IMG/VR virus record: IMGVR_UViG_3300009537_000039
Span: 1 to 44,404 of that record
Direction: 5' to 3' (one strand)
From: a virus
DNA length: 44,404 nt
In this document: positions 1 to 44,404 of the stretch, piece by piece
Layout of the letters: every line of letters starts with the position of its first letter
How positions within the stretch are numbered: the stretch's first letter is position 1
The notes under the pieces: generated by a model
What the model saw: only the letters and a program-made list of their open reading frames with translations
Told to the model about the DNA's origin: nothing
Database searches by the model: none
Program-made: the position numbers and the translations under genes

Positions 1-163
1 GGGGGTCGTTGATGGAGAACCCGGTGCCACTCCCGAACCCTTGGGAGAACTGGAGGCCGGCTATGTCTTCTCGTTCCAAGACCGCCTCGCCCGCGAGGAT
101 CTCGACACCCGAGGGGGTGTAGTTTCCGATCGAGGTGTACGGGTATGTAGTCGAGGTGGTCAT
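1..163 (-). CDS. Partial hypothetical phage protein (N-terminus only)
   Basis: The reading frame is open from an ATG at 163 to the window edge, giving the first 54 residues (MTTSTTYPYTSIGNY..., then VEILAGEAVLEREDIAGLQ). A GAGGAG-type ribosome binding site lies about 6 bases upstream on the minus strand, and the start sits 10 bases after the stop of the preceding gene, so it continues the leftward tail/appendage operon. The short N-terminus resembles the beginning of small virion or decoration proteins of the DUF2190 kind (a statement that an attribute is set, then a G-rich stretch), but this is only an impression. The rest lies outside the window, so no function is assigned. Confidence 0.6.
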   Translation of the reverse strand, partial: MTTSTTYPYTSIGNYTPSGVEILAGEAVLEREDIAGLQFSQGFGSGTGFSINDP

Positions 164-172
164 GGTATCTCC

Positions 173-715
173 TCAGTAGCCGAGCTTGGCCTTCATCGAG
201 TCGCCCCGCGCCTTGGCAGCGTCTCGGCGTTTCGTCGCTTCATTTCTCAGCTTGGTCTGGACAGCGGCCGGTAGTTCCGCGTCGGAAATGATCGCCTGCA
301 GGGCCAGGTCCATCCGGAACTTCTTGAGGTAGGCATCGAGCATCTGTGCTTCCTCGACGCGCGACGCCTGGCGAGCCTGCCACCCAGGGACCACCGACGC
401 CACCAGGTAGCTCGTTCCCTTGATTACCTTCAGGTCGGCCCGGTGCTTGGGATCTGCGGGATCGGGATGGACGAAGGGCAGGACACCCTTGGTCCTCGGG
501 AAGAGAATCCATTCGAAGCCGTTGGCGTCTGGCGTGCTCGACGCGAGTATCGTCTTACGAGCGGGTCTTCCGTCCGAGAGGTTGGCTCGACGCTCGATGA
601 GCAGTCCCGAGCCGTCCCTCTTGGCCCAGAAGGGGCGGAAGCCCTTGGGCGCGGTGAGTAGTTCCTGAGCTCCGGCCGTGGCCACGAGAATGAGAAGTAG
701 AAGTGCGATTCGCAT
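173..715 (-). CDS. Hypothetical exported protein
   Basis: A 180-residue protein starting MRIALLLLILVATAGAQE, a clear Sec-type signal peptide with a predicted cut near AGA-QE (residues 15-17). The remainder is soluble, with a mixed middle part and a C-terminal charged helical region (about residues 120-180, rich in K, R, A). The ATG at 715 has an AAGG ribosome binding site. It is the first of three adjacent genes (with 728-1192 and 1204-1656) whose products begin with signal peptides or N-terminal membrane segments. That is uncommon beside tail-fibre genes. I do not recognise the family. Export to the periplasm, for example for lysis or envelope modification, is inferred from the signal peptide alone. 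Confidence 0.7.
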   Translation of the reverse strand: MRIALLLLILVATAGAQELLTAPKGFRPFWAKRDGSGLLIERRANLSDGRPARKTILASSTPDANGFEWILFPRTKGVLPFVHPDPADPKHRADLKVIKGTSYLVASVVPGWQARQASRVEEAQMLDAYLKKFRMDLALQAIISDAELPAAVQTKLRNEATKRRDAAKARGDSMKAKLGY

Positions 716-727
716 GATGCCTTCCGT

Positions 728-1192
728 TCAGGAGGAGTAGCCAGCGAGGTGCCAGTCCCAGAAGCTCGCGGAAGAGAGCGTAGCGCTCATCTTGGCCTCG
801 AAGATCAAGCTGGCGTCGACGGGCACCCAGAAGTTTCCTCGGACGTTGTTCTGATCGGCTGAGCCGAAGGTCTCGACCTCGGACCCTCCCCCGGTGTCGC
901 CGTTCCTGCGGACCTGCAAGGAGACCACAGGGGCTACCCCGAAGACCGCGCCACCTCCGCGGATCAACACCGCGGTCGTCCCCGCGGGCACGTACGCGCT
1001 CATGTCAACGTCGGTCCACCCCGTTTGGGTGGGGCCGATGAAGTCTGCAGAGATGTCCACGGTCTCGTTGAGGATGGTGGGTCCACCGGCCGCTCCGGAC
1101 GCGCTCGCGGCGCCACCGAAAGAAGGTCCTGAGCCCATGCCCACGATGGCGACGTAGAAGCCCAGGAGCAGGACTAGGAGTAGGCGCTTCAT
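728..1192 (-). CDS. Putative exported appendage-like protein
   Basis: A 154-residue product beginning MKRLLLVLLLGFYVAIVGMG, a signal peptide or membrane anchor, followed by a G/S/A-rich linker and a beta-rich domain. The ATG at 1192 is chosen over an upstream GTG at 1207 because GAGAGG precedes it at good spacing and the hydrophobic leader starts there. The C-terminal half (WVPVDASLIFEAK, preceded by an N-x-V/L-x-G segment) matches the C-terminal domain of the fibre-like protein at 2159-3061 (WVPLDEDAIFEAR), so the two genes share a paralogous domain. It is probably a surface or receptor-related beta-sandwich. Why one copy carries an export signal is unclear. Confidence 0.7.
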   Translation of the reverse strand: MKRLLLVLLLGFYVAIVGMGSGPSFGGAASASGAAGGPTILNETVDISADFIGPTQTGWTDVDMSAYVPAGTTAVLIRGGGAVFGVAPVVSLQVRRNGDTGGGSEVETFGSADQNNVRGNFWVPVDASLIFEAKMSATLSSASFWDWHLAGYSS

Positions 1193-1203
1193 GGTGGTTC
1201 CTC

Positions 1204-1656
1204 TCACCAGCAGAAGTCGACGCGGGACTGGATCGTCCCCTGGTCGTCGCTGGCGTCGTCCTCATTCTGGAGAGTGACGCCGATCCACCGGATGTTGTTG
1301 ATTTCTAGAGTGTCGGACGGGTCGAGTCTCGAGTGGTCCGAGACCACGCCAGCGGTCGGAGTGCTCAGTGGGGAAAGCGCCACGCTGCCGCGGTACGGGA
1401 TTTCCTCCCAGGTGAGCGAGTCCGCTGTGTCTTTGTTCTGTAGGCGCACCATGAACGCGGAGTCGTCGGCCCCGAAGTTGGTGGCGTCGGCGAAGCTGAC
1501 GACCTTGCCGGCGCCCTCCGTGCCCACGGCACCTTGCCAGTATGCGCACCTGTCGGGAATTCTGCGAGGCCTCCGGGCTGCTTCCGCGTAGCTATCCACC
1601 GCCAGGGCGAGGAGCAGGAACAGCAGCCAGACGTATCGGTAGCTGGATCGTCGCAT
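1204..1656 (-). CDS. Hypothetical exported protein
   Basis: A 150-residue product. The longer open frame to 1929 is mostly antisense-like, Arg-rich sequence inside the upstream gene. The start at 1656 is preferred because AAGGTG lies 4 bases upstream and the preceding gene ends 2 bases before. The N-terminus has a basic MRRSSYRY followed by a hydrophobic core (VWLLFLLLALAV) and an AEA cut site, a signal peptide. The mature part has W, D and T-rich beta-like sequence ending with a single Cys near the C-terminus (RVDFCW). I do not recognise the family. It is co-transcribed with the tail-fibre genes. Confidence 0.65.
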   Translation of the reverse strand: MRRSSYRYVWLLFLLLALAVDSYAEAARRPRRIPDRCAYWQGAVGTEGAGKVVSFADATNFGADDSAFMVRLQNKDTADSLTWEEIPYRGSVALSPLSTPTAGVVSDHSRLDPSDTLEINNIRWIGVTLQNEDDASDDQGTIQSRVDFCW

Positions 1657-1658
1657 GG

Positions 1659-2150
1659 TCACACCTTGTCCGCTTCGGCGAGCTGGGTCGCAACCTCGGC
1701 TCGCAGTTTCGTTTCGAGATCGGTCAGCCCCATGGCAGCGGCCTTGTCGGCCTCGACTGCCGCCTTGACGGCGCGGCGCTGGAAGATCTCTTTCTCCGTG
1801 GATTTCTGAACGGTCACTCGCGACGCCTCGACCTCGGCCTTCTTGGTCTCGTCGACCACGAGCTTGCCGTTCACCAGCTTGGTGTAGCCGACGAGACGAT
1901 TCCAGATAGGCTTCTCCGGGCTGTCCCACTCGGCGAGCTGCCAGCCCGAGACGAGACCTCCTGCGAGTGCCGTCTCGATGTCATCGACTACCTTGTTTCG
2001 AAAGACCGGCTTGTTGCCGTCGGCTGCGTCGACACCGAGGCGAACCTGCACGGTCTTTTTCTGGAGCCCGGTCTTGTAGAGGTGCTCCTCAGTCAGCGGA
2101 GCACTCTCTGAGAGATACCCCTCTGCGTCCAACTTGACGAGTCTCTTCAT
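1659..2150 (-). CDS. Hypothetical protein, tail-fibre neighbourhood
   Basis: A 163-residue protein with a good GGAG ribosome binding site before the ATG at 2150. Its N-terminus (MKRLVKLDAEGYLSES) resembles that of the gene at 3062-3436 (MKRVAVLNKDGHLVGA), suggesting a shared short N-terminal module. The middle part has W-rich segments (GWQLAEWDSPEKPIWNRLVGY). The last 60 residues are rich in A, E and K and predict a long helix or coiled coil. Position directly behind the fibre-like gene suggests an accessory or chaperone role in fibre assembly, but no known chaperone motif is visible. Confidence 0.65.
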   Translation of the reverse strand: MKRLVKLDAEGYLSESAPLTEEHLYKTGLQKKTVQVRLGVDAADGNKPVFRNKVVDDIETALAGGLVSGWQLAEWDSPEKPIWNRLVGYTKLVNGKLVVDETKKAEVEASRVTVQKSTEKEIFQRRAVKAAVEADKAAAMGLTDLETKLRAEVATQLAEADKV

Positions 2151-2158
2151 GGTTTCTC

Positions 2159-3061
2159 CTAGATGATGTAGGCGATGACGAATGCGGCGTTTTCCGCCGC
2201 GCTAGCCGCGCTCGTTTGGAACCGGGCCTCGAAGATAGCGTCCTCATCGAGCGGGACCCACTTGTGCCCGATGAGGTTGTTAGCTCCGCTCGTTTCCTGG
2301 TGGTTGACGATCTCCCCCGACGTGTCGCTGGTGGATCCGTTTTGTCTGGCGCGGCACGAATTCATCCCTGATGCTGGGCCAGCAATCGAGATCGCTAGGT
2401 GGAAAGCAACAGCTCCCTTGCGCACACCGTCGTCGCTCACGTCTACGTCGGTAAACGTGATTTGAGTAGTTGCTATCCAGTCTCCGATAGTGTCTCCAGG
2501 CTCGACGATCACCAGCGTCGTGCCCATCCCGACGTTTCCCGCGACCTGTTCGTAGGCGCTGCCGTTGTACTTGAAGCGCAGCCAGTCTCCGGACTGGCAG
2601 GGGATGGAGTGACCGGATCCCGTCAGGCCCCCGTCGATGGTCACGTGAGACGTAGTGATGCGGAGATCGAACCAGTGCCCATTGACTCCGCCATCGAACG
2701 CTGTGATGGTGCCGGCACCCGTCCAGCCCACGTCGTTCCAGGAGAACGATCCCGAGACGTCCGGGGTCGTGTCCCCGTCGGACATGCTCTGCTCCTTGAA
2801 GTCGACGGGAGAGGAGCGGGAGCGAGGAATGTTCTCGTCGTTCGTCTCATCGGAATCGAGGACGACGATCCATGCGGTATTGGCCTGGTTGCGCCGCTTG
2901 ACCTGGTTGTTGGCGGTGTCGTACCAGAGCATTCCGGCGAACGGCGTTCCAGGGGCCGTGGCTCCCGAGGAGATGGTCACGAGCGCTCCGAGGTGGTCAT
3001 TGATGTCTGCTCGGACGGTCGCTCCGTCGCCGTTGGCGACGTTCATGTCGGTCTGCGACAC
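2159..3061 (-). CDS. Putative tail fibre / receptor-binding protein
   Basis: A 300-residue protein. The first 70 residues follow a pattern common at the N-terminus of phage fibre proteins: V-R-A-D-I-N, then SGATAP, LWYDTANNQVKRRN and NTAWIVV. A beta-rich central part follows (residues 90-180), and then a C-terminal domain (about 185-300) ending WVPLDEDAIFEAR, which recurs in the protein at 728-1192. It begins with GTG directly after the stop of the gene at 3062. Its place right behind TipJ and its small, modular size suggest a virion surface protein that contacts the host. Receptor binding is inferred, not shown. Confidence 0.65.
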   Translation of the reverse strand: MSQTDMNVANGDGATVRADINDHLGALVTISSGATAPGTPFAGMLWYDTANNQVKRRNQANTAWIVVLDSDETNDENIPRSRSSPVDFKEQSMSDGDTTPDVSGSFSWNDVGWTGAGTITAFDGGVNGHWFDLRITTSHVTIDGGLTGSGHSIPCQSGDWLRFKYNGSAYEQVAGNVGMGTTLVIVEPGDTIGDWIATTQITFTDVDVSDDGVRKGAVAFHLAISIAGPASGMNSCRARQNGSTSDTSGEIVNHQETSGANNLIGHKWVPLDEDAIFEARFQTSAASAAENAAFVIAYII

Positions 3062-3436
3062 TCAGACCACCTCACCCTTCTTGCGCTGCAAGCGCAGGCG
3101 GTTCTCCTCCTCGCGCTTGGCGAGGTTGCCCGCGTACCAGATTCGCCAGGCCTTCGCCTTGGGACCGGCCTCCGCTCCGAGCACGTCGATCACCTCGGCG
3201 AGTACGTCGGCCGAAGAGTACGGCGCGGTGTTCTTGATGCTCGCGAAGCCACGGCCGAGGAGCACGAAGACGCCACCGCCCTTGATGTTCTCGTCGACGA
3301 CTCGCTTGTAGGTGCCGTTGAGGGGCAGGTCTCCCGGGTCCTGGTCTACCTCGTCCTCGCGGAGAGCGTCGCTGTCTCCGATCTCTCGAGCGCCAACCAG
3401 GTGGCCGTCCTTGTTCAGTACCGCTACGCGCTTCAT
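3062..3436 (-). CDS. Hypothetical protein downstream of TipJ
   Basis: A 124-residue product, ATG at 3436, overlapping the end of the TipJ gene by 4 bases (ATGA), so it is translationally coupled. The N-terminus MKRVAVLNKDGHLVGA resembles the start of the protein at 1659-2150. The middle contains a GGGVFVLLGRGFASIKN segment, and the C-terminus is a charged Lys/Arg/Glu helix (AKREEENRLRLQRKK). No known domain is recognised. The location between tail tip and fibre genes suggests a tail-tip accessory role. Confidence 0.65.
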   Translation of the reverse strand: MKRVAVLNKDGHLVGAREIGDSDALREDEVDQDPGDLPLNGTYKRVVDENIKGGGVFVLLGRGFASIKNTAPYSSADVLAEVIDVLGAEAGPKAKAWRIWYAGNLAKREEENRLRLQRKKGEVV

Positions 3437-6400
3437 ACCAGGTCCTCCGCGTCCACTCCGAGCTCGGAGACTTCGATGTTGAATGCAGGATCAGAACTCG
3501 TCAGGATCGCTCTGAACTCGAATCCTCGCGCCTCGAACTCTGCGCTGTCCAGCCTCTCCCAAGAGCTCCACGTCGGGCTGCTCGAGGCCGGGTCGTCGTC
3601 GGTGTGCCGGACCTCGACCGTGACGTCTCCTTGAGCCTGAGTCGTGCCGTCGAAGTCCTCCCAGGTGTCGATGAGGTCAGTCCTGGAGTCGATCTTGTCG
3701 AGGGGGTTGGTGGAGATGACGGTGAGGCGCGTGGTGAGCCGGTACTTGCCGACGGAGCTGAAGTCGAAGCCGCTGGCGAATCCGTAGGTGCCGCTGACCG
3801 CGACTCCGCCCTCGCCGTCCCACTCGGTAATGTCGTCGACGAGGCCCCAGTCGTCCATGAGCGACGTGCCCTTGAGCTTGAGGACGCCACCGATCGAGAC
3901 CGTGTTGGAGTGCGTGCCTGCGAAAGCCGTGCCCTCGTCGAGTGTGTCGGCGCTCGCGTAGGTCAGGACCGTCGCTTGCTTGGTGGTGACCGTCGCTATG
4001 TCCGCCGAGGCTCGGCCGGTGACGTCGAAGACCCGAGCTAGGTAGGTGCCTGGCTTGAGGGGGAGCAGGGCCCAGCGCGTGCGCGCGAAGGCCGACTCTC
4101 CGATGCCCACGCTCTCCTGCCAGGTCGCCCCAGAGGTCAGCTGTGAGTGCCGGAATCGAACGGTGCCTCCGAAGATGACGTCGAGCTCCTGGGGCTGGTC
4201 CCAGCGGAGGTAAGCTCCGCCTCCCCACGCCGAGATCGTCAGGCCGGATAGCCCGGAGGGCGCGGAGGTCTTGCCGATGATGGTGTTGTTGGAGACCTCC
4301 GACCAGGGGCCAGGCAGGCGCAGGTCCACCACCCAGCGGAGACGGAAGTCCCAGGTCTCCCCGTCGTTGACGTCTCCGATGACGACCCGGTTGTTGGAAA
4401 TCTCGTTGAGCACGACCGAGTCGTAGGGCGCACCGCTGCCTGAGATTCGTCCCTGGACCTCGATCCTCGGGTTGTTGAGCTCGGGGTCGGTGAGGGGGTC
4501 GAAGTCGATGACGACCTGGGTGATGAGCGAATCTCCTGGGCCTCGAGCCAAGGCGCTCTCGTCGCTGACGACGTTGCGAATCACCGGCGCGGGGATCTCT
4601 GGAAGTGGCGTCAGATTGGTCACGAAGGGAGGGATGGTCTCGGTGTCTGCCGTGAACATGGACTCCCGGTAGGGGACCAGCACGACCCGAGCTCGCATCT
4701 CCCCGTCGGGCTCGATGGTCAACACGGAGTAGTCGTCAGTCTCGGAGCCGAGGAGGCCGAAGCCGAAGACGTCGTTGACAGCGATGGCTGCCGAGCCTGA
4801 GACGTTCGGGACGGGGGTTGAGAAAGTCACGGAGGTCTGATCGCCGACCGCGGTGACGATCTGCTCCTCGACCTGGCCGAGGACGTTGCGGATCGAGAGC
4901 CCGTAGTCGGTCGCCGCTTGCATGGTCACCGGCTCGTCGAGCTCGACCGCGGTGACGTTGTTGGAGCCGTCCACGGTCACGGCCTTGATTCGGCCGTAAG
5001 TCAAGCCGGCTTGGAGTACGTCGTGGGTGACCACTACCCAATCGCCTCGATTGTGAGTCAGGAACTCCATATCCTGCTCGACGGTCGAGCGCTCCGGCTG
5101 GAGAATGGCCTGGGCGATTCGGAAGCGGCCGAGCTGATATACCTGGTCCGGTCGGGTCACTCCTGGGAGCTCGAGGCTCTCGTAGATGGTCGCGGTGTCC
5201 TGATCGTACCCGTCCTGGAATACTCGGCGCTCATCGTGGCGGTAGCCCTCGTCCTCGTTGAAGAATTCGATGCGCCAGCCGTGCGGGACGTCCGGGAAGG
5301 CCTTCTCGCCCTTGTAGTTGTAGGAGTTGCGTGGGGTGATGTGGCTGGCTGGAGCCGCCTGGATCTCCTCTCGAACGATCGAAACCTTGCCGTCGGCGTC
5401 TCCTGGGGCAGCTCTGCCCGCGGCTGCTATGTCTGCGAGGACCTCCCACCAGCTCGATTCGAAGTCGTGGACCCGGTTGTAGGTCCAGGACCGAGCGTCG
5501 CAGGTCTCATACCACTCCTGGATCCCATCCAGGTCGAGGCGAGAATCGGGCAGGGGGTTGATGCTCCCGTTGCCTTGCAGGGCCAGGCGGTAGACAGCTG
5601 CCGGATTCTGGATCGGCATGTCGTCGACCCAAGCCGGTGGGCTCGCGGCAGCGTCCCAGTCCTTGCCGATGGAGGTGACGATACCGTTGAGCTCGTCGAT
5701 GATTCCGTTGAGCTGCCCGGTGGCCAGGATGCGCACCGCGGTCGTCGCGACTGGCACCGAGCTGTTGATCGGGTCCTCGTTCTTGAATGACCTGAGCGCA
5801 GTCCAGACCATGTCGTCGACGACGGCATCGTCCGTCGAATCGGCCGTCACGCGCTGCACCCGAACCTCATACTGCCCGCGGGTGGGGACCGACCAGCGGA
5901 AGCCGTGGCGGATGGCGACTGCCTTGGCGTGGGTGAAGGTCACCGTGTCGCCGACCACCCAGGAGTCGGGAACGGTCTTGGCGGTGAAAGTCGGGGTGCT
6001 CCAGCTGACATCGCCGACGGCTCGGAATTGGATCTGGAGGACGACACTCTGATTGGATCGACCGCCTCCGCTCTGGAAGTAGGTCAGGCCTCGAGGGAGG
6101 GTGATGTCGATGGAGAGCTCGTCGGTGCTCGGCTCGGCGGTCCTTGTTTGCCACCCGACTGCCGAGGTGAGCTCGATGGAGAGGTTCTCCTGGTTGACCG
6201 TGTCCGGGTAGAGGGTGAGGGGCGCGTCGGTGGAGTACCCCTCTCGGTGCTCGAGCTCGACCCCATCGAAGTCCGTGATCGGCGTCTCCCCGATCTTGAT
6301 GGACGAGGTGTCGATGGAGATTGGTCCGATGCCCCAGACGAAGACTGCCCGGAAGTAGTGCTTGTCGCCGATGACCTCGGTGTAGGGCTGGGCCCCATAG

Positions 6401-7041
6401 GGAGGGACCATGCGGCGCTTCCCGAGGATGACGGGGATGGGCTGGAAGGGGCGGGCCTGGTTGCGGGCTCCCTCGATGAACGCGGTGGGGCTCTCCCTGG
6501 CCTCGGTCCCGGAGAGCTGCGGGAGGCGAGGGGGGCGGACTGGGGCCACGGCGTTGATGAGCAGGAGTCCGACGGCTCCGACCAAGGCCGTGCCGATCGC
6601 GCCGGCGGTGACACCTCCGAGTACCGCGGTCTGGGCCGAGGTGTTGAAGAGTCCCGCGCCGACGGAGGGGCCGAAGGTGAAGGCCGCCCCCATGACCGCG
6701 ACCGTGAGCAGGATGCGCAGGGGGTTCTTGCCCCCGCCTCCTCCGCCTCCTCCCATGGGCATGACCCGGATCTCTACGTGAGTCCCCTCCTTGGGCTTGA
6801 TGCGGTGCCACCAGTTCCGAGGGACGATCTCGCCGCGGATGAAGATGCAGGCGCTCTCTCGGAGCCACGGATCGGGCTGGAAGAGCTCGAGGATCTGCGC
6901 CAGGGTCGCGCCCTCGGGTACGAGCCTCAGGACGTTCTTGACCTGGAACGGGTGGGGAGCGGCGGTGACACGGACGCCGCGGGCTCCACGGACGATGCTC
7001 TGCCCCGGGAGTTGGTTCCTCGAGTATGCGTCAACGACCAC
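3433..7041 (-). CDS. Tail tip / host specificity protein (TipJ, lambda J-like)
   Basis: A 1202-residue protein of the TipJ/lambda gpJ type, the central fibre hub below the tail tube that determines adsorption. The N-terminus follows the family pattern: a short ubiquitin-like segment with a basic W-W-H region (IVPRNWWHRIKPKEGTHV), then a glycine run (MPMGGGGGGGGKNPLR), then a hydrophobic pair of segments (residues about 107-170). Next come PRLPQLSGTEARE-type and R-x-F-x-P-I-P-V-I-L-G-K-R-R sequences typical of J proteins. The C-terminal half looks like repeated fibronectin-type beta domains. The GTG start at 7041 overlaps the NlpC/P60 gene by 11 bases; the exact start is uncertain. The length is normal for the family. 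Confidence 0.9.
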   Translation of the reverse strand: MVVDAYSRNQLPGQSIVRGARGVRVTAAPHPFQVKNVLRLVPEGATLAQILELFQPDPWLRESACIFIRGEIVPRNWWHRIKPKEGTHVEIRVMPMGGGGGGGGKNPLRILLTVAVMGAAFTFGPSVGAGLFNTSAQTAVLGGVTAGAIGTALVGAVGLLLINAVAPVRPPRLPQLSGTEARESPTAFIEGARNQARPFQPIPVILGKRRMVPPYGAQPYTEVIGDKHYFRAVFVWGIGPISIDTSSIKIGETPITDFDGVELEHREGYSTDAPLTLYPDTVNQENLSIELTSAVGWQTRTAEPSTDELSIDITLPRGLTYFQSGGGRSNQSVVLQIQFRAVGDVSWSTPTFTAKTVPDSWVVGDTVTFTHAKAVAIRHGFRWSVPTRGQYEVRVQRVTADSTDDAVVDDMVWTALRSFKNEDPINSSVPVATTAVRILATGQLNGIIDELNGIVTSIGKDWDAAASPPAWVDDMPIQNPAAVYRLALQGNGSINPLPDSRLDLDGIQEWYETCDARSWTYNRVHDFESSWWEVLADIAAAGRAAPGDADGKVSIVREEIQAAPASHITPRNSYNYKGEKAFPDVPHGWRIEFFNEDEGYRHDERRVFQDGYDQDTATIYESLELPGVTRPDQVYQLGRFRIAQAILQPERSTVEQDMEFLTHNRGDWVVVTHDVLQAGLTYGRIKAVTVDGSNNVTAVELDEPVTMQAATDYGLSIRNVLGQVEEQIVTAVGDQTSVTFSTPVPNVSGSAAIAVNDVFGFGLLGSETDDYSVLTIEPDGEMRARVVLVPYRESMFTADTETIPPFVTNLTPLPEIPAPVIRNVVSDESALARGPGDSLITQVVIDFDPLTDPELNNPRIEVQGRISGSGAPYDSVVLNEISNNRVVIGDVNDGETWDFRLRWVVDLRLPGPWSEVSNNTIIGKTSAPSGLSGLTISAWGGGAYLRWDQPQELDVIFGGTVRFRHSQLTSGATWQESVGIGESAFARTRWALLPLKPGTYLARVFDVTGRASADIATVTTKQATVLTYASADTLDEGTAFAGTHSNTVSIGGVLKLKGTSLMDDWGLVDDITEWDGEGGVAVSGTYGFASGFDFSSVGKYRLTTRLTVISTNPLDKIDSRTDLIDTWEDFDGTTQAQGDVTVEVRHTDDDPASSSPTWSSWERLDSAEFEARGFEFRAILTSSDPAFNIEVSELGVDAEDLV

Positions 7042-7540
7042 GGCGCCAGACCCCCAGGAGCTTCCGCACCCATGGCTCTCGGTCGATTCGCTGGACGACG
7101 GTCAACCCCTCGGCGCCTGAGCCCTTGCTGGCTGCCAGAGCATGGATCATCCGCTTGCGGTCGAGCATGAATCCGACGTGCGTAGGGAGCCCGTTGACAC
7201 GGAGGAGGGCCACGTCCCCCATCCGCGGGATGGCAACGCGTGTCCAGAGGTGGAGCTGAGACTGGACCAGGTCTCCAAGCTCCTGTGTCGCCTCCACGTC
7301 CTTCTCTTCGTACAGTTCCTCGTAGGAGGGCAGGTCGATTCCCAGGACCTCCCGGTGAGCTATGAGGACCAGGCCCCAGCAGTCCCAGCCCTGCCAGCTG
7401 CGGCCGCGTGGAACGAAAGGAACGTCGAGAGCGCGGCGGACGAATTGCCCGATGGGCATTCGGCTCAAACGGGGGCGAGGGGATTCGAGGATCGCCCGGA
7501 TTCCTCCGGAGCTCTCGCCGTTTCCGTCTCGCAGGTCCAT
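7031..7540 (-). CDS. NlpC/P60 family tail-tip peptidase
   Basis: A 169-residue cysteine peptidase of the NlpC/P60 fold, corresponding to the enzyme part of lambda gpK, which cuts peptidoglycan stem peptides during DNA entry. The catalytic Cys is seen in GWDCWGLV (C54) and the catalytic His in LPTHVGFM (H121). A further conserved His lies at H133 (MIHA). The ATG at 7540 has GGATGAG upstream. It sits between DUF1833 and TipJ, the conserved order of the tail-tip module. It is a virion-associated enzyme rather than the lysis endolysin. Confidence 0.88.
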   Translation of the reverse strand: MDLRDGNGESSGGIRAILESPRPRLSRMPIGQFVRRALDVPFVPRGRSWQGWDCWGLVLIAHREVLGIDLPSYEELYEEKDVEATQELGDLVQSQLHLWTRVAIPRMGDVALLRVNGLPTHVGFMLDRKRMIHALAASKGSGAEGLTVVQRIDREPWVRKLLGVWRRGR

Positions 7541-7544
7541 GGTC

Positions 7545-8009
7545 TCATCCTATCAGGCCGCGGAACTCTGCTGGAGAAAAGGTGCGCGCCGGGAACGGTT
7601 CCCCAGCCAGGTTCTCGAACCGGACGGTGCCGGAGACGGTCAGAGCATCCCACTGGACATCGTGCAGCGTCATGCCCTCGTACTGGTGCTCGTAGGTGTC
7701 CGGGGCCTCTCGTCGGACGACGTAGATCGACACGCTGGCCGCGGAGGTGATGGTCCTGACGGCCTGGACGATCTCCCGTGAAACATTGCTGATCTGCAAC
7801 CGGGCTGAGGGCGGTCCGTCGAGGATCTTCTTGGGGATCGCGAGCGTGAACGGGAAAGCCGAGTAGACGTCTCCGTTGGAGGTCACGTCCTCGGTGTTGT
7901 TCACCACTCGGATTGGGGAGGCCAGGTCAGCGTGGTCGATGACGAGGAGCTCGTAGGGCTGGTTGGAGGCAGGGGCCCAGGCCTCTTGCTTGAGGTCGGT
8001 GGAAACCAT
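7545..8009 (-). CDS. DUF1833 family minor tail protein
   Basis: A 154-residue protein matching the DUF1833 pattern: an early LxxIDHxDLxxPIRVVN, then SNGDVYSAFPF, a P-P-S-A-R-L-x-I-x-N-V-S-R-x-I segment, VVRREAPDTYEH, the DALTVSGTVRFENL stretch and a closing PAEFRGLIG. Members of this family lie between the tape measure and the NlpC/P60 gene of many siphophages and are thought to be distal tail components. The start ATG overlaps the stop of the preceding gene (TAATG). The precise structural role is unknown. Confidence 0.85.
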   Translation of the reverse strand: MVSTDLKQEAWAPASNQPYELLVIDHADLASPIRVVNNTEDVTSNGDVYSAFPFTLAIPKKILDGPPSARLQISNVSREIVQAVRTITSAASVSIYVVRREAPDTYEHQYEGMTLHDVQWDALTVSGTVRFENLAGEPFPARTFSPAEFRGLIG

Positions 8010-8371
8010 TAGGGCTGGATCTCCAAGTCGAGCGTCGCCCTCCAGGTCCGGGTCTCCGTTGTCCCGCCGCTGACGATCTGGAAGGAGGGAGGGGAGCGGA
8101 AGGCGAAGCTGACGGTGGCGTCGGTGATCGGGTCCTCCCAGTCGAAGGCCAGGGCGCCGTTCTCCAGAGTCGTCTCATAGAAGGTGTTGAAGGTCTGGAG
8201 CTGCGTTCCGGTCAGGATAATCGGGCACTTGACCGTCTTCGAGATCGCCGAGTACCGATTCCGCCTCGAGGCCGGTCCCGCGTCCATGGGCGTCCGGAGC
8301 ACGGGGTCGACTACCTGGACGGACGTCGCCAGGAATTGGTTCTGCGGCAAGCTGGCGGGCCAGGTGGCCAT
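8009..8371 (-). CDS. Minor tail protein (tail-tip, lambda M-like position)
   Basis: A 120-residue protein with the pattern of small distal-tail proteins: an early W-P-x-S-L-P-Q, then RTPMDAGPASRRNRYSAI, a central Q-x-x-T-F-x-x-F-Y-E-T-T-L-E-N-G-A segment and a C-terminal WRATLDLEI. It starts 4 bases after the tape measure stop with a strong GAGGAGG ribosome binding site and is directly followed by DUF1833. This order (tape measure, this protein, DUF1833, NlpC, J) matches GTA-like and lambda-like tails, so it probably forms part of the distal tail ring. The assignment rests on order and overall pattern. Confidence 0.75.
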   Translation of the reverse strand: MATWPASLPQNQFLATSVQVVDPVLRTPMDAGPASRRNRYSAISKTVKCPIILTGTQLQTFNTFYETTLENGALAFDWEDPITDATVSFAFRSPPSFQIVSGGTTETRTWRATLDLEIQP

Positions 8372-8375
8372 AGGA

Positions 8376-10490
8376 CTACCTCCTCACGGACCTGGTCCGG
8401 GCTCCGAGGACCTGCGTGAGGGATCTCTGCGTTGCCGTCCCCTGCGTCCGGACGTTGCGGGCCGTGATCTCGTCGATGATGACGTCGATCTTGGTCAGGT
8501 CCCCGATCTGCTGCTGCTCCTGCGTCGCCTCGGTGCCCGGCGGGGAGAAGATGTTGACCTCGACCCGGCCTCTGCCTTGCCCGAAGGCGTGAACGCCGAG
8601 AGTGCCGCCCGGGCCGCGCTTGAGAGGCAGGAGCCCCTCGTCGCCGGCCTCGCCGCCGAGAGCTACGCCACCGTTGGCCATGGGGAAGACGGTGGGGCCG
8701 CTGAGGACTCCTCCGCGTGCCATTGGGATGACCCGTCCGGCGTGGAAGGCGTTGCCGAGGGCGCTGCCGACGAGATTGTTGCCGAAGAGCCCGCCCAGGA
8801 GAGCGCCGGCCAGGGGCTTGGCGATGGCCTGGCGGACGAAGATCTGAAAGATGTCGTCGCCGATTCCTGCGATGACGTCTCGGAAGCTGTCTCCGGCTAT
8901 GAGAGCTCGCTCGAAGGCGTTCTCCAGGCTCGAGCCAACCTGCTTGACCGCCTCCTTGAGGCGCTTGGTGTCCTCCGCGGCCCTGCCCATGGCGCGGGGG
9001 AGCTCTGGCAGGTCGTCGATGAGCCCCTTGAGCTTCTCCTGAATCTCCTCGGTGTCCAGGTCCAGCCCCTCGAAGAGTCCGTCGAGCTCGTCGCGGACCC
9101 CCTCCGGGACCAGGCCCGAGATCGTTTCCTTGAGGCTCTTGAAGTTCTCCTTGATCCTCGCGATGTCCTTGCTGGCGCCGTCTCGGATCTTGGCGAAGGC
9201 CTTGAGGAACTCGAAGGGCATGTTGGTCTTGATCTCAGGAGGGATCTCGAAGCCCCCTACCACCTTCTGAATCGCCTCCGCGACACCCCGGAACTTCTCG
9301 GGAAGGAACTGCGTGGGTATGGCTCTGATGGCGGTACCGACCACTCCGAGCTTCTCGACCATGTTGTTGATTCCCTGGAGGAAGGGCCGCTCCACGTTGT
9401 TCCGGAATCCAGCCACCAGAGTCGTCTTGAGGACCGAAACCATGCTCTTGGCGACCGCCTTGATGGTGTCCCGAAAGAGGAACCAGGCGCCGGTGGCGGT
9501 GGCCAAGGCGGCGATGATGAGTCCTATGGGGGAGGTGACCGCGGTCACCAGCGTCACCATGGCGGTGCCGATTCCGGTCACGACCGTCGCGACGGTGGTA
9601 CCGAAGGTGATGAAGCCGCTGATGGCGAAGCCCAGGCCTGAGATGAGGGCTCCGAGAGCGACGAGGCCTGGGCCTATGACTGCGGCGATGCCTCCGACTA
9701 TGAGCAGCACCTTCTTGGTTTCGTCCGACATGCCCTGGAGGCGCTCGACGACTACGCGTGCCCGGTTGACGAAGGGGTTGATGGCCTCGAGGATGATCTT
9801 TCCGAACTCCTCGGCCAGGTCCCCGATCGAGTTGGACAGCTGGCGCATCGGACCGAGACCAGTCTGCGCCTCCCGCATTGCGATGCCGAAGGCGTTGCTG
9901 AGGAGCTCCTGAGCCTTGGCTGCTCGCTGTGTCTGGTCCTCGATCTTGCGGAGCGAGGGTATGTAGCGGTTCAGCATCGTCGTGTCGCCCTGCTCGAGGG
10001 CCGCGGTGTACCTGATGGCTGAGCGCTCGTTGATGCCGAAGGCCTTGGCGAGAGCTATGGCATTCTTGGAGGCCCGGGCCGATTGCTGGGAGCTCAGGCC
10101 CATGGACTTGGCCATTTGGATGTTGGCCAGGGTCGACTCGTCGCCGACGGTGGTGACGCTCTGGAGGGTGGAGGCGAATTCCTTGAACTTCTCCAGCTGG
10201 TCGTCTGCTGATTCTCCGGCGAACTCGATGGCGGCTGCCAACTTGTTCTCAGCCTGGAGCTGCTGATCTGCGGCCTTGACGGCGATGCCGGCTGCGACGG
10301 TGAATGGGACGGTGAGGGCCAGAGTCAGGCGCTTACCGACGCGGTCGAGGGACTGGCCGAGCTGGGCGAACTTCTGGTCGATCTTGACCGTGGTCTTCTC
10401 GGCCGCGCCCGCTGCCTTGTCGTAGCCCTCCAGGAGTCCGGTCAGGTCGGCTTCGAGTCGTTGAAGAATAGGCTCAAGCTCTGCCGCCAT
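8376..10490 (-). CDS. Tail tape measure protein
   Basis: A 704-residue tape measure protein that sets tail length and lies inside the tail tube. The N-terminal half is largely alpha-helical and coiled-coil-like, followed by hydrophobic, glycine-rich segments at about residues 260-340 (IGGIAAVIGPGLVALGAL and later). The C-terminus contains the characteristic GGVLSGPTVFPMANGG and GEAGDEGLLPLKRG motifs. By the usual rule of about 0.15 nm per residue the tail would be near 105 nm. It has a strong AAAGGAGG ribosome binding site and overlaps the frameshift product of the chaperone gene by 17 bases, as expected for this locus. Confidence 0.92.
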   Translation of the reverse strand: MAAELEPILQRLEADLTGLLEGYDKAAGAAEKTTVKIDQKFAQLGQSLDRVGKRLTLALTVPFTVAAGIAVKAADQQLQAENKLAAAIEFAGESADDQLEKFKEFASTLQSVTTVGDESTLANIQMAKSMGLSSQQSARASKNAIALAKAFGINERSAIRYTAALEQGDTTMLNRYIPSLRKIEDQTQRAAKAQELLSNAFGIAMREAQTGLGPMRQLSNSIGDLAEEFGKIILEAINPFVNRARVVVERLQGMSDETKKVLLIVGGIAAVIGPGLVALGALISGLGFAISGFITFGTTVATVVTGIGTAMVTLVTAVTSPIGLIIAALATATGAWFLFRDTIKAVAKSMVSVLKTTLVAGFRNNVERPFLQGINNMVEKLGVVGTAIRAIPTQFLPEKFRGVAEAIQKVVGGFEIPPEIKTNMPFEFLKAFAKIRDGASKDIARIKENFKSLKETISGLVPEGVRDELDGLFEGLDLDTEEIQEKLKGLIDDLPELPRAMGRAAEDTKRLKEAVKQVGSSLENAFERALIAGDSFRDVIAGIGDDIFQIFVRQAIAKPLAGALLGGLFGNNLVGSALGNAFHAGRVIPMARGGVLSGPTVFPMANGGVALGGEAGDEGLLPLKRGPGGTLGVHAFGQGRGRVEVNIFSPPGTEATQEQQQIGDLTKIDVIIDEITARNVRTQGTATQRSLTQVLGARTRSVRR

Positions 10491-11207
10491 TGCTCGCCTC
10501 CTTTCCGGCTACAGAGGCCGGGAAGTTCATGATCTCGTCCATCTCGTCCGAGGTGAAGTCCCCTTGCTCCCGTGTCTTCTTGTCGCCGTAGGCCTCCCGC
10601 CACCCGTCCAGGGCAGCCATCAGGTCGAAGGTCGTTGCCTCCCAGAACTCCCGCGGAGGCCAGCCCAGGATGCCCATGCCCACCTCCATGTGCCTCCGCC
10701 ATGGAAATGGGGCCGGGGGAGGCCCGGAAGGCTCCCCCTCTACGGGTTTCCCGAGTCCTCCCCCTCCCCCTCCTCGGCCGGCTCCTCGCCAGCGAGCGCC
10801 GCGCGAATCTTCTCCCGAGCCTTCTCCTGTGCCTTCTCCCTGGCCTCCGCGAGCGCCTCGGTGACATCCGAGCGGGTCTTGCGTCCTGCGATGGCCACGG
10901 AGAGGAACATGATGACCTGGTTGAACTCCTCGAGGCCAGCCAGGAGGAGAGCATCGCCGACCTCCTCCAGGCTGACCTTGCTGCCCTCCTCCGGGGTGAT
11001 GCAGGCCTGCGTGATCTTCACCATGTCGTCGAATGGTGGCAACCCATCGGTCTTGAGAGAGTTGAGCCATTGGACGATGTCCTTGCCGGTGGCCTTCTGC
11101 ACGGCCTTGATGGTCCGGTAGTTGGGCACCATCTCGAAGGTTTTCTGGTCGAGCACGAGCTGCATCTCACCACGCGGACCCGGCTCTCCTGCTTGGTTCT
11201 CGCTCAC
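10474..11207 (-). CDS. Tail assembly chaperone, -1 frameshift fusion (gpGT-like)
   Basis: Translating the upstream frame to the slippery GGGAAAC (10752-10746) and then slipping back one base gives a fusion of 154 + 90 = 244 residues. The extension starts PVEGEPSGPPPAPFPWRR and contains MEVGMGILGWPPREFWEATT and DLMAALDGWREAYG, a pattern known from small tail chaperones located before the tape measure gene (LGWxPxEFW). Known systems such as lambda gpG/gpGT use the same arrangement to make two products in a fixed ratio that assemble the tape measure. The frame relation (-1), heptamer and coding quality of the extension agree. Real frameshift efficiency cannot be read from sequence. Confidence 0.82.
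10740..11207 (-). CDS. Tail assembly chaperone, unshifted product (gpG / GTA gp10-like)
   Basis: A 155-residue protein beginning at a GTG (11207) with GGAGG 8 bases upstream. After a short N-terminus it has the pattern of GTA-gp10-type tail chaperones: GEMQLVLDQKTFEMVPNYRT, IKAVQKATGKDI and a central region around FDDMVKITQACI. The C-terminus is an acidic Ala/Glu/Lys helix ending GEGEDSGNP. It lies between tail tube and tape measure genes. Most ribosomes should stop here at 10740, with a minority moving into the -1 frame to give the longer form. Confidence 0.85.
   Translation of the reverse strand: MSENQAGEPGPRGEMQLVLDQKTFEMVPNYRTIKAVQKATGKDIVQWLNSLKTDGLPPFDDMVKITQACITPEEGSKVSLEEVGDALLLAGLEEFNQVIMFLSVAIAGRKTRSDVTEALAEAREKAQEKAREKIRAALAGEEPAEEGEGEDSGNP
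10746..10752 (-). promoter_or_regulatory. Programmed -1 frameshift site GGGAAAC
   Basis: On the minus strand the codons G GGA AAC fit the canonical X XXY YYZ heptamer, five bases before the zero-frame stop codon TAG (10742-10740). Lambda uses the closely related GGGAAAG. After slipping, the next codon is CCC and the frame stays open for 90 codons with clear chaperone-like sequence. The GC-rich region just downstream could form structure, but I did not find a single obvious stem. Confidence 0.85.
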
Positions 11208-11224
11208 CTATCACTCCTCCAGGA

Positions 11225-11647
11225 TCAAGCCAGGGCGCCGTAGCTGACGGCGTCGCTGGACTCGAGGGTGAAGGAATAGAGCTGGACGTCTCCGTCGGCC
11301 CCGGTCTCCTCGAAGGCGGTGATCTGGAAGGCTCCGCTGTAGCCGGTGCTCGGGGCGTCGGCCGCGACGATGCGGAAGTTCTTGATGGTCCCGGCGAGGA
11401 ACGCCGTGCGCATGGCGATGAAGGTGGCGTTGTCGACGACGGCCCGGCCGGACCCGGAGACGGAGCCGCTGAGGTTCGCCGCGTTGGCCTGCAGGCCGCG
11501 CCAGGTCGAATCCTTGTCACTCGCGTCGACCGCGGGGTTGGAGAGGCTGATCCCGTTCTGGCGGGCGCCTCCGACCGTGTTGAAGACCTCCGGGGACGCT
11601 GCATCCCCCATCTGGACGACGAATGCTTTGCCAGTTCGGCCTGCCAT
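11225..11647 (-). CDS. Major tail tube protein
   Basis: A 140-residue protein of the GTA gp9 / TP901-1 type tail tube family. Characteristic parts are the N-terminal GKAFVVQMGDAASPEVFNTVGG, the central TWRGLQANAANLSGSVSGSG, a FxAMRTAFLAG helix and the C-terminal F-x-I-T-A-F-E-E-T-G and Y-S-F-T-L-E-S-S-D segments that end the sandwich. GAGGAGG lies at good spacing before the ATG at 11647. It sits between the tail terminator and the chaperone, the usual place. Many copies would stack into the tail tube. Confidence 0.88.
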   Translation of the reverse strand: MAGRTGKAFVVQMGDAASPEVFNTVGGARQNGISLSNPAVDASDKDSTWRGLQANAANLSGSVSGSGRAVVDNATFIAMRTAFLAGTIKNFRIVAADAPSTGYSGAFQITAFEETGADGDVQLYSFTLESSDAVSYGALA

Positions 11648-11658
11648 GGCCTACCTCC

Positions 11659-12069
11659 TCAGTCAGAAGCGGAGCGCTCGCGCCTCGCCTCATAGTTCCA
11701 GGTCATGAGTGGTCGGTCGGAGTTGTCCCGGCCGATGTAGAATGGGGCTCCCTGCGTCGCGCGCACCTCGAGGAAGTCGGTCCCGAGGTCTCCGCCATGG
11801 AGGGATCCGTAGATATCGCCCATCTTAGTCCGCAAGAGCTCATAGCCCTCCTTCTCGCCGCGTCCGCGGACTTGAAAGGTGACCTGGTCCTGCATGGTCT
11901 CGCTGGAGCCCTCCGGGGGTTGCTCCGGAGGTGGCCCGCCTGTCTCTCGGACGGTGATGCACGCGTCGGGGCTCGGCGGCTCGTCGCCAGCCACTCCCAC
12001 CCAGCCGCTCGAGCCGGAAACGTGCCCCTCGTCTTCGAGGAAGTCCAGGATGTCGTCGAGCATCGTCAC
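11659..12069 (-). CDS. Minor capsid / tail terminator-like protein (PF12691 type)
   Basis: A 136-residue protein resembling the family called phage minor capsid protein: L-D-D-I-L-D-F-L near the N-terminus, a D-A-C-I-T-V-R-E-T-G-G-P-P segment, Q-V-x-V-R-G-R-G central pattern, then G-A-P-F-Y-I-G-R-D and a closing NYEAR. In this position (after the gp10-like gene, before the tail tube) members act as tail terminator that caps the tube and joins it to the neck. The GTG start overlaps the upstream stop (GTGA); an ATG two codons later is an alternative start. Confidence 0.78.
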   Translation of the reverse strand: MTMLDDILDFLEDEGHVSGSSGWVGVAGDEPPSPDACITVRETGGPPPEQPPEGSSETMQDQVTFQVRGRGEKEGYELLRTKMGDIYGSLHGGDLGTDFLEVRATQGAPFYIGRDNSDRPLMTWNYEARRERSASD

Positions 12070-12581
12070 CGGCGCCCCACTCGCCCTTTCAATCTGCGCC
12101 TCATACGCTTGGAGAGCCGCTTCGACATCGTTCTGCGTCGTCTGACGACGGGCCTCTCCAAGAACTTCGCGTGCCCCACGAAAGTCCGGGGCCGGCCCTT
12201 GCGAACTGCCCCTCTCCCCGTATTCCGCGAGCCTCCGCCGAACTCTGACCCGAAGGTCTCGAGGTCCTCATGTACCCTCAAAGCGTACCCGACCGACTCG
12301 TCATTTGTCTTCCCGCCGTGGTTTCCTGAGCCGGCAGGACCTCCGAAGCCGAGGTCGACACGGACGCTGGTTGGAGTCGGCCGCTTGGGCAGTTGGACGT
12401 GCCCGGAGTTGACCAGCTGCCCGGTGTCCTTGGGGGTGACGTCCTTGGCGTCGGTCATGGTCTCCTCGCCCTCGCGGAAGAGCTCTTTCTCGACGGCCTT
12501 GAGAGTCTCCTCCGCGGAGAGCTTGAGCTGCCGGCGCATCTCCTCGAGGCCCTTCCACTTGCTGGTGATTCGGACGGTCAT
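12066..12581 (-). CDS. Neck / tail completion protein (HK97 gp10-like)
   Basis: A 171-residue, strongly basic protein. The longer open frame to 13010 is out-of-frame sequence of the upstream gene; the ATG at 12581 overlaps that gene's stop (ATGA). The pattern fits HK97-gp10-like proteins: an N-terminal helix (LEEMRRQLKLSAEETLKAVEKEL), D-A-K-D-V-T-P-K-D-T-G-Q-L, then Y-A-L-R-V-H-E-D-L and a P-R-T-F-V-G-H-A-K-F-L-E-R-P-V segment close to the end. Such proteins lie between head closure and tail terminator genes. The highly basic tail (KRMRRRLKGRVGRR) is longer than usual. Confidence 0.75.
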   Translation of the reverse strand: MTVRITSKWKGLEEMRRQLKLSAEETLKAVEKELFREGEETMTDAKDVTPKDTGQLVNSGHVQLPKRPTPTSVRVDLGFGGPAGSGNHGGKTNDESVGYALRVHEDLETFGSEFGGGSRNTGRGAVRKGRPRTFVGHAKFLERPVVRRRRTMSKRLSKRMRRRLKGRVGRR

Positions 12582-12910
12582 TCGAAGAACACCTTGGCGT
12601 GGCTCACGGAGCCGTCGTCGTCCTGCGGTAGCTCGACGGAGAGAATCTTGGGCGCGCTCCCGTCGGAGAGAGTGATGCGGCCCTCTGGGGTAATGGCCGG
12701 GATGGTGCCTCCGACAATCCAGATGTTTTCGGAGGAGATGACCTCGTCGCCCTGGGCGTTGCGGACCAGCCGGTGCTCCTTGTTGCGCCGCACATTGTTC
12801 AGGGGCGAGGAGGGGCCGTAGCTCGGGACGTTGTAGCGGTCGCGGCTGTCGAGCGGCTCCCAGGTCGCGGTGTCGTTGCAGACGTCCTTGAAGTCGTCTC
12901 CGAACGGCAT
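12578..12910 (-). CDS. Head closure / head-tail joining protein
   Basis: A 110-residue protein: MPFGDDFKDV, then V-P-S-Y-G-P-S-S-P, followed by short beta-strand sequence (EVISSENIWIVGGTIP, R-I-T-L-S-D-G-S-A-P-K-I-L-S-V-E-L-P) and H-A-K-V-F-F-E at the end. This beta-barrel-like pattern and size fit head closure proteins of the SPP1 gp16/HK97 type. It directly precedes the gp10-like gene (ATGA overlap). Its start overlaps the stop of kdsA (TGATG), so the structural gene depends on translation through the inserted metabolic gene. Confidence 0.7.
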   Translation of the reverse strand: MPFGDDFKDVCNDTATWEPLDSRDRYNVPSYGPSSPLNNVRRNKEHRLVRNAQGDEVISSENIWIVGGTIPAITPEGRITLSDGSAPKILSVELPQDDDGSVSHAKVFFE

Positions 12911-13737
12911 CAGGCGAATCCCTTCCTGATCTTGTCGATGGCTGCGAGCTCATCCAGAGCCTTCGGGAGGTCCGCCATCGCCAGCATGTTCGGCCCGTCG
13001 CTCGGGGCATTCGCCGGGTCCTGGTGAACCTCCATGAAGACCCCGGCTACGCCCACGGCAACCGCGGCTCGGGCTAATGGTACCGCGTCGGCCCGATTCC
13101 CACCGCTCGTCCATCCATTGTCGCTTGGGCGCTGGACGGAGTGCGTGGCGTCGAAGACCACGGGAGCGCCGGTGTACTCACGCAGGCGCACGAGGGAGCG
13201 GAAGTCCACGACCAGGTCGCAGTAGCCGAAGAAGGTGCCGCGCTCAGTTAGGATGACAGGTGCCCCGCAGGTCTTGTCGATGGCGGGGACCATGGACTCC
13301 GGGTTGCCCATCTGGCCCTTCTTGATGTTCACCGGCTTCCCCGTGTCCGCCGCGGCTTGAATCAAGTCCGTCTGTCGGTATAGGAAGGCTGGGAGCTGCA
13401 AGACATCGGCGACGTCGGCGACGTGCTTGCATTGCCAGGGCTCGTGGACGTCGGTCAAGACCGGGCAGCCGACCTCGCGCCTGACGGCGTCCAGGATGGC
13501 GATGCCCTGGGCGAAACCAGGTCCGCGGTAGCTGTCGCCGCTGGTCCGGTTGGCCTTGTCCCAGCTGGTCTTGTAGACGAAGGGCACTCCTGCCTTGGCC
13601 GCTATGTCCCGGAGCATGGCTGCGGTGACGATGGCGTGCGCGCGGTTCTCGATGACACAGGGGCCGGCGATGAGGACGAAGGGCAGCTCATTGCCGATCT
13701 CGATGGTGTAGCGCGGCCCGTTGATCTTGATGCTCAT
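12910..13737 (-). CDS. kdsA: 3-deoxy-D-manno-octulosonate 8-phosphate synthase (KdsA), metal-dependent type
   Basis: A 275-residue enzyme that condenses phosphoenolpyruvate with arabinose 5-phosphate to Kdo 8-phosphate, the precursor of Kdo in LPS and capsules. Family motifs are clear: FVLIAGPCVIEN, KTSWDKANRTS, DSYRGPG, TDVHEPWQ, LPAFLYRQTDL, VNIKKGQM, LTERGTFFGY, DATHSVQ, FMEVHQDP. The four metal ligands of the metallo class are present with the right spacing: C27, H199, E236, D247; the metal-free class has Asn at the Cys position. Length is full. The ATG at 13737 has GAGGAAAG upstream and overlaps the GT9-like gene's stop (ATGA). It is encoded inside the head-tail operon, the last gene of a six-gene glycan cassette. 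The reading to 14424 is an out-of-frame extension. Confidence 0.93.
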   Translation of the reverse strand: MSIKINGPRYTIEIGNELPFVLIAGPCVIENRAHAIVTAAMLRDIAAKAGVPFVYKTSWDKANRTSGDSYRGPGFAQGIAILDAVRREVGCPVLTDVHEPWQCKHVADVADVLQLPAFLYRQTDLIQAAADTGKPVNIKKGQMGNPESMVPAIDKTCGAPVILTERGTFFGYCDLVVDFRSLVRLREYTGAPVVFDATHSVQRPSDNGWTSGGNRADAVPLARAAVAVGVAGVFMEVHQDPANAPSDGPNMLAMADLPKALDELAAIDKIRKGFA

Positions 13738-14543
13738 GGGTCTCTTTCCTCTGCAACTACTCGCCTGAGGGCCTCTGCGACCGCTGCAGGCTTGATTCTC
13801 TGGAGGCACTTCTGGCAATGAGGGCAGAGATCCCACTTTCCGCAGCTCCCCCAGGCTCCTCCGGTCAGATTGACGTGCCCGGGGTAGCCGGTGACGTCGG
13901 GTGAGATGAACCCTCCGAAGATGACGACGGCCGGCCTGGAGAGGTATGCGGCCGCGTGGTGCAGGCCTCCCTCGGCTCCCACGTAACCCCTGGAGGCCGC
14001 GACTGTGCCGCACGCGTCCAGAAACTCGGGGGTCTTGACCTCCCGTATGAGCTCGAGGCCCCCAGGAGTCGAGGTCGGTCCGAGCAGACGGATCGGATTC
14101 AGGTCCTGGATTCGCCTGAGGAGGTCCTGGTACCGTTCTTCTCCCCATGCCTTGTTGGGACTGGCTCCTGGTCCGGTGTCGACCCCGACCACGACGTAGG
14201 AACCGATCTCCTTGCGGAGCGCGCGCCCGAAGGCCAGGCTCTCCTCGCGGAGCTCGAGCCGGCCCCAATGGTCGCGAGCTCTCCAACCAGAGGGGGTCAA
14301 TCCGGACTCGCGAGTGAAGGGATACTTGATGTAGGGGCGGCAGCCAGCGCCGTTCTGTACCGCCTGGAATCCTCCGGGAGGGTCCGGGTCCTCTGGCCGG
14401 AGAATCGACGCCTGGCTCTCCCACACTGGAGACCAGCGCGGGAGCCCTCCGAGGCTGAGGATTCGGACGGGGCGGCGACGCTCGTCTCTCTCCTGGGTGA
14501 CGACCGCGTGCCCTATGGCCATGATCTCGTCCCCCCAGCCCAT
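13734..14543 (-). CDS. Glycosyltransferase family 9-like (heptosyltransferase-like)
   Basis: A 269-residue GT-B type glycosyltransferase resembling GT9 enzymes that transfer ADP-heptose to LPS. The second Rossmann half shows VVVGVDTGPGASPNKAWGEERYQDLL (family: HPGAS...K.WP...), the C-G-T-V-A-A-S segment and A-E-G-G-L-H-H-A-A-A-Y-L, where the usual D-[ST]-G before the H-A-A is E191-G-G. A Cys-rich C-terminal segment (C234, C240, C243, C246; CPHCQKC) could bind metal and is unusual. The start at 14543 is chosen because it overlaps the sulfotransferase stop (TGATG); the longer frame to 14654 lies inside that gene. Donor and acceptor cannot be told from sequence. Confidence 0.78.
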   Translation of the reverse strand: MGWGDEIMAIGHAVVTQERDERRRPVRILSLGGLPRWSPVWESQASILRPEDPDPPGGFQAVQNGAGCRPYIKYPFTRESGLTPSGWRARDHWGRLELREESLAFGRALRKEIGSYVVVGVDTGPGASPNKAWGEERYQDLLRRIQDLNPIRLLGPTSTPGGLELIREVKTPEFLDACGTVAASRGYVGAEGGLHHAAAYLSRPAVVIFGGFISPDVTGYPGHVNLTGGAWGSCGKWDLCPHCQKCLQRIKPAAVAEALRRVVAEERDP

Positions 14544-15223
14544 CAGGAGTACCAGCGCTCGTAGTCCTCGGCCAGATGCGCCGCCGCCCACTCCTCGGCC
14601 GCAGGCGTCACCTCGGCCGGAATCGTCTTCGGGGTCGCGTTGGTCTGGGGCCAAGCGATGGGCCTCCGGATCCGTCCCTCAAGGCCCGCCTGGAAGACCT
14701 CGGGCTCCTCGAAGCGGTAGACCCGATGGACCAGCAGTCGGCCGTCCTCGCTCAGGAGCCAACGGGCTTGAGGGATCTCGATGATGGACCGGCCCCAGCC
14801 GTCGGTCTCCCGCCAGGGGTTCCAGCCGAACTCCTTGCACCAGGCCAGAACCCAATGCTGGAGGGTGGCCAATTCGAGGTGGTCCATGGCTACCTGGCAA
14901 TCTTCGGCGCTCAGGTGGGCGAGACCTCGAAGCGCAGCATCGTGGTTCGACTTGCAGAGCCGGTAGAGGCTGACGAGCCTGGCAACCGGGTCCCGGACCA
15001 GCGCCGCGCGCCAGCAATAGGACCAGAGCTCGGGCACGTCCACGGAAAGCTCTCGCGCACCTCCATGGGTCGGTAGCCGGTTTCCTCCCCTACGGAACGC
15101 GCAGCTGTTCCAGGCTCGCTCGTCGCCGACTGATGCCCGGGCCAGCCCGCGTTTCAAGGCCGTGCCGCCGGTCCTCGGGATGTGGAGGACGATCAAACGG
15201 TGCTCGAGGGAAACGAATGCCAT
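14543..15223 (-). CDS. Sulfotransferase family protein
   Basis: A 226-residue protein of the PAPS-dependent sulfotransferase (P-loop kinase-like) fold. The 5'-phosphosulfate binding loop is LHIPRTGGTALKRGL (residues 13-27) and the 3'-phosphate binding motif is ALVRDPVARLVSLYR (74-88). A W-rich C-terminal part follows and ends with E-D-Y-E-R-W-Y. Such enzymes sulfate carbohydrates or, more rarely, proteins. Neighbours upstream and downstream are an FkbM methyltransferase (3-base gap) and a GT9-like enzyme (TGATG overlap), so a sulfated glycan is the probable product. The acceptor is unknown. Confidence 0.82.
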   Translation of the reverse strand: MAFVSLEHRLIVLHIPRTGGTALKRGLARASVGDERAWNSCAFRRGGNRLPTHGGARELSVDVPELWSYCWRAALVRDPVARLVSLYRLCKSNHDAALRGLAHLSAEDCQVAMDHLELATLQHWVLAWCKEFGWNPWRETDGWGRSIIEIPQARWLLSEDGRLLVHRVYRFEEPEVFQAGLEGRIRRPIAWPQTNATPKTIPAEVTPAAEEWAAAHLAEDYERWYS

Positions 15224-15226
15224 GAC

Positions 15227-15889
15227 CTAGCCTCCCCAGGTCAGGAAGAAGTCTCCCTGGATTCCGCCGCGCCGGCGAAAGCCGAGGGACTCGAGCAGGA
15301 GTAGCGCTTGCGTGTCAGCCAATCCGTACTTCTCACCATGGCCCTGCTTCTGCTCGACGCAGATGACGGGCTTGCAGCGCAGCAGCGTCTCCTCGGCGCC
15401 CTCGAGGACGTGGCTCTCGTAGCCCTCGCAGTCGATCTTGAGGAAGTCGACGATGGGGAACTCGAACGAGTCGAGGGGCACTTGAATGACGTCTCCCCCG
15501 CTCTCCCTGGGATCGACCCAGGTATCTCCGGAGGAGTCCGGGCCCGTGTGCATGGTCACCTTGGCTCGCTCCGGACCAAGGGCGCAGGGGTGCATCACGA
15601 CGTTCTCGGTCGCAGCCAGGTTGCGCTCCCAGCAGTCGCGGTGGGCAGGGACGGGCTCGAAACACTCGACGCGGTCGAAGTCCAGGGCCATGACGCGAGA
15701 CCAGAGTCCGACGTGGGCGCCAACGTCTACGGCAACGCGCCGGCGGTCGAAGGGGACGAGCCGCAGGACGTCCTCATACTTGTGGTATTGGTAGGTCGGT
15801 AGCCCAGCCCGCGTGTGCCCCACCTGAGTCATCCACTCGACCAGGTGCTCCTCGCCGTCAGGCAGCCAGATTCCTCTCCACTCGAACAT
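15227..15889 (-). CDS. FkbM family SAM-dependent methyltransferase
   Basis: A 220-residue methyltransferase. SAM-binding motif I is VAVDVGAHVGLWSRV (residues 52-66), followed by ECFEPVPAHRDCWERNL, and the FkbM hallmark DFLKIDCEGYESHVLEGA (148-165). FkbM enzymes O-methylate sugars or polyketides; in phage and capsule clusters they methylate glycans. The ATG at 15889 (GAAGGG upstream, 2 bases after the preceding stop) is preferred over one at 15919, which would overlap the previous gene by 28 bases. It is part of the six-gene cassette between adaptor and head closure genes. Confidence 0.88.
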   Translation of the reverse strand: MFEWRGIWLPDGEEHLVEWMTQVGHTRAGLPTYQYHKYEDVLRLVPFDRRRVAVDVGAHVGLWSRVMALDFDRVECFEPVPAHRDCWERNLAATENVVMHPCALGPERAKVTMHTGPDSSGDTWVDPRESGGDVIQVPLDSFEFPIVDFLKIDCEGYESHVLEGAEETLLRCKPVICVEQKQGHGEKYGLADTQALLLLESLGFRRRGGIQGDFFLTWGG

Positions 15890-15891
15890 TC

Positions 15892-16653
15892 TCAGCCCTT
15901 CCCAATCGCACGCCAGCAATCGCCAGCAGCAATCTCATCCATGGTCCATTGATTCGCGGCCAGCCATGCGGCCCACTCTACTCGTCCCGGGGGAGTCCGC
16001 GGGAAGCGGACCTCGGAAACGGAGCCGGAGCCGAGTAGCCGTCCAGCGCAGGGACCCGTGCAGATGACCGGGATGCCTGCGCAGAGGGCCTCGACCGCAG
16101 CGTTGGACGTGTAGGTGACCATGCACCAAGCGCCCTCCAGGTCCTCGGACAGCGGGCAGCCTCGCCCCTCGCCGAGTTCCCTGCACCGCACGCGGATTGG
16201 TCGCCGAGAGTGGCGCTTGATGTCCTCCAGGACCGCTTGCAGCCATCGGTCTGCGTCGAAACCGATGAGCCCCGCGTAAATCCGGTCAGGAGGGCAGACG
16301 AGGATGTGGTCCCCCGTCGTCCTCCATGGCCTGATCTTGACCCCGAGGGCCTCGAACCGAAGACGGCTCGCAGGCGCGGATCGGTGCTCTGTCCCGTCGA
16401 GCTGGAGCGTCCCGCGCGTGATTCGGTAGTAGCGGAAGCGACCGAAGTAGGCGTGATCCCCGTACCACCAGTCTCGGCCCTCGCCGATGACCTGCTGGAG
16501 CTGGCTCCAGAGCGAGGGGGAGCCGAAGAGCGCGACCGGCCCGGGCCGGAGTTGCCCATCCTCGACGAGCAAGCCGCCGCACCCCTCGGAGAAGGCTCGG
16601 CACCATAGAGGCGAGGTCTTCTCCCTGGGAGCCGAGTAGCAGATTGGCCTCAC
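15892..16653 (-). CDS. Putative capsule-type glycosyltransferase (KpsC/KpsS-like)
   Basis: A 253-residue protein with the pattern of the C-terminal half of GT-B glycosyltransferases found in capsule loci: DHILVCPPDRIYAGL, then W-L-Q-A-V-L-E-D-I-K, R-x-R-P-I-R-V-R and the diagnostic MVTYTSNAAVEALCAGIPVICTG (nucleotide-sugar site), ending with W-x-x-A-x-x-Q-W-x-x-D-E-I. The closest pattern I know is the KpsC/KpsS beta-Kdo transferases; with kdsA in the same operon, a Kdo-using enzyme is an attractive inference but is not proven. It overlaps the upstream gene by ATGA. Confidence 0.65.
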   Translation of the reverse strand: MRPICYSAPREKTSPLWCRAFSEGCGGLLVEDGQLRPGPVALFGSPSLWSQLQQVIGEGRDWWYGDHAYFGRFRYYRITRGTLQLDGTEHRSAPASRLRFEALGVKIRPWRTTGDHILVCPPDRIYAGLIGFDADRWLQAVLEDIKRHSRRPIRVRCRELGEGRGCPLSEDLEGAWCMVTYTSNAAVEALCAGIPVICTGPCAGRLLGSGSVSEVRFPRTPPGRVEWAAWLAANQWTMDEIAAGDCWRAIGKG

Positions 16654-17279
16654 GCGAGCTCTCTCTCATAGGTCGAGAACGGGAACGCCCGGACGGCGCT
16701 CTGGGGGTTGGCGTTGACGACCTCGACTCCGTCGGGGAGATGCTCTGCGATCTGGTCGACGGCTCGGGCCCAGGTTGGGTAGTGAACGAATCCGAACTCG
16801 ACCTCCGCGGGCGCGTAGGTGTCGTGCCAGTGGCTTCGCTGCCGGACCGAGGGAGGATTCAGGTCGTAGCCGAGGAGCACGATGCGGCGGGCGCCCTTGA
16901 GAATGGCCAGGCTGATTGCTCCGAATCCCGAGTGCTTGCCGTCGGCGACCGCCTCGGGGTCGAGGCTGACGATCTGGTTGTGGTCTCGGCGCAAGTAGGT
17001 CGCCCCCGGGATCGGGCCGTCCTCGGGGGAGGCGTCCATGGCCAGGTAGACCTCCCGCTCCTTGGCTTGCAGAGCGATCTCCGTGCGGTAGCGCTTGGCG
17101 AAGAGGTTGTCGCGAGAGAAGAGAGCGTCGGAATCGACTTGGAAGGCTGCGGCGTTGACGGAGAGGACGTGCCCCTTGGACCGTAGCCCCTCGAGGTCAT
17201 GACCTCTGAGCGATGGCCCGCCCCCGATGACGAAGACTGGGCGTTCGCTCCACCAAGGGGGGAGGACGCGCCCGGGCAT
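16650..17279 (-). CDS. DUF115 / MptE-like or GT42-like Rossmann-type protein
   Basis: A 209-residue product, counted from the ATG at 17279, which lies 7 bases after the upstream stop; a start at 17315 (221 residues) overlapping that gene is possible. The core begins PVFVIGGGPSLRGHDLE, with S-V-N-A-A-A-F and a D-x-L-F-S-R-D segment, then KHSGFGAISLAILKGARRIVLLGYDLN and a C-terminal V-V-N-A-N-P-Q-S-A-V. The G-G-G-P-S-L and G-x-x-A-I-x-L-A-x-x-x-G motifs are shared by DUF115/MptE-like proteins and GT42 sialyltransferases. It opens the glycan cassette, directly behind the adaptor gene. Activity is unassigned; a sugar transferase is plausible. Confidence 0.65.
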   Translation of the reverse strand: MPGRVLPPWWSERPVFVIGGGPSLRGHDLEGLRSKGHVLSVNAAAFQVDSDALFSRDNLFAKRYRTEIALQAKEREVYLAMDASPEDGPIPGATYLRRDHNQIVSLDPEAVADGKHSGFGAISLAILKGARRIVLLGYDLNPPSVRQRSHWHDTYAPAEVEFGFVHYPTWARAVDQIAEHLPDGVEVVNANPQSAVRAFPFSTYERELA

Positions 17280-17286
17280 AGAGTCG

Positions 17287-17721
17287 CTACAAGGTCGGGT
17301 CGTCCTCGAACTCATCCTCGTTGCCGACGTGCCTGAACTGGTCGCGGCGGGCCCATGGCTCGACCCGGTCGGTGTCCGCGTTCACGGTGTCCTTGCGGTC
17401 CTTGGAGATTCCGCCTGCCAGGGGTGGGGACCTGAGGGATAGCTCCCGGCGCAGGCGACTCGCCATTGCCGTGTAGTTCTCCTGGAGCTCCTTGTAGCTG
17501 ACGTTGAGGTCGCCGACGGACTTGGTGGCCTTGCGGGCGTACTTGGCAGCGAGGCCCTGGGCTGCCGCTATGGCCGCGCCCTCCTTGGTGCCGTGCTCGC
17601 TGATGAGCGAGGCGATGAGCTCGTCGGAGATCTGGGGGTCCGAGGAGTCGATGTCGCCGATGGCGAAGCGGACCCAGTCACGGTCGGAGGTATCAACCGC
17701 CTCGGTGAAGGTCCAGGTCAC
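17287..17721 (-). CDS. Head-tail adaptor protein (gp6-like)
   Basis: A 144-residue protein of the head-tail connector adaptor type (HK97 gp6/SPP1 gp15-like): an N-terminal W-T-F-T-E-A-V, then D-W-V-R-F-A-I-G-D-I-D-S-S-D-P-Q-I-S-D-E-L-I, followed by helices with A-A-A-Q-G-L-A-A-K-Y-A-R and a Y-x-x-M-A-S-R-L-R segment. Adaptors form the ring under the portal. The GTG start has AGGAGG upstream. It is separated from its expected partner, the head closure gene (12578-12910), by the 4.4-kb glycan cassette. Confidence 0.85.
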   Translation of the reverse strand: MTWTFTEAVDTSDRDWVRFAIGDIDSSDPQISDELIASLISEHGTKEGAAIAAAQGLAAKYARKATKSVGDLNVSYKELQENYTAMASRLRRELSLRSPPLAGGISKDRKDTVNADTDRVEPWARRDQFRHVGNEDEFEDDPTL

Positions 17722-17731
17722 GCGGGGCCTC

Positions 17732-18235
17732 CTACACGTTGAGGTCGGTGTCGGGGCCGCCGGTATGCGTCAGGTCCGCCGAGGGCTTCACGACGATCTC
17801 GCCTGCCCCGCTTCCGCCTGTTTCCGAAGACCCTAGTAGCTCCTTGAGCTTCGCGGCCTCTTCGTTCGAGATCTTAGGGGCCCCCGAGAGCTCTTCGAGC
17901 TTGGAGGCCGCCTCGTCCTTGGTGAACGTGCCCAGCTCCTCGATGACCTCTCCGCGAACGTCCAGGATGCGGTAGCGACCGCCTCCGACGTGCTTGGAGC
18001 TGTAGGCCGGGGGCTGCTCGAGCCGTTCGGGAGCCAGCGGGTGAGAAGCGGCGATGATGAAGCTTGTCTTGGTCAGGTCCCGGTAGCGCTGAACCAGGTC
18101 CTGATCGGGGTTCTTCTCCAGGGGGAACGGATCCCCGCGCCGGAGGCTCTTGGCCTTCCAGGTCATTGCCTGGGCGACCAGATACTCGGCGCGGGGATCG
18201 AACTCTGCCGGGAGGTGTGCCGGTCGGAAGAGCAT
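17732..18235 (-). CDS. Hypothetical head-region protein
   Basis: A 167-residue protein with GGAGG before the ATG at 18235. The N-terminal part contains M-L-F-R-P-A-H-L-P-A-E-F and R-G-D-P-F-P; the middle has G-G-G-R-Y-R-I-L-D-V-R-G-E-V-I-E-E-L and a C-terminal helix N-E-E-A-A-K-L-K-E-L-L that looks like a small HeH/LEM-type fold. Position between major capsid protein and adaptor is often occupied by small hypothetical or decoration-type proteins. No function is assigned. Confidence 0.65.
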   Translation of the reverse strand: MLFRPAHLPAEFDPRAEYLVAQAMTWKAKSLRRGDPFPLEKNPDQDLVQRYRDLTKTSFIIAASHPLAPERLEQPPAYSSKHVGGGRYRILDVRGEVIEELGTFTKDEAASKLEELSGAPKISNEEAAKLKELLGSSETGGSGAGEIVVKPSADLTHTGGPDTDLNV

Positions 18236-18251
18236 TCATTCCCTCCAGGGA

Positions 18252-19286
18252 TTACTCGACGATGCCGCCGAAGAAGTAGCCGAGGTCCGCGGAGACCTTC
18301 TTGAACTGGAAGTAGGACTCGATCTCGATGCGCCGAGCCGTGGTGTTGGCCACGGGCCCTCGCATGATCCGGGTCCCCTCGCTGCTGAGGCCGAGGTTCC
18401 GTCCGTTCCAGGTGAAGGTGTAGCCGGCGCTGGGGGTGTAGCGGCCCGGGTTGGGGGCTCGGTAGGCCAGCAGCGCGTTCTTGCCGCCGATGAACGAGTG
18501 GGCGTTGGTCTGGCCCTCGTCCGCGGTGTTCTGGATCGACTTCATGATGAGAATCTCATCGACCTCGAAGATGGCGGCGATGGCTGCCTTGAGCAGGATC
18601 GCGGGGGAGTCGGGTCCGACGCCTCCGGACTGCGTGATGCGAGCCAGCAGCGCCGCGTGGTTCTTGAGGATCTCCCAGACCTCGTAGCCGACGACGAGGA
18701 CGTTGGGCTCGAAGCCGGTGCTCTGGAGCACGTACTTCTTGCCCTGGGCGACGTCCTTGATCGGGGTCGAGCTGGCGTCGCTCCAGTACACCTTGTCGTT
18801 GTTCGCGGCGCTGGTGGGGTCGAAGGACGCGGACGCGGACGCGGCACCGTCGACGTCGAAGGTCCAGGTGTCCCCGGGGGCACCGGCGGTGAAGTAGTTC
18901 GTCACCCAGAGGTTCTCCCGCAGCAGCAGGTCCTTGAGGGTGACGAAGTCCGTGGCCTCGCGGTCGAGATCGAAGACCTCGTCCGAATCGGCCTCGTCAA
19001 CCTCGTCGATGTCCTTGTGGAACGCGTAGCGCTCGCAGTAGAAATTCGGGGTCGTGTCGACGGTCCACCCGCCACCGGCGCTCTCGGCTCCGGGTCCGCG
19101 GACCTTCATCTCGTCCTTGTTCCAGTACCCTCGGTCGAACTCGGCGTACTTGTTCGACCGCTTGGGGCTGGAGACGTTCGGGAAGACCCGACCGGCGATG
19201 AAGTGGTCCTTGGGCTGCCGGTACGCGACCGACAGGTTGCCGAGCAGGGTGTCGACGTGGAGGTTGTTCCTCACGGGATTCGGCAT
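18252..19286 (-). CDS. Major capsid protein (HK97 fold)
   Basis: A 344-residue capsid protein. The N-terminal part (V-D-T-L-L-G-N-L-S-V-A-Y, F-I-A-G-R-V-F-P-N-V, then R-S-N-K-Y-A-E-F-D) and D-x-x-A-T-D-F-V-T-L-K-D segment of the E-loop/helix region, and the later L-V-V-G-Y-E-V-W-E-I-L-K-N-H helix, fit the family of HK97-fold capsids in DUF2190-containing phages. It is the right size for a capsid protein made without a long delta domain, since a separate scaffold-like gene lies upstream. It has an AAGGAA ribosome binding site and is flanked by DUF2190 and head-tail genes. Confidence 0.88.
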   Translation of the reverse strand: MPNPVRNNLHVDTLLGNLSVAYRQPKDHFIAGRVFPNVSSPKRSNKYAEFDRGYWNKDEMKVRGPGAESAGGGWTVDTTPNFYCERYAFHKDIDEVDEADSDEVFDLDREATDFVTLKDLLLRENLWVTNYFTAGAPGDTWTFDVDGAASASASFDPTSAANNDKVYWSDASSTPIKDVAQGKKYVLQSTGFEPNVLVVGYEVWEILKNHAALLARITQSGGVGPDSPAILLKAAIAAIFEVDEILIMKSIQNTADEGQTNAHSFIGGKNALLAYRAPNPGRYTPSAGYTFTWNGRNLGLSSEGTRIMRGPVANTTARRIEIESYFQFKKVSADLGYFFGGIVE

Positions 19287-19317
19287 GACTCAGATTCCTT
19301 CCGTGGTCAGGTCCGGA

Positions 19318-19701
19318 TCAGTTCCCGGCTGCCTTCTGCAGGTTGCCGAGGTTCAGCTGGACGGAGATGATGGAGCCGTCGCCGGAGGCTGCCTCGAGGG
19401 CCTTGCCTGCGGGGACGTCTCCGGAGCCGATGGTCACGGCCTTGCCGCTCGCGTCCGGGGTGATGAGGGCGCCGGCCGCGACTGCCGCGCCGGCCTCCAC
19501 CTTGGAGATCCCGCCGAAGGCGATGGTGGCGCCTCGGCCCTGGGCCGCGGGAGCGTTCTGGAGCACGCCGTCGGAGCGGGCCCCGGCACCGGCCGCTGCT
19601 ACCTGGCCCGAGCTATTGACCGCCATGAGGCGGTACTGGGAGCTCGAGAGGTCCGCGGAAGCCGGGTGGGTGACGGTCTGGAGCTTTGCTTCGTACGCCA
19701 T
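19318..19701 (-). CDS. DUF2190 family capsid decoration protein
   Basis: A 127-residue protein with the DUF2190 pattern: small, Gly/Ala-rich beta repeats (G-V-L-Q-N-A-P-A-A-Q-G, A-T-I-A-F-G-G-I-S-K-V-E-A-G-A-A-V), then A-x-G-A-L-I-T-P-D-x-x-G-K-A-V and G-K-A-L-E-A-A-S-G-D-G-S-I-I-S-V-Q-L. Some family members decorate capsids as trimers. It precedes the capsid gene and follows the scaffold gene. GGAGGG precedes the ATG at 19701. Confidence 0.85.
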   Translation of the reverse strand: MAYEAKLQTVTHPASADLSSSQYRLMAVNSSGQVAAAGAGARSDGVLQNAPAAQGRGATIAFGGISKVEAGAAVAAGALITPDASGKAVTIGSGDVPAGKALEAASGDGSIISVQLNLGNLQKAAGN

Positions 19702-19707
19702 GATCGT

Positions 19708-20688
19708 TCATCCCTCCTGGTGGGTCTGGACGACGTGCTCGTTGTACGCCGCCTTGTTCTCCCGGATCGCCTTCTCGAGCACCTGATGCTCCGGCATTTC
19801 GGGGTTGGACTTGCGGATCTCCTCCGCGGCCTTCTTGATCGTGTCGGATCCTCCGGTCTCGACGTTCCGGTTGTGGCCGGCGCTCTCGAAGAGCTTCGAG
19901 ACACGGGCCTGCTCGGCGAGCGCCTTGAAGGTCTCGACGATCTCCTCGGCCTGTTCGGGAGCGGCCTTCCGGAGCTTGACGACCTGCTTGGCGAACTCGG
20001 GGACGGAGACGACGGAATCGAGGCTGGCGAACTCGGTCTCCGCCTTGCGGATGTCCTCGGTCTCCTGCATCTTGGCGATCTTCTCGTTCTGATCGTCCAG
20101 GGCCTTGCCGAGCTTCTCGAGCTGGCCGGCCATGTCCGGGCCCTCGTCGGATCCGTCGGACTGGTCGGACTTGGAGAACTTCGACATGAACGCGTAGCGC
20201 TCCTTGTCGCCCATCCGGTCGAATTCCTTCTGGAGGCTCTTCGGGAGCTTCTCGCGGAAGGCGCTCATCTGACCGCCCTTCTCGAGCTGCTCGCGGAGCT
20301 CCGAATTCTCCTTGGTGAGAGTCTGGATCTGCTCACCCTGTTCCTCGAGCCGCTTCGACAGGCTTTCGAGGGTGGGCTGCTTCTCGTTCTTGTCCACGTT
20401 CGCCTCCTGGCCTCCGGGGTCCGGACTCGGATCCCGGTTCTCGGCGCCACCATCGGCGGCCTTGTTCAGTTCGTCGTCCTTCGACACTTCGTCTCCCCAT
20501 TCGATCCCGAGGAACTCAGTCAGGCGCTTGACCAGCCCGACCCTCTCGTCGCGCTCCATCCTATCACACTCGTTTCCTTTGGATGATTCGGAGCCCTTCT
20601 TGGTCAGGACAACCTTGGCGTGCTTGTTGGCAGGACGGTCGACCAGACTGACTTCTTCGACTTCGAGGTCTTCGAGCTTCGTCGCCAT
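19708..20688 (-). CDS. Putative capsid scaffolding protein
   Basis: A 326-residue protein. The start at 20688 overlaps the protease stop (TGATG) with GAGGAAG upstream; an ATG at 20760 would lie within the protease gene. The N-terminus carries the E-V-S-L-V-D-R-P-A-N-K-H-A motif seen at the start of many phage proteins that follow XkdF-type proteases. The rest is charged, Glu/Lys/Gln-rich and coiled-coil (about residues 95-330), as in scaffolds. Its place between protease and DUF2190/capsid, and its composition, support a scaffold that is digested during maturation. Confidence 0.75.
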   Translation of the reverse strand: MATKLEDLEVEEVSLVDRPANKHAKVVLTKKGSESSKGNECDRMERDERVGLVKRLTEFLGIEWGDEVSKDDELNKAADGGAENRDPSPDPGGQEANVDKNEKQPTLESLSKRLEEQGEQIQTLTKENSELREQLEKGGQMSAFREKLPKSLQKEFDRMGDKERYAFMSKFSKSDQSDGSDEGPDMAGQLEKLGKALDDQNEKIAKMQETEDIRKAETEFASLDSVVSVPEFAKQVVKLRKAAPEQAEEIVETFKALAEQARVSKLFESAGHNRNVETGGSDTIKKAAEEIRKSNPEMPEHQVLEKAIRENKAAYNEHVVQTHQEG

Positions 20689-21770
20689 CAGATCTTCCTC
20701 CTGCGGCCGAGCCCTCCGATGGAAAAGCCCGGAAGATTCCCTTGTTTGGCGTCGCTCCAAACGCCATCATCACGAACCTTGACGCCTCCGAACCATCCTA
20801 CCACGCCAAGGTCAATCCCCAGCGCGCTTTGGAGGTCCTTCGAGAATACGATCGACTCGACGACGTCTCCGAGACGTCGGCCCTTGTGCATCAGCTTCGC
20901 AGCACGCGACTCGAGCATGAACTTGTGGGCCGTCTGGAGCAGCTGGTCCTCGTCAATCGCATCGCCCTGGGAGTCGATGACCTGGACGCCGTCTTTCTCG
21001 ATCGGAGAGAACCAGCCATAGACGACTCGGTGCTCCCGGTCGACCTTGACCACGCGTCCGCGGAGGGAGAGGTCGAGGTCTCGGCCGGTCTTGAGGACGA
21101 AGCCCTCCTCCATCGGCTGGTTGCTCGCCTTGATGAACTCGGTCGGTGCCGCGGTCGTCGCGTGCGCCTGCTTCTCGGTCGCGGTGTAGCTCATGATCGG
21201 TCGCCAGATCTCGGGACCGAAGAGCAGCTCTCCGTCGAAGGCCTGGACGCGGCTGATGTCGAGCCCATCGGTCTTGTAGGTGATCGTGACGTGGGGCTTG
21301 TAGCCTTGGTGCCCGTGCTCCGCGCCGGCGGCGACCAACTCCCGGTGTCGATCCTCAAGCTCGGGGGATCGGAAACGGAGGACGACGGCCCCTTCATCAC
21401 CCAGGGAGTGAACGAAGCGAGCTCCCCCGGAAGGTACCCGGACGGTCTCGTGCGGCGACTGAGGCAGCTCGAACCATGGGACCTCCCGACGTGAATAGAC
21501 GATGGTCGCGTGGAGCTTCTCGGGGATGATGACGCTCGTGAACCCTTGCGAGCGGGCCCAGCCGATAAACGCCTTCGGGTTGAGCAGCGGACGGCTCACG
21601 TACAGCGAGTACATCCCGCTCTCCGCTCCCTTCGCCACGCGCTGATCCCAGAAGGAGACACCCACGCGGAAGCGCTGAGCCTGGTCGGGGTAGTCCCGCT
21701 GGGCCTCCGCGCTGGCCATGAAACGGTTGATGAAGGCGTTCCTGCTCTCGCCGGAGCGTGGTCTGGGCAT
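20688..21770 (-). CDS. Acb1-like 2H phosphoesterase fused to XkdF-type prohead protease
   Basis: A 360-residue, three-part protein. Residues 1-45 hold an S-G-E-S-R-N-A-F-I-N-R-F-M motif. Residues about 53-168 match anti-CBASS Acb1-type 2H phosphoesterases, which cut cyclic-oligonucleotide alarm signals: S-L-Y-V-S-R-P-L-L-N, H-A-T (H87, T89; EKLHATIVYSRREVPW), L-G-D-E-G-A-V-V-L-R-F and H-V-T (H160, T162; YKPHVTITYK). Residues 243-360 match XkdF: H-R-V-V-Y-G-W-F-S-P, D-S-Q-G-D, L-M-H (H295), V-E-S (S306), W-F-G-G-V-K, L-P-G-F-S-I-G-G. The start at 21770 overlaps the previous stop. Function as both defence blocker and maturation protease is inferred from motifs. Confidence 0.82.
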   Translation of the reverse strand: MPRPRSGESRNAFINRFMASAEAQRDYPDQAQRFRVGVSFWDQRVAKGAESGMYSLYVSRPLLNPKAFIGWARSQGFTSVIIPEKLHATIVYSRREVPWFELPQSPHETVRVPSGGARFVHSLGDEGAVVLRFRSPELEDRHRELVAAGAEHGHQGYKPHVTITYKTDGLDISRVQAFDGELLFGPEIWRPIMSYTATEKQAHATTAAPTEFIKASNQPMEEGFVLKTGRDLDLSLRGRVVKVDREHRVVYGWFSPIEKDGVQVIDSQGDAIDEDQLLQTAHKFMLESRAAKLMHKGRRLGDVVESIVFSKDLQSALGIDLGVVGWFGGVKVRDDGVWSDAKQGNLPGFSIGGLGRRRKI

Positions 21771-22924
21771 CAGAGACTCTCCCTCCGGTAGCGCTTGGCC
21801 TCGGGGTCGTAGACCAACGGCGAATCGGTGAACATCAGAGCGATGGTACAACGCTCGTTGATGTCGAAGCCTGGCTCTCCGGATTCACCTGGTCCCATAA
21901 CCGGGCCGACGGGAGTCTTGAACGGTTCGTTCAGCCGGACTCCCTCGGGGTTCATCAGCGGAACCGCAGCGTGGTCATCCCGCAGTCGCTCATCGGCGGT
22001 GACGACCCAGATGCGTCGGGTGTCCTCGAGGTCGAGGAGCCCTTGATCGACCGCTTGACCCCAGATTGCCTTCTGGCCTTGCTGGAATGCCCGGTGGGTC
22101 TCAGTTCGGGCTATGTCCATGGCGCGCCGGTTGATGAGTCGCTGGGCGTAGGTCTCGACCAGCTTGTTGACGCGCCCGGAGCTCTCGCCGCCCGCCATGA
22201 AGATCGACCGGGACTGCTGCTGCTCGGTTGCGGAGAGGCGTCGCCGGTGGGGAGGAGTCTCCGACGGGCTGCCGAGCTCCCCGGTCTCGAGCTGGCGTCG
22301 GTAGTTGCCCACGAACCGGGCTTGGTTGGGCGTCAACCCGATTGACTCACGGACCTCTCGGGCGACCTTGCGGAAGGGCCTACCCTCTTCCATTCCGCGT
22401 AGGACCGAGACGCGGATCGCCTCGCGAGAGACATCGTCGATGTGCTTGATCTGGCCGGGAAGGTGGTTGCGCAGATAGGTGACTGCCTCGGGGTTGGTCA
22501 GGTCCAAGCTCGCGACCAGCTTGGCCCGGACCGGGCCGAGCTGCCTTGTTCCGGCCCCGCCCCCGGCCCGCAGCGTATCGCCGAGGACATCGACCATGGA
22601 CGGCTCACCAGGCGTGAGGCCTACTCCTTGGAGCAAGGGCCCGATTCCATCGCCATAGGCCAGGCGGACGGCCTCGCTGATTGCCTGGGATGCGATGGCC
22701 TCGGTCACGAGCTGAAAGGGGAACGATGCCCGCCTCTGCGCCACGGCTCTCCCGAAGGCGGCTGCTACCTGCGGCTCGAAGACTCCGAGGGCCTCTTGGT
22801 AGTCTCGCGCCGCCAGCAGGTCGGACTTCCTCTGCCGGCCTGTGAATCGCAAGCGGCTCGCTGCCCGCTGTCTCCGGCGCCGGCCGGTGTCCTGCTTGCG
22901 AAACCGGACGCGGAATCGGGTCAC
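21770..22924 (-). CDS. Minor head protein (phage Mu F / SPP1 gp7-like)
   Basis: A 384-residue protein. The N-terminus is very basic; the middle is helical. The conserved C-terminal part fits phage head morphogenesis proteins: R-A-M-D-I-A-R-T-E-T-H-R-A, then R-R-I-W-V-V-T-A-D-E-R-L-R-D-D-H-A-A, and a closing E-R-C-T-I-A-L-M motif that in family members forms the zinc-like cluster with C/H. It directly follows the portal gene (ATGA overlap), the usual place. Such proteins are packaged in small numbers with the portal. Confidence 0.85.
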   Translation of the reverse strand: MTRFRVRFRKQDTGRRRRQRAASRLRFTGRQRKSDLLAARDYQEALGVFEPQVAAAFGRAVAQRRASFPFQLVTEAIASQAISEAVRLAYGDGIGPLLQGVGLTPGEPSMVDVLGDTLRAGGGAGTRQLGPVRAKLVASLDLTNPEAVTYLRNHLPGQIKHIDDVSREAIRVSVLRGMEEGRPFRKVAREVRESIGLTPNQARFVGNYRRQLETGELGSPSETPPHRRRLSATEQQQSRSIFMAGGESSGRVNKLVETYAQRLINRRAMDIARTETHRAFQQGQKAIWGQAVDQGLLDLEDTRRIWVVTADERLRDDHAAVPLMNPEGVRLNEPFKTPVGPVMGPGESGEPGFDINERCTIALMFTDSPLVYDPEAKRYRRESL

Positions 22925-24288
22925 AGTGCTGGCTCCTCCTCGGGCTCTGCCTCCTCGGTCGGCTGCCCCTGCGGTCGCGGAGCCCCCATGACCGGCCCTG
23001 TCTCAGGTAGCCCGAGCATCTCCCGAATCTTGACCTCGTCGAGCTCTGACCCGGGCATGATCAGCCCAGCAGCGACCATCTTAACGACGGCGTCGGCCCA
23101 GCGCTGAATGTCGACCTTCTCGATGTCCGAGGGAGTCATGGTGGGCGTCTCCGCAGGATTCCACCCGTTGAGGGCCCAGACCCGCGTGAGGAGGTGTCGA
23201 TTCAGGACCGCGGCGATGGACTTGAGCCAGGCTCCGAGGGCTGTGGCGAAGAGCTCGGTCTTGTCGCTCGAGAGAGCAAAGCTCCCGTGGGCCTGCGAGC
23301 CGAGCATGATGAAGTCGGCGAGGAGCGCCTGGAGGATCTCCCGGGAGTAGCGCATGATGATCTCGTTGGTGTTGAACTGCCGGCTGCCGGCCGCGGACAT
23401 GAGCGAGACCTCGTGCGTCTTGTTCCCTTTTTCGTCGTATTCGAGGGGGAAGGCGATATAGGCCTGCTCGTCGGACTTGAGGTTCTCCCCGACCTTCTGC
23501 CACGCCGCCATCGTCGCTTTGATGTCGTCGGACGCGTCGGCCTTGAAGAGCTCCGGAGGAAGCTCGAACTTGGGGATCCCAGCCAGGTCGCGCTCGGCTC
23601 CTATGGCCTCGGCCTCCTGGATGTTCTTCCGGTACCACCAGCTGACGTAGATCGTCCGAAGGGCGCTCCGGCCCTCGGGGTTCCCGAGCCTCGAGGTGGT
23701 CCGGAATAGCAAGAGCTTCTCGATGGGGATGTAGAGACGACCGAAGCCTCTGCCTGTCGGGACCGAGCCTGCTGGGGGTAGCTGGTAGACACCGCGCAGC
23801 CCATCGTCCTCCTCCTCGAAGTCCCACTCGTCGATGGTCTCCTGGCCTCGAGGGGCGAGCTTGCGGATTCCTATGCGGCCGTCGGTGTGCCGACTCCGTC
23901 GCGTAGGGTCACGTTCCAGCGGGCCGACGCGACGCTTGTAGACGATCTCGAAGAGCGAGAAGCCGTATGCAATCTTGGTCAAGCACTCCGACATGAAGTC
24001 CTCGAAGGTGTGGCTCATGTCCTGGAAGAGCGAGGTGGCGAACTCGGCTTGGAAGACATGGAGAGGGTCCTCGGAGAAAGGCACCGCGTCCCATCCGACG
24101 TTCCGCAGGAGCATCTCCACGGCGAACAGGACCGAGCCGATGACGGCGTCGTTGTCGGCCATCTCCCGGAAAACCCGTCGGCCCTTGAGCCCGTCGAGTT
24201 GCCGCAGCCATTCCTCGTAGATCCGTCCGCCCTGTCGGTTGAGCCCGGTCAAGCCCAGCTCGCCCAGCCGTCGGCCCCTCGGTGCCAC
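22921..24288 (-). CDS. Portal protein (gp29/DUF935-like)
   Basis: A 455-residue portal protein of the Mu gp29-like/DUF935 type: R-E-M-A-D-N-D-A-V-I-G-S-V-L-F-A-V-E near the start, R-S-A-L-R-T-I-Y-V-S-W-W-Y-R-K-N in the middle, an I-M-R-Y-S-R-E-I-L-Q-A-L-L-A-D-F segment and the P-x-T-P-S-D-I-E-K-V-D-I-Q-R-W-A-D-A-V region near the C-terminus. Portals form the dodecameric ring through which DNA enters and leaves. The GTG start at 24288 has GGAGGG upstream. It follows TerL with a 30-base gap. Confidence 0.88.
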   Translation of the reverse strand: MAPRGRRLGELGLTGLNRQGGRIYEEWLRQLDGLKGRRVFREMADNDAVIGSVLFAVEMLLRNVGWDAVPFSEDPLHVFQAEFATSLFQDMSHTFEDFMSECLTKIAYGFSLFEIVYKRRVGPLERDPTRRSRHTDGRIGIRKLAPRGQETIDEWDFEEEDDGLRGVYQLPPAGSVPTGRGFGRLYIPIEKLLLFRTTSRLGNPEGRSALRTIYVSWWYRKNIQEAEAIGAERDLAGIPKFELPPELFKADASDDIKATMAAWQKVGENLKSDEQAYIAFPLEYDEKGNKTHEVSLMSAAGSRQFNTNEIIMRYSREILQALLADFIMLGSQAHGSFALSSDKTELFATALGAWLKSIAAVLNRHLLTRVWALNGWNPAETPTMTPSDIEKVDIQRWADAVVKMVAAGLIMPGSELDEVKIREMLGLPETGPVMGAPRPQGQPTEEAEPEEEPAL

Positions 24289-24318
24289 GGTGACTCCCTC
24301 CGGTCTGCCTCCAGCCTA

Positions 24319-25803
24319 TCACGGCCGACGGCTGGAACGCTTGGTGCCTCCTGCGGGAGGTCCCGCAGGCCCGCGCGAGCGCTTTCGCTTCTCCCGTATT
24401 CTACGAAGTGCTTGACTGGTCATATCGACCTGATCCTTCCACGCAGAGTCAGGAAACGTAGTCACCTCATCGAGATATGGCTTGAGCCAGGGCGGCTGAG
24501 CCTTGGGCAACCAGAGATTCCCTGCCTGAATGTACGACGCCTCTGCCTCAGCGCGGGTGATCTTATCCAGCCGGCCTGGGTTGAAGGGCACTACAGGGAG
24601 ATCTGTCGTACGCCGGAGAATCTGAATCGCCTGCTGACCGGAGGACTTGTCCTCGATGAGCACCTCGGTGGGGTTCTCCTCCTCGGCGAGCCGGATCATG
24701 GCCTCCACCAAGTCAACGATGTCGAGGCGTGCGACGAAGACGTGCCAGAGCTCGACGTGATCCTTGAAGACGCCGAAGGTGCCACAAACGCTCGGATCAT
24801 TGCGCTCCTGCGGTTTGGAGGCGGTGTCCCAAGACTGGAGGACGTAGAGCGGGTCCGCGCTACGCTCACAGTACTCGTTGACGAACCACTCCCCCTTGAT
24901 AATCGAGCCCTCCCGAGGTGTCGGCCGCTGCTGATAGAGCGCGAGCCAGGAGGGGGCTGTCATACCGCCGCGAAACTCCTCGAGCATCGCCAGAGGCTTG
25001 ATCTCAGGGAAGAGCGGCTCCCCCTCCTTGCGGTGCTCCTCATCTCGCTCTGCAATCGCCGCGTATGTGACCACCTTGACGTCGTTCCGATGCTTGAGCA
25101 GACGCCCGGTCGGGTCGTCGAGATGCCAGCGCGTAGCGATGACAAGCATGCCTGCCTTCTTGGAGAACCTGGTCATGAAGTCGTCGTTGAACCAGAGCCA
25201 GGTCTTGTCCCGAATAGTCTTACTCTCGGCCTCCTCACGGCCCTTGATCGGGTCGTCGATAACCCCCAGGTCCATGGACTCGCCGACGATGGCGCCGCGG
25301 ACGGTGGTGTTTCGGAAGTAGCCTTGCCAGCCGGCCATCTCCAAGACCGCGGAGTTACGCCGGGGCTTGCCGGCCTGGGTAACGACCTGCTCGCCGCAGA
25401 TGCGCGTCCTGGGGAATGCCCACTTGAAGCGGGCCGAGTCGAAGATGCGTTGGAGTTGCAAATTCGCTCGAACGCCAAGAGCGTCGGAGACCGAAGCGTA
25501 GAAGGTCCGAAGACTAGGGTCGCGGCCGAAACACCAAGCGATGAAGTAGACGATGAGCCTACTCTTCCCGTGCTGCGGCGGGGCGGCGAAGACGAGCTTG
25601 GGCCAGCGCCCGGCAACCATATCCTCGTAGAACTCTTGTAGATGCCCGGCCGCGTCCTCTTGCCACCAGCACTTGATGACGCCCGGGTCCATGTAGCAGA
25701 AGAACTCCCAGAAAACCCTGCGCACAAGCGCCCGTTTGATCTTCTTGCGGTCGAGCAAGGCGGGGTTGATCTCTCGGGCCCTATTCGGCACCGCCACCTT
25801 CAC
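24319..25803 (-). CDS. terL: Terminase large subunit
   Basis: A 494-residue packaging motor. ATPase: Walker A AAPPQHGKS (residues 73-81), Walker B L-G-V-I-D-D (D183, D184), with the helix around F-N-D-D-F and coupling segment V-I-A-T-R-W-H-L-D-D. Nuclease (RNase H fold): Q-S-W-D-T-A (D326), L-I-E-D-K-S (E384, D385) and W-K-D-Q-V-D (D457, D460). The GTG start has GGAGGAGG upstream and overlaps TerS by 23 bases. The protein ends in a basic, Pro/Gly-rich tail. Length is normal. Confidence 0.95.
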   Translation of the reverse strand: MKVAVPNRAREINPALLDRKKIKRALVRRVFWEFFCYMDPGVIKCWWQEDAAGHLQEFYEDMVAGRWPKLVFAAPPQHGKSRLIVYFIAWCFGRDPSLRTFYASVSDALGVRANLQLQRIFDSARFKWAFPRTRICGEQVVTQAGKPRRNSAVLEMAGWQGYFRNTTVRGAIVGESMDLGVIDDPIKGREEAESKTIRDKTWLWFNDDFMTRFSKKAGMLVIATRWHLDDPTGRLLKHRNDVKVVTYAAIAERDEEHRKEGEPLFPEIKPLAMLEEFRGGMTAPSWLALYQQRPTPREGSIIKGEWFVNEYCERSADPLYVLQSWDTASKPQERNDPSVCGTFGVFKDHVELWHVFVARLDIVDLVEAMIRLAEEENPTEVLIEDKSSGQQAIQILRRTTDLPVVPFNPGRLDKITRAEAEASYIQAGNLWLPKAQPPWLKPYLDEVTTFPDSAWKDQVDMTSQALRRIREKRKRSRGPAGPPAGGTKRSSRRP

Positions 25804-26464
25804 CTGCCTCCTCCACCGCAGCAGCGATGCGGTCGAGCTCTAGCAGGTCCTCGAGAGGCAGCCGGTCAAGCAGGTCGAGGAGGTCCGGATCCGCCCGCTT
25901 GAGCACCGCGCCACTCGCCGCGGCTTCTCCTGGGGTAGCCCCGATCTCGGTCGGTGCTCCGAGCGCAAGACGCGCTCGGTCGAAGAGCATACCCTTCGTC
26001 GCCGCGCAGGCCCGGTGCTCACTCGGCTTCCAACTGGCGCCTTTCTCCTTGCGGAGTTGCTGGAGTTGCGTGAGGTGAACGAGGCTCTCCCGGTATTCGA
26101 CTTCGAGAAGGACCTGCAGCGCTCGAATCTTGTCCTCGAAGGCGCGATCCAAGGCTTCGTTTGTGGCTCGTTCGGTGAGAGCGCGCTGGACTCGAGCCCG
26201 CTTACCCTCCCAGTCTTCCGCCTCGGCGCGTCTCTTCACGTCGGAGAGCTTCGCGTCCGGCAGACGCTCGGTGGCTTTCCACAAGGTCCGATCCGGGTCG
26301 GCGCAAAACCACTCCCTGACCGCGATCCACTCTTCCTCGGCAGGCTCGCGCCGTCTGCTCCCAAGATGTCTCTGCTCGTGAATGCGCGGACGCTTGCGGT
26401 CTCCTGTCGGAGCCGGCAACACGCTCGCCTCACCAAGAAGGGCCTTGAGTCGGGGATCATCCAT
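25781..26464 (-). CDS. terS: Terminase small subunit
   Basis: A 227-residue protein directly upstream of TerL and overlapping it, the place of TerS. After an N-terminal basic region it shows E-E-E-W-I-A-V-R-E-W-F-C-A-D-P-D-R-T-L-W-K-A-T-E-R-L-P, then K-R-R-A-E-A-E-D-W-E, a helix-turn-helix-like DNA-binding pattern, then helical oligomerisation sequence and an acidic C-terminus (L-L-D-R-L-P-L-E-D-L-L-E-L-D). It would recognise packaging DNA and recruit TerL. The ATG at 26464 is used; a GTG directly before it is also possible. No strong ribosome binding site is visible. Confidence 0.82.
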   Translation of the reverse strand: MDDPRLKALLGEASVLPAPTGDRKRPRIHEQRHLGSRRREPAEEEWIAVREWFCADPDRTLWKATERLPDAKLSDVKRRAEAEDWEGKRARVQRALTERATNEALDRAFEDKIRALQVLLEVEYRESLVHLTQLQQLRKEKGASWKPSEHRACAATKGMLFDRARLALGAPTEIGATPGEAAASGAVLKRADPDLLDLLDRLPLEDLLELDRIAAAVEEAGEGGGAE

Positions 26465-26495
26465 CACTACAAGGGTACCGCGTGAAGAGCCAGGT

Positions 26496-27146
26496 CTACA
26501 GTCGTTGAGCGGCGAAGTGGGTCAACAAGTCCGCGTGGCGTCCGCGGAATCCAAGCGGGTGCAAGAGCTTGCGCAACGCCCGCAAGTCAGCTTGGGCAAG
26601 CTCTTCCGGGCTGCTGTACCGACTCACCAACGCCGCGTGGACGTCCTTGACTCGGTGCCAACCCTCTCCCCGTACCGTCAGTCTGCGCGCAACCTCAAGC
26701 CAGAAGGGCTCCTCGCCTAGCCAATCGTCCATAGTGGAGAAGCCCGCGTGGTCCGGCTCCCAATTGGCAACCCAAGAAGCCTGTCCGCGGGGGAGACAGG
26801 GAAGAAAAGCGGGCCGGATGCAGCGAATTCGGATGCAGGCGAGCTTGACCTGCTTGTCGCCCTGGAACTTGGAAGCGACGTACTCCATGGCGCCCTTGCC
26901 GCCGCCACAAAGCTCGACAAGGCGAAGCGCGGAGTCCGGGTCGGATCCCTGATAGGTCACGACGCCATCCACGTTGGCGACGCCGCTGGTACACTTGCGG
27001 CTCACGCCGCGGAACACGATCCGGTCCTCGGGCACCACACTCCACCAAGGGGCAGGTCTGCCCCGAGTGGCGCGGAACTCGGTCGTCTTCTCACCTCGCA
27101 GGATTCTCCCCAGGTGAGGCTCTCGCAGTACGGCCAGGTGGTCCAC
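26496..27146 (-). CDS. ASCH-like domain joined to an HhH-GPD glycosylase-like segment
   Basis: A 216-residue protein starting at GTG (27146) after GAGGGGG. The N-terminal part (HLAVLREPHLGRILRGEKTTEFRA, then P-E-D-R-I-V-F) resembles ASCH/PUA-type RNA- or nucleotide-binding domains. The C-terminal part (A-R-R-L-T, then S-S-P-E-E-L-A-Q-A-D-L-R-A-L-R-K-L-L, H-P-L-G-F-R-G-R-H-A-D-L-L) resembles the front half of HhH-GPD DNA glycosylases such as EndoIII/MutY, but the protein ends before the helix-hairpin-helix and catalytic Asp. It precedes TerS in the same operon. Nucleic-acid binding is inferred; catalysis is doubtful. Confidence 0.55.
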   Translation of the reverse strand: MDHLAVLREPHLGRILRGEKTTEFRATRGRPAPWWSVVPEDRIVFRGVSRKCTSGVANVDGVVTYQGSDPDSALRLVELCGGGKGAMEYVASKFQGDKQVKLACIRIRCIRPAFLPCLPRGQASWVANWEPDHAGFSTMDDWLGEEPFWLEVARRLTVRGEGWHRVKDVHAALVSRYSSPEELAQADLRALRKLLHPLGFRGRHADLLTHFAAQRL

Positions 27147-27167
27147 GTCGGGACCCCCTCTCGATCA

Positions 27168-27196
27168 ATTATATCAGAGCTAAAGTAGCTCTGCAA
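27168..27196 (-). promoter_or_regulatory. Predicted promoter of the ASCH/terminase operon with palindrome in its spacer
   Basis: On the minus strand a TATAAT -10 (27173-27168) with TG at the extended -10 position lies about 20 bases before the GTG at 27146. A TTGCAG -35-like box (27196-27191) is 17 bases away. The spacer is almost filled by an 8-bp inverted repeat (CAGAGCTA, 3-nt loop, TAGCTCTG; 27175-27193), a probable operator. It could alternatively act as a weak hairpin at the end of the upstream gene. Confidence 0.55.
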
Positions 27197-27458
27197 GCCG
27201 CTCGTCAGCCGCTCTGGTACTCGGGTCCCAGTACGTCAACACGCGCTCCGCGTCGTCCCGATCGACAACCGGGCCTGTGTACCTGAACACGGCACACGGC
27301 CGATCCCCCATCGTCGAAATGGCCGAATCGGCGTTCGGCCCTTTTTGCTTCTGCGTGTACCCCGGTCGACGTCGAAGCTCCCACATCTTCGACCTGTCGA
27401 AAGACCGGATCAACGCCGGGTGCGCCGAGGTACCTCCCCGTCCGGCCGTGGTAGACAT
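27180..27458 (-). CDS. Small hypothetical protein, possibly frameshifted
   Basis: A 92-residue frame with believable composition in its last 70 residues (M-G-D-R-P-C-A-V-F-R-Y-T-G-P-V-V-D, then W-D-P-S-T-R-A-A-D-E-R-L-A-E-L-L). Just upstream, a GTG (27522) overlapping the ParB-like stop with GAAGGG before it opens another frame (to 27205) whose first 35 residues (K-P-R-F-V-S-T-E-Q-G-Y-D-V-Y-H-G-R-T-G) also look real, then turn Arg/Gly-rich. Skipping one base at a G run near 27443 joins the two good halves. So this is one gene with a +1 frameshift, real or artefactual, or two overlapping genes. Function unknown. Confidence 0.45.
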   Translation of the reverse strand: MSTTAGRGGTSAHPALIRSFDRSKMWELRRRPGYTQKQKGPNADSAISTMGDRPCAVFRYTGPVVDRDDAERVLTYWDPSTRAADERLAELL

Positions 27459-27518
27459 CGTAACCCTGCTCGGTACTCACGAACCGTGGTTTACATATCT
27501 CGGGTTTCTCGGAAGCTG

Positions 27519-28247
27519 TCACCGCTTGCCCTTCTGCCACGGCCCGGACTCCAGGAGCCGGCCGGGTTTCTTCGGGCCTTGCCGTAGCTCGTAGCGCACG
27601 AGTCCGCAGCGGCAACGGGCTAAGACCTTTTCGACGTGCCCGAGGATCCATCGAACGTGGACCGCCTTGGTCTGCATCGGACTGTGACGATGGTTCACGC
27701 GTTCCTCGTTTCTTGCCCGAGAGCTGGCGATGCGCGCCCGAGACTTTCCAGAACGTGGGGGGAGGTCGGCAAACCCCGACAGGTTAATCCCAGGGAGGTC
27801 AACCTTGAGAGCGACGATCTCTAGGTCGATGTCGAGGCCGGCGGTGTGAGCGAGAAGGCTCTCCTCGGTGATGTCGCCGTGCTTGCTGGAGGCCATCATC
27901 GCCAACTCCGCGGCCTCCGCTTCGCTCTCCGCCTCGATCCACGAAACAGGAATCTCTGGAGGCACGCTCCAGCCTAGCTCTTCCAGGATTACCAGCGCGG
28001 GCACTCGGCCAGCCCCATCGAGAACGTGCTCATGTCCGGCCCAGACGAAGACCGGGAAGGCGAAGCCGGAGACAGCGATCGCGCGGCAGAGTTTCCGCAG
28101 ATCCCGTCCCTGGTCCTTGAGCCGGTTCCGTCGATAGCTTCGGAGCTCCGGCCACGGCACCGTCGGGCCGCCGGCCACCCGCACCCTGACTTCTCCAGGC
28201 TCCAGATCCGCGAGGTACTTCCTCACCGCTTCCGTTTGTGAGTGCAT
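27519..28247 (-). CDS. ParB N-terminal domain-like protein
   Basis: A 242-residue protein. The core is ParB/sulfiredoxin-like: Y-R-R-N-R-L-K-D-Q-G-R-D-L-R-K-L-C-R-A-I, A-F-P-V-F-V, then H-V-L-D-G-A-G-R (the G-x-x-R loop) and L-G-W-S-x-P-P-E-I-P-V-S-W-I-E-A, with S-S-K-H-G-D-I after the helix. In phages such proteins commonly stand before terminase genes; some ParB-like folds have nuclease or CTPase activity. No HTH typical of chromosomal ParB is obvious; the C-terminal 70 residues are basic with C-R-C-G-L-V. A role in DNA binding near the putative origin at 28366-28546 is inferred. Confidence 0.75.
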   Translation of the reverse strand: MHSQTEAVRKYLADLEPGEVRVRVAGGPTVPWPELRSYRRNRLKDQGRDLRKLCRAIAVSGFAFPVFVWAGHEHVLDGAGRVPALVILEELGWSVPPEIPVSWIEAESEAEAAELAMMASSKHGDITEESLLAHTAGLDIDLEIVALKVDLPGINLSGFADLPPRSGKSRARIASSRARNEERVNHRHSPMQTKAVHVRWILGHVEKVLARCRCGLVRYELRQGPKKPGRLLESGPWQKGKR

Positions 28248-28256
28248 TATGGTCTT

Positions 28257-28286
28257 ACTTTATCCTTCCAGGGATAAGAATGGCAA
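28257..28286 (-). promoter_or_regulatory. Possible promoter before the ParB-like gene
   Basis: On the minus strand TTGCCA (28286-28281) and TAAAGT (28262-28257) are separated by 18 bases. The -10 ends only 9 bases before the ATG, so a transcript would be nearly leaderless. The spacer contains a small inverted repeat, TATCC and GGATA around 6 bases (28261-28276). Weak evidence only. Confidence 0.3.
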
Positions 28287-28297
28287 CTCTGTAGTAT

Positions 28298-28326
28298 CGC
28301 GTGCGCATGCGCGCGCACGCGCGCGC
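28298..28326. other. Alternating purine-pyrimidine tract (Z-DNA-prone)
   Basis: For 29 bases every position alternates pyrimidine and purine, nearly all CG/CA steps, starting at the C of TATCGCG and ending before CTACTG. It lies between the ParB-like promoter and the CGGGACA repeats. Such sequences can adopt left-handed DNA under negative supercoiling. Confidence 0.6.
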
Positions 28327-28365
28327 TACTGCGTATAGATGAGTGAAAAGTATTGAAGTGAACTA

Positions 28366-28546
28366 AACGGGACAACGGGACAACGGGACAACACTAGGTT
28401 TAATGCAGGTGTTACGATATCCATGTCCCGTTTCTTTCGGGACAGTATGATGATATTAGCCATAAAATCAACTCAGCAATTCGTCAAGTCCCGTTAAAAA
28501 CGAGGATGTCCCGTTTTCTCCAGAACCGAAACGGGGAAACGGGACA
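28366..28546. repeat. Cluster of eight CGGGACA repeats, candidate replication origin
   Basis: The unit AACGGGACA occurs three times in tandem with 8-bp period (28366-28390). It then appears as an inverted pair forming a hairpin with a TTTCTTT loop (28424-28444), twice more inverted (28488-28495, 28507-28515) and once direct (28538-28546). Between copies lies an AT-rich stretch (28445-28487). The last three copies are inside the end of the primase gene. Iteron-like spacing, AT-rich DNA and neighbouring primase and ParB-like genes suggest an origin or a shared operator. The 28248-28467 gap holds no gene. Confidence 0.55.
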
Positions 28547-30720
28547 GAGGGGCAGAATCCGGCCCTACGTTCGAAAGCGTTGACGGCATCGACCAGCGCT
28601 GGGAGCCGATAGACGTTGGCTCGCCCGCTTGCGTCAGCTCTCACCGGGCGGTCGTCGACAAAGGCCTTGCTCCTCTGGGCCTCGGGGCACAGTTTCGCCA
28701 GCCTCCGGCCAAGTCGCCGATGCAGTTCGCCCTTCCTCCGGACACCCACGTTGTCGAGGTAGCGCCGCAGATCGTCCGCGAGTTCCTCGATGAAGACCAC
28801 GGTTGGTCCGTTCCACGGATCCGCCCCAGGTAGCCGGCCCTCCTCGAGGCATCGGAGCCACCAACGATCGACGTCGTCCATGGAATCGATCTTCTGGTCG
28901 GCCAGCGCAACCGTGGTTGGCACCGAGTCCCGCGGGTGCCAGTCGCCCAGATCTAGCCGGAGCATGTCATGGAGGAAGGCCGCCAGCCCACCTTCTTCGA
29001 GCTCCTGGTTGACAGCCCGCCACGCCGCCCGGTCTCGTTTGAGGCCTGGGTCCACGTCGAAGACGGCGAAGCGTCGCTCGTCGAGCCCTGTAGGCACCAG
29101 CCAATCGGCGTTCCCGTCGATGACCACGTGGATGCAGTTCCGGCCCTGGACGACCGGAGCATTCTTGCCCTCGTAGCTCAAGACTCGCTCGGTGAGCATC
29201 GCCCGAAGCACACCCTCCCCTTGATGGTCGCCGGCCCAGAAGGCTTCGTTGAAGTAGGCGATGACTTTGTCCCGGAGGTGCTCGTTGAAGCGCCCCACGA
29301 CCCGGTGCGTAGATGAAATCGGGATGCCGTGGTCCCCCGCGATCTCCAGGAGCGCTCGGGCGAAGGTGCCCTTGCCCGTCCCACGTTCCTCCGAGCGGAG
29401 CACCAGAGCAACCTCAGGGAGGTCCCATGGCCGCTGGAAGGCGTGAGCACACCAGCGAATGACGTAGCGGTAGCACTCCTCGTCGCCGGAGCAGAGTCGC
29501 TCGCCGATCATGTCGCGGAAGCGGTCCCACTTCCCCGCCTTCGGCTCCACCCGCCAGCCTGTCCAGAGATTGAGGTGTCCCGGGTGTTCCCGCTCGGGGT
29601 CGAAGACAGCCGATTTGTACTGTCGCCGATGAGAGTGGCCGAGCCACCAGCCGGCTATGTTGCGCGGCTTTCCGCTAGCCCCTGGAACGGTCACATTCTG
29701 GAACCAAGATCGAAAGGCCTGCTCGGAGGACGCTACCCACGCGGTGTGGCCTAGCACGGGGTCCCTCTCCTGCGACAGCACTCGGAAGGCGCCACCTATC
29801 CGGACGCATGCATAGCGGGAATTCATTCGTTCCAGCGGCGTCGCTCCGCCGTCCACGGGCACGGGCCCGAAGTCCTCGGACGGGTCGCTGCCTGGGATTT
29901 CCAGGCCGCGGTCGAGCAGGGCGCGAAACAGGGTGGCGACGGTGATGCCGTCCATGCGCTCACGGTGGAGGGAATCCCAGCGCCGGCCTACATCGACGCG
30001 AGCTCCGGCGTAGCCGGGGTCGGAGAGACTCCACTCCAGGAATTCTTCGCGGGCGAGGCCCCCGGTCCCGTGGTGGGCCGCCATCATGATCTCGAGCCAC
30101 TGGTCGTGCTCGCGAAACTCCTCGGCTGGCAGGAGCCGGAGGCAAGCGGAGAGGCGTTGCGGCGAGAGTTCACCGCCGCCCGAGGTGGCAACACGCTCAG
30201 CGCGGCGGAAGAGGGCGAGCAGCCGCTCCGGGGCCTCGGGACGTGTTGCCAGGTCAGTCCGGAGCTCGGACCACAGGTAGCGCTCGCCTGTCTCGGGATG
30301 GACGGACCCCGCGGCGACGACCTGACGGCCGACGCTCTTCATCTCGAAGCCCTTGTAGCTCTCCAGGGTGTCGACGATGCGTACGTCGGGGTCCTTTCGG
30401 AAGTAGTGATGCCGGCCACCGCCACCAGTCAAGACGGTCGGGGCATCGTCCAGGCGGAATCCGAGCTCCTCTTCGAGCTCTCGTGCAGGATTCCGACCTT
30501 CCTCGAAGTTGCGCGGATCGACGTCGACGACCAGGTCCTCCGGCCGTAGCCTCACGCCCGCGTTCCCGCCCGCGGCCATGTGCGAACGGACGCGGTCGTG
30601 CGGGTACTCGGTGACGCGCCAACCTGTCTCTGCCGGTCGCTTGCTGCGCGCTGGCAGCGGAATCAGCTCATAGGCCTCCGCTGCATAGGGCGCTAGTTCG
30701 TTCGGGTCGGGGCAGGTCAC
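28468..30720 (-). CDS. Primase-polymerase / SF3-type helicase fusion protein
   Basis: A 750-residue replication protein. The N-terminal prim-pol domain has V-V-D-V-D-P (D66, D68), T-G-G-G-G-R-H-H-Y-F (H104/H105) and F-E-M-K-S-V-G-R-Q-V-V-A-A-G-S-V-H-P; a PriCT-like region lies near 195-265; the C-terminal DUF5906/D5-like helicase has E-E-R-G-T-G-K-G-T (Walker A, 444-452), V-I-A-Y-F-N-E-A (Walker B, about 486-493) and the sensor region I-D-G-N-A-D-W-L-V-P. This resembles the primase-helicase of NrS-1-like phages. The GTG start overlaps the RHH gene's stop (GTGA). It would open DNA and prime synthesis for the family A polymerase. Confidence 0.88.
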   Translation of the reverse strand: MTCPDPNELAPYAAEAYELIPLPARSKRPAETGWRVTEYPHDRVRSHMAAGGNAGVRLRPEDLVVDVDPRNFEEGRNPARELEEELGFRLDDAPTVLTGGGGRHHYFRKDPDVRIVDTLESYKGFEMKSVGRQVVAAGSVHPETGERYLWSELRTDLATRPEAPERLLALFRRAERVATSGGGELSPQRLSACLRLLPAEEFREHDQWLEIMMAAHHGTGGLAREEFLEWSLSDPGYAGARVDVGRRWDSLHRERMDGITVATLFRALLDRGLEIPGSDPSEDFGPVPVDGGATPLERMNSRYACVRIGGAFRVLSQERDPVLGHTAWVASSEQAFRSWFQNVTVPGASGKPRNIAGWWLGHSHRRQYKSAVFDPEREHPGHLNLWTGWRVEPKAGKWDRFRDMIGERLCSGDEECYRYVIRWCAHAFQRPWDLPEVALVLRSEERGTGKGTFARALLEIAGDHGIPISSTHRVVGRFNEHLRDKVIAYFNEAFWAGDHQGEGVLRAMLTERVLSYEGKNAPVVQGRNCIHVVIDGNADWLVPTGLDERRFAVFDVDPGLKRDRAAWRAVNQELEEGGLAAFLHDMLRLDLGDWHPRDSVPTTVALADQKIDSMDDVDRWWLRCLEEGRLPGADPWNGPTVVFIEELADDLRRYLDNVGVRRKGELHRRLGRRLAKLCPEAQRSKAFVDDRPVRADASGRANVYRLPALVDAVNAFERRAGFCPSVPFPRFGSGENGTSSFLTGLDELLS

Positions 30721-30887
30721 TCTCGTAGCTCCGCGTCCATCGCTCCCTGGATGATTCGACGCAAGACCGAGGATTCGCTACGATCCTCCTTCGTCGCTCG
30801 ATTGGTGAGCCATTCCTTCTGGTGCTCCCAAACACTCGCCGAAAGCGGCACGAGGCCGGCCGATTCGACCGTTGTGTCCTTGGCCAT
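30717..30887 (-). CDS. Small ribbon-helix-helix-like DNA-binding protein
   Basis: A 56-residue protein, ATG at 30887 chosen because AAAGGAGG lies at ideal spacing; the reading to 30941 would extend into the promoter. The sequence V-P-L-S-A-S-V-W-E-H-Q-K-E-W-L followed by R-S-E-S-S-V-L-R-R-I-I-Q-G-A-M-D-A-E-L fits a short beta strand plus two helices (CopG/RHH class). It is the first leftward gene behind the divergent promoter at 30912-30948 and is coupled to the primase gene, so autoregulation through the 9-bp inverted repeat is a reasonable inference. Confidence 0.65.
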   Translation of the reverse strand: MAKDTTVESAGLVPLSASVWEHQKEWLTNRATKEDRSESSVLRRIIQGAMDAELRE

Positions 30888-30911
30888 GGTTGCCTCCTTT
30901 CTCGTTGATAG

Positions 30912-30948
30912 AAAATACTTGACGTGAACTGCCGTTGTCAAGTATCGT
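30912..30948. promoter_or_regulatory. Symmetric divergent promoter/operator
   Basis: A perfect 9-bp inverted repeat, ATACTTGAC (30915-30923) and GTCAAGTAT (30937-30945), is separated by 13 bases. Rightward: -35 TTGACG (30919-30924), 18 bases, -10 TATCGT (30943-30948). Leftward: -35 TTGACA (30941-30936), 18 bases, -10 TATTTT (30917-30912). Each arm thus supplies the -35 of one promoter and part of the -10 of the other, and only one polymerase can bind at a time. It drives the RHH/primase genes leftward and the 31007 operon rightward. Confidence 0.7.
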
Positions 30949-31006
30949 TCATTCGGACCGAGAAACGTAGAACCGACGACACGACGACCAGAAGGAGGTC
31001 CACGAC

Positions 31007-31405
31007 ATGTCGGTCGACCAGTTCATGGAGAACGTGCTCAAGGGATTCGAAGCCCTGCACACGAGGCTTGGGGCGATCGAGGCCAAGCTCTCCGGCGCTG
31101 AGGCAGCGCCCCGCAACACCAAGAAAAAGAAGGCGGCCAAGACCGAAGAGGCAGCACCAGCCGCCCCAGCCGCCCCGGCCGCCAGCGACAGCCCCACACT
31201 CGACGATGCTCAGCGAGCGCTCCGCGAGCACGCTACTAAGTACGGCATCGAGAGCGCCGAGGCGCTCGTCGCCAGCTTCGGGGAGGCGAAGAAGTGCTCG
31301 GAGATCCCCGAGGACCAGCGAGCCGCTTTCATCGAGAAGGCGAGCGCCGGCAAAGTGGAAACCGCTCCGGCCGCTGAGGCCGAGAAGGGCGGGCTGTTCG
31401 GATGA
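31007..31405 (+). CDS. Hypothetical early protein with coiled coil and Ala/Pro linker
   Basis: A 132-residue protein, the first rightward gene, with GAAGGAGG before the ATG. The N-terminus (M-S-V-D-Q-F-M-E-N-V-L-K-G-F-E-A-L-H-T-R-L-G-A-I-E-A-K-L) predicts a coiled coil. A Lys-rich stretch and an Ala/Pro repeat linker follow. The C-terminal domain (D-D-A-Q-R-A-L-R-E-H-A-T-K-Y-G-I-E-S-A-E-A-L-V) is a small helical fold. The end, K-G-G-L-F-G, resembles the S-I-F-G end of the SSB at 33388-34005. A short leader motif upstream is also shared with that gene. Likely abundant, helping DNA transactions; function unknown. Confidence 0.7.
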   Translation: MSVDQFMENVLKGFEALHTRLGAIEAKLSGAEAAPRNTKKKKAAKTEEAAPAAPAAPAASDSPTLDDAQRALREHATKYGIESAEALVASFGEAKKCSEIPEDQRAAFIEKASAGKVETAPAAEAEKGGLFG

Positions 31406-32706
31406 GCGATGGAGGACACGCTCCCAAGGCGCCGTCCTCCATGGACCGTACCGTCGCGTGCCCGGGTTGGATCCGGGCCGCGGCGGTCGTTCCACCGGAG
31501 ACGGGGCGCAAGGATTACGCGTGGGAGGGTACGGTAGCACACGCACTCCTAGCGCGCTGCCTCATGGGCCGCAACGAAGAGATGCCGCACGAGCTTGTCG
31601 GCTACCACGCTATCGAAGTTTCTCAGGGAGGGGTTTCCTTCGTCAGAGAGCCCCGCGAGGGCTCGATCGAAGTCACTGACGAAATGGCGGACGCCGTCAA
31701 GGTCTGCGTGCTCCATGTCCGCAAGTGGATCAGACAGCTCGGGCCAGGCGCGCGAATCATCGTTGAGGAGCGAGCTCGCCCGGAACGGAACCCGATCCAC
31801 GAGGACTGCCACGGCACTCCGGACATCGTTCTGATTTCAGCGGACAGCACTCTGGTCATCGTCATCGACTACAAACACGGCGCCGGAGTAGCTGTCGTGG
31901 CGGAGGGTAACTGGCAGCTCGCCACCTATGGCGTACTTGCTGTCGCGGCTCACGGACTACGGCCTACCAAGGTGCAGCTCGAGATCGTCCAGCCTCGTGC
32001 ACGTGACGGGCTCCCCCCTGTAAGGGAGTGGGGTGTCAATCCGAGTCAGCTCGTAGCTCTCGCTGGCACGATGCGCGAGGCCTGTGCGGAGTCGGACTCC
32101 GAGTCGCCTTCGATGGCGGCCGGCGACCATTGCCGCTGGTGCCCGGCGAAGTCCTACCTTCTTGACGGTAAGGCTGTGACGTGCCCGGTGTTCGAGGGCA
32201 AGGCGATCGAGGTGGCGCAAGCCGACTTCACCGCCGCGCCGATGCAGCGTCCGCCGGAGGTACCCAACGACCCGGGCAAACTCGGCTTCATTCTGGCGAA
32301 TGAGGAGATGGTCAAGGACTTCCTCAAGGAGTGCCGCAAGCGCGCGACGGAGATGGCCATGGCAGGGCTGCGCGTGACGGGCCACAAGCTCGTGAATGAG
32401 GTTAAGAACCGCCGCTACAAGAACGAGGAGGAAGCGCGGGAGGCATTCTCGAAGCGCATCAAGCCGAAGGAGCTACGCGACCAGGTCATCGTGGAGAAGC
32501 TGCTCCCGATGGGCCAGCTTGAGAAATGGCTCAAGCGGAATCTGGAAGGCCGCAAATTGACCAACGCTCTCAAACTCTTCAATGAGCACGTCGAGAAGCC
32601 GATCGGAGGCATCGTGCTCGCTGCCGAGTCCGACAAGCGCGAGGAGGTCCACGTCGGCGCCGTCGAGGATTTCGCGGGAGGCAAACTTGCGGGGCTCCTC
32701 GAATGA
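31402..32706 (+). CDS. DUF2800 family PD-(D/E)XK nuclease
   Basis: A 434-residue protein with the DUF2800 pattern, related to Cas4/RecB-type nucleases: S-S-M-D-R-T-V-A-C-P-G-W near the start, E-G-T-V-A-H-A-L-L-A-R, then C-H-G-T-P-D-I-V-L-I, V-I-D-Y-K-H-G-A-G-V and N-W-Q-L-A-T-Y-G (catalytic D...DxK and QxxxY-like motifs). The Cys cluster C-R-W-C-P-A-K ... C-P near residues 245-262 may hold an Fe-S or Zn centre together with the early Cys. It overlaps the previous gene by ATGA. Likely used in recombination or degradation of host DNA. Confidence 0.85.
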   Translation: MSDGGHAPKAPSSMDRTVACPGWIRAAAVVPPETGRKDYAWEGTVAHALLARCLMGRNEEMPHELVGYHAIEVSQGGVSFVREPREGSIEVTDEMADAVKVCVLHVRKWIRQLGPGARIIVEERARPERNPIHEDCHGTPDIVLISADSTLVIVIDYKHGAGVAVVAEGNWQLATYGVLAVAAHGLRPTKVQLEIVQPRARDGLPPVREWGVNPSQLVALAGTMREACAESDSESPSMAAGDHCRWCPAKSYLLDGKAVTCPVFEGKAIEVAQADFTAAPMQRPPEVPNDPGKLGFILANEEMVKDFLKECRKRATEMAMAGLRVTGHKLVNEVKNRRYKNEEEAREAFSKRIKPKELRDQVIVEKLLPMGQLEKWLKRNLEGRKLTNALKLFNEHVEKPIGGIVLAAESDKREEVHVGAVEDFAGGKLAGLLE

Positions 32707-33008
32707 GCGGCGACTGGTCCGCAACGACGGAGGTGAAAACCATGGACGGGCAGAAGATGGAGAAGAGCCAAGAAGGCGTTTTGCCGCCGCGTTGCTTCAA
32801 ACAAGGGGCGGCCCTAGGCGAAGTCGCAGTCGGGCTATCCCAGACCATTAATCTCGGGAACTACGAGTCAGCGCGGATCGAGGTGCGCGTAAGTGTTCCC
32901 TACCAGGCGGACTACGAAGGGGATCTCGGCGCAGAGGAGACGTTCAAGGAAGCCGAGGCGTTCTGCAAGGCCAAGGTGAACGCAATCGTCAGGAAGCTCA
33001 GGAGGTAG
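32703..33008 (+). CDS. Conserved small phage hypothetical protein
   Basis: A 101-residue product coupled to the previous gene (ATGA). The C-terminal half (V-G-L-S-Q-T-I-N-L-G-N-Y-E-S-A-R-I-E-V-R-V-S-V-P-Y) is a compact beta-strand pattern followed by an A-F-C-K-A-K-V-N-A-I-V-R-K-L helix. I recall similar small proteins beside SSB and DUF2800 genes of other phages, but know of no function. An interaction with the DUF2800 nuclease or SSB is guesswork from position. Confidence 0.65.
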   Translation: MSGDWSATTEVKTMDGQKMEKSQEGVLPPRCFKQGAALGEVAVGLSQTINLGNYESARIEVRVSVPYQADYEGDLGAEETFKEAEAFCKAKVNAIVRKLRR

Positions 33009-33009
33009 C

Positions 33010-33345
33010 GTGACCGTGGAGGAGGACAACGAGCGATGGTCCTTCTCCGAGGCAGGCTACCGGAAGGCGCCAGATTACAAAGTGGCAATGCTTCGGAATC
33101 GAGGTCACCAGAGCTTCGACAGGATTTGGAAGCGCGGAATAATGTCGCGCGGTGCCGCGTATCACTGGCTCGCTCGGCAGCTCAGGATCCCGGAGCACGC
33201 GGCGCACTTCGGCAACATGACTGACCCGGAGTTGATAGCTGAGGCGATTCGCGTCTGCGATCGGTGCGTTGGCGCTACCGTTGCGCAGACAGATTTCGAA
33301 GACGTGCCGATACCAGAAGACAGGTTGGAGAGACTCCTCGGGTGA
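33010..33345 (+). CDS. DUF3268-like protein (C-terminal part)
   Basis: A 111-residue product starting GTG with AGGAGG close upstream. The central sequence (I-W-K-R-G-I-M-S-R-G-A-A-Y-H-W-L-A-R-Q-L-R-I-P, then H-A-A-H-F-G-N-M) fits the helical half of the DUF3268 zinc-finger-containing family, but the Cys-rich finger is absent; only two Cys near C-D-R-C remain. In other phages DUF3268 proteins stand close to SSB and polymerase genes. Function unknown. Its last codons are part of a perfect hairpin at 33332-33351. Confidence 0.6.
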   Translation: MTVEEDNERWSFSEAGYRKAPDYKVAMLRNRGHQSFDRIWKRGIMSRGAAYHWLARQLRIPEHAAHFGNMTDPELIAEAIRVCDRCVGATVAQTDFEDVPIPEDRLERLLG

Positions 33346-33351
33346 GGAGTC
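33332..33351 (+). promoter_or_regulatory. Hairpin before the SSB gene
   Basis: GACTCCTC, a GGGT loop and GAGGAGTC form a perfect 8-bp stem that includes the stop codon of the previous gene. No U tract follows. It may be a processing or protective 5' structure of the SSB message. Confidence 0.5.
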
Positions 33352-33387
33352 GCCGAAACGACGAACCGACGAAAAGAGGAAACCAAG

Positions 33388-34005
33388 ATGGCATCCAAAG
33401 CAGGACGCAGCGAGAAGCTCGTCACCCCAGAGTTCCGCGCGAGCTTCGCGCACCTGTTCAAGCCGAAGGCGTCGCAGCAAGGCGGTGACCCGAAATTCAG
33501 CATCACCATGATGTTCCCGAAGTCGACCGACATCTCGGCGCTCAAGAAGGCGGCCGAGCTGGCGGTACGGGAACGGTGGGGCGCCAACGTTCCGAAGAAC
33601 CTGCGGAGCCCGTTCAAGGATGGAGACACCGACGTCCTCGAGACCAGCGGCGTGCTCCGGTCCGAGAAGTACCCCGAGCAGAAGGGCCACGTGGTCATCC
33701 AGGCCAGCACCAAGACCAAGCCAGGCGTGGTCGACCACAACGTCCAGCCGATCATGGAAGAGTCCGAATTCTATTCGGGCTGCTACGCACGCGCGACCAT
33801 CAACGCCTTCACCTACGGCGGCGAAGGTACGCAGCAACGCCCGGGCGTGACCTTCGGTCTGCACAACATCCAGAAGCTCCGCGAGGGTCAACCCTTCGGC
33901 TTCCGCTCGCGGCCCGAGGACGAGTTCGAACCCGTGGTGAAGGAGGACGCTGACTGGGGCGACGGGGAGACCACCGCCACCTCCGGCGATTCGATCTTCG
34001 GCTAG
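33388..34005 (+). CDS. ssb: Single-stranded DNA binding protein (DUF2815 family)
   Basis: A 205-residue protein of the DUF2815 type (T7 gp2.5-like OB fold), binding single-stranded DNA during replication: V-T-P-E-F-R-A-S-F-A-H-L-F-K-P, K-F-S-I-T-M-M-F-P-K, F-K-D-G-D-T, Y-S-G-C-Y-A-R-A-T-I-N-A-F-T-Y and G-V-T-F-G-L-H-N-I-Q-K-L. The C-terminus is acidic and ends S-I-F-G, the acidic-plus-aromatic tail used for protein contacts. The ATG has AGAGGA upstream. The gene lies between a 5' hairpin and a terminator, so it may be expressed as its own unit. Confidence 0.9.
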   Translation: MASKAGRSEKLVTPEFRASFAHLFKPKASQQGGDPKFSITMMFPKSTDISALKKAAELAVRERWGANVPKNLRSPFKDGDTDVLETSGVLRSEKYPEQKGHVVIQASTKTKPGVVDHNVQPIMEESEFYSGCYARATINAFTYGGEGTQQRPGVTFGLHNIQKLREGQPFGFRSRPEDEFEPVVKEDADWGDGETTATSGDSIFG

Positions 34006-34009
34006 AGCG

Positions 34010-34037
34010 CTGGCCCCTCTCAGGAGGGGCCGGTTTT
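34010..34037 (+). terminator. Rho-independent terminator after ssb
   Basis: GGCCCCTC, loop TCAG, GAGGGGCC gives an 8-bp stem (34012-34031), extended by T-G and C-G pairs to 10 bp, followed by TTTT. It starts 5 bases after the ssb stop and ends two bases before a tRNA-like element. Confidence 0.75.
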
Positions 34038-34038
34038 C

Positions 34039-34118
34039 GGGAAAGCTGGGCGGGTCCCAGAGCTGAGTGGACAGCATGGCTGCGCACGAAGCACCCCGGT
34101 TCGACTCCGGGCTTTCCC
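34039..34118 (+). ncRNA. tRNA-like element (degenerate tRNA)
   Basis: An 80-base sequence with a perfect 7-bp acceptor-like stem (GGGAAAG with CTTTCCC), a perfect T-arm (CCCGG, loop TTCGACT, CCGGG) and a D-arm-like AGCTGAGTGGACAGC. An extra hairpin (CTGGG-CGGGT-CCCAG) lies between the acceptor and the D-like arm, and the anticodon arm is poor, so it may not be a working tRNA; no CCA is encoded. It ends 3 bases before the polymerase ATG. Alternatives: a relict tRNA, an attachment-site copy of a tRNA end, or an RNA-processing signal. Confidence 0.45.
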
Positions 34119-34121
34119 TTT

Positions 34122-37100
34122 ATGTACCACCTAGACTTTGAAACGCGTTCCGAGCTCGACATCAAGGTTGGCGCTTGGGCCTACTCCGTCCACCCGAGCA
34201 CGGAGGTTCTCTGCGTGTCCGTGGCGCTAGGAGACGAACGGCCTCTCGTCGTAACTTGCCTGGATGAATTCGAGGACGTGCACGATGCCTTCCAGCATCT
34301 CACCGACGAGGTCCATGTCCCTGTTGGGGCTCACAACGCCTTTTTCGAACGGTGCATCTGGGAGAACGTCATGGTGGCGCGGCACGGCCAGCCGCCGATT
34401 GACCCGGAGCGCTGGCGGTGCTCCGCGGCGCTCGCGGCGAACTTCGGGCTCCCTCGCAAGCTGGAGATGGTCGCCAAGGCCCTCGGGCTCGCGGAGCGCA
34501 AGGACGAGGAAGGTCACGCGCTCATGCTCCGAATGAGCAAGCCGCGCAAGCCGACGGCCGCGGAGCGTGGCAGGGGTCAGGCGGAGCCGGACCCTTTCTG
34601 CGGAGAATGCCGCGGCCTTGGGGTAGCCCCGAGCATCATAGGGCATCGCTGTTCGTGCACATCTCTTAACGGTCCTCTCTGGTATGGCTCCCGCGAGGAC
34701 CTGGAACGCCTCGCCGCTTACTGCGTGCAGGACGTAGTCGTTGAGCGCGAGATCACTCGGCGCCTCGGGGAGCTCTCCCCGATGGAGCTCGATGTCTGGC
34801 ACGCCGATCAAGCGGTGAACGCCTCGGGCGTGCCCGTCGATCTGGACCTCTGCCGCGGCGCGCTCAAGATCAAAGCCGAGCTCGACGCCCGGGCCAACGA
34901 GGAGCTCTGCGAGATCACTGGCGCCGGGAAGGGCGACAAGACGCTCCCGACGCGGCACACCCAACGCGACCGCATCGTCAAGTGGGTCCGGTCTTGCGGG
35001 TGGGAGCTCCCGAACGCTCAGAAGGAGACCCTCGACGAGGCGCTCGACGGCAAAGGGCTCAAGCGCATTGGTGGAGGGAAGCGCGAGGAGGTCACTGGCT
35101 CGGTGCGGCGCGTCCTGGAGATTCGCCGCGCAGCCTCCAAGGCGAGCACGGCGAAGTATCAGGCGGCGATCGACCGGGCGACACGAGATCGGTGGTCTAT
35201 CGGACCCAACGGGCCACAGGGAGCCATCCCAGACCAGGATCGTGTTCGCGGCTCGCTCATCTACTACGGCGCCCACACCGGCAGGTGGGCGGGCTCGGGG
35301 CTGCAGACTCAGAACATGCCGCGGGACAGCCCCCCGAAAGGCGAGTACGAGTTCGCCTGCAGTCTGGTGTCGGCCGGAGACCTGCAGCGGCTTGAATTCT
35401 TCTACCCGGAGCCCATGGCGATTCTCAAGTCCTGCGTCCGAGGGATCATCCGAGCGCCGGGCGGCAAGGTGTTCCTGGTCGGCGACTACTCTGCCATCGA
35501 AGCGCGGGTAGTCTTCTGGCTGGCCGGGGAACTACGCGGGCTCTCGCTCTACCGGGCCTATGACAAGGCGCCACGAGAAGCGCTGGAGCCCTACTGCTGG
35601 ATGGCGTCCAGGATTTTCGGGCGCGACGGCCTGGAGATCCAGCGGGCCAACCGCGACGGCGACAAGGAGGGCGAGGAGCAACGCTTCGTCGGCAAGTCTT
35701 CGGTCCTCGGCTGCGGCTTCGGGCTAGGGCCGCGACGCTTCCGAGATCAGTACGACGTCGCAGGCAAGCTGGCCAAGCTGGCGGTGAAGGCATACCGCGA
35801 GAGCTTCCCTGCCGTGCCGGACATGTGGACCGAGCTCGACGAGGCGTCCGTCGAGGCGGTGCGAGGCAGCGCTCGGCCGATCCCGACCTGCGGAGGGCGC
35901 ATCTTGTGGGGGATGAGGGACGGCTTCCTCTGCGCGCGTCTCCCCTCGGGCCGGATGCTTCGCTACCCCGAGCCCCGCGTCGGTTTGAACCGCGTGACCA
36001 TCGAGACGGTTGACGGTGAAGAGCGTACCTTCGAGCGCATCGCTGTCAACTACAAGACAGCGGACAAAGGCCAGTGGCGCCGGACGTGGACGTGGGGAGG
36101 GACGCTCTGCATCGAGGAGGGCACGCTGGTAGTAACCGACCACGGTCCCGTGCCGATCGAGAGAGTCGAGCCCTCCATGCTGGTGTGGGATGGTAAGGAG
36201 TGGGTGACCCACTCCGGGTCGATCTTGCAGGGCTACAAGGACACAGTCGAAGCCTACGGCGTCCGTATGACGCCTGACCACAGGGTTCTCACTGTCGAAG
36301 GGTGGAAGCGTGAATCCGAGAGCAAGGGACTTGACCGGGCTCCGTGCCGGCTACCTGACGGCTACTCGTTACGCGGGGAGCAATGGGAGGAGATCGCTCT
36401 GGCTCCTCCGGTGCGACTGCGGAAACACTCTGGTTCGAGAGGCCTCAGAGTTCATGAAGTCCGTGAAGCGCAAGCGTCGATCTTCCTGCGGCTGCATTCT
36501 CTCCAAGACCTTGAGCGAGTACCGCACGACGCACGGCATGACGAAGCACTCGGCCTTCGCGGTCTGGTCGTCTATGAAGCGGCGCTGCCTCGACCCCTCG
36601 CACCCGGCGTACAAGAACTATGGTGGCCGTGGCATCTCGGTGTGCGAGCGCTGGCGCGACTCCTTCGAGAACTTCTGGAGCGACATGGGCGGGACCTACG
36701 AGCGCGGGCTCTGCATCGACAGAGTCGACAACGACGGGGACTACACCCCGGAGAACTGCCGCTGGACCACCTACCAGGAGCAGGCACGCAACCGTCGAGG
36801 AACCGTCTTGATCCCTACGCCGTACGGACCTATGCACATGGCGGATGCCGCGACTCGGAGCGGAATCTCTCGTTCAACGCTCTACTACCGAAGAGACCGG
36901 GGAGTGCCCGCGGATCGGATGTTCGATCCGCCCGACCCGTCTACGACCTGGTAGACTGTGGGCCTCGCCGTCGCTTCGTGGTCTTGGATAAACGAGGCAA
37001 GCCGCTGATCGTCCACAACTGCGAGAACGTGGTGCAAGCCGTCGCCCGGGACCTACTCGCTGACGCGCTGGTCCGTTCGCACAAGCTACTCGCGCCTCAC

Positions 37101-37268
37101 GCTCATCCGATCGCGCACTCTCACGACGAGTTGATCCTGGAGATGCACGAGAGCATGACCGAGTACACCCCGGAGTGGTTCGAACGATTCCTCTGCGTGA
37201 AGCCCGCGTGGGCCGACGGACTGCCCGTGGCGGCAGAGGCATGGAGCGGGCCGAGGTACAGGAAATGA
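34122..37268 (+). CDS. DNA polymerase (family A) precursor with intein
   Basis: A 1048-residue precursor. N-terminal 3'-5' exonuclease: H-L-D-F-E-T-R-S (D5, E7), G-A-H-N-A-F-F-E and Y-C-V-Q-D-V-V-V-E. Polymerase motif A: G-D-Y-S-A-I-E-A-R (D455); motif C: H-S-H-D-E-L-I-L-E (D1002 of the precursor). Residues 663-966 are an intein inserted in T-W-G-G-T-L|C-E-N-V-V-Q-A-V-A-R-D-L-L; splicing gives a 744-residue enzyme. The ATG follows a tRNA-like element by three bases and has no ribosome binding site, yet the exonuclease motif begins at residue 4, so this start is right. Downstream genes overlap (ATGA). Confidence 0.9.
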   Translation: MYHLDFETRSELDIKVGAWAYSVHPSTEVLCVSVALGDERPLVVTCLDEFEDVHDAFQHLTDEVHVPVGAHNAFFERCIWENVMVARHGQPPIDPERWRCSAALAANFGLPRKLEMVAKALGLAERKDEEGHALMLRMSKPRKPTAAERGRGQAEPDPFCGECRGLGVAPSIIGHRCSCTSLNGPLWYGSREDLERLAAYCVQDVVVEREITRRLGELSPMELDVWHADQAVNASGVPVDLDLCRGALKIKAELDARANEELCEITGAGKGDKTLPTRHTQRDRIVKWVRSCGWELPNAQKETLDEALDGKGLKRIGGGKREEVTGSVRRVLEIRRAASKASTAKYQAAIDRATRDRWSIGPNGPQGAIPDQDRVRGSLIYYGAHTGRWAGSGLQTQNMPRDSPPKGEYEFACSLVSAGDLQRLEFFYPEPMAILKSCVRGIIRAPGGKVFLVGDYSAIEARVVFWLAGELRGLSLYRAYDKAPREALEPYCWMASRIFGRDGLEIQRANRDGDKEGEEQRFVGKSSVLGCGFGLGPRRFRDQYDVAGKLAKLAVKAYRESFPAVPDMWTELDEASVEAVRGSARPIPTCGGRILWGMRDGFLCARLPSGRMLRYPEPRVGLNRVTIETVDGEERTFERIAVNYKTADKGQWRRTWTWGGTLCIEEGTLVVTDHGPVPIERVEPSMLVWDGKEWVTHSGSILQGYKDTVEAYGVRMTPDHRVLTVEGWKRESESKGLDRAPCRLPDGYSLRGEQWEEIALAPPVRLRKHSGSRGLRVHEVREAQASIFLRLHSLQDLERVPHDARHDEALGLRGLVVYEAALPRPLAPGVQELWWPWHLGVRALARLLRELLERHGRDLRARALHRQSRQRRGLHPGELPLDHLPGAGTQPSRNRLDPYAVRTYAHGGCRDSERNLSFNALLPKRPGSARGSDVRSARPVYDLVDCGPRRRFVVLDKRGKPLIVHNCENVVQAVARDLLADALVRSHKLLAPHAHPIAHSHDELILEMHESMTEYTPEWFERFLCVKPAWADGLPVAAEAWSGPRYRK
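36108..37019 (+). other. Intein in DNA polymerase, with foreign-frame insertion
   Basis: The 304-residue segment starts with Cys1 (C-I-E-E-G-T-L-V-V-T-D-H-G-P-V-P-I), has the T-P-D-H-R-V-L-T block (splicing block B) and G-W near residue 60, and ends V-Y-D-L-V-D-C-G (block F) and L-I-V-H-N (block G) before Cys+1. The middle, about 215 residues, is Arg/Leu/Pro-rich and has no endonuclease motif in the polymerase frame. It is the shadow of an HNH gene in another frame (36310-36954). A working Hint domain only needs the two ends. Splicing is inferred from motifs. Confidence 0.85.
36310..36954 (+). CDS. HNH homing endonuclease nested out of frame in the intein
   Basis: A 214-residue HNH endonuclease in the +1 frame relative to the polymerase, fully inside the intein. 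Zinc ribbon Cys at 35, 37, 60, 62 (R-C-D-C-G ... S-C-G-C); K-N-Y-G-G-R-G-I-S-V-C-E-R-W; S-F-E-N-F-W-S-D-M-G; I-D-R-V-D-N-D-G and N-C-R-W-T-T (HNH core); and a C-terminal helix-turn-helix-like G-P-M-H-M-A-D-A-A-T-R-S-G-I-S-R-S-T-L-Y-Y-R-R. The start is GTG (36310) without an obvious ribosome binding site. It is full length for phage HNH proteins. Overlap keeps both frames open for 645 bases. Confidence 0.82.
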   Translation: MNPRARDLTGLRAGYLTATRYAGSNGRRSLWLLRCDCGNTLVREASEFMKSVKRKRRSSCGCILSKTLSEYRTTHGMTKHSAFAVWSSMKRRCLDPSHPAYKNYGGRGISVCERWRDSFENFWSDMGGTYERGLCIDRVDNDGDYTPENCRWTTYQEQARNRRGTVLIPTPYGPMHMADAATRSGISRSTLYYRRDRGVPADRMFDPPDPSTTW

Positions 37269-37528
37269 CCAATCGCTCCGAGGACTTCCTGCAGCACCAA
37301 GCGATCGCGCTCGAGGATGAAGACCGCGGCGCCTGCACCTGCTCGCGTTGCGCCCGTTTTGCTGGCGGTGCCGAGCGCGTGCACGAGGCCCTCGGGGCAG
37401 CGATCAAGGACCTGCAGGTGAAGGAGTGGAGGGAACGTGAACGTCGACAAGGGGCCGAGGGGAACGTCCGCCGGTTACGCCGCGAAGTGCTCCGGCTTCG
37501 AGACAGAATCGAGGAGCTGAAAAAATGA
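37265..37528 (+). CDS. Small coiled-coil protein with Cys motif
   Basis: An 87-residue protein beginning at the ATG that overlaps the polymerase stop (ATGA); the longer reading from 37175 lies inside the polymerase gene. It has a C-T-C-S-R-C segment (three Cys) near residue 25-31 and a strongly charged coiled-coil C-terminus (R-R-L-R-R-E-V-L-R-L-R-D-R-I-E-E-L-K-K). A zinc-binding helical accessory protein is possible. The next gene starts at its stop (ATGA). Confidence 0.6.
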   Translation: MTNRSEDFLQHQAIALEDEDRGACTCSRCARFAGGAERVHEALGAAIKDLQVKEWRERERRQGAEGNVRRLRREVLRLRDRIEELKK

Positions 37529-38718
37529 GTAGGTCGCTTAAAGTCGTGCGCGGGGACTGCCTTCGTTTCCTTCCGTTGTTGGAAGATGACACCTTCGATT
37601 CTTGTGTGACCGACCCGCCGTACCACTTGACCTCCATCTCCAAGCGCTTCGGCCGCAAGGATGCGACCCACGGAGGCGGCAACGATGCGCTCGGGAGAAT
37701 GGCCGGTGGGTTCATGGGGAAGACTTGGGATGGCGGCGACATCGCGCACGACCCTGCAACCTGGGCGGAGGTGCTGCGTGTCGTCAAGCCTGGCGCGTGG
37801 CTCCTCGCCTTCGGCGGGACGCGCACCGCGCACCGGCTCGCCTGCGCCATCGAGGACGCGGGGTGGGAGGTGCGGGACCGGATTGCTTGGCTCTACGCTC
37901 AGGGGTTCCCCGCCGGGTCGCTCAACGTCTCGAAGGCAATCAACAAGGAACTAGGAGCGGAGCCAGCCGCCGCCTGGGATGGTTGGGGTACGCGGCTCTC
38001 CCCCGCTCACGAGCCGATTGTCGTCGCGCGTAAGCCGCTGGCGGAGCGCTCGATCGTCCGACAGGTTCTCTCCACAGGGACAGGCGCGTTGAACGTTGAC
38101 GGGTGCCGCGTAGGTACAGGGAAAGGCGGTGAGCGTACCGGAGAAGCGAGTGCTATGCGTACTTATCGCAAGGAGTCAGGTGCTTTTGGTTTACCTCCTG
38201 GGCCAAGAGGAGGGAACGCTGCCGGAAGATGGCCTCCGAATGTAGTGCTCTCCCACGGTGTCACTGAGGATGGACATGACGCCTGCGCGGAGGGATGCCT
38301 TCCTGGGTGCCCCGTCCTCGAGCTTGACGAGCGCGCCAAGTTCTTTCCTGTCTTCCGCTTCCAGGCGAAACCGACGGTGAAGGAGAAGGAGGCCGGGCTT
38401 AACCACCTGCCGCTCGGCACGTTGCACCGCGTCAACGCGGGAGGCCTGGAGAATGAGCCGCGCTTCGCGCCGACGCCGCGGCGCAACCGGCACAACACTG
38501 TGAAACCTGTTGGCCTCATGCGCTGGCTCGTCCGTCTTGTCACTCCACGAGGAGGGGAAGTGTTGGACCCCTTCGCGGGGTCTGGCACTACGGGCGCCGC
38601 CTGCGCGCACGAAGGCTCCGAGTTCCTCGGCGTCGAGCTGGACGACGACGGAGATAACATGGTCGAGGTGGCCCGGGCACGCATCATGCACGCCAGGCGA
38701 GAGGCGCTCTGCTCATGA
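37525..38718 (+). CDS. DNA methyltransferase (N6-adenine or N4-cytosine, DPPY type)
   Basis: A 397-residue methyltransferase. Catalytic motif IV D-P-P-Y is near the N-terminus (D30), after V-V-R-G-D-C-L-R-F-L, and SAM-binding D-P-F-A-G-S-G-T-T-G near residues 352-361, with N-T-V-K-P-V-G-L-M-R-W before it; this order defines the beta class. A long insert lies between, with S-L-N-V-S-K-A-I and R-W-P-P-N-V-V-L-S-H. Phage enzymes of this type methylate DNA to escape restriction. It ends with A-L-C-S at a repeated junction element. Confidence 0.88.
   Translation: MSRSLKVVRGDCLRFLPLLEDDTFDSCVTDPPYHLTSISKRFGRKDATHGGGNDALGRMAGGFMGKTWDGGDIAHDPATWAEVLRVVKPGAWLLAFGGTRTAHRLACAIEDAGWEVRDRIAWLYAQGFPAGSLNVSKAINKELGAEPAAAWDGWGTRLSPAHEPIVVARKPLAERSIVRQVLSTGTGALNVDGCRVGTGKGGERTGEASAMRTYRKESGAFGLPPGPRGGNAAGRWPPNVVLSHGVTEDGHDACAEGCLPGCPVLELDERAKFFPVFRFQAKPTVKEKEAGLNHLPLGTLHRVNAGGLENEPRFAPTPRRNRHNTVKPVGLMRWLVRLVTPRGGEVLDPFAGSGTTGAACAHEGSEFLGVELDDDGDNMVEVARARIMHARREALCS
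38701..38718 (+). repeat. Junction repeat copy 1 (methyltransferase / 38715 gene)
   Basis: Eighteen bases, GAGGCGCTCTGCTCATGA, which end one gene with A-L-C-S-stop and start the next at an overlapping ATG. GAGG may be the ribosome binding site. Two nearly identical copies end the next two genes. Confidence 0.75.
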
Positions 38719-38945
38719 GCAAGTATAAGCGCCCTACTGTTCACTCCGACTACGCTGCCCCCCTCGGCCGACTCCGACACGCCGCCCGTTTGATATATCG
38801 CGGGGCCGATTGTGAAGCGTTGAGCCCAGAAATGCGCGTCGATATTGAAGCGCTTGGAGATCGCCTTCGACACTTGATCGAAAAGATTGAGGAGAGAAAT
38901 GAGGAAGCGATCGACGAGCAGGAGATTAAGGCGCTCTGCTCGTGA
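38715..38945 (+). CDS. Small hypothetical protein
   Basis: A 76-residue charged, helical protein (M-S-K-Y-K-R-P-T-V-H, later D-I-E-A-L-G-D-R-L-R-H-L-I-E-K-I-E-E-R). It starts with ATG overlapping the upstream stop and ends K-A-L-C-S at a GTGA overlap. It lies between the two DNA methyltransferase genes, so it could be an accessory of either. I do not recognise the family. Confidence 0.6.
   Translation: MSKYKRPTVHSDYAAPLGRLRHAARLIYRGADCEALSPEMRVDIEALGDRLRHLIEKIEERNEEAIDEQEIKALCS
38928..38945 (+). repeat. Junction repeat copy 2
   Basis: AAGGCGCTCTGCTCGTGA: same element as at 38701-38718 with A for G at the first base and GTG in place of ATG. It is the end of the 38715 gene and the start of the cytosine methyltransferase gene. 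Confidence 0.75.
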
Positions 38946-39997
38946 CCTTCGCCTACTACAACGAGATCGACCCATTCCCGGTCGAGTGGCTGCGAAACCT
39001 GGTAGCGGCCAGGCACGTCGCCCCCGGACGCGTGGATGGCCGGTCGGTTGTCGACGTGCAACCGGAGGACGTGGGCGATGGACAATCTCACTTCTTCGCT
39101 GGCATCGGCGTTTGGTCCGCCGCGCTGCGCGAGGCAGGGTGGCCCGATGACCTGCCGGTGTGGACCGGCTCATGCCCATGCCAGCCATTCTCTACCGCAG
39201 GTAAAGGAGAAGGATTCGATGACCCACGGCATCTCTGGCCTGAATGGCACCGGCTCGTCCGCGAGTGCCGACCTACAGTCATTCTTGGAGAGCAGGTTGC
39301 AAGCAAGGGTGGAAGGACGTGGCTCGACCTTGTATCGGCTGACCTGGAAGCGTTGGGCTACGCCTTCGGGGCGACCGATCTCCCGGCTTGCGGCATCGGT
39401 GCCCCGCAAATCCGGCAGCGCCTCTGGTGGGTGGCCGTCACCCGTGACGAACGACGGCAAGAATTCGCAATACGCTTACGGAAACGGTCGAAAAGACCGT
39501 ATCTGCCTGAAGCTACCGGGAGCGGCGGCGGCGGCGGGATGGCCTACAGCAGCAGCACGGGATCACAGGTCTCCCAAGTGCGGCGAGAACACCTTTGCGA
39601 AGGGCAAGGGGAGGCCCCTGAACGAGACATCGGCACTGGCCGGATGGGGTGCCCCGACGGCGACGGAGACCGGAGGCACGCCGGAGCGTTTCGTAGAGAG
39701 GAAGCGCCTAGCGGCATCGAAGGGATTGAGGCTTGGCGCCTTGCTGACGGCCTTGAACCTCCAGGCGCTACTCGCGGCGCATGGCTTGGATCCGAGTGGC
39801 TACTCTGTCGTCCCGCCGTGCCCGGTCAGCCTCCCAAGCTCCGTCCAGTTGAGCGCGGCACATTCCCGCTGGCTCATGGGGATCCCTCCCGAGTGGGACG
39901 CGTTCGCGCCTACGGAAACGCCATCGTCCTCCCGCTCGCGACTGAATTCATTGCTACGGTGATCGACTACCTGGTGACCGAGGCGCTCTGCTCGTGA
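38942..39997 (+). CDS. dcm: DNA (cytosine-5) methyltransferase
   Basis: A 351-residue C5-cytosine methyltransferase. Motif I is H-F-F-A-G-I-G-V-W-S-A-A-L (residues 50-62), the catalytic motif IV G-S-C-P-C-Q-P-F-S (C80), motif VI I-L-G-E-Q-V (114-119), motif VIII Q-I-R-Q-R-L-W-W-V (156-164), and near the C-terminus G-N-A-I-V (motif X area). The N-terminus Y-Y-N-E-I-D-P-F is typical of phage forms. The middle (170-290) is low in conserved motifs and coincides with a second long frame (39078-39962). Starts at GTG in a junction repeat. Confidence 0.9.
   Translation: MTFAYYNEIDPFPVEWLRNLVAARHVAPGRVDGRSVVDVQPEDVGDGQSHFFAGIGVWSAALREAGWPDDLPVWTGSCPCQPFSTAGKGEGFDDPRHLWPEWHRLVRECRPTVILGEQVASKGGRTWLDLVSADLEALGYAFGATDLPACGIGAPQIRQRLWWVAVTRDERRQEFAIRLRKRSKRPYLPEATGSGGGGGMAYSSSTGSQVSQVRREHLCEGQGEAPERDIGTGRMGCPDGDGDRRHAGAFRREEAPSGIEGIEAWRLADGLEPPGATRGAWLGSEWLLCRPAVPGQPPKLRPVERGTFPLAHGDPSRVGRVRAYGNAIVLPLATEFIATVIDYLVTEALCS
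39078..39962 (+). CDS. Overprinted ORF within the cytosine methyltransferase gene
   Basis: A 294-residue frame, beginning M-D-N-L-T-S-S at an ATG preceded by GGAGG, fully inside the methyltransferase gene in another frame. Its second half has structured sequence: G-S-T-L-Y-R-L-T-W-K-R-W-A-T-P-S-G-R, repeated G-W-P-[ST]-[PA] blocks and S-A-A-H-S-R-W-L-M-G-I-P-P-E-W-D. I recall phage and prophage proteins with these same patterns (STLY.LTWK, GWPTP repeats, SRWLMG.PPEWD), so this may be a real overlapping gene. From memory only; function unknown. Confidence 0.5.
   Translation: MDNLTSSLASAFGPPRCARQGGPMTCRCGPAHAHASHSLPQVKEKDSMTHGISGLNGTGSSASADLQSFLESRLQARVEGRGSTLYRLTWKRWATPSGRPISRLAASVPRKSGSASGGWPSPVTNDGKNSQYAYGNGRKDRICLKLPGAAAAAGWPTAAARDHRSPKCGENTFAKGKGRPLNETSALAGWGAPTATETGGTPERFVERKRLAASKGLRLGALLTALNLQALLAAHGLDPSGYSVVPPCPVSLPSSVQLSAAHSRWLMGIPPEWDAFAPTETPSSSRSRLNSLLR
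39980..39997 (+). repeat. Junction repeat copy 3
   Basis: GAGGCGCTCTGCTCGTGA, the end of the cytosine methyltransferase gene (T-E-A-L-C-S) and the GTG start of the helicase gene. It differs from copy 1 only at the A/G of the start codon. Confidence 0.75.
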
Positions 39998-41466
39998 GGC
40001 TCCCCGACTCGCGCACCGCGTTCTACGACCACCAGGCTGCCGAGCTCGAAGAGCACGGGATGGAGGAGGCCCGGGGGCTCCTCTGGACGATGCGAGTCGG
40101 CAAGAGCAAGACGGCGATCGACCGGAGCTCGCTTCTCTGGCAATGGGGGAAGATCCGCGGCGCGCTGGTCTTCGCCCCGACCGGCGTACACCGCCAGTGG
40201 GCGGAGGAGCAGGTCCCGGCTCACTGTGGCGTCCCCAACTTCGCGCACGCGTGGGACACCTCCGGCAGAGAAGAGCCCAGCCACCGCGCCGCGATGGTGA
40301 TGCTGGAGGCTCAAGGCGGCGGACGCTCACGGATGTTCCAGGCTCGTTCCCTGCCTTTCCTCTGCGTGAACACCGAGGCGATGCATTGGCCCGCGGTCAA
40401 GAAAGCGGTGCGCGATTACGTGAAGGCGCTGCATGGTCAGGTCCATGTGATTGCCGACGAAAGCCACATGTTCCGGACTCCTGGCGCCGTGCGCACCGCG
40501 TTCCTCCGGACGGTTGCCAAGCGTTGCGCGTACCGGACCATCCTGACAGGGACCCCGGTGGGCAACTCCGTCCGAGGCCTGTACTCGCAATTCGAGGTCT
40601 TGCGGCGCGGGGCGCTCGGGCACTTCACCTTCGAGGACTACAAGGATGAATTCCTCATCCGTCGCCCTTTCGGCCCGCCCGGGCGCCGCAAGCTGGTCGA
40701 GGTGGGGCAACAGAACCTCGGGAAGCTCTCCGACCTCTGCCGGCAGTTTGCCTCGGTGATCCGTCGAGAGGACTGCCCGGACCTGCCCCCTCTCATCCGA
40801 GCCCGTCGCCTCTTCGAGCCCCACCCTTCCGCGCTACGAGAGCTCCGGAGGCTCGAGGGCAACGTCGACATTGAGGTGGCGCCCGGAGCGCCCGGTGAGC
40901 TCCCCAGTGGGCCGCTTGCGCTCCTGGCAGCCAAGTGCAGAGCAGCGAGCGGTTGGGGGGCGGACTGGGAGCCTCTGTACCCTCCCGAGGAGTGCCCGCG
41001 CCTCGCGGCGCTGCGCGACACGTTGCTAGAGGCGGACGGGCGAGCGGTAGTCTGGTGCCGCTACCGGCAGGACGTTCAGCGCGTGGTCGAGGACCTCTGT
41101 GCCGCTGAGGACCGCTACGGGATCGGGCAATGGGCCGCCTACGGCCACCATGGCGGGTACGACACGTATGTTCGGGAAGAGCAGCGCGGCAGGTGGGCAG
41201 GCACCCCGCGAGCCGTCCTCGTCGCCACCCCCGAGACCGCGGGCGTCGGTATCGACCTCTCGGCGGCGAGCGACATCGTCTGGTACTCGCACACCTGGGA
41301 TGCCGTCACGCGGGCGCAGGCCGACGAGCGGTGTACCGCCCTCGGTGGCGCCGCGGTCGGCGTTACGGACCTCTGTGGCGCCGGCACCGAGGACGTTCGC
41401 ATCCTCGACGCTCACGACCGGAAGGCGGACGTGGCGGAGGAAGTGAAAGCCGGCATGCTGGCGTGA
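39994..41466 (+). CDS. SNF2-family DEAD/DEAH-like helicase
   Basis: A 490-residue superfamily 2 helicase with SNF2-like organisation. Motif I: L-L-W-T-M-R-V-G-K-S-K-T-A-I (residues 30-42), Ia: V-F-A-P-T-G-V-H-R-Q-W, II: I-A-D-E-S-H (DESH 155-158), III: L-T-G-T-P-V-G-N, then the second lobe with V-V-W-C-R-Y-R, V-L-V-A-T-P-E-T-A-G-V-G-I-D-L and W-D-A-V-T-R-A-Q-A-D-E-R (motif VI). Length is close to the minimal SNF2 form of phages. Likely remodels DNA-protein complexes in replication or recombination. Starts at GTG in a junction repeat. Confidence 0.9.
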   Translation: MRLPDSRTAFYDHQAAELEEHGMEEARGLLWTMRVGKSKTAIDRSSLLWQWGKIRGALVFAPTGVHRQWAEEQVPAHCGVPNFAHAWDTSGREEPSHRAAMVMLEAQGGGRSRMFQARSLPFLCVNTEAMHWPAVKKAVRDYVKALHGQVHVIADESHMFRTPGAVRTAFLRTVAKRCAYRTILTGTPVGNSVRGLYSQFEVLRRGALGHFTFEDYKDEFLIRRPFGPPGRRKLVEVGQQNLGKLSDLCRQFASVIRREDCPDLPPLIRARRLFEPHPSALRELRRLEGNVDIEVAPGAPGELPSGPLALLAAKCRAASGWGADWEPLYPPEECPRLAALRDTLLEADGRAVVWCRYRQDVQRVVEDLCAAEDRYGIGQWAAYGHHGGYDTYVREEQRGRWAGTPRAVLVATPETAGVGIDLSAASDIVWYSHTWDAVTRAQADERCTALGGAAVGVTDLCGAGTEDVRILDAHDRKADVAEEVKAGMLA

Positions 41467-41514
41467 ACGCGACGGCGCACCCAGCAAGCGGGCCGGGGGC
41501 GCCTTCGTCCGTGT

Positions 41515-41721
41515 CTAATGAGCGTCGCAGCTCTCGCACTCGCCAATGGTCGTCCAGCGGACGAAGTGCAGGCCGGAGCCCTGGGCGCAGGCACGACAGA
41601 GGACATGCTCGTGGCCGTCCACGTCGTACACCGCGAGCCTGAGCGTGCGGTAGCCGCGGCCAGCGCGATAGTTGGCACTTGCCTCTATAGCTCGGAGCCG
41701 CTTTGCCTGGTCGTCGTTCAC
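41515..41721 (-). CDS. Small zinc-finger-like protein
   Basis: A 68-residue protein with two Cys pairs: H-V-L-C-R-A-C-A and I-G-E-C-E-S-C-D-A-H, likely a zinc ribbon. The N-terminus is basic (M-N-D-D-Q-A-K-R-L-R-A-I-E). It overlaps the next upstream gene (41718) by ATGA and is convergent with the helicase gene 48 bases away. Could be a small regulator; function unknown. Confidence 0.65.
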   Translation of the reverse strand: MNDDQAKRLRAIEASANYRAGRGYRTLRLAVYDVDGHEHVLCRACAQGSGLHFVRWTTIGECESCDAH

Positions 41722-42167
41722 GATTCCTCCTTCTCGATCTTGAAGATGGGGCCCGGGTAAACGCGCAGCACATGGCCGGCAGGGAGTAGTGGCGCCCTCA
41801 TGGGGTGCTTCGTGCGCCAGTCTTCCCGAGGGAGAGCCTCTCCGGAAGAGACGTAGCGAAATCGGAGAGTCCGACCGTCTCGTGTTTCCGTGGCGACGTA
41901 GTGCCCGCCCTTGACGCTGACGCGCAAGACATTTTCTCCGTCTGGTTCAATTGGCGGAGGCAACTCTTCTTCGTGCCCCCGCTTGGCGTAAGCGGTCTTG
42001 CAGGAGCGACACTCCTCGAGCCGCCAGGTGCCGGCCCCGCTGAGCGTGACCAGCCCGGAGATGATCCGCCCGCACAGTGAGGTAGCGTGGCGCTCGCCCC
42101 GCTGCCTGCCGATGCGGTGCCACATGTTTCCTCCGATGGTGGTCCCGTGAGTGTAGGAGGTGTTCAT
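41718..42167 (-). CDS. Hypothetical protein with Cys motif
   Basis: A 149-residue product from the ATG at 42167 with AAAGGA upstream; the reading to 42203 has no ribosome binding site. It contains W-H-R-I-G-R-Q-R-G-E-R, S-L-C-G-R-I and E-C-R-S-C-K, a zinc-finger-like arrangement, then beta-rich sequence (H-Y-V-A-T-E-T-R-D-G-R-T-L-R-F-R-Y). It ends at ATGA overlapping the small zinc-finger gene. Function unknown. Confidence 0.6.
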   Translation of the reverse strand: MNTSYTHGTTIGGNMWHRIGRQRGERHATSLCGRIISGLVTLSGAGTWRLEECRSCKTAYAKRGHEEELPPPIEPDGENVLRVSVKGGHYVATETRDGRTLRFRYVSSGEALPREDWRTKHPMRAPLLPAGHVLRVYPGPIFKIEKEES

Positions 42168-42200
42168 CGTCGTCCTTTCTCTCGTTGCCTGCCTCGTCAG

Positions 42201-42242
42201 CACCGGGTGGCGCCCGGTGGACGAGGGCGCCCGAAGGCGCCC
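42201..42242 (-). promoter_or_regulatory. Paired GC-rich hairpins, one with UUCG loop
   Basis: Between two leftward genes. In the minus-strand transcript GGGCGCC, TTCG, GGCGCCC (42242-42225) gives a very stable UUCG tetraloop hairpin. It is followed by CACCGGG, five bases, CCCGGTG (42219-42201). There is no U tract, so this is more likely an RNA stability or processing element than a strong intrinsic terminator. Confidence 0.5.
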
Positions 42243-42260
42243 CCGTTTCGGCTTGTTTCA

Positions 42261-43508
42261 TCACTCAACCGACTTGAGCATCACCCGGCTAAGCTGAGTC
42301 TCCGCGGCGCCTCGGAACTCGACATGCTTTTTAACCGTGCCTGTCATGGTCACCTTGGTACCCGCCTGGAACTTGGAGCCGCGAGAAGTGAACCAAGAGA
42401 ACTTGTTCCCGTCCTCGTCCTCGAGCTTGACCAAAACTGTCTCGCCCCACTCGCTTTCACCGACCGCCCGGTTGAACGTGACCACGGCGGGGATGCCCCG
42501 GAGGCGCTCGCCAATCTGGCCGACGTGGCAGCTCATGGACTCCTCGGCCTCCTTTTGCGCCCTCTCGATCCGCTCTTGTTCGCGCTGATAGGCGCTGACA
42601 GCGGACACAACCAATCCGAGGCGCTTGGGGTTAGTCATGGTGTCCCGGCCAAGAGCGATCGCGAGGTTGTGCAGGTATTCGTTGCTGGGGCACTCCAAGG
42701 AGCGAGCCCAGTCGATCGTTGCCTGGGCGAGCACCTTGTCGGACTCGGAGACGTTCTCCCGGATCTCCCGGCGGAGGGCCCTCTCGAATTCGGTGCCGTG
42801 GTCCTCGGCAAGGGCGATCGAGACGCGGTCCGCGGTCGCCATGCTGGGGCCGCTTCCGGTCTCCTCGGCCTCGCGGACCGCGCTTCGGGATGCCCACCCG
42901 TGGAGCCGAATCGAGGCCGCGGCGAGGGTGAGGACGGAGGCGTTGAGGACGCAGTAGGGCTCGCGGTCGTAGGCGCCGCCCAGGCCCCGCAACTCCGCCC
43001 ACTGGGCGAACCGACGGGCGATGCTCGCCGGGCTGTCCAGCCCGAGAAAGTCCCGGAGGCAGGAACGGCCTACCTGGAGTTGCCGGCCCGTGGAGAGCTC
43101 TCGAATTACATAGAGATGCTTTCGGCGCCGCGACTGCCAGCAATGCTCGCAGGACCCGTCAGAGTCCCTGAAACGGAGAGCGAGATCCTCGACGCCGGGG
43201 ACAGTGTCAACATAGATACCCTCTACGGCGAGCTCCAACTTGGCGAGGAACTCGTAGTCTCCGACCCGAGGCGCCTCGCCATTGACCGCGACGTAGGTAA
43301 CGGCGACCTCGAGAGACTGGAGCCTGCCGGAGAGGTCCTCGATGTACTGATACTCGATGCCCTCCCCGACGATCTCACACCGGATTGAGGGGCACCCATA
43401 ACGGGCGCCCCTCCTTGCGAGCTTGTCGAAGGCGGCCCGGAACTCCTCCAAGCGGGAGGTGAGGACGGCGAACCGTTGTACCGTCTCGGTGGGGGTGATG
43501 GTTTCCAT
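42261..43508 (-). CDS. Conserved hypothetical protein with zinc-ribbon-like and OB-like parts
   Basis: A 415-residue protein, ATG at 43508 with AAAGGAC upstream. A Cys cluster (C-E-H-C-W-Q-S-R-R-R-K-H, then V-G-R-S-C-L-R-D-F-L-G) near residues 120-155 is a pattern I know from phage and plasmid hypothetical proteins (CxHC...RRRK...VGxxCLxDFLG). The C-terminus (A-V-V-T-F-N-R-A-V, then G-N-K-F-S-W-F-T-S, K-V-T-M-T-G-T-V-K-K-H) looks like an OB fold. So a nucleic-acid binding role is plausible. It follows the gene at 43521 by 12 bases. Confidence 0.7.
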   Translation of the reverse strand: METITPTETVQRFAVLTSRLEEFRAAFDKLARRGARYGCPSIRCEIVGEGIEYQYIEDLSGRLQSLEVAVTYVAVNGEAPRVGDYEFLAKLELAVEGIYVDTVPGVEDLALRFRDSDGSCEHCWQSRRRKHLYVIRELSTGRQLQVGRSCLRDFLGLDSPASIARRFAQWAELRGLGGAYDREPYCVLNASVLTLAAASIRLHGWASRSAVREAEETGSGPSMATADRVSIALAEDHGTEFERALRREIRENVSESDKVLAQATIDWARSLECPSNEYLHNLAIALGRDTMTNPKRLGLVVSAVSAYQREQERIERAQKEAEESMSCHVGQIGERLRGIPAVVTFNRAVGESEWGETVLVKLEDEDGNKFSWFTSRGSKFQAGTKVTMTGTVKKHVEFRGAAETQLSRVMLKSVE

Positions 43509-43520
43509 GGTCAGGTCCTT

Positions 43521-43757
43521 TCAGCGGTAGCGGCGGGCGATAGTCGAGAGCTTGGAGCGGAGGGAGCGCATGTCGTCCCAACGGCCCGCCCGGGCGAGCT
43601 CACTGGCAGACTTGACGCCGAAGGCGGCGTACACTTTCTTCTCGGCGGCCTGGCGCTTGGCCTCCCTCTTGGCGGCGGCCTTGTCGGCGGCTGCCTCCTC
43701 CTTGGCGACCTCGTCGAGGATCCCGTTCCGGCGGTCCTGGCTGGTCTGCTTGCTCAT
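43521..43757 (-). CDS. Small coiled-coil hypothetical protein
   Basis: A 78-residue, Ala/Lys/Glu-rich helical protein (M-S-K-Q-T-S-Q-D-R-R-N, then K-R-E-A-K-R-Q-A-A-E-K-K-V-Y-A-A-F-G-V-K-S-A-S-E-L). AAAGGAG lies before the ATG, and a good promoter (TTGTCA, 17 bases, TATGAT) is upstream at 43778-43806. It is the first gene of the leftward 43757-41515 group. No known family. Confidence 0.65.
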   Translation of the reverse strand: MSKQTSQDRRNGILDEVAKEEAAADKAAAKREAKRQAAEKKVYAAFGVKSASELARAGRWDDMRSLRSKLSTIARRYR

Positions 43758-43777
43758 CTTGTTCTCCTTTCAATATA

Positions 43778-43806
43778 ATCATACTATATTACGTAGCGCT
43801 TGACAA
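43778..43806 (-). promoter_or_regulatory. Promoter of the leftward 43757 operon
   Basis: TTGTCA (43806-43801), 17 bases, TATGAT (43783-43778), each 5 of 6 to the sigma-70 consensus. The same pair occurs in the rightward promoter at 43914-43942. Confidence 0.65.
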
Positions 43807-43818
43807 CCCTTCTTCATA

Positions 43819-43895
43819 CTTTTTTCAATAGCCGCTCTAGGAGCGGCTTTTGAAGTAATCTTTTTTCTATACCCGCTCCTAGAGCGGGTCTTGAA
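43819..43895. repeat. Tandem structured repeat between divergent promoters
   Basis: Two 36-base units (43819-43854, 43860-43895) begin with CTTTTTTC and end with TTGAA. Each folds as an 8-bp hairpin (AGCCGCTC/GAGCGGCT; ACCCGCTC/GAGCGGGT) with a 3-base loop, extended by TTC/GAA pairs. A G-C pair in one is C-G in the other, so the stem is conserved while the sequence changes. Operator or RNA element. Confidence 0.65.
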
Positions 43896-43913
43896 AATAT
43901 ATGACTAAACCCC

Positions 43914-43942
43914 TTGTCATTGGCATAGTATTACAGTATGAT
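43914..43942 (+). promoter_or_regulatory. Promoter of the rightward 43963 gene
   Basis: TTGTCA (43914-43919), 17 bases, TATGAT (43937-43942), identical boxes and spacing to the divergent promoter at 43778-43806. GAAGGGAGG precedes the ATG at 43963. Confidence 0.65.
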
Positions 43943-43962
43943 GATATAGAAGGGAGGCCGAG

Positions 43963-44400
43963 ATGATCGAGGCGGCGAGGAGGGCTCTGAACGAGGGGCA
44001 AGGCCAGATGGCGGCAGCCATCATGGCTCGGCTCCCCGTGCAGCCCGGGGACCGATTCCACGGTCCCAGGAAGCCGCGAGCCATGCGGATTTTTCGCATG
44101 GCGATGGGGGCATGCCAGCGCGCGGCCGCGCTCAGACGCAATGCTCGACTTGTGATCGAGGATGCGAGGCGAGCTCCCGTCGCCGATGATCGGTGCGACT
44201 TCGGCCTCTGCATGGCGGAGGCACAAGAGGACGCCCGCTGGCTCGAGATGAGGGCGGGTCGAATTGCGCGCCGAGCTGATCTCCTCGCGGATCTCCTGGC
44301 CGATGCCGGCGAGGATTTTCCGGCAGTCGTCGGAGAGCGCGTCGAGATTTGGTGCGGTGCTTGCCAGGAGAGGATCTGTCGGGAGGACTGCGACCGATGA
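43963..44400 (+). CDS. Hypothetical early protein
   Basis: A 145-residue, Arg/Ala-rich helical protein (M-I-E-A-A-R-R-A-L-N-E-G-Q-G-Q-M-A-A-A-I-M-A-R-L) with a Cys cluster near the end (W-C-G-A-C-Q-E-R-I-C-R-E-D-C). Its promoter and ribosome binding site are good. An ATG overlapping its stop (44397) probably starts another gene that runs off the window. Function unknown. Confidence 0.65.
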   Translation: MIEAARRALNEGQGQMAAAIMARLPVQPGDRFHGPRKPRAMRIFRMAMGACQRAAALRRNARLVIEDARRAPVADDRCDFGLCMAEAQEDARWLEMRAGRIARRADLLADLLADAGEDFPAVVGERVEIWCGACQERICREDCDR

Positions 44401-44404
44401 GGAG

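Follow-up and report, generated by a model that had tools for sequence, protein, structure and literature searches.

An Acb1-type 2H phosphodiesterase domain joined to an XkdF-type head maturation protease in a virus genome

The window analyzed here is a stretch of 44,404 nucleotides that corresponds to positions 1 to 44,404 of the IMG/VR virus record IMGVR_UViG_3300009537_000039. It contains a head gene cluster in the order terminase large subunit (TerL), Mu-type portal, MuF-like protein, Acb1-XkdF fusion, scaffold-like protein, small head protein, and major head protein (Table 1). The fusion is encoded by a single ORF with a GGAGG Shine-Dalgarno sequence directly upstream of its ATG. The virus genome also encodes a J-type tail protein, a tape measure protein, a DNA polymerase, a primase, and a helicase; no integrase was seen among the subset of virus genes scanned.

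Table 1. Features of the head gene cluster and of the Acb1-XkdF fusion (coordinates in the window)
Feature	Coordinates	Strand	Remarks
Terminase large subunit	24319..25803	minus	
Mu-type portal protein	22921..24288	minus	Without Acb1 domain
MuF-like head morphogenesis protein	21770..22924	minus	Stop overlaps the start of the fusion
Acb1-XkdF fusion ORF, 360 aa	20688..21770	minus	ATG at 21770, TGA at 20690-20688
N-terminal segment, residues 1-54 (FINRFM...YPDQAQRF...FW)	21609..21770	minus	Partly low-confidence helices
Acb1 2H phosphodiesterase domain, residues 55-192	21195..21608	minus	PF23474 and fold
First HxT motif, H87-A-T89	21504..21512	minus	
Second HxT motif, H160-V-T162	21285..21293	minus	
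Linker, residues 193-239	21054..21194	minus	Predicted disordered
XkdF / Peptidase_S78_2 maturation protease domain, residues 240-356	20703..21053	minus	H295 and S350 conserved
Scaffold-like gene downstream of the fusion, 326 aa	19708..20688	minus	Own AGGAGG at 20702-20697
EVEEVSLVDRPAN strand motif of the split protease	20626..20664	minus	
Small head protein	19318..19701	minus	PHROG 673
Major head protein	18252..19286	minus	PHROG 1005

A preliminary description of this DNA had placed an Acb1 domain with two HxT motifs ahead of an XkdF protease in one polypeptide. This arrangement is borne out by Pfam profiles, the fold, and the catalytic residues, and the motifs lie exactly where they had been assigned. 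The Acb1 part matches PF23474 with E = 2.2e-31 and 109 bits, four times the curated Pfam cutoff of 27 bits, and the protease part matches the XkdF profile PF14550 (E = 3.2e-14, 53.5 bits, cutoff 24 bits). The HxT pair alone is weak evidence, because at least two such motifs also arise in approximately 6% of shuffles of the fusion protein; the protein also has H107 and H203. The profile matches are decisive. Searches with PADLOC and NCBIfam yielded no relevant match.

The full-length AlphaFold2 model, built from 23 fusion proteins, has pLDDT values of approximately 90-98 for most of the Acb1 core, below 50 for linker residues 194-236, and mostly 70-90 for the protease. Comparison of a predicted structure with Acb1 was a check named beforehand, and the model indeed has the 2H fold in its Acb1 variant: the Acb1 half is closest to FBB1 Acb1 (7T26; Z 16.5, rmsd 1.9 Å, 132 residues), with Z 14.8 for BCSR5 Acb1 and Z 10.9 for LigT. 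The two HxT pairs align in register with H44/T46 (H87/T89) and H113/T115 (H160/T162) of T4 Acb1, and the position of T4 Y12, aromatic in all 167 Acb1 domains, is occupied by Y57. The T4 and FBB1 enzymes (7T26/7T27) thus share the 2H fold, the complete tetrad, and the stacking tyrosine with the fusion, but they are free cytoplasmic proteins, whereas the Acb1 of the window is fused to a late head protease. The Acb1 part of the fusions is under purifying selection (dN/dS 0.10 in the closest pair), and the fused domain is very probably catalytic. Repeated attachment to head proteins and variable base-contact residues could also be expected of a passenger domain that is retained for structure or assembly and whose catalysis is irrelevant. 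Such a scaffold role would not conserve catalysis, however, and is very unlikely given an HxT tetrad that is complete in 164 of the 167 domains across many partners.

The ligand contacts of T4 and FBB1 Acb1 have been described (PMC9117128). The residues compared here, Y12, W74, F107, E141, and W147, are known base contacts of the T4 protein and not family-wide invariants. In the fusion, W74, F107, and the adenine contact E141 correspond to H121, H154, and R190, respectively; no tryptophan matches the lid residue W147, and Y195 adjoins that position. The invariant E187 was considered as the equivalent of E141 and ruled out by numbering, as it corresponds to T4 E138. Histidine is found at the 107 column in 43 of the 167 domains, and glutamate at the 141 column in only 101, so E141 is not family-defining. 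Because several T4 contacts are changed and these columns vary, the substrate preference of the fusion may differ from that of T4 Acb1. The altered contacts would also suit action on RNA ends or another nucleotide instead of CBASS signals, with 2',3'-cyclic phosphate RNA and 2'-5' oligonucleotides as candidate substrates. For 2H domains fused to MuF or portal proteins, Iyer et al. (2017; PMC5512222) suggested RNase activity or the breakdown of immune nucleotides, and LigT-like folds are similar to the Acb1 half as well. We consider a non-CBASS substrate quite unlikely, since the closest solved structures and the family are Acb1, well ahead of LigT, and no RNA ligase partner was present among the genes scanned.

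The catalytic histidine and serine of the protease half are invariant in all 23 fusions. Modeled alone from 44 sequences (pLDDT 80.9), this half is predicted to have a herpesvirus-type assembly protease fold, being closest to T4 gp21 (Z 10.2, rmsd 2.3 Å, 108 residues), with herpesvirus proteases next. The gp21 match came from a second structural alignment; Foldseek by itself gave no significant match for the XkdF half. The usual C-terminal strand of the protease (VEEVSLVDRPAN) is absent from the fusion ORF and instead opens the next ORF (at 20688), which begins with the strand motif EVSLVDRPAN, continues as a coiled-coil-rich scaffold-like region, and overlaps the fusion ORF by TGATG. A programmed frameshift into the scaffold gene is possible but not needed, as the AGGAGG and the TGATG account for reinitiation. 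Of 78 XkdF relatives that lack Acb1, 72 show the same protease/scaffold split, as does Roseobacter phage CRP-6 (gp55/gp54), where the SLVDRPAN strand of an XkdF-type protease likewise lies on the scaffold gene. Thus, the split is a trait of the XkdF subfamily, not of the fusion. In CRP-6, however, the N-terminal slot that Acb1 fills in the fusion holds a small, unrelated domain. In XkdF proteases without Acb1 (L167-L246), the N-terminal segments vary, by eye including ChaB-like and small basic domains, so this end of XkdF looks like a variable slot.

The Acb1-XkdF fusion is real and recurrent. Besides the window ORF, at least 22 other distinct ORFs, all in viral contigs from unrelated samples, have this effector domain fused to the same virion protein, with Acb1 ahead of XkdF. 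Pfam detects Acb1 in 23 of the 23 fusions, PF14550 in 21, and ChaB in seven. With the window protein as the sole query, no relative was found in viral contigs, and alignments were therefore required as the query. A scan of genome contigs found no full fusion, and no isolate carrying one was found. The lack of an isolate with the full fusion, together with the origin of the window from one metagenomic record, could point to a chimeric contig or a frame artefact that falsely joined two genes. This explanation is hardly credible and in effect refuted, because the relatives carry the same fusion with the same domain order, and one of them (L048) also shares the N-terminal segment (residues 1-54). 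In the Acb1 tree, the XkdF label takes 11 changes, and well-supported branches force at least two, with much of the tree unresolved; this tree counts L124 in the XkdF group despite the lack of a Pfam match to its protease.

XkdF is one of several partners. The scans used patterns from portal-type Acb1 and kept the best 80 matches, so T4-like free Acb1 is under-sampled, and partner proportions hold for this Acb1 branch and not for all Acb1. In this sample, 123 of 167 Acb1 domains are portal C-termini. The partners of the sampled relatives are head-interior proteins, namely portal, MuF, XkdF, S78 protease, and DUF2213. Pfam profiles of 71 long ORFs gave Acb1 in all 71, Phage_portal_3 in 51, Portal_Mu in 16, and Phage_portal in five. 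The preliminary description had regarded the position in the capsid operon as notable; the location is real, yet it is usual for this branch. The portal of Pam3 (8HDS) and the DUF1073-portal-Acb1 proteins likewise have a domain of the Acb1 family on a capsid-interior protein encoded in the head operon, but on the portal C-terminus and not on the maturation protease. Cultured phages with an Acb1-portal protein include Rhizobium RHEph and Pseudomonas psageB2. The 8HDS structure was not among the best 50 Foldseek matches, perhaps because its Acb1 part may not have been modeled.

Other examples extend the range of partners. Portal, Acb1, and XkdF form one 851-aa ORF in L102, and Acb1, a divergent protease, the SLVD strand, and a scaffold-like tail form one chain in L067 and L124; the L067 polypeptide (4416-7526; 1,037 aa) begins with NUDIX, ahead of the Acb1, protease, and scaffold-like regions. 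Acb1 is joined to an HK97-type S78 protease in L031, to DUF2213 in L043 and L264, and to a MuF-like domain in L034 and L119. The other cargo-type domains on the same proteins are NUDIX, ADP-ribosyltransferase, and PBECR. The order portal-MuF-Acb1-XkdF-scaffold-MCP is kept in a Rubellimicrobium prophage that encodes Acb1 as an ORF of its own, flanked by MuF and XkdF. None of the sampled loci has two Acb1 ORFs. CD-NTase exceeded the cutoff in nine of 31 host genomes of Acb1 prophages, a count that, with no baseline, is uninformative.

Several observations on individual loci and records can be added. Long ORFs of L041 (3120-7673), L019, and L147 combine Acb1 with ADP-ribosyltransferase (by Pfam in L041 and L147, by eye in L019), and the L041 ORF also contains intein-like and MuF-like regions by eye. 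In the Rubellimicrobium prophage L282 (6249-7283), Acb1 is joined to a Gp49-like (RelE-type toxin family) domain, and this fusion adjoins a MuF protein that looks intein-interrupted. Two records labeled "prohead protease" with similarity to Acb1 (Edwardsiella ZHS and DSS3P8) were rejected as fusions; they are short standalone Acb1-like proteins of approximately 200 and 150 aa, and the label therefore looks wrong.

The presence of Acb1 on several head proteins of related phages suggests an enzyme that is either produced together with the assembling capsid or carried along with it. As every partner is located in the procapsid interior, the simplest expectation is that Acb1 is incorporated there too. 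We tentatively favor, at a little under even confidence, the reading that the Acb1-type 2H phosphodiesterase is an anti-CBASS cargo on the head maturation protease, packaged and delivered. For the fused domain, we infer activity, substrate, cleavage, packaging, and delivery as follows. The fusion would be made late, together with portal, MuF, and scaffold, and would enter the procapsid interior along with the protease. Self-processing of the protease, most plausibly in the disordered linker, would free or retain the Acb1 domain, which would then cleave the cyclic di- or trinucleotides that serve as alarm signals in CBASS-type immunity; freed or carried, the domain would reach the next host. 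Several points count against such cargo. Little HK97-type protease is left after maturation, T4 Acb1 does its work unattached in the cytoplasm, and several of the ligand contacts are changed. A portal subunit normally remains in the particle, and a portal-borne Acb1 would require cleavage to leave it, which counts against simple delivery.

Another scenario, not considered in the preliminary description, is action of the fused Acb1 in the producing cell, with virion delivery incidental. Both the prohead protease and heads under assembly can turn on CBASS cyclases, and linkage to the protease would make a signal-destroyer appear when and where the CBASS trigger does, and in matching dose. According to later accounts of Richmond-Buccola et al. 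(2024), the prohead protease of phage Bas13 binds to EcCdnD12, a type I cyclase, stimulates it, and suffices for CBASS-dependent death (PMC11312562, PMC12409349). Because a phage prohead protease is thus reported, also in PMC12072042, to activate a CBASS cyclase, the fusion would put a signal-destroyer on a known trigger. CBASS also acts late (PMC9117128), and the proteases that carry Acb1 belong to two distinct families, XkdF and S78. On the other hand, a diffusible signal requires neither covalent linkage for timing nor proximity; Acb1 is found far more often on portals than on proteases; and the trigger result, as relayed in these accounts, comes from another phage and another protease. This scenario is possible, at less than even confidence. 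The narrower claim that Acb1 is tied to the prohead protease because the protease itself triggers CBASS, as a built-in antidote acting at the assembly site, is rather unlikely. Packaging and delivery with the virion are slightly preferred over action in the producing cell only, which is about as good an explanation.

Acb1 has so far been studied as a free cytoplasmic enzyme. Packaging and injection of effectors against oligonucleotide signaling were proposed by Iyer et al. (2022; PMC9503650), who also described Nudix fused to a capsid-processing peptidase. Like the fusion, the polyvalent, 2H-MuF, and 2H-portal proteins have an effector on a head protein and are proposed to be packaged against nucleotide immunity. 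In the texts of the 2017 and 2022 papers, 2H occurs on MuF and portal, whereas the capsid-processing serine peptidase occurs with Nudix only. Because packaging of 2H-portal and 2H-MuF proteins was already in print, the delivery idea of the preliminary description is partly anticipated. In the openly accessible article text searched, no fusion of 2H or Acb1 to the maturation protease is described, and the protease is, to that extent, a new attachment point within a known theme.

The whole Acb1 branch is hard-wired to the capsid interior via at least five kinds of head protein, and the protease attachment ties it to a protein class that secondary accounts report to switch CBASS on. The fusion bears on two questions about phages: do their virions deliver anti-signal enzymes, and do they shield their own immune triggers?

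Elsewhere in the window, the match of the DNA polymerase gene (34122-37268; 1,048 aa) to the polymerase profile is broken up into pieces, and an endonuclease-family match at aa 686-729 suggests an intein or a similar insertion. A DNA methyltransferase (37525-38718) is also matched in separated pieces (approximately aa 63-140 and 317-374), possibly reflecting a second insertion. A lone tRNA-Cys (GCA; 34039-34119) ends just ahead of the DNA polymerase start codon, and a sialyltransferase-like protein (16650-17315; PHROG 4603, E = 6e-28) is encoded amid the structural genes.

Follow-up and report, generated by a model that had tools for sequence, protein, structure and literature searches.

Satellite phage P4 has an element, crr, whose annotation gives it as a cis requirement of replication. 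It starts 45 bp past the stop codon of the gene for the alpha primase; ten type 1 repeats of 8 bp (GGTGAACA or variants of it), some in one orientation and some in the other, lie in crr, and six more in ori. Excerpts of PMC7581432 state that an iteron origin located directly downstream of the helicase gene is recognised by the C-terminal domain of the Rep helicases of SaPIs; for Cch2, the same excerpts describe binding of this domain to a putative downstream origin and a requirement of the direct repeats for Cch2 binding. The NrS-1 polymerase, in turn, primes at an 8-nt recognition sequence (excerpts of PMC7102993 and PMC8718748), of which the NrS-1 genome contains only two copies, one per strand (excerpt of PMC7102993). 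Excerpts of a paper on Mesyanzhinovviridae (PMC11946847) describe the primase-helicase and contain no replication origin, and those of PMC7145576 deal with an initiator of a different type, RepA_N. In a limited search of the open-access literature, we found neither a described origin for the primase-helicase phage family considered here nor a report linking GGGACA to a phage replication origin.

Herein, we describe a repeat cluster from the virus record IMGVR_UViG_3300009537_000039, which was analysed as a whole (positions 1 to 44,404, 44,404 bp; hereafter, the window). The cluster is a real, non-random element. It is probably a phage replication site, either the origin or a crr-like auxiliary site needed by the origin. 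Very probably, the site is of the P4/SaPI type, a layout already known from satellite phage P4, of which the window would be a further example.

The repeat cluster and its gene neighbourhood

Nine sites of the AACGGGACA type, direct and inverted, compose the cluster at 28366-28546 (Table 1). Taking AACGGGACA as the unit, six sites are exact, one has one mismatch and two have two mismatches; a head-to-tail triplet with an 8-bp period is followed by lone sites on both strands. A sequence-only reading of the window had reported eight units within 181 bp, and its coordinates were exact: seven copies are perfect CGGGACA (within 28368-28546), and the copy ending in T accounts for the count of eight, the ninth site being more degenerate. 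Its placement of three copies in the end of the primase coding sequence is likewise borne out by the copy ending in T and the two exact sites inside the frame.

Table 1. Coordinates of the features discussed, in window numbering
Feature	Positions	Strand
Three head-to-tail iterons AACGGGACA, 8-bp period	28366..28390	+
Iteron, exact, inverted	28424..28432	-
Iteron TTCGGGACA, core is exact CGGGACA	28436..28444	+
Iteron AACGGGACT, one mismatch, copy ending in T, within primase reading frame	28487..28495	-
Iteron, exact, inverted, within primase reading frame	28507..28515	-
Degenerate iteron AACGGGGAA, two mismatches, within primase reading frame	28530..28538	+
Iteron, exact, within primase reading frame	28538..28546	+
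AT-richer inter-iteron DNA, candidate unwinding region (putative function)	28391..28486	
Alternating purine-pyrimidine run, 29 bp	28298..28326	
Primase-helicase (Prim-Pol, PriCT-2, DUF5906 ATPase, C-terminal winged helix), proposed initiator	28468..30720	-
Coding DNA of C-terminal winged-helix region (about residues 612-719), proposed iteron-binding domain (putative binding)	28564..28887	-
Coding DNA of C-terminal tail (residues about 725-750), overlapping iterons	28468..28548	-

The commonest 7-mer of the 184-bp core is present in seven copies, and in 2000 dinucleotide shuffles of this core the commonest 7-mer never exceeded three. Among 2211 segments of 184 bp (step 20) taken over the 44 kb, five or more copies were found only in the seven segments overlapping the cluster. 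In the whole window, CGGGACA occurs 17 times against 10.2 expected, the ten copies outside the cluster being scattered. The core has a GC content of 46%, compared with about 60-68% in 1-kb blocks of the window, and A+T amounts to 68% at 28441-28480, between iterons. A search of 28150-28650 for intrinsic terminators (a GC-rich hairpin plus a T run) gave none, and a promoter scan at the cluster gave weak promoter-like matches only. The 44,404-bp record, possibly a fragment, showed no second repeat cluster that might be a separate ori. GC skew, proposed by the sequence-only reading as a check, has a local minimum at 31,235, away from the cluster. The 29-bp run listed in Table 1 is the window's only alternating purine-pyrimidine run of at least 14 bp; it might be an accessory element, although such a role is uncertain. 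As a separate observation, across 81 loci including the window, alternating runs of at least 16 bp are about four times denser at -100 to +700 of the primase stop codon (9 runs, 0.142 per kb) than elsewhere (19 runs, 0.037 per kb), and CACGTGCGCGCGTGTA-like runs similar to that of the window are found in L046, L050, L067 and L071.

A gene for a 750-residue primase-helicase has its stop codon within the cluster. This protein exceeded the Pfam gathering scores for PF09250 (65.8 bits), PF08707 (49.9 bits) and PF19263 (54.9 bits) and matched PHROG 1156 (DNA primase) at E 4e-87; with the P4-family primase model TIGR01613 it scored 19.0 bits, below the curated cut-off of 108.7. On the far side of the cluster there are a gene for a 242-residue ParB-like protein, further genes and, about 2 kb beyond the ParB-like gene, the large terminase. 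The ParB-like protein has weak PHROG matches (phrog_8071, E 6.7e-5; phrog_498, E 7e-8), and no ParB domain was found in it in Pfam, where nothing exceeded the cut-off, or in NCBIfam. The gene calls made from the sequence alone hold for both neighbours, for the ParB-like one weakly. The other side of the primase is occupied by a DUF2800 exonuclease-type gene and a family A DNA polymerase gene, transcribed away from it, and an Arc-like small protein (phrog_3431, E 0.006) is encoded just upstream of the primase.

Two side observations concern genes of this neighbourhood. The family A DNA polymerase (34122-37268, plus strand) contains an intein-like insert at about residues 662-966, which starts with CIEEGT, ends with VHN before C and is flanked on both sides by DNA polymerase matches; the Pfam scan reported no intein domain in it. 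The protein encoded at 26496-27146 (minus strand) has a sub-threshold match to the HhH-GPD base-excision-repair domain.

The C-terminal end of the primase-helicase

Using 42 family sequences, we modelled the structure of the whole protein (mean pLDDT 87). Its last domain is a winged helix, made up of helices 644-657 and 666-677 and of strands 682-687 and 700-706; past it, residues 732-750 are predicted to be a disordered tail, their pLDDT being below 50. According to the coordinates, residues 725-745 are those encoded by the in-gene iterons, and they belong mostly to this tail. Most relatives lack the tail, ending near its start; in the nearest one, L019, the C-terminal end reads DELLR against DELLS in the window, suggestive of an insertion of about 20 residues. 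These features support the earlier suggestion of a protein end shaped by the site.

Modelled alone, the C-terminal domain had a pLDDT of 86. It aligned with the RFX DNA-binding domain (Z 6.6, rmsd 3.3, 76 aligned residues) and with origin recognition complex and Cdt1 domains (Z about 5), middling scores that indicate the fold class only. Foldseek with this domain alone returned nothing at E 0.001 and the replication terminator protein at E 0.1; PDB 1KA8, which we take to be the P4 origin-binding domain, was absent among the 50 VIA-align matches listed, and a profile search of solved structures found nothing.

Clusters at the 3' ends of related and unrelated helicase genes

When viral contigs were searched with the window primase as a single sequence, nothing was found, nor did megablast of window positions 20000-44404 match any phage; an alignment-based search found relatives. 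The best named ones are phages at 35-42% identity, and several of the relative records that we opened are filed under Mesyanzhinovviridae. Clusters were scored in 350-bp frames along each locus, using 8-mers with one mismatch allowed and at least two copies per strand. Applied as a positive control to the whole P4 genome, this scorer ranked crr first (11.3), the ori cluster (7.05) coming below another region at 7.58. After discarding loci with no stop codon found, with less than 350 bp downstream or with at least 90% identity over at least 1500 bp, 61 of 82 loci were kept, or 60 after leaving out the window.

The best two-orientation cluster lay at -250 to +700 of the primase stop codon in 20 of these 60 relatives, against 8.47 expected (p 1.2e-4); it lay elsewhere in 40, and 11 had a cluster scoring at least 7 outside this interval. 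None of the shuffled loci (n = 61) reached 7, the best score being 5.0. The words of the 3'-end clusters differ from relative to relative: GGTCCGAG in ZQG1, TGGACAGG in L077, AAGACAGA in L066, GATAACTG in L082 and GGYTTAGA in YuA-like loci. L019 (46% identity, gene order partly different) has no CGGGACA cluster, only 7 scattered copies in its 53-kb record, and no strong cluster in the 8.2 kb scored. The comparison with close relatives, proposed by the sequence-only reading as a refuting test, speaks both ways: the nearest relative lacks the cluster, and distant relatives carry clusters of other words at the same place.

Clusters at other positions were also observed. Two RDJL phages (L060, L073) have a two-orientation GCTATAC cluster with a score above 11 at about +2.2 kb of the primase stop codon, and maybe the origin has moved away from the primase in these phages. 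In L063, L069 and L070, two-orientation clusters (TCAAATTA, GTTGGAAA) are found upstream, at about -2.9 kb of the stop codon.

Word-independent scoring was also carried out for two other helicase families. Relatives of the AAA_25-type locus L144 numbered 64, of which 27 remained (2 short, 35 redundant; the query's own contig included); L144 was itself drawn from the GGGACA scan described below, and it is only for its relatives that the choice did not depend on the word. The best cluster was at the gene's 3' end in 24 of the 27 loci, against 7.55 expected (p 2.5e-11), and 25 scored at least 7 there. Such evidence suggests a simple rule, namely that inspecting the 3' end of the helicase gene would yield candidate origins in many phages. 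The words included GGGACAT, CCGGACA, GCGTAACA, GCGCAACA and GCGTCACA; in locus L559 the word was ACGGGACA, identical to that of the window, and a minority (ATGCGGTA) fell outside the shared pattern. Rhizobium phage 16-3 and RHph_X2_25 have GCGTGACA clusters from the stop codon onward. Among six named AAA_25-type phages, three had a 3' cluster (L499, L500, L503) and three had none (L498, L501, L502). Inside the repA gene of L498 (MW202711.1), about -1.3 kb of its stop codon, we observed a dense two-orientation TACGTTCA cluster with a score of 13.6. For D5-type relatives of L159 (80 reduced to 17, 59 being without the helicase part and 4 redundant; own contig included), the best cluster was at the 3' end of the D5/DUF5906 gene in 10 of 17 loci, against 4.42 expected (p 0.004), with words including ATGACGGA and TGTAACCG.

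The GGGACA word

At least 119 viral stretches carry three nearby copies of CGGGACA. Among the matches listed, 66 of 119 had at least two GGGACA per strand within 250 bp, compared with 0 of 120 in two orientations for the reversed control word and 5 of 120 for a second, scrambled word. The 119 loci gave 102 ORFs, of which 93 remained after redundancy removal; the 120 loci of the reversed word gave 76 ORFs, reduced to 69 and, with two very long ones (L335, L346) left out, to 67. The 93 cluster ORFs included, among the matches listed, 40 AAA_25, 10 Prim-Pol, 5 DnaB N-terminal, 5 DUF5906 and 3 VapE-like proteins. Of the control ORFs, 30 of 67 were collagen-like, none was listed for AAA_25, and DUF5906 and D5_N were matched by one each. 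In the largest linked group (64 ORFs), most clusters either overlap the end of the gene or have their start no more than about 50 bp from the stop codon. In the linked loci L143, L159, L187, L246 and L253, they start 6-38 bp after the gene, and all three of those scanned match DUF5906. In a 16-member group, the repeats lie inside the gene and run one way in 15 of 16 members, an arrangement that can be likened to the lambda O iterons. This group, L117 and 15 related loci, has genes of about 236-358 codons, and L117 matches DnaD-like helicase loaders. A pattern scan of genome contigs returned many actinobacterial chromosomes among the matches listed.

It is tempting to suppose, and we do so only tentatively, that GGGACA (more widely, C-G-N-N-A-C-A) is an origin-recognition word common to unrelated phage replication helicases: RepA-like AAA_25, VapE-like, D5/DUF5906 and, in the in-gene one-way form, DnaD-like loaders. 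The C-terminal domain of the window primase has no sequence similarity to P4 alpha (hhalign probability below 1%), and profile comparisons of C-terminal domains gave nothing for the window against the AAA_25, VapE-like, P4 and L169 groups, for AAA_25 against VapE-like and P4, or for VapE-like against P4; homology that could be detected thus offers no explanation for a shared word. Helicases of this kind may have come to a common word by convergence, through the exchange of a small domain or because of a third factor common to them. If the supposition is true, the shared word implies convergence on, or exchange of, one origin code, and the word changes fast, in step with the C-terminal domain of the initiator; the choice of origin sequence by phage initiators would then become directly testable.

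Alternative explanations

A cluster without function, arising by chance, from low complexity or as a coding repeat, might be suspected from the ten scattered CGGGACA in this GC-rich genome. We consider it extremely unlikely in view of the 2000 shuffles, the uniqueness of the cluster in the window, the presence of both orientations and the extension beyond the gene. Another reading is that of a partition centromere bound by the adjacent ParB-like protein, which the sequence-only reading had named as a possible binder and whose PHROG matches speak for such a role. However, of 80 related loci, L019 alone has a homologue of this protein, and no repeat cluster is found there; the lack of a ParB DNA-binding domain in Pfam and NCBIfam points the same way. 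Binding by this protein thus appears unlikely, and a centromere very unlikely.

The repeats could also be a packaging initiation (pac) site bound by the small terminase. In five relatives, the primase gene is followed by about 490-700 bp of noncoding DNA and then by small-terminase, terminase or hypothetical genes, the small terminase being annotated there in DLP4, DoCa5 and AAT-1; moreover, phages of the family are said, in excerpts of PMC11946847, to package by headful. Still, clusters are located at the 3' ends of primase or helicase genes in other families too (AAA_25, 24/27; D5, 10/17), the element at the same place in P4 is annotated as required for replication, and the next gene in the window is the ParB-like one, the large terminase being farther on; we regard a pac site as unlikely. 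Improbable, too, is a transcriptional operator at which a phage repressor would control the ParB-like gene or the primase operon. The cluster does lie upstream of the ParB-like gene with a weak promoter-like match in between (28286-28257, 9/12), and the Arc-like protein is encoded nearby. Nevertheless, nine sites across 180 bp, three or four of them in the end of the upstream gene, fit an operator poorly, the sites start about 80 bp upstream of the putative promoter, the Arc-like protein had no tblastn homologue in 80 related loci, and the parallel with P4 crr argues against it. Overall, of the two roles offered by the sequence-only reading, origin or operator, the origin is favoured by position, architecture, relatives and the P4 control, while the operator lost ground with the absence of a terminator-like site and the weakness of the promoter-like matches.

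Proposed role and comparison with known systems

With a replication site as the preferred explanation, the iterons are most likely bound by the primase-helicase's own C-terminal winged helix and not by the ParB-like neighbour. We speculate that the primase-helicase would bind the iterons through this domain, assemble as a ring on the site and open the AT-richer DNA between the iterons, after which its Prim-Pol and ATPase domains would prime and unwind. In this way, it would start replication or support it as P4 crr does. A site located at the 3' end of its initiator's gene stays together with the initiator, and the codons of the tail double as putative binding sites. The window gives a testable candidate origin for this family of primase-helicase phages.

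Among known systems, the NrS-1 Prim-Pol polymerase provides, with its C-terminal region, the best fold match of the whole window protein (E 2e-15), which also matches AsfvPrimPol; unlike the window, its 8-nt recognition sites do not form an iteron cluster. The AAA_25 (RepA-like) phage primase-helicases, such as p101 of Rhizobium phage 16-3, share with the window two-orientation 8-mers from the stop codon onward, phage 16-3 having 13 copies of AGCGTGAC-type sites. However, their ATPase belongs to another family, and their C-terminal domain has no detectable sequence similarity to that of the window.

The SaPI Rep and Cch2 systems, as described in excerpts of PMC7581432, resemble the window, where both origin and DNA-binding domain are putative, in an origin directly 3' of the helicase gene, in short iterons and in a C-terminal DNA-binding domain. 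In addition, the whole fold of the window protein matches the SaPI5 primase-helicase (E 5e-9). The differences from SaPI/SCC concern the repeat sequence and the type of element, the window being the record of a tailed phage that has genes for terminase and DNA polymerase. Finally, P4, with its crr, ori and alpha primase-helicase, differs in its word (GGTGAACA against ACGGGACA in the window), in having a crr of two 120-bp copies and, apart from it, an ori cluster, and in repeats that start past the gene end, whereas some of those in the window are inside the gene. Both have 8-bp two-orientation repeats directly 3' of a primase-helicase gene.

Follow-up and report, generated by a model that had tools for sequence, protein, structure and literature searches.

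In the textbook account, inteins owe their mobility to an endonuclease fused in frame. HNH endonucleases encoded in frame within inteins were reportedly first described by Dalgaard et al. in 1997 (cited in PMC5050341), and Dassa et al. are said to have described in 2009, as "fractured genes", split inteins whose halves flank a free-standing endonuclease gene. An out-of-frame HNH insertion is known from a mycobacteriophage methylase (the ShiLan domain or Pacc40 insertion), where it is thought to remain in the protein and its disjunct distribution was read as homing (Arsenault, Gosselin, Gogarten 2025, PMC11855218). For overlapping frames, that paper cites a preprint on actinobacteriophage inteins of non-canonical architecture (Gosselin et al. 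2025, 10.1101/2025.01.02.630785), in which part of the nested-HNH arrangement may already be described. A literature search on overlapping, alternative-frame or nested endonucleases in inteins, confined to papers outside subscription, returned only the ShiLan paper and the Applejack announcement of the same methylase element.

The window analyzed here comprises 44,404 bases (positions 1 to 44,404 of the virus record IMGVR_UViG_3300009537_000039). Its DNA polymerase gene very probably contains a mobile phage intein, within which a complete gene for an HNH homing endonuclease occupies an alternative frame and is translated separately. The first-pass annotation knew of no described case, which holds for out-of-frame HNHs inside inteins in the literature searched. 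The claim has to be narrowed with regard to the published, non-intein ShiLan element and to database records. The same arrangement has been in databases for years, recorded as overlapping genes only, in the form of P45 (DNA polymerase) and P46 (HNH) of the Hamiltonella phage APSE-1 (NC_000935). P45/P46 shares the intein site and the +1-frame HNH, which is 48% identical to the window HNH. In our extract of APSE-1 (L002), the HNH frame spans 3001-3651 with the conserved GTG at 3001, while P46 is annotated from 3229, 228 nt inside, and lacks the N-terminal third.

The polymerase intein and the nested HNH gene

The plus-strand open reading frame at 34122-37268 encodes a phage family A DNA polymerase of 1048 amino acids (PHROG phrog_17 DNA polymerase, 2.7e-87; Pfam DNA_pol_A, 8.4e-9) and contains no stop over its full length. 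Within it, positions 36108-37019 of the same strand encode 304 residues from Cys1 to His303-Asn304, which by sequence and predicted structure are an intein with the HINT fold. The insertion point lies directly 5' of the Cys in CENVVQAVARD, with the +1 Cys at 37020-37022, and the downstream C-extein (37020-37268, plus strand) carries the polymerase HDE motif according to sequence and family alignment. Computed from the open reading frame, removal of the intein leaves 744 residues, the length given in the first-pass annotation. The intein family profile matches the Mtu RecA splicing domain and other solved inteins in the PDB (E 1.6e-6), and the 38 best Foldseek matches of the intein model are all splicing-domain structures (37 inteins and one Vint domain). 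The intein hallmarks C1, T55, H58, H303-N304 and C+1 are all present in the window, and across 57 members C1, T55, H58 and N304 are invariant and H303 is conserved in at least 90%. A group I or II intron at the locus was considered and ruled out, with no catalytic intron RNA detected: an Rfam search of 35800-37300 gave no intron family at gathering score and one chance match far under the cut-off.

The two ends and the middle of the intein differ sharply in the AlphaFold model, with pLDDT of 84-98 for residues 1-90 and 271-304 and below 57 for nearly all of the middle. The N-terminal splicing region (36108-36377, plus strand, residues 1-90, pLDDT 84-98) includes the TPDH block B at residues 55-58 and shows residue conservation in the intein frame to about HNH codon 30. 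The C-terminal region (36918-37019, plus strand, YDLVDCGP ... IVHN, pLDDT 84-97) is conserved in all members. Between them, about 180 residues (36378-36917, plus strand) remain stop-free with no predicted domain beyond a single weak helix at residues 172-194, and show no amino-acid constraint above a third-frame control. Profile, PDB matches and model hence agree with the earlier description of intact intein ends around a domain-less middle, and the intein coordinates given there are exact.

The DNA of this middle encodes a further protein. In the +1 frame, positions 36310-36954 on the plus strand form an open reading frame of 214 amino acids with a GTG start in the DNA of the intein motif EGWKR and a TAG stop in that of the intein block YDLVD. 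By its sequence the product is a member of HNH families (phrog_374, 8.6e-60; phrog_3377, 3e-52) and kin to free-standing phage HNHs. Database matches, alignment and the AlphaFold model (mean pLDDT 90.8) point to a zinc ribbon, an HNH core and a C-terminal HTH (Pfam HTH_8 near the C-terminus, 3e-4). A Foldseek search of the HNH model against the PDB gave no significant match, and I-HmuI was the sole sequence hit there (E 0.052). The complete HNH protein proposed in the first-pass annotation is therefore retained with one addition. The first His of the canonical HNH motif is Arg in the window (LDR.DN), as in nearly all family members and in the free-standing relative L004. Catalysis is not to be assumed given this substitution in the subfamily.

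Just 3' of the polymerase, the window encodes an N6/N4 DNA methylase (37525-38718, Pfam 5.5e-26) and a C5 cytosine methylase (38942-39997, 5.4e-17). They are followed at 39994-41466 by an intein-free open reading frame resembling an SNF2-type helicase; in some relatives, genes of this type harbor the same kind of intein. The window holds exactly three copies of the 12-mer GGCGCTCTGCTC (38703-38714, 38930-38941 and 39982-39993), each directly 5' of an ATGA/GTGA stop-start overlap between consecutive genes, so that three neighboring open reading frames end in -ALCS. The repeats are perhaps a duplicated translational-coupling junction.

Relatives, reading frames and coding constraint

The complete polymerase gene gave no nucleotide match among phages, and a viral scan with the whole window protein no confirmed relative. 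When phage records were searched at the protein level with the HNH frame, hits fell in the polymerase genes of Caulobacter phages, the APSE phages and Shewanella phage SFCi1; all those checked have an intact polymerase/intein frame and a +1-frame HNH. From viral contigs, two scans yielded 99 loci with both splicing blocks (some of them duplicates). The HNH lies in the +1 frame in 99/99, and the intein frame is stop-free in 98/99, with one stop in L137. A third scan was queried with the splicing blocks alone and therefore carries no bias to any HNH frame. It added mini-inteins without an HNH as well as a second class whose HNH occupies the +2 frame. Querying phage records with the N-terminal block widened this second class to include Salmonella Jerseyviruses, Vibrio phage 97.13 and Pseudomonas phage MR14. 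In the record of the Salmonella phage Ent2 (L281:1801-2697), the polymerase intein is annotated as splicing domains only and the +2-frame HNH is unannotated. Bacterial contigs, including those of the isolates Paenibacillus alkaliterrae, Erwinia sp. and Aggregatibacter kilianii, show the same patterns.

De-duplication left 132 distinct inteins, with 99 in the +1 class, 11 in the +2 class, 21 mini-inteins, one other and none in frame, part of the mini and +1 entries being deletion remnants. The single other case (L190:3501-4469) has a divergent HNH-like open reading frame in the +2 frame, beyond the reach of the family model and possibly a third nuclease type. An in-frame HNH was found in none of the viral contigs, phage records or bacterial contigs searched. 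Five rows that seemed in frame were rejected as mispaired splicing blocks, joining the N-block of one intein to the C-block of another. The upstream N-block belongs to a split intein in four loci (L018, L131, L135 and L154; L155 duplicates L018). These loci contain a different but related polymerase intein at GRWSG|C (L018:1-1950, L131:1600-3600, L135:1100-3000, L154:1-1800), whose N-half ends at a stop, followed by an HNH gene in another frame and then by the C-half as a new open reading frame. The prophage of Aggregatibacter kilianii (L274) resembles them.

In the HNH tree, the +2 class is a single clade (SH-aLRT 97), and branches with good support require at least four switches for the +1 and free-standing labels. 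With only 103 columns, the intein tree is poorly resolved and allows no count of HNH gains and losses past the minimum of two HNH groups in two frames. Judged from sequence, the nested arrangement is what members of this widespread clade of phage and prophage inteins usually have, and the HNH lies in one of two frames. The window is accordingly no singleton among inteins with alternate-frame HNHs, a group that the first-pass annotation had proposed to search for. Its reading of a stand-alone HNH gene that landed in a mini-intein while the host frame was kept open is well supported by the existence of HNH-less mini-inteins, the free-standing HNH kin and the lack of any in-frame homologue among the 132 inteins.

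The open intein frame was compared with chance by shuffling synonymous codons while keeping the HNH protein and its codon use. In 77 distinct members, the intein frame is open in 77/77 against 6.6 stops expected each, and the third frame is open in 0/77 and holds 11.6 stops on average. For the window alone, 5.5 stops are expected and 0.1% of shuffles leave the intein frame open. Free-standing HNH relatives have neither alternative frame open (0/68; 0/13 at GC above 0.55). Simple chance as the cause of the open frame is ruled out by the shuffles together with these relatives. In both classes, the intein occupies whichever alternative HNH frame should contain fewer stops. The expected numbers in the +1 class are 6.6 vs 11.1; in the +2 class, 0.9-5.1 stops are expected in the intein frame and 7-21 were counted in the other one. 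Among +2 members, the shuffle test is strong for several (SE-W109, 0.0005; L223, below 0.0005) and weak for others (L224, 0.34; L246, 0.14).

Constraint beyond the absence of stops was assessed in 1623 distant pairs, with HNH identity of 46% on average and four-fold sites near random. Similarity of intein-frame residues exceeds the prediction from shuffled codons at the two ends of the HNH gene only (codons 1-30 and a few final codons), both of them within or adjoining the splicing blocks. In the stretch between, the excess roughly equals that seen in the unused third frame, leaving little sign of selection in the intein middle beyond the avoidance of stops. Outside the splicing blocks, the intein frame shows a no-stop constraint only, and the HNH frame keeps its protein.

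Translation, mobility and competing explanations

The polymerase frame would be translated through the insertion, with the two splicing blocks folding together and the stop-free linker of about 180 residues looping out. Excision of the intein would then release the 744-residue polymerase. The HNH would be made separately from the GTG at 36310, by way of a Shine-Dalgarno-like AAGGG (36298-36302, plus strand) that also encodes the conserved intein residues Glu64-Gly65 and is predicted to form an anti-Shine-Dalgarno duplex of -7.0 kcal/mol, and its translation would end in the C-terminal splicing block. Cleavage of intein-less polymerase genes by the HNH could allow the intein and its nested gene to be copied in together. 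A stand-alone HNH gene entering out of frame might be tolerated if the host frame can stay open. Placed in frame, an HNH gene with its own stop would truncate the polymerase, which could explain why every HNH was found out of frame.

Separate initiation at the GTG is favored over frameshifting, the two routes named in the first-pass annotation, since a start codon occurs at a matching place in all 61 lineages compared, nearly always with a Shine-Dalgarno-like site. The start lies at most 20 codons from the HNH domain in 61/61 lineages (48 ATG, 12 GTG and 1 TTG), for most at one of two fixed places. Anti-Shine-Dalgarno pairing upstream has a median of -7.0 kcal/mol against -3.0 for local control codons (p ~1e-25, a guide only as the lineages are related). 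Two of the 61 (L011 and L126) have no good site at the start codon found. The Shine-Dalgarno-like sites consist of conserved intein codons, GAAGGGTGG (Glu-Gly-Trp) in the window and CACGAGGT (His-Glu-Val, in block B) in others. In the +2 class, a conserved ATG with such a site lies inside the WDGxEW motif in 9/9 members compared (of 10). Programmed ribosomal frameshifting from the intein frame would instead create a polymerase-intein-HNH fusion with no separate protein. The HNH frame is open upstream of its start as far as 36271, and a shift between 36271 and 36310 could feed it. Beyond the recurrent start codons, the occurrence of HNHs in both the +1 and +2 frames of one intein family does not fit a single shift mechanism, and two HNH groups in two frames, each with its own conserved start, are evidence against frameshifting. 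We consider such a fusion quite improbable and retain separate initiation.

The HNH frame could also be a decaying passenger, formerly active and now unexpressed, with the intein frame alone of importance. Relatives with broken or deleted HNHs (L100, L137, L184 and L245) are in line with such decay. The HNH frame is broken in the APSE-like copies L100 and L137, and the HNH core is lost with the intein frame kept in Javan422 (compared with Javan255) and in the L184 remnant (compared with L148). These cases also count in favor of the nested-gene reading. The window HNH, by contrast, is complete, with start, Shine-Dalgarno-like site and residues conserved among relatives 45-54% identical to it, and most members are intact. 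A passenger role is therefore very improbable, and we continue with the nested HNH as a gene that is probably expressed.

Mobility of the element is suggested by empty sites in near relatives. The joined polymerase flanks match 466 records of Jerseyviruses and their kin at one place with at least 80% coverage, and many others as two halves only. The Salmonella phage SETP13 has an empty site at the same codons, which aligns ungapped across the intein point of SE-W109 with 93% identity over 600 nt. Upstream of the junction, identity is about 100% at distances above 120 nt and 85-87% over the nearest 120 nt; downstream, it is about 83-97%. Such lowered identity beside the junction resembles a co-conversion tract, although other recombination could give the same pattern. 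For the insertion point of the window itself, an empty site was found only in more distant sequence, with Bordetella BPP-1 about 72% identical when aligned to the Caulobacter site. No near-identical empty site is known for the window phage, as the relatives found are at most 62% identical to it in the splicing blocks. Inteins of the same type also occupy several sites in polymerases, as well as SNF2-like helicases and apparent terminases, the non-polymerase hosts having been judged by eye. At least two related inteins per gene or locus are seen in L100, L184, L161, L091 and L098, with several cases combining a +1-frame HNH and a +2-frame HNH.

An insert that never splices and stays in the host protein as a tolerated loop has a model in the ShiLan element, a stop-free, out-of-frame HNH insertion without splicing domains (PMC11855218). 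The known splicing-domain fold of the window insert, the conservation of Cys1, TxxH, His-Asn and Cys+1 in nearly all members, and a site adjoining the conserved ENVVQAVARD stretch of an apparently essential polymerase make this exceedingly improbable, in favor of a splicing intein. Paired indels from sequencing or assembly error could give a single contig this appearance and disguise an in-frame HNH, but the chance is negligible, as the codon-shuffle statistics demand real dual coding and the arrangement is common to the independent isolates Caulobacter GB2A, APSE-1, Shewanella SFCi1 and Salmonella Jerseyviruses plus many metagenome contigs, which also settles the border indels raised in the first-pass annotation.

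Inteins with nested HNH genes among known mobile elements

Rather than relying on in-frame fusion, a large natural family appears to use dual coding, with a working nuclease in one frame and the other merely stop-free. Dual coding would explain why a protein-coding host can survive invasion by a free-standing homing endonuclease gene that brings its own start and stop. Somewhat on balance, we favor the view that alternate-frame nesting is a general and recurrent architecture of phage inteins. One mini-intein family would have captured independent HNH genes in two frames, and the coding of EGW, DHEVLT and WDGxEW would double as the ribosome binding site of the nuclease. The composite element would have moved among polymerase sites, SNF2-like helicases and apparent terminases. 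The nested state would lie midway between mini-inteins and split inteins whose endonuclease gene is free-standing, and split inteins could plausibly have originated from it. Long alternate-frame overlaps become testable with more than 100 natural examples, for which mini-inteins, deletion derivatives, free-standing HNHs and empty sites provide controls. The endonuclease content of phage inteins is likely undercounted because most annotated records examined list the polymerase only.

The window element shares features with several known systems. As in inteins with an in-frame HNH, a splicing domain and an HNH family nuclease are combined in one insertion. The nuclease there is a domain of the intein protein, whereas in the window it is a separate gene in another frame, and the element departs from a canonical large intein by its out-of-frame (+1) endonuclease. 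Split inteins with a free-standing endonuclease likewise have a nuclease gene with its own start and stop between splicing blocks, and L018, L131, L135 and L154 represent this form in the same kind of polymerase. In the described split inteins the intein frame is broken and splicing proceeds in trans, while the window frame is open over 36108-37019 and the intein would splice in cis. Group I introns with internal HNH genes (I-HmuI type) similarly place a nuclease gene of HNH kin in a splicing element, but splicing in the window would take place at the protein level. The nearest published precedent is the ShiLan element. ShiLan is without a splicing domain and not an intein, has a methylase as host, uses what its authors call the third frame and has no detectable ribosome binding site, whereas the window element carries a splicing domain in the host frame.
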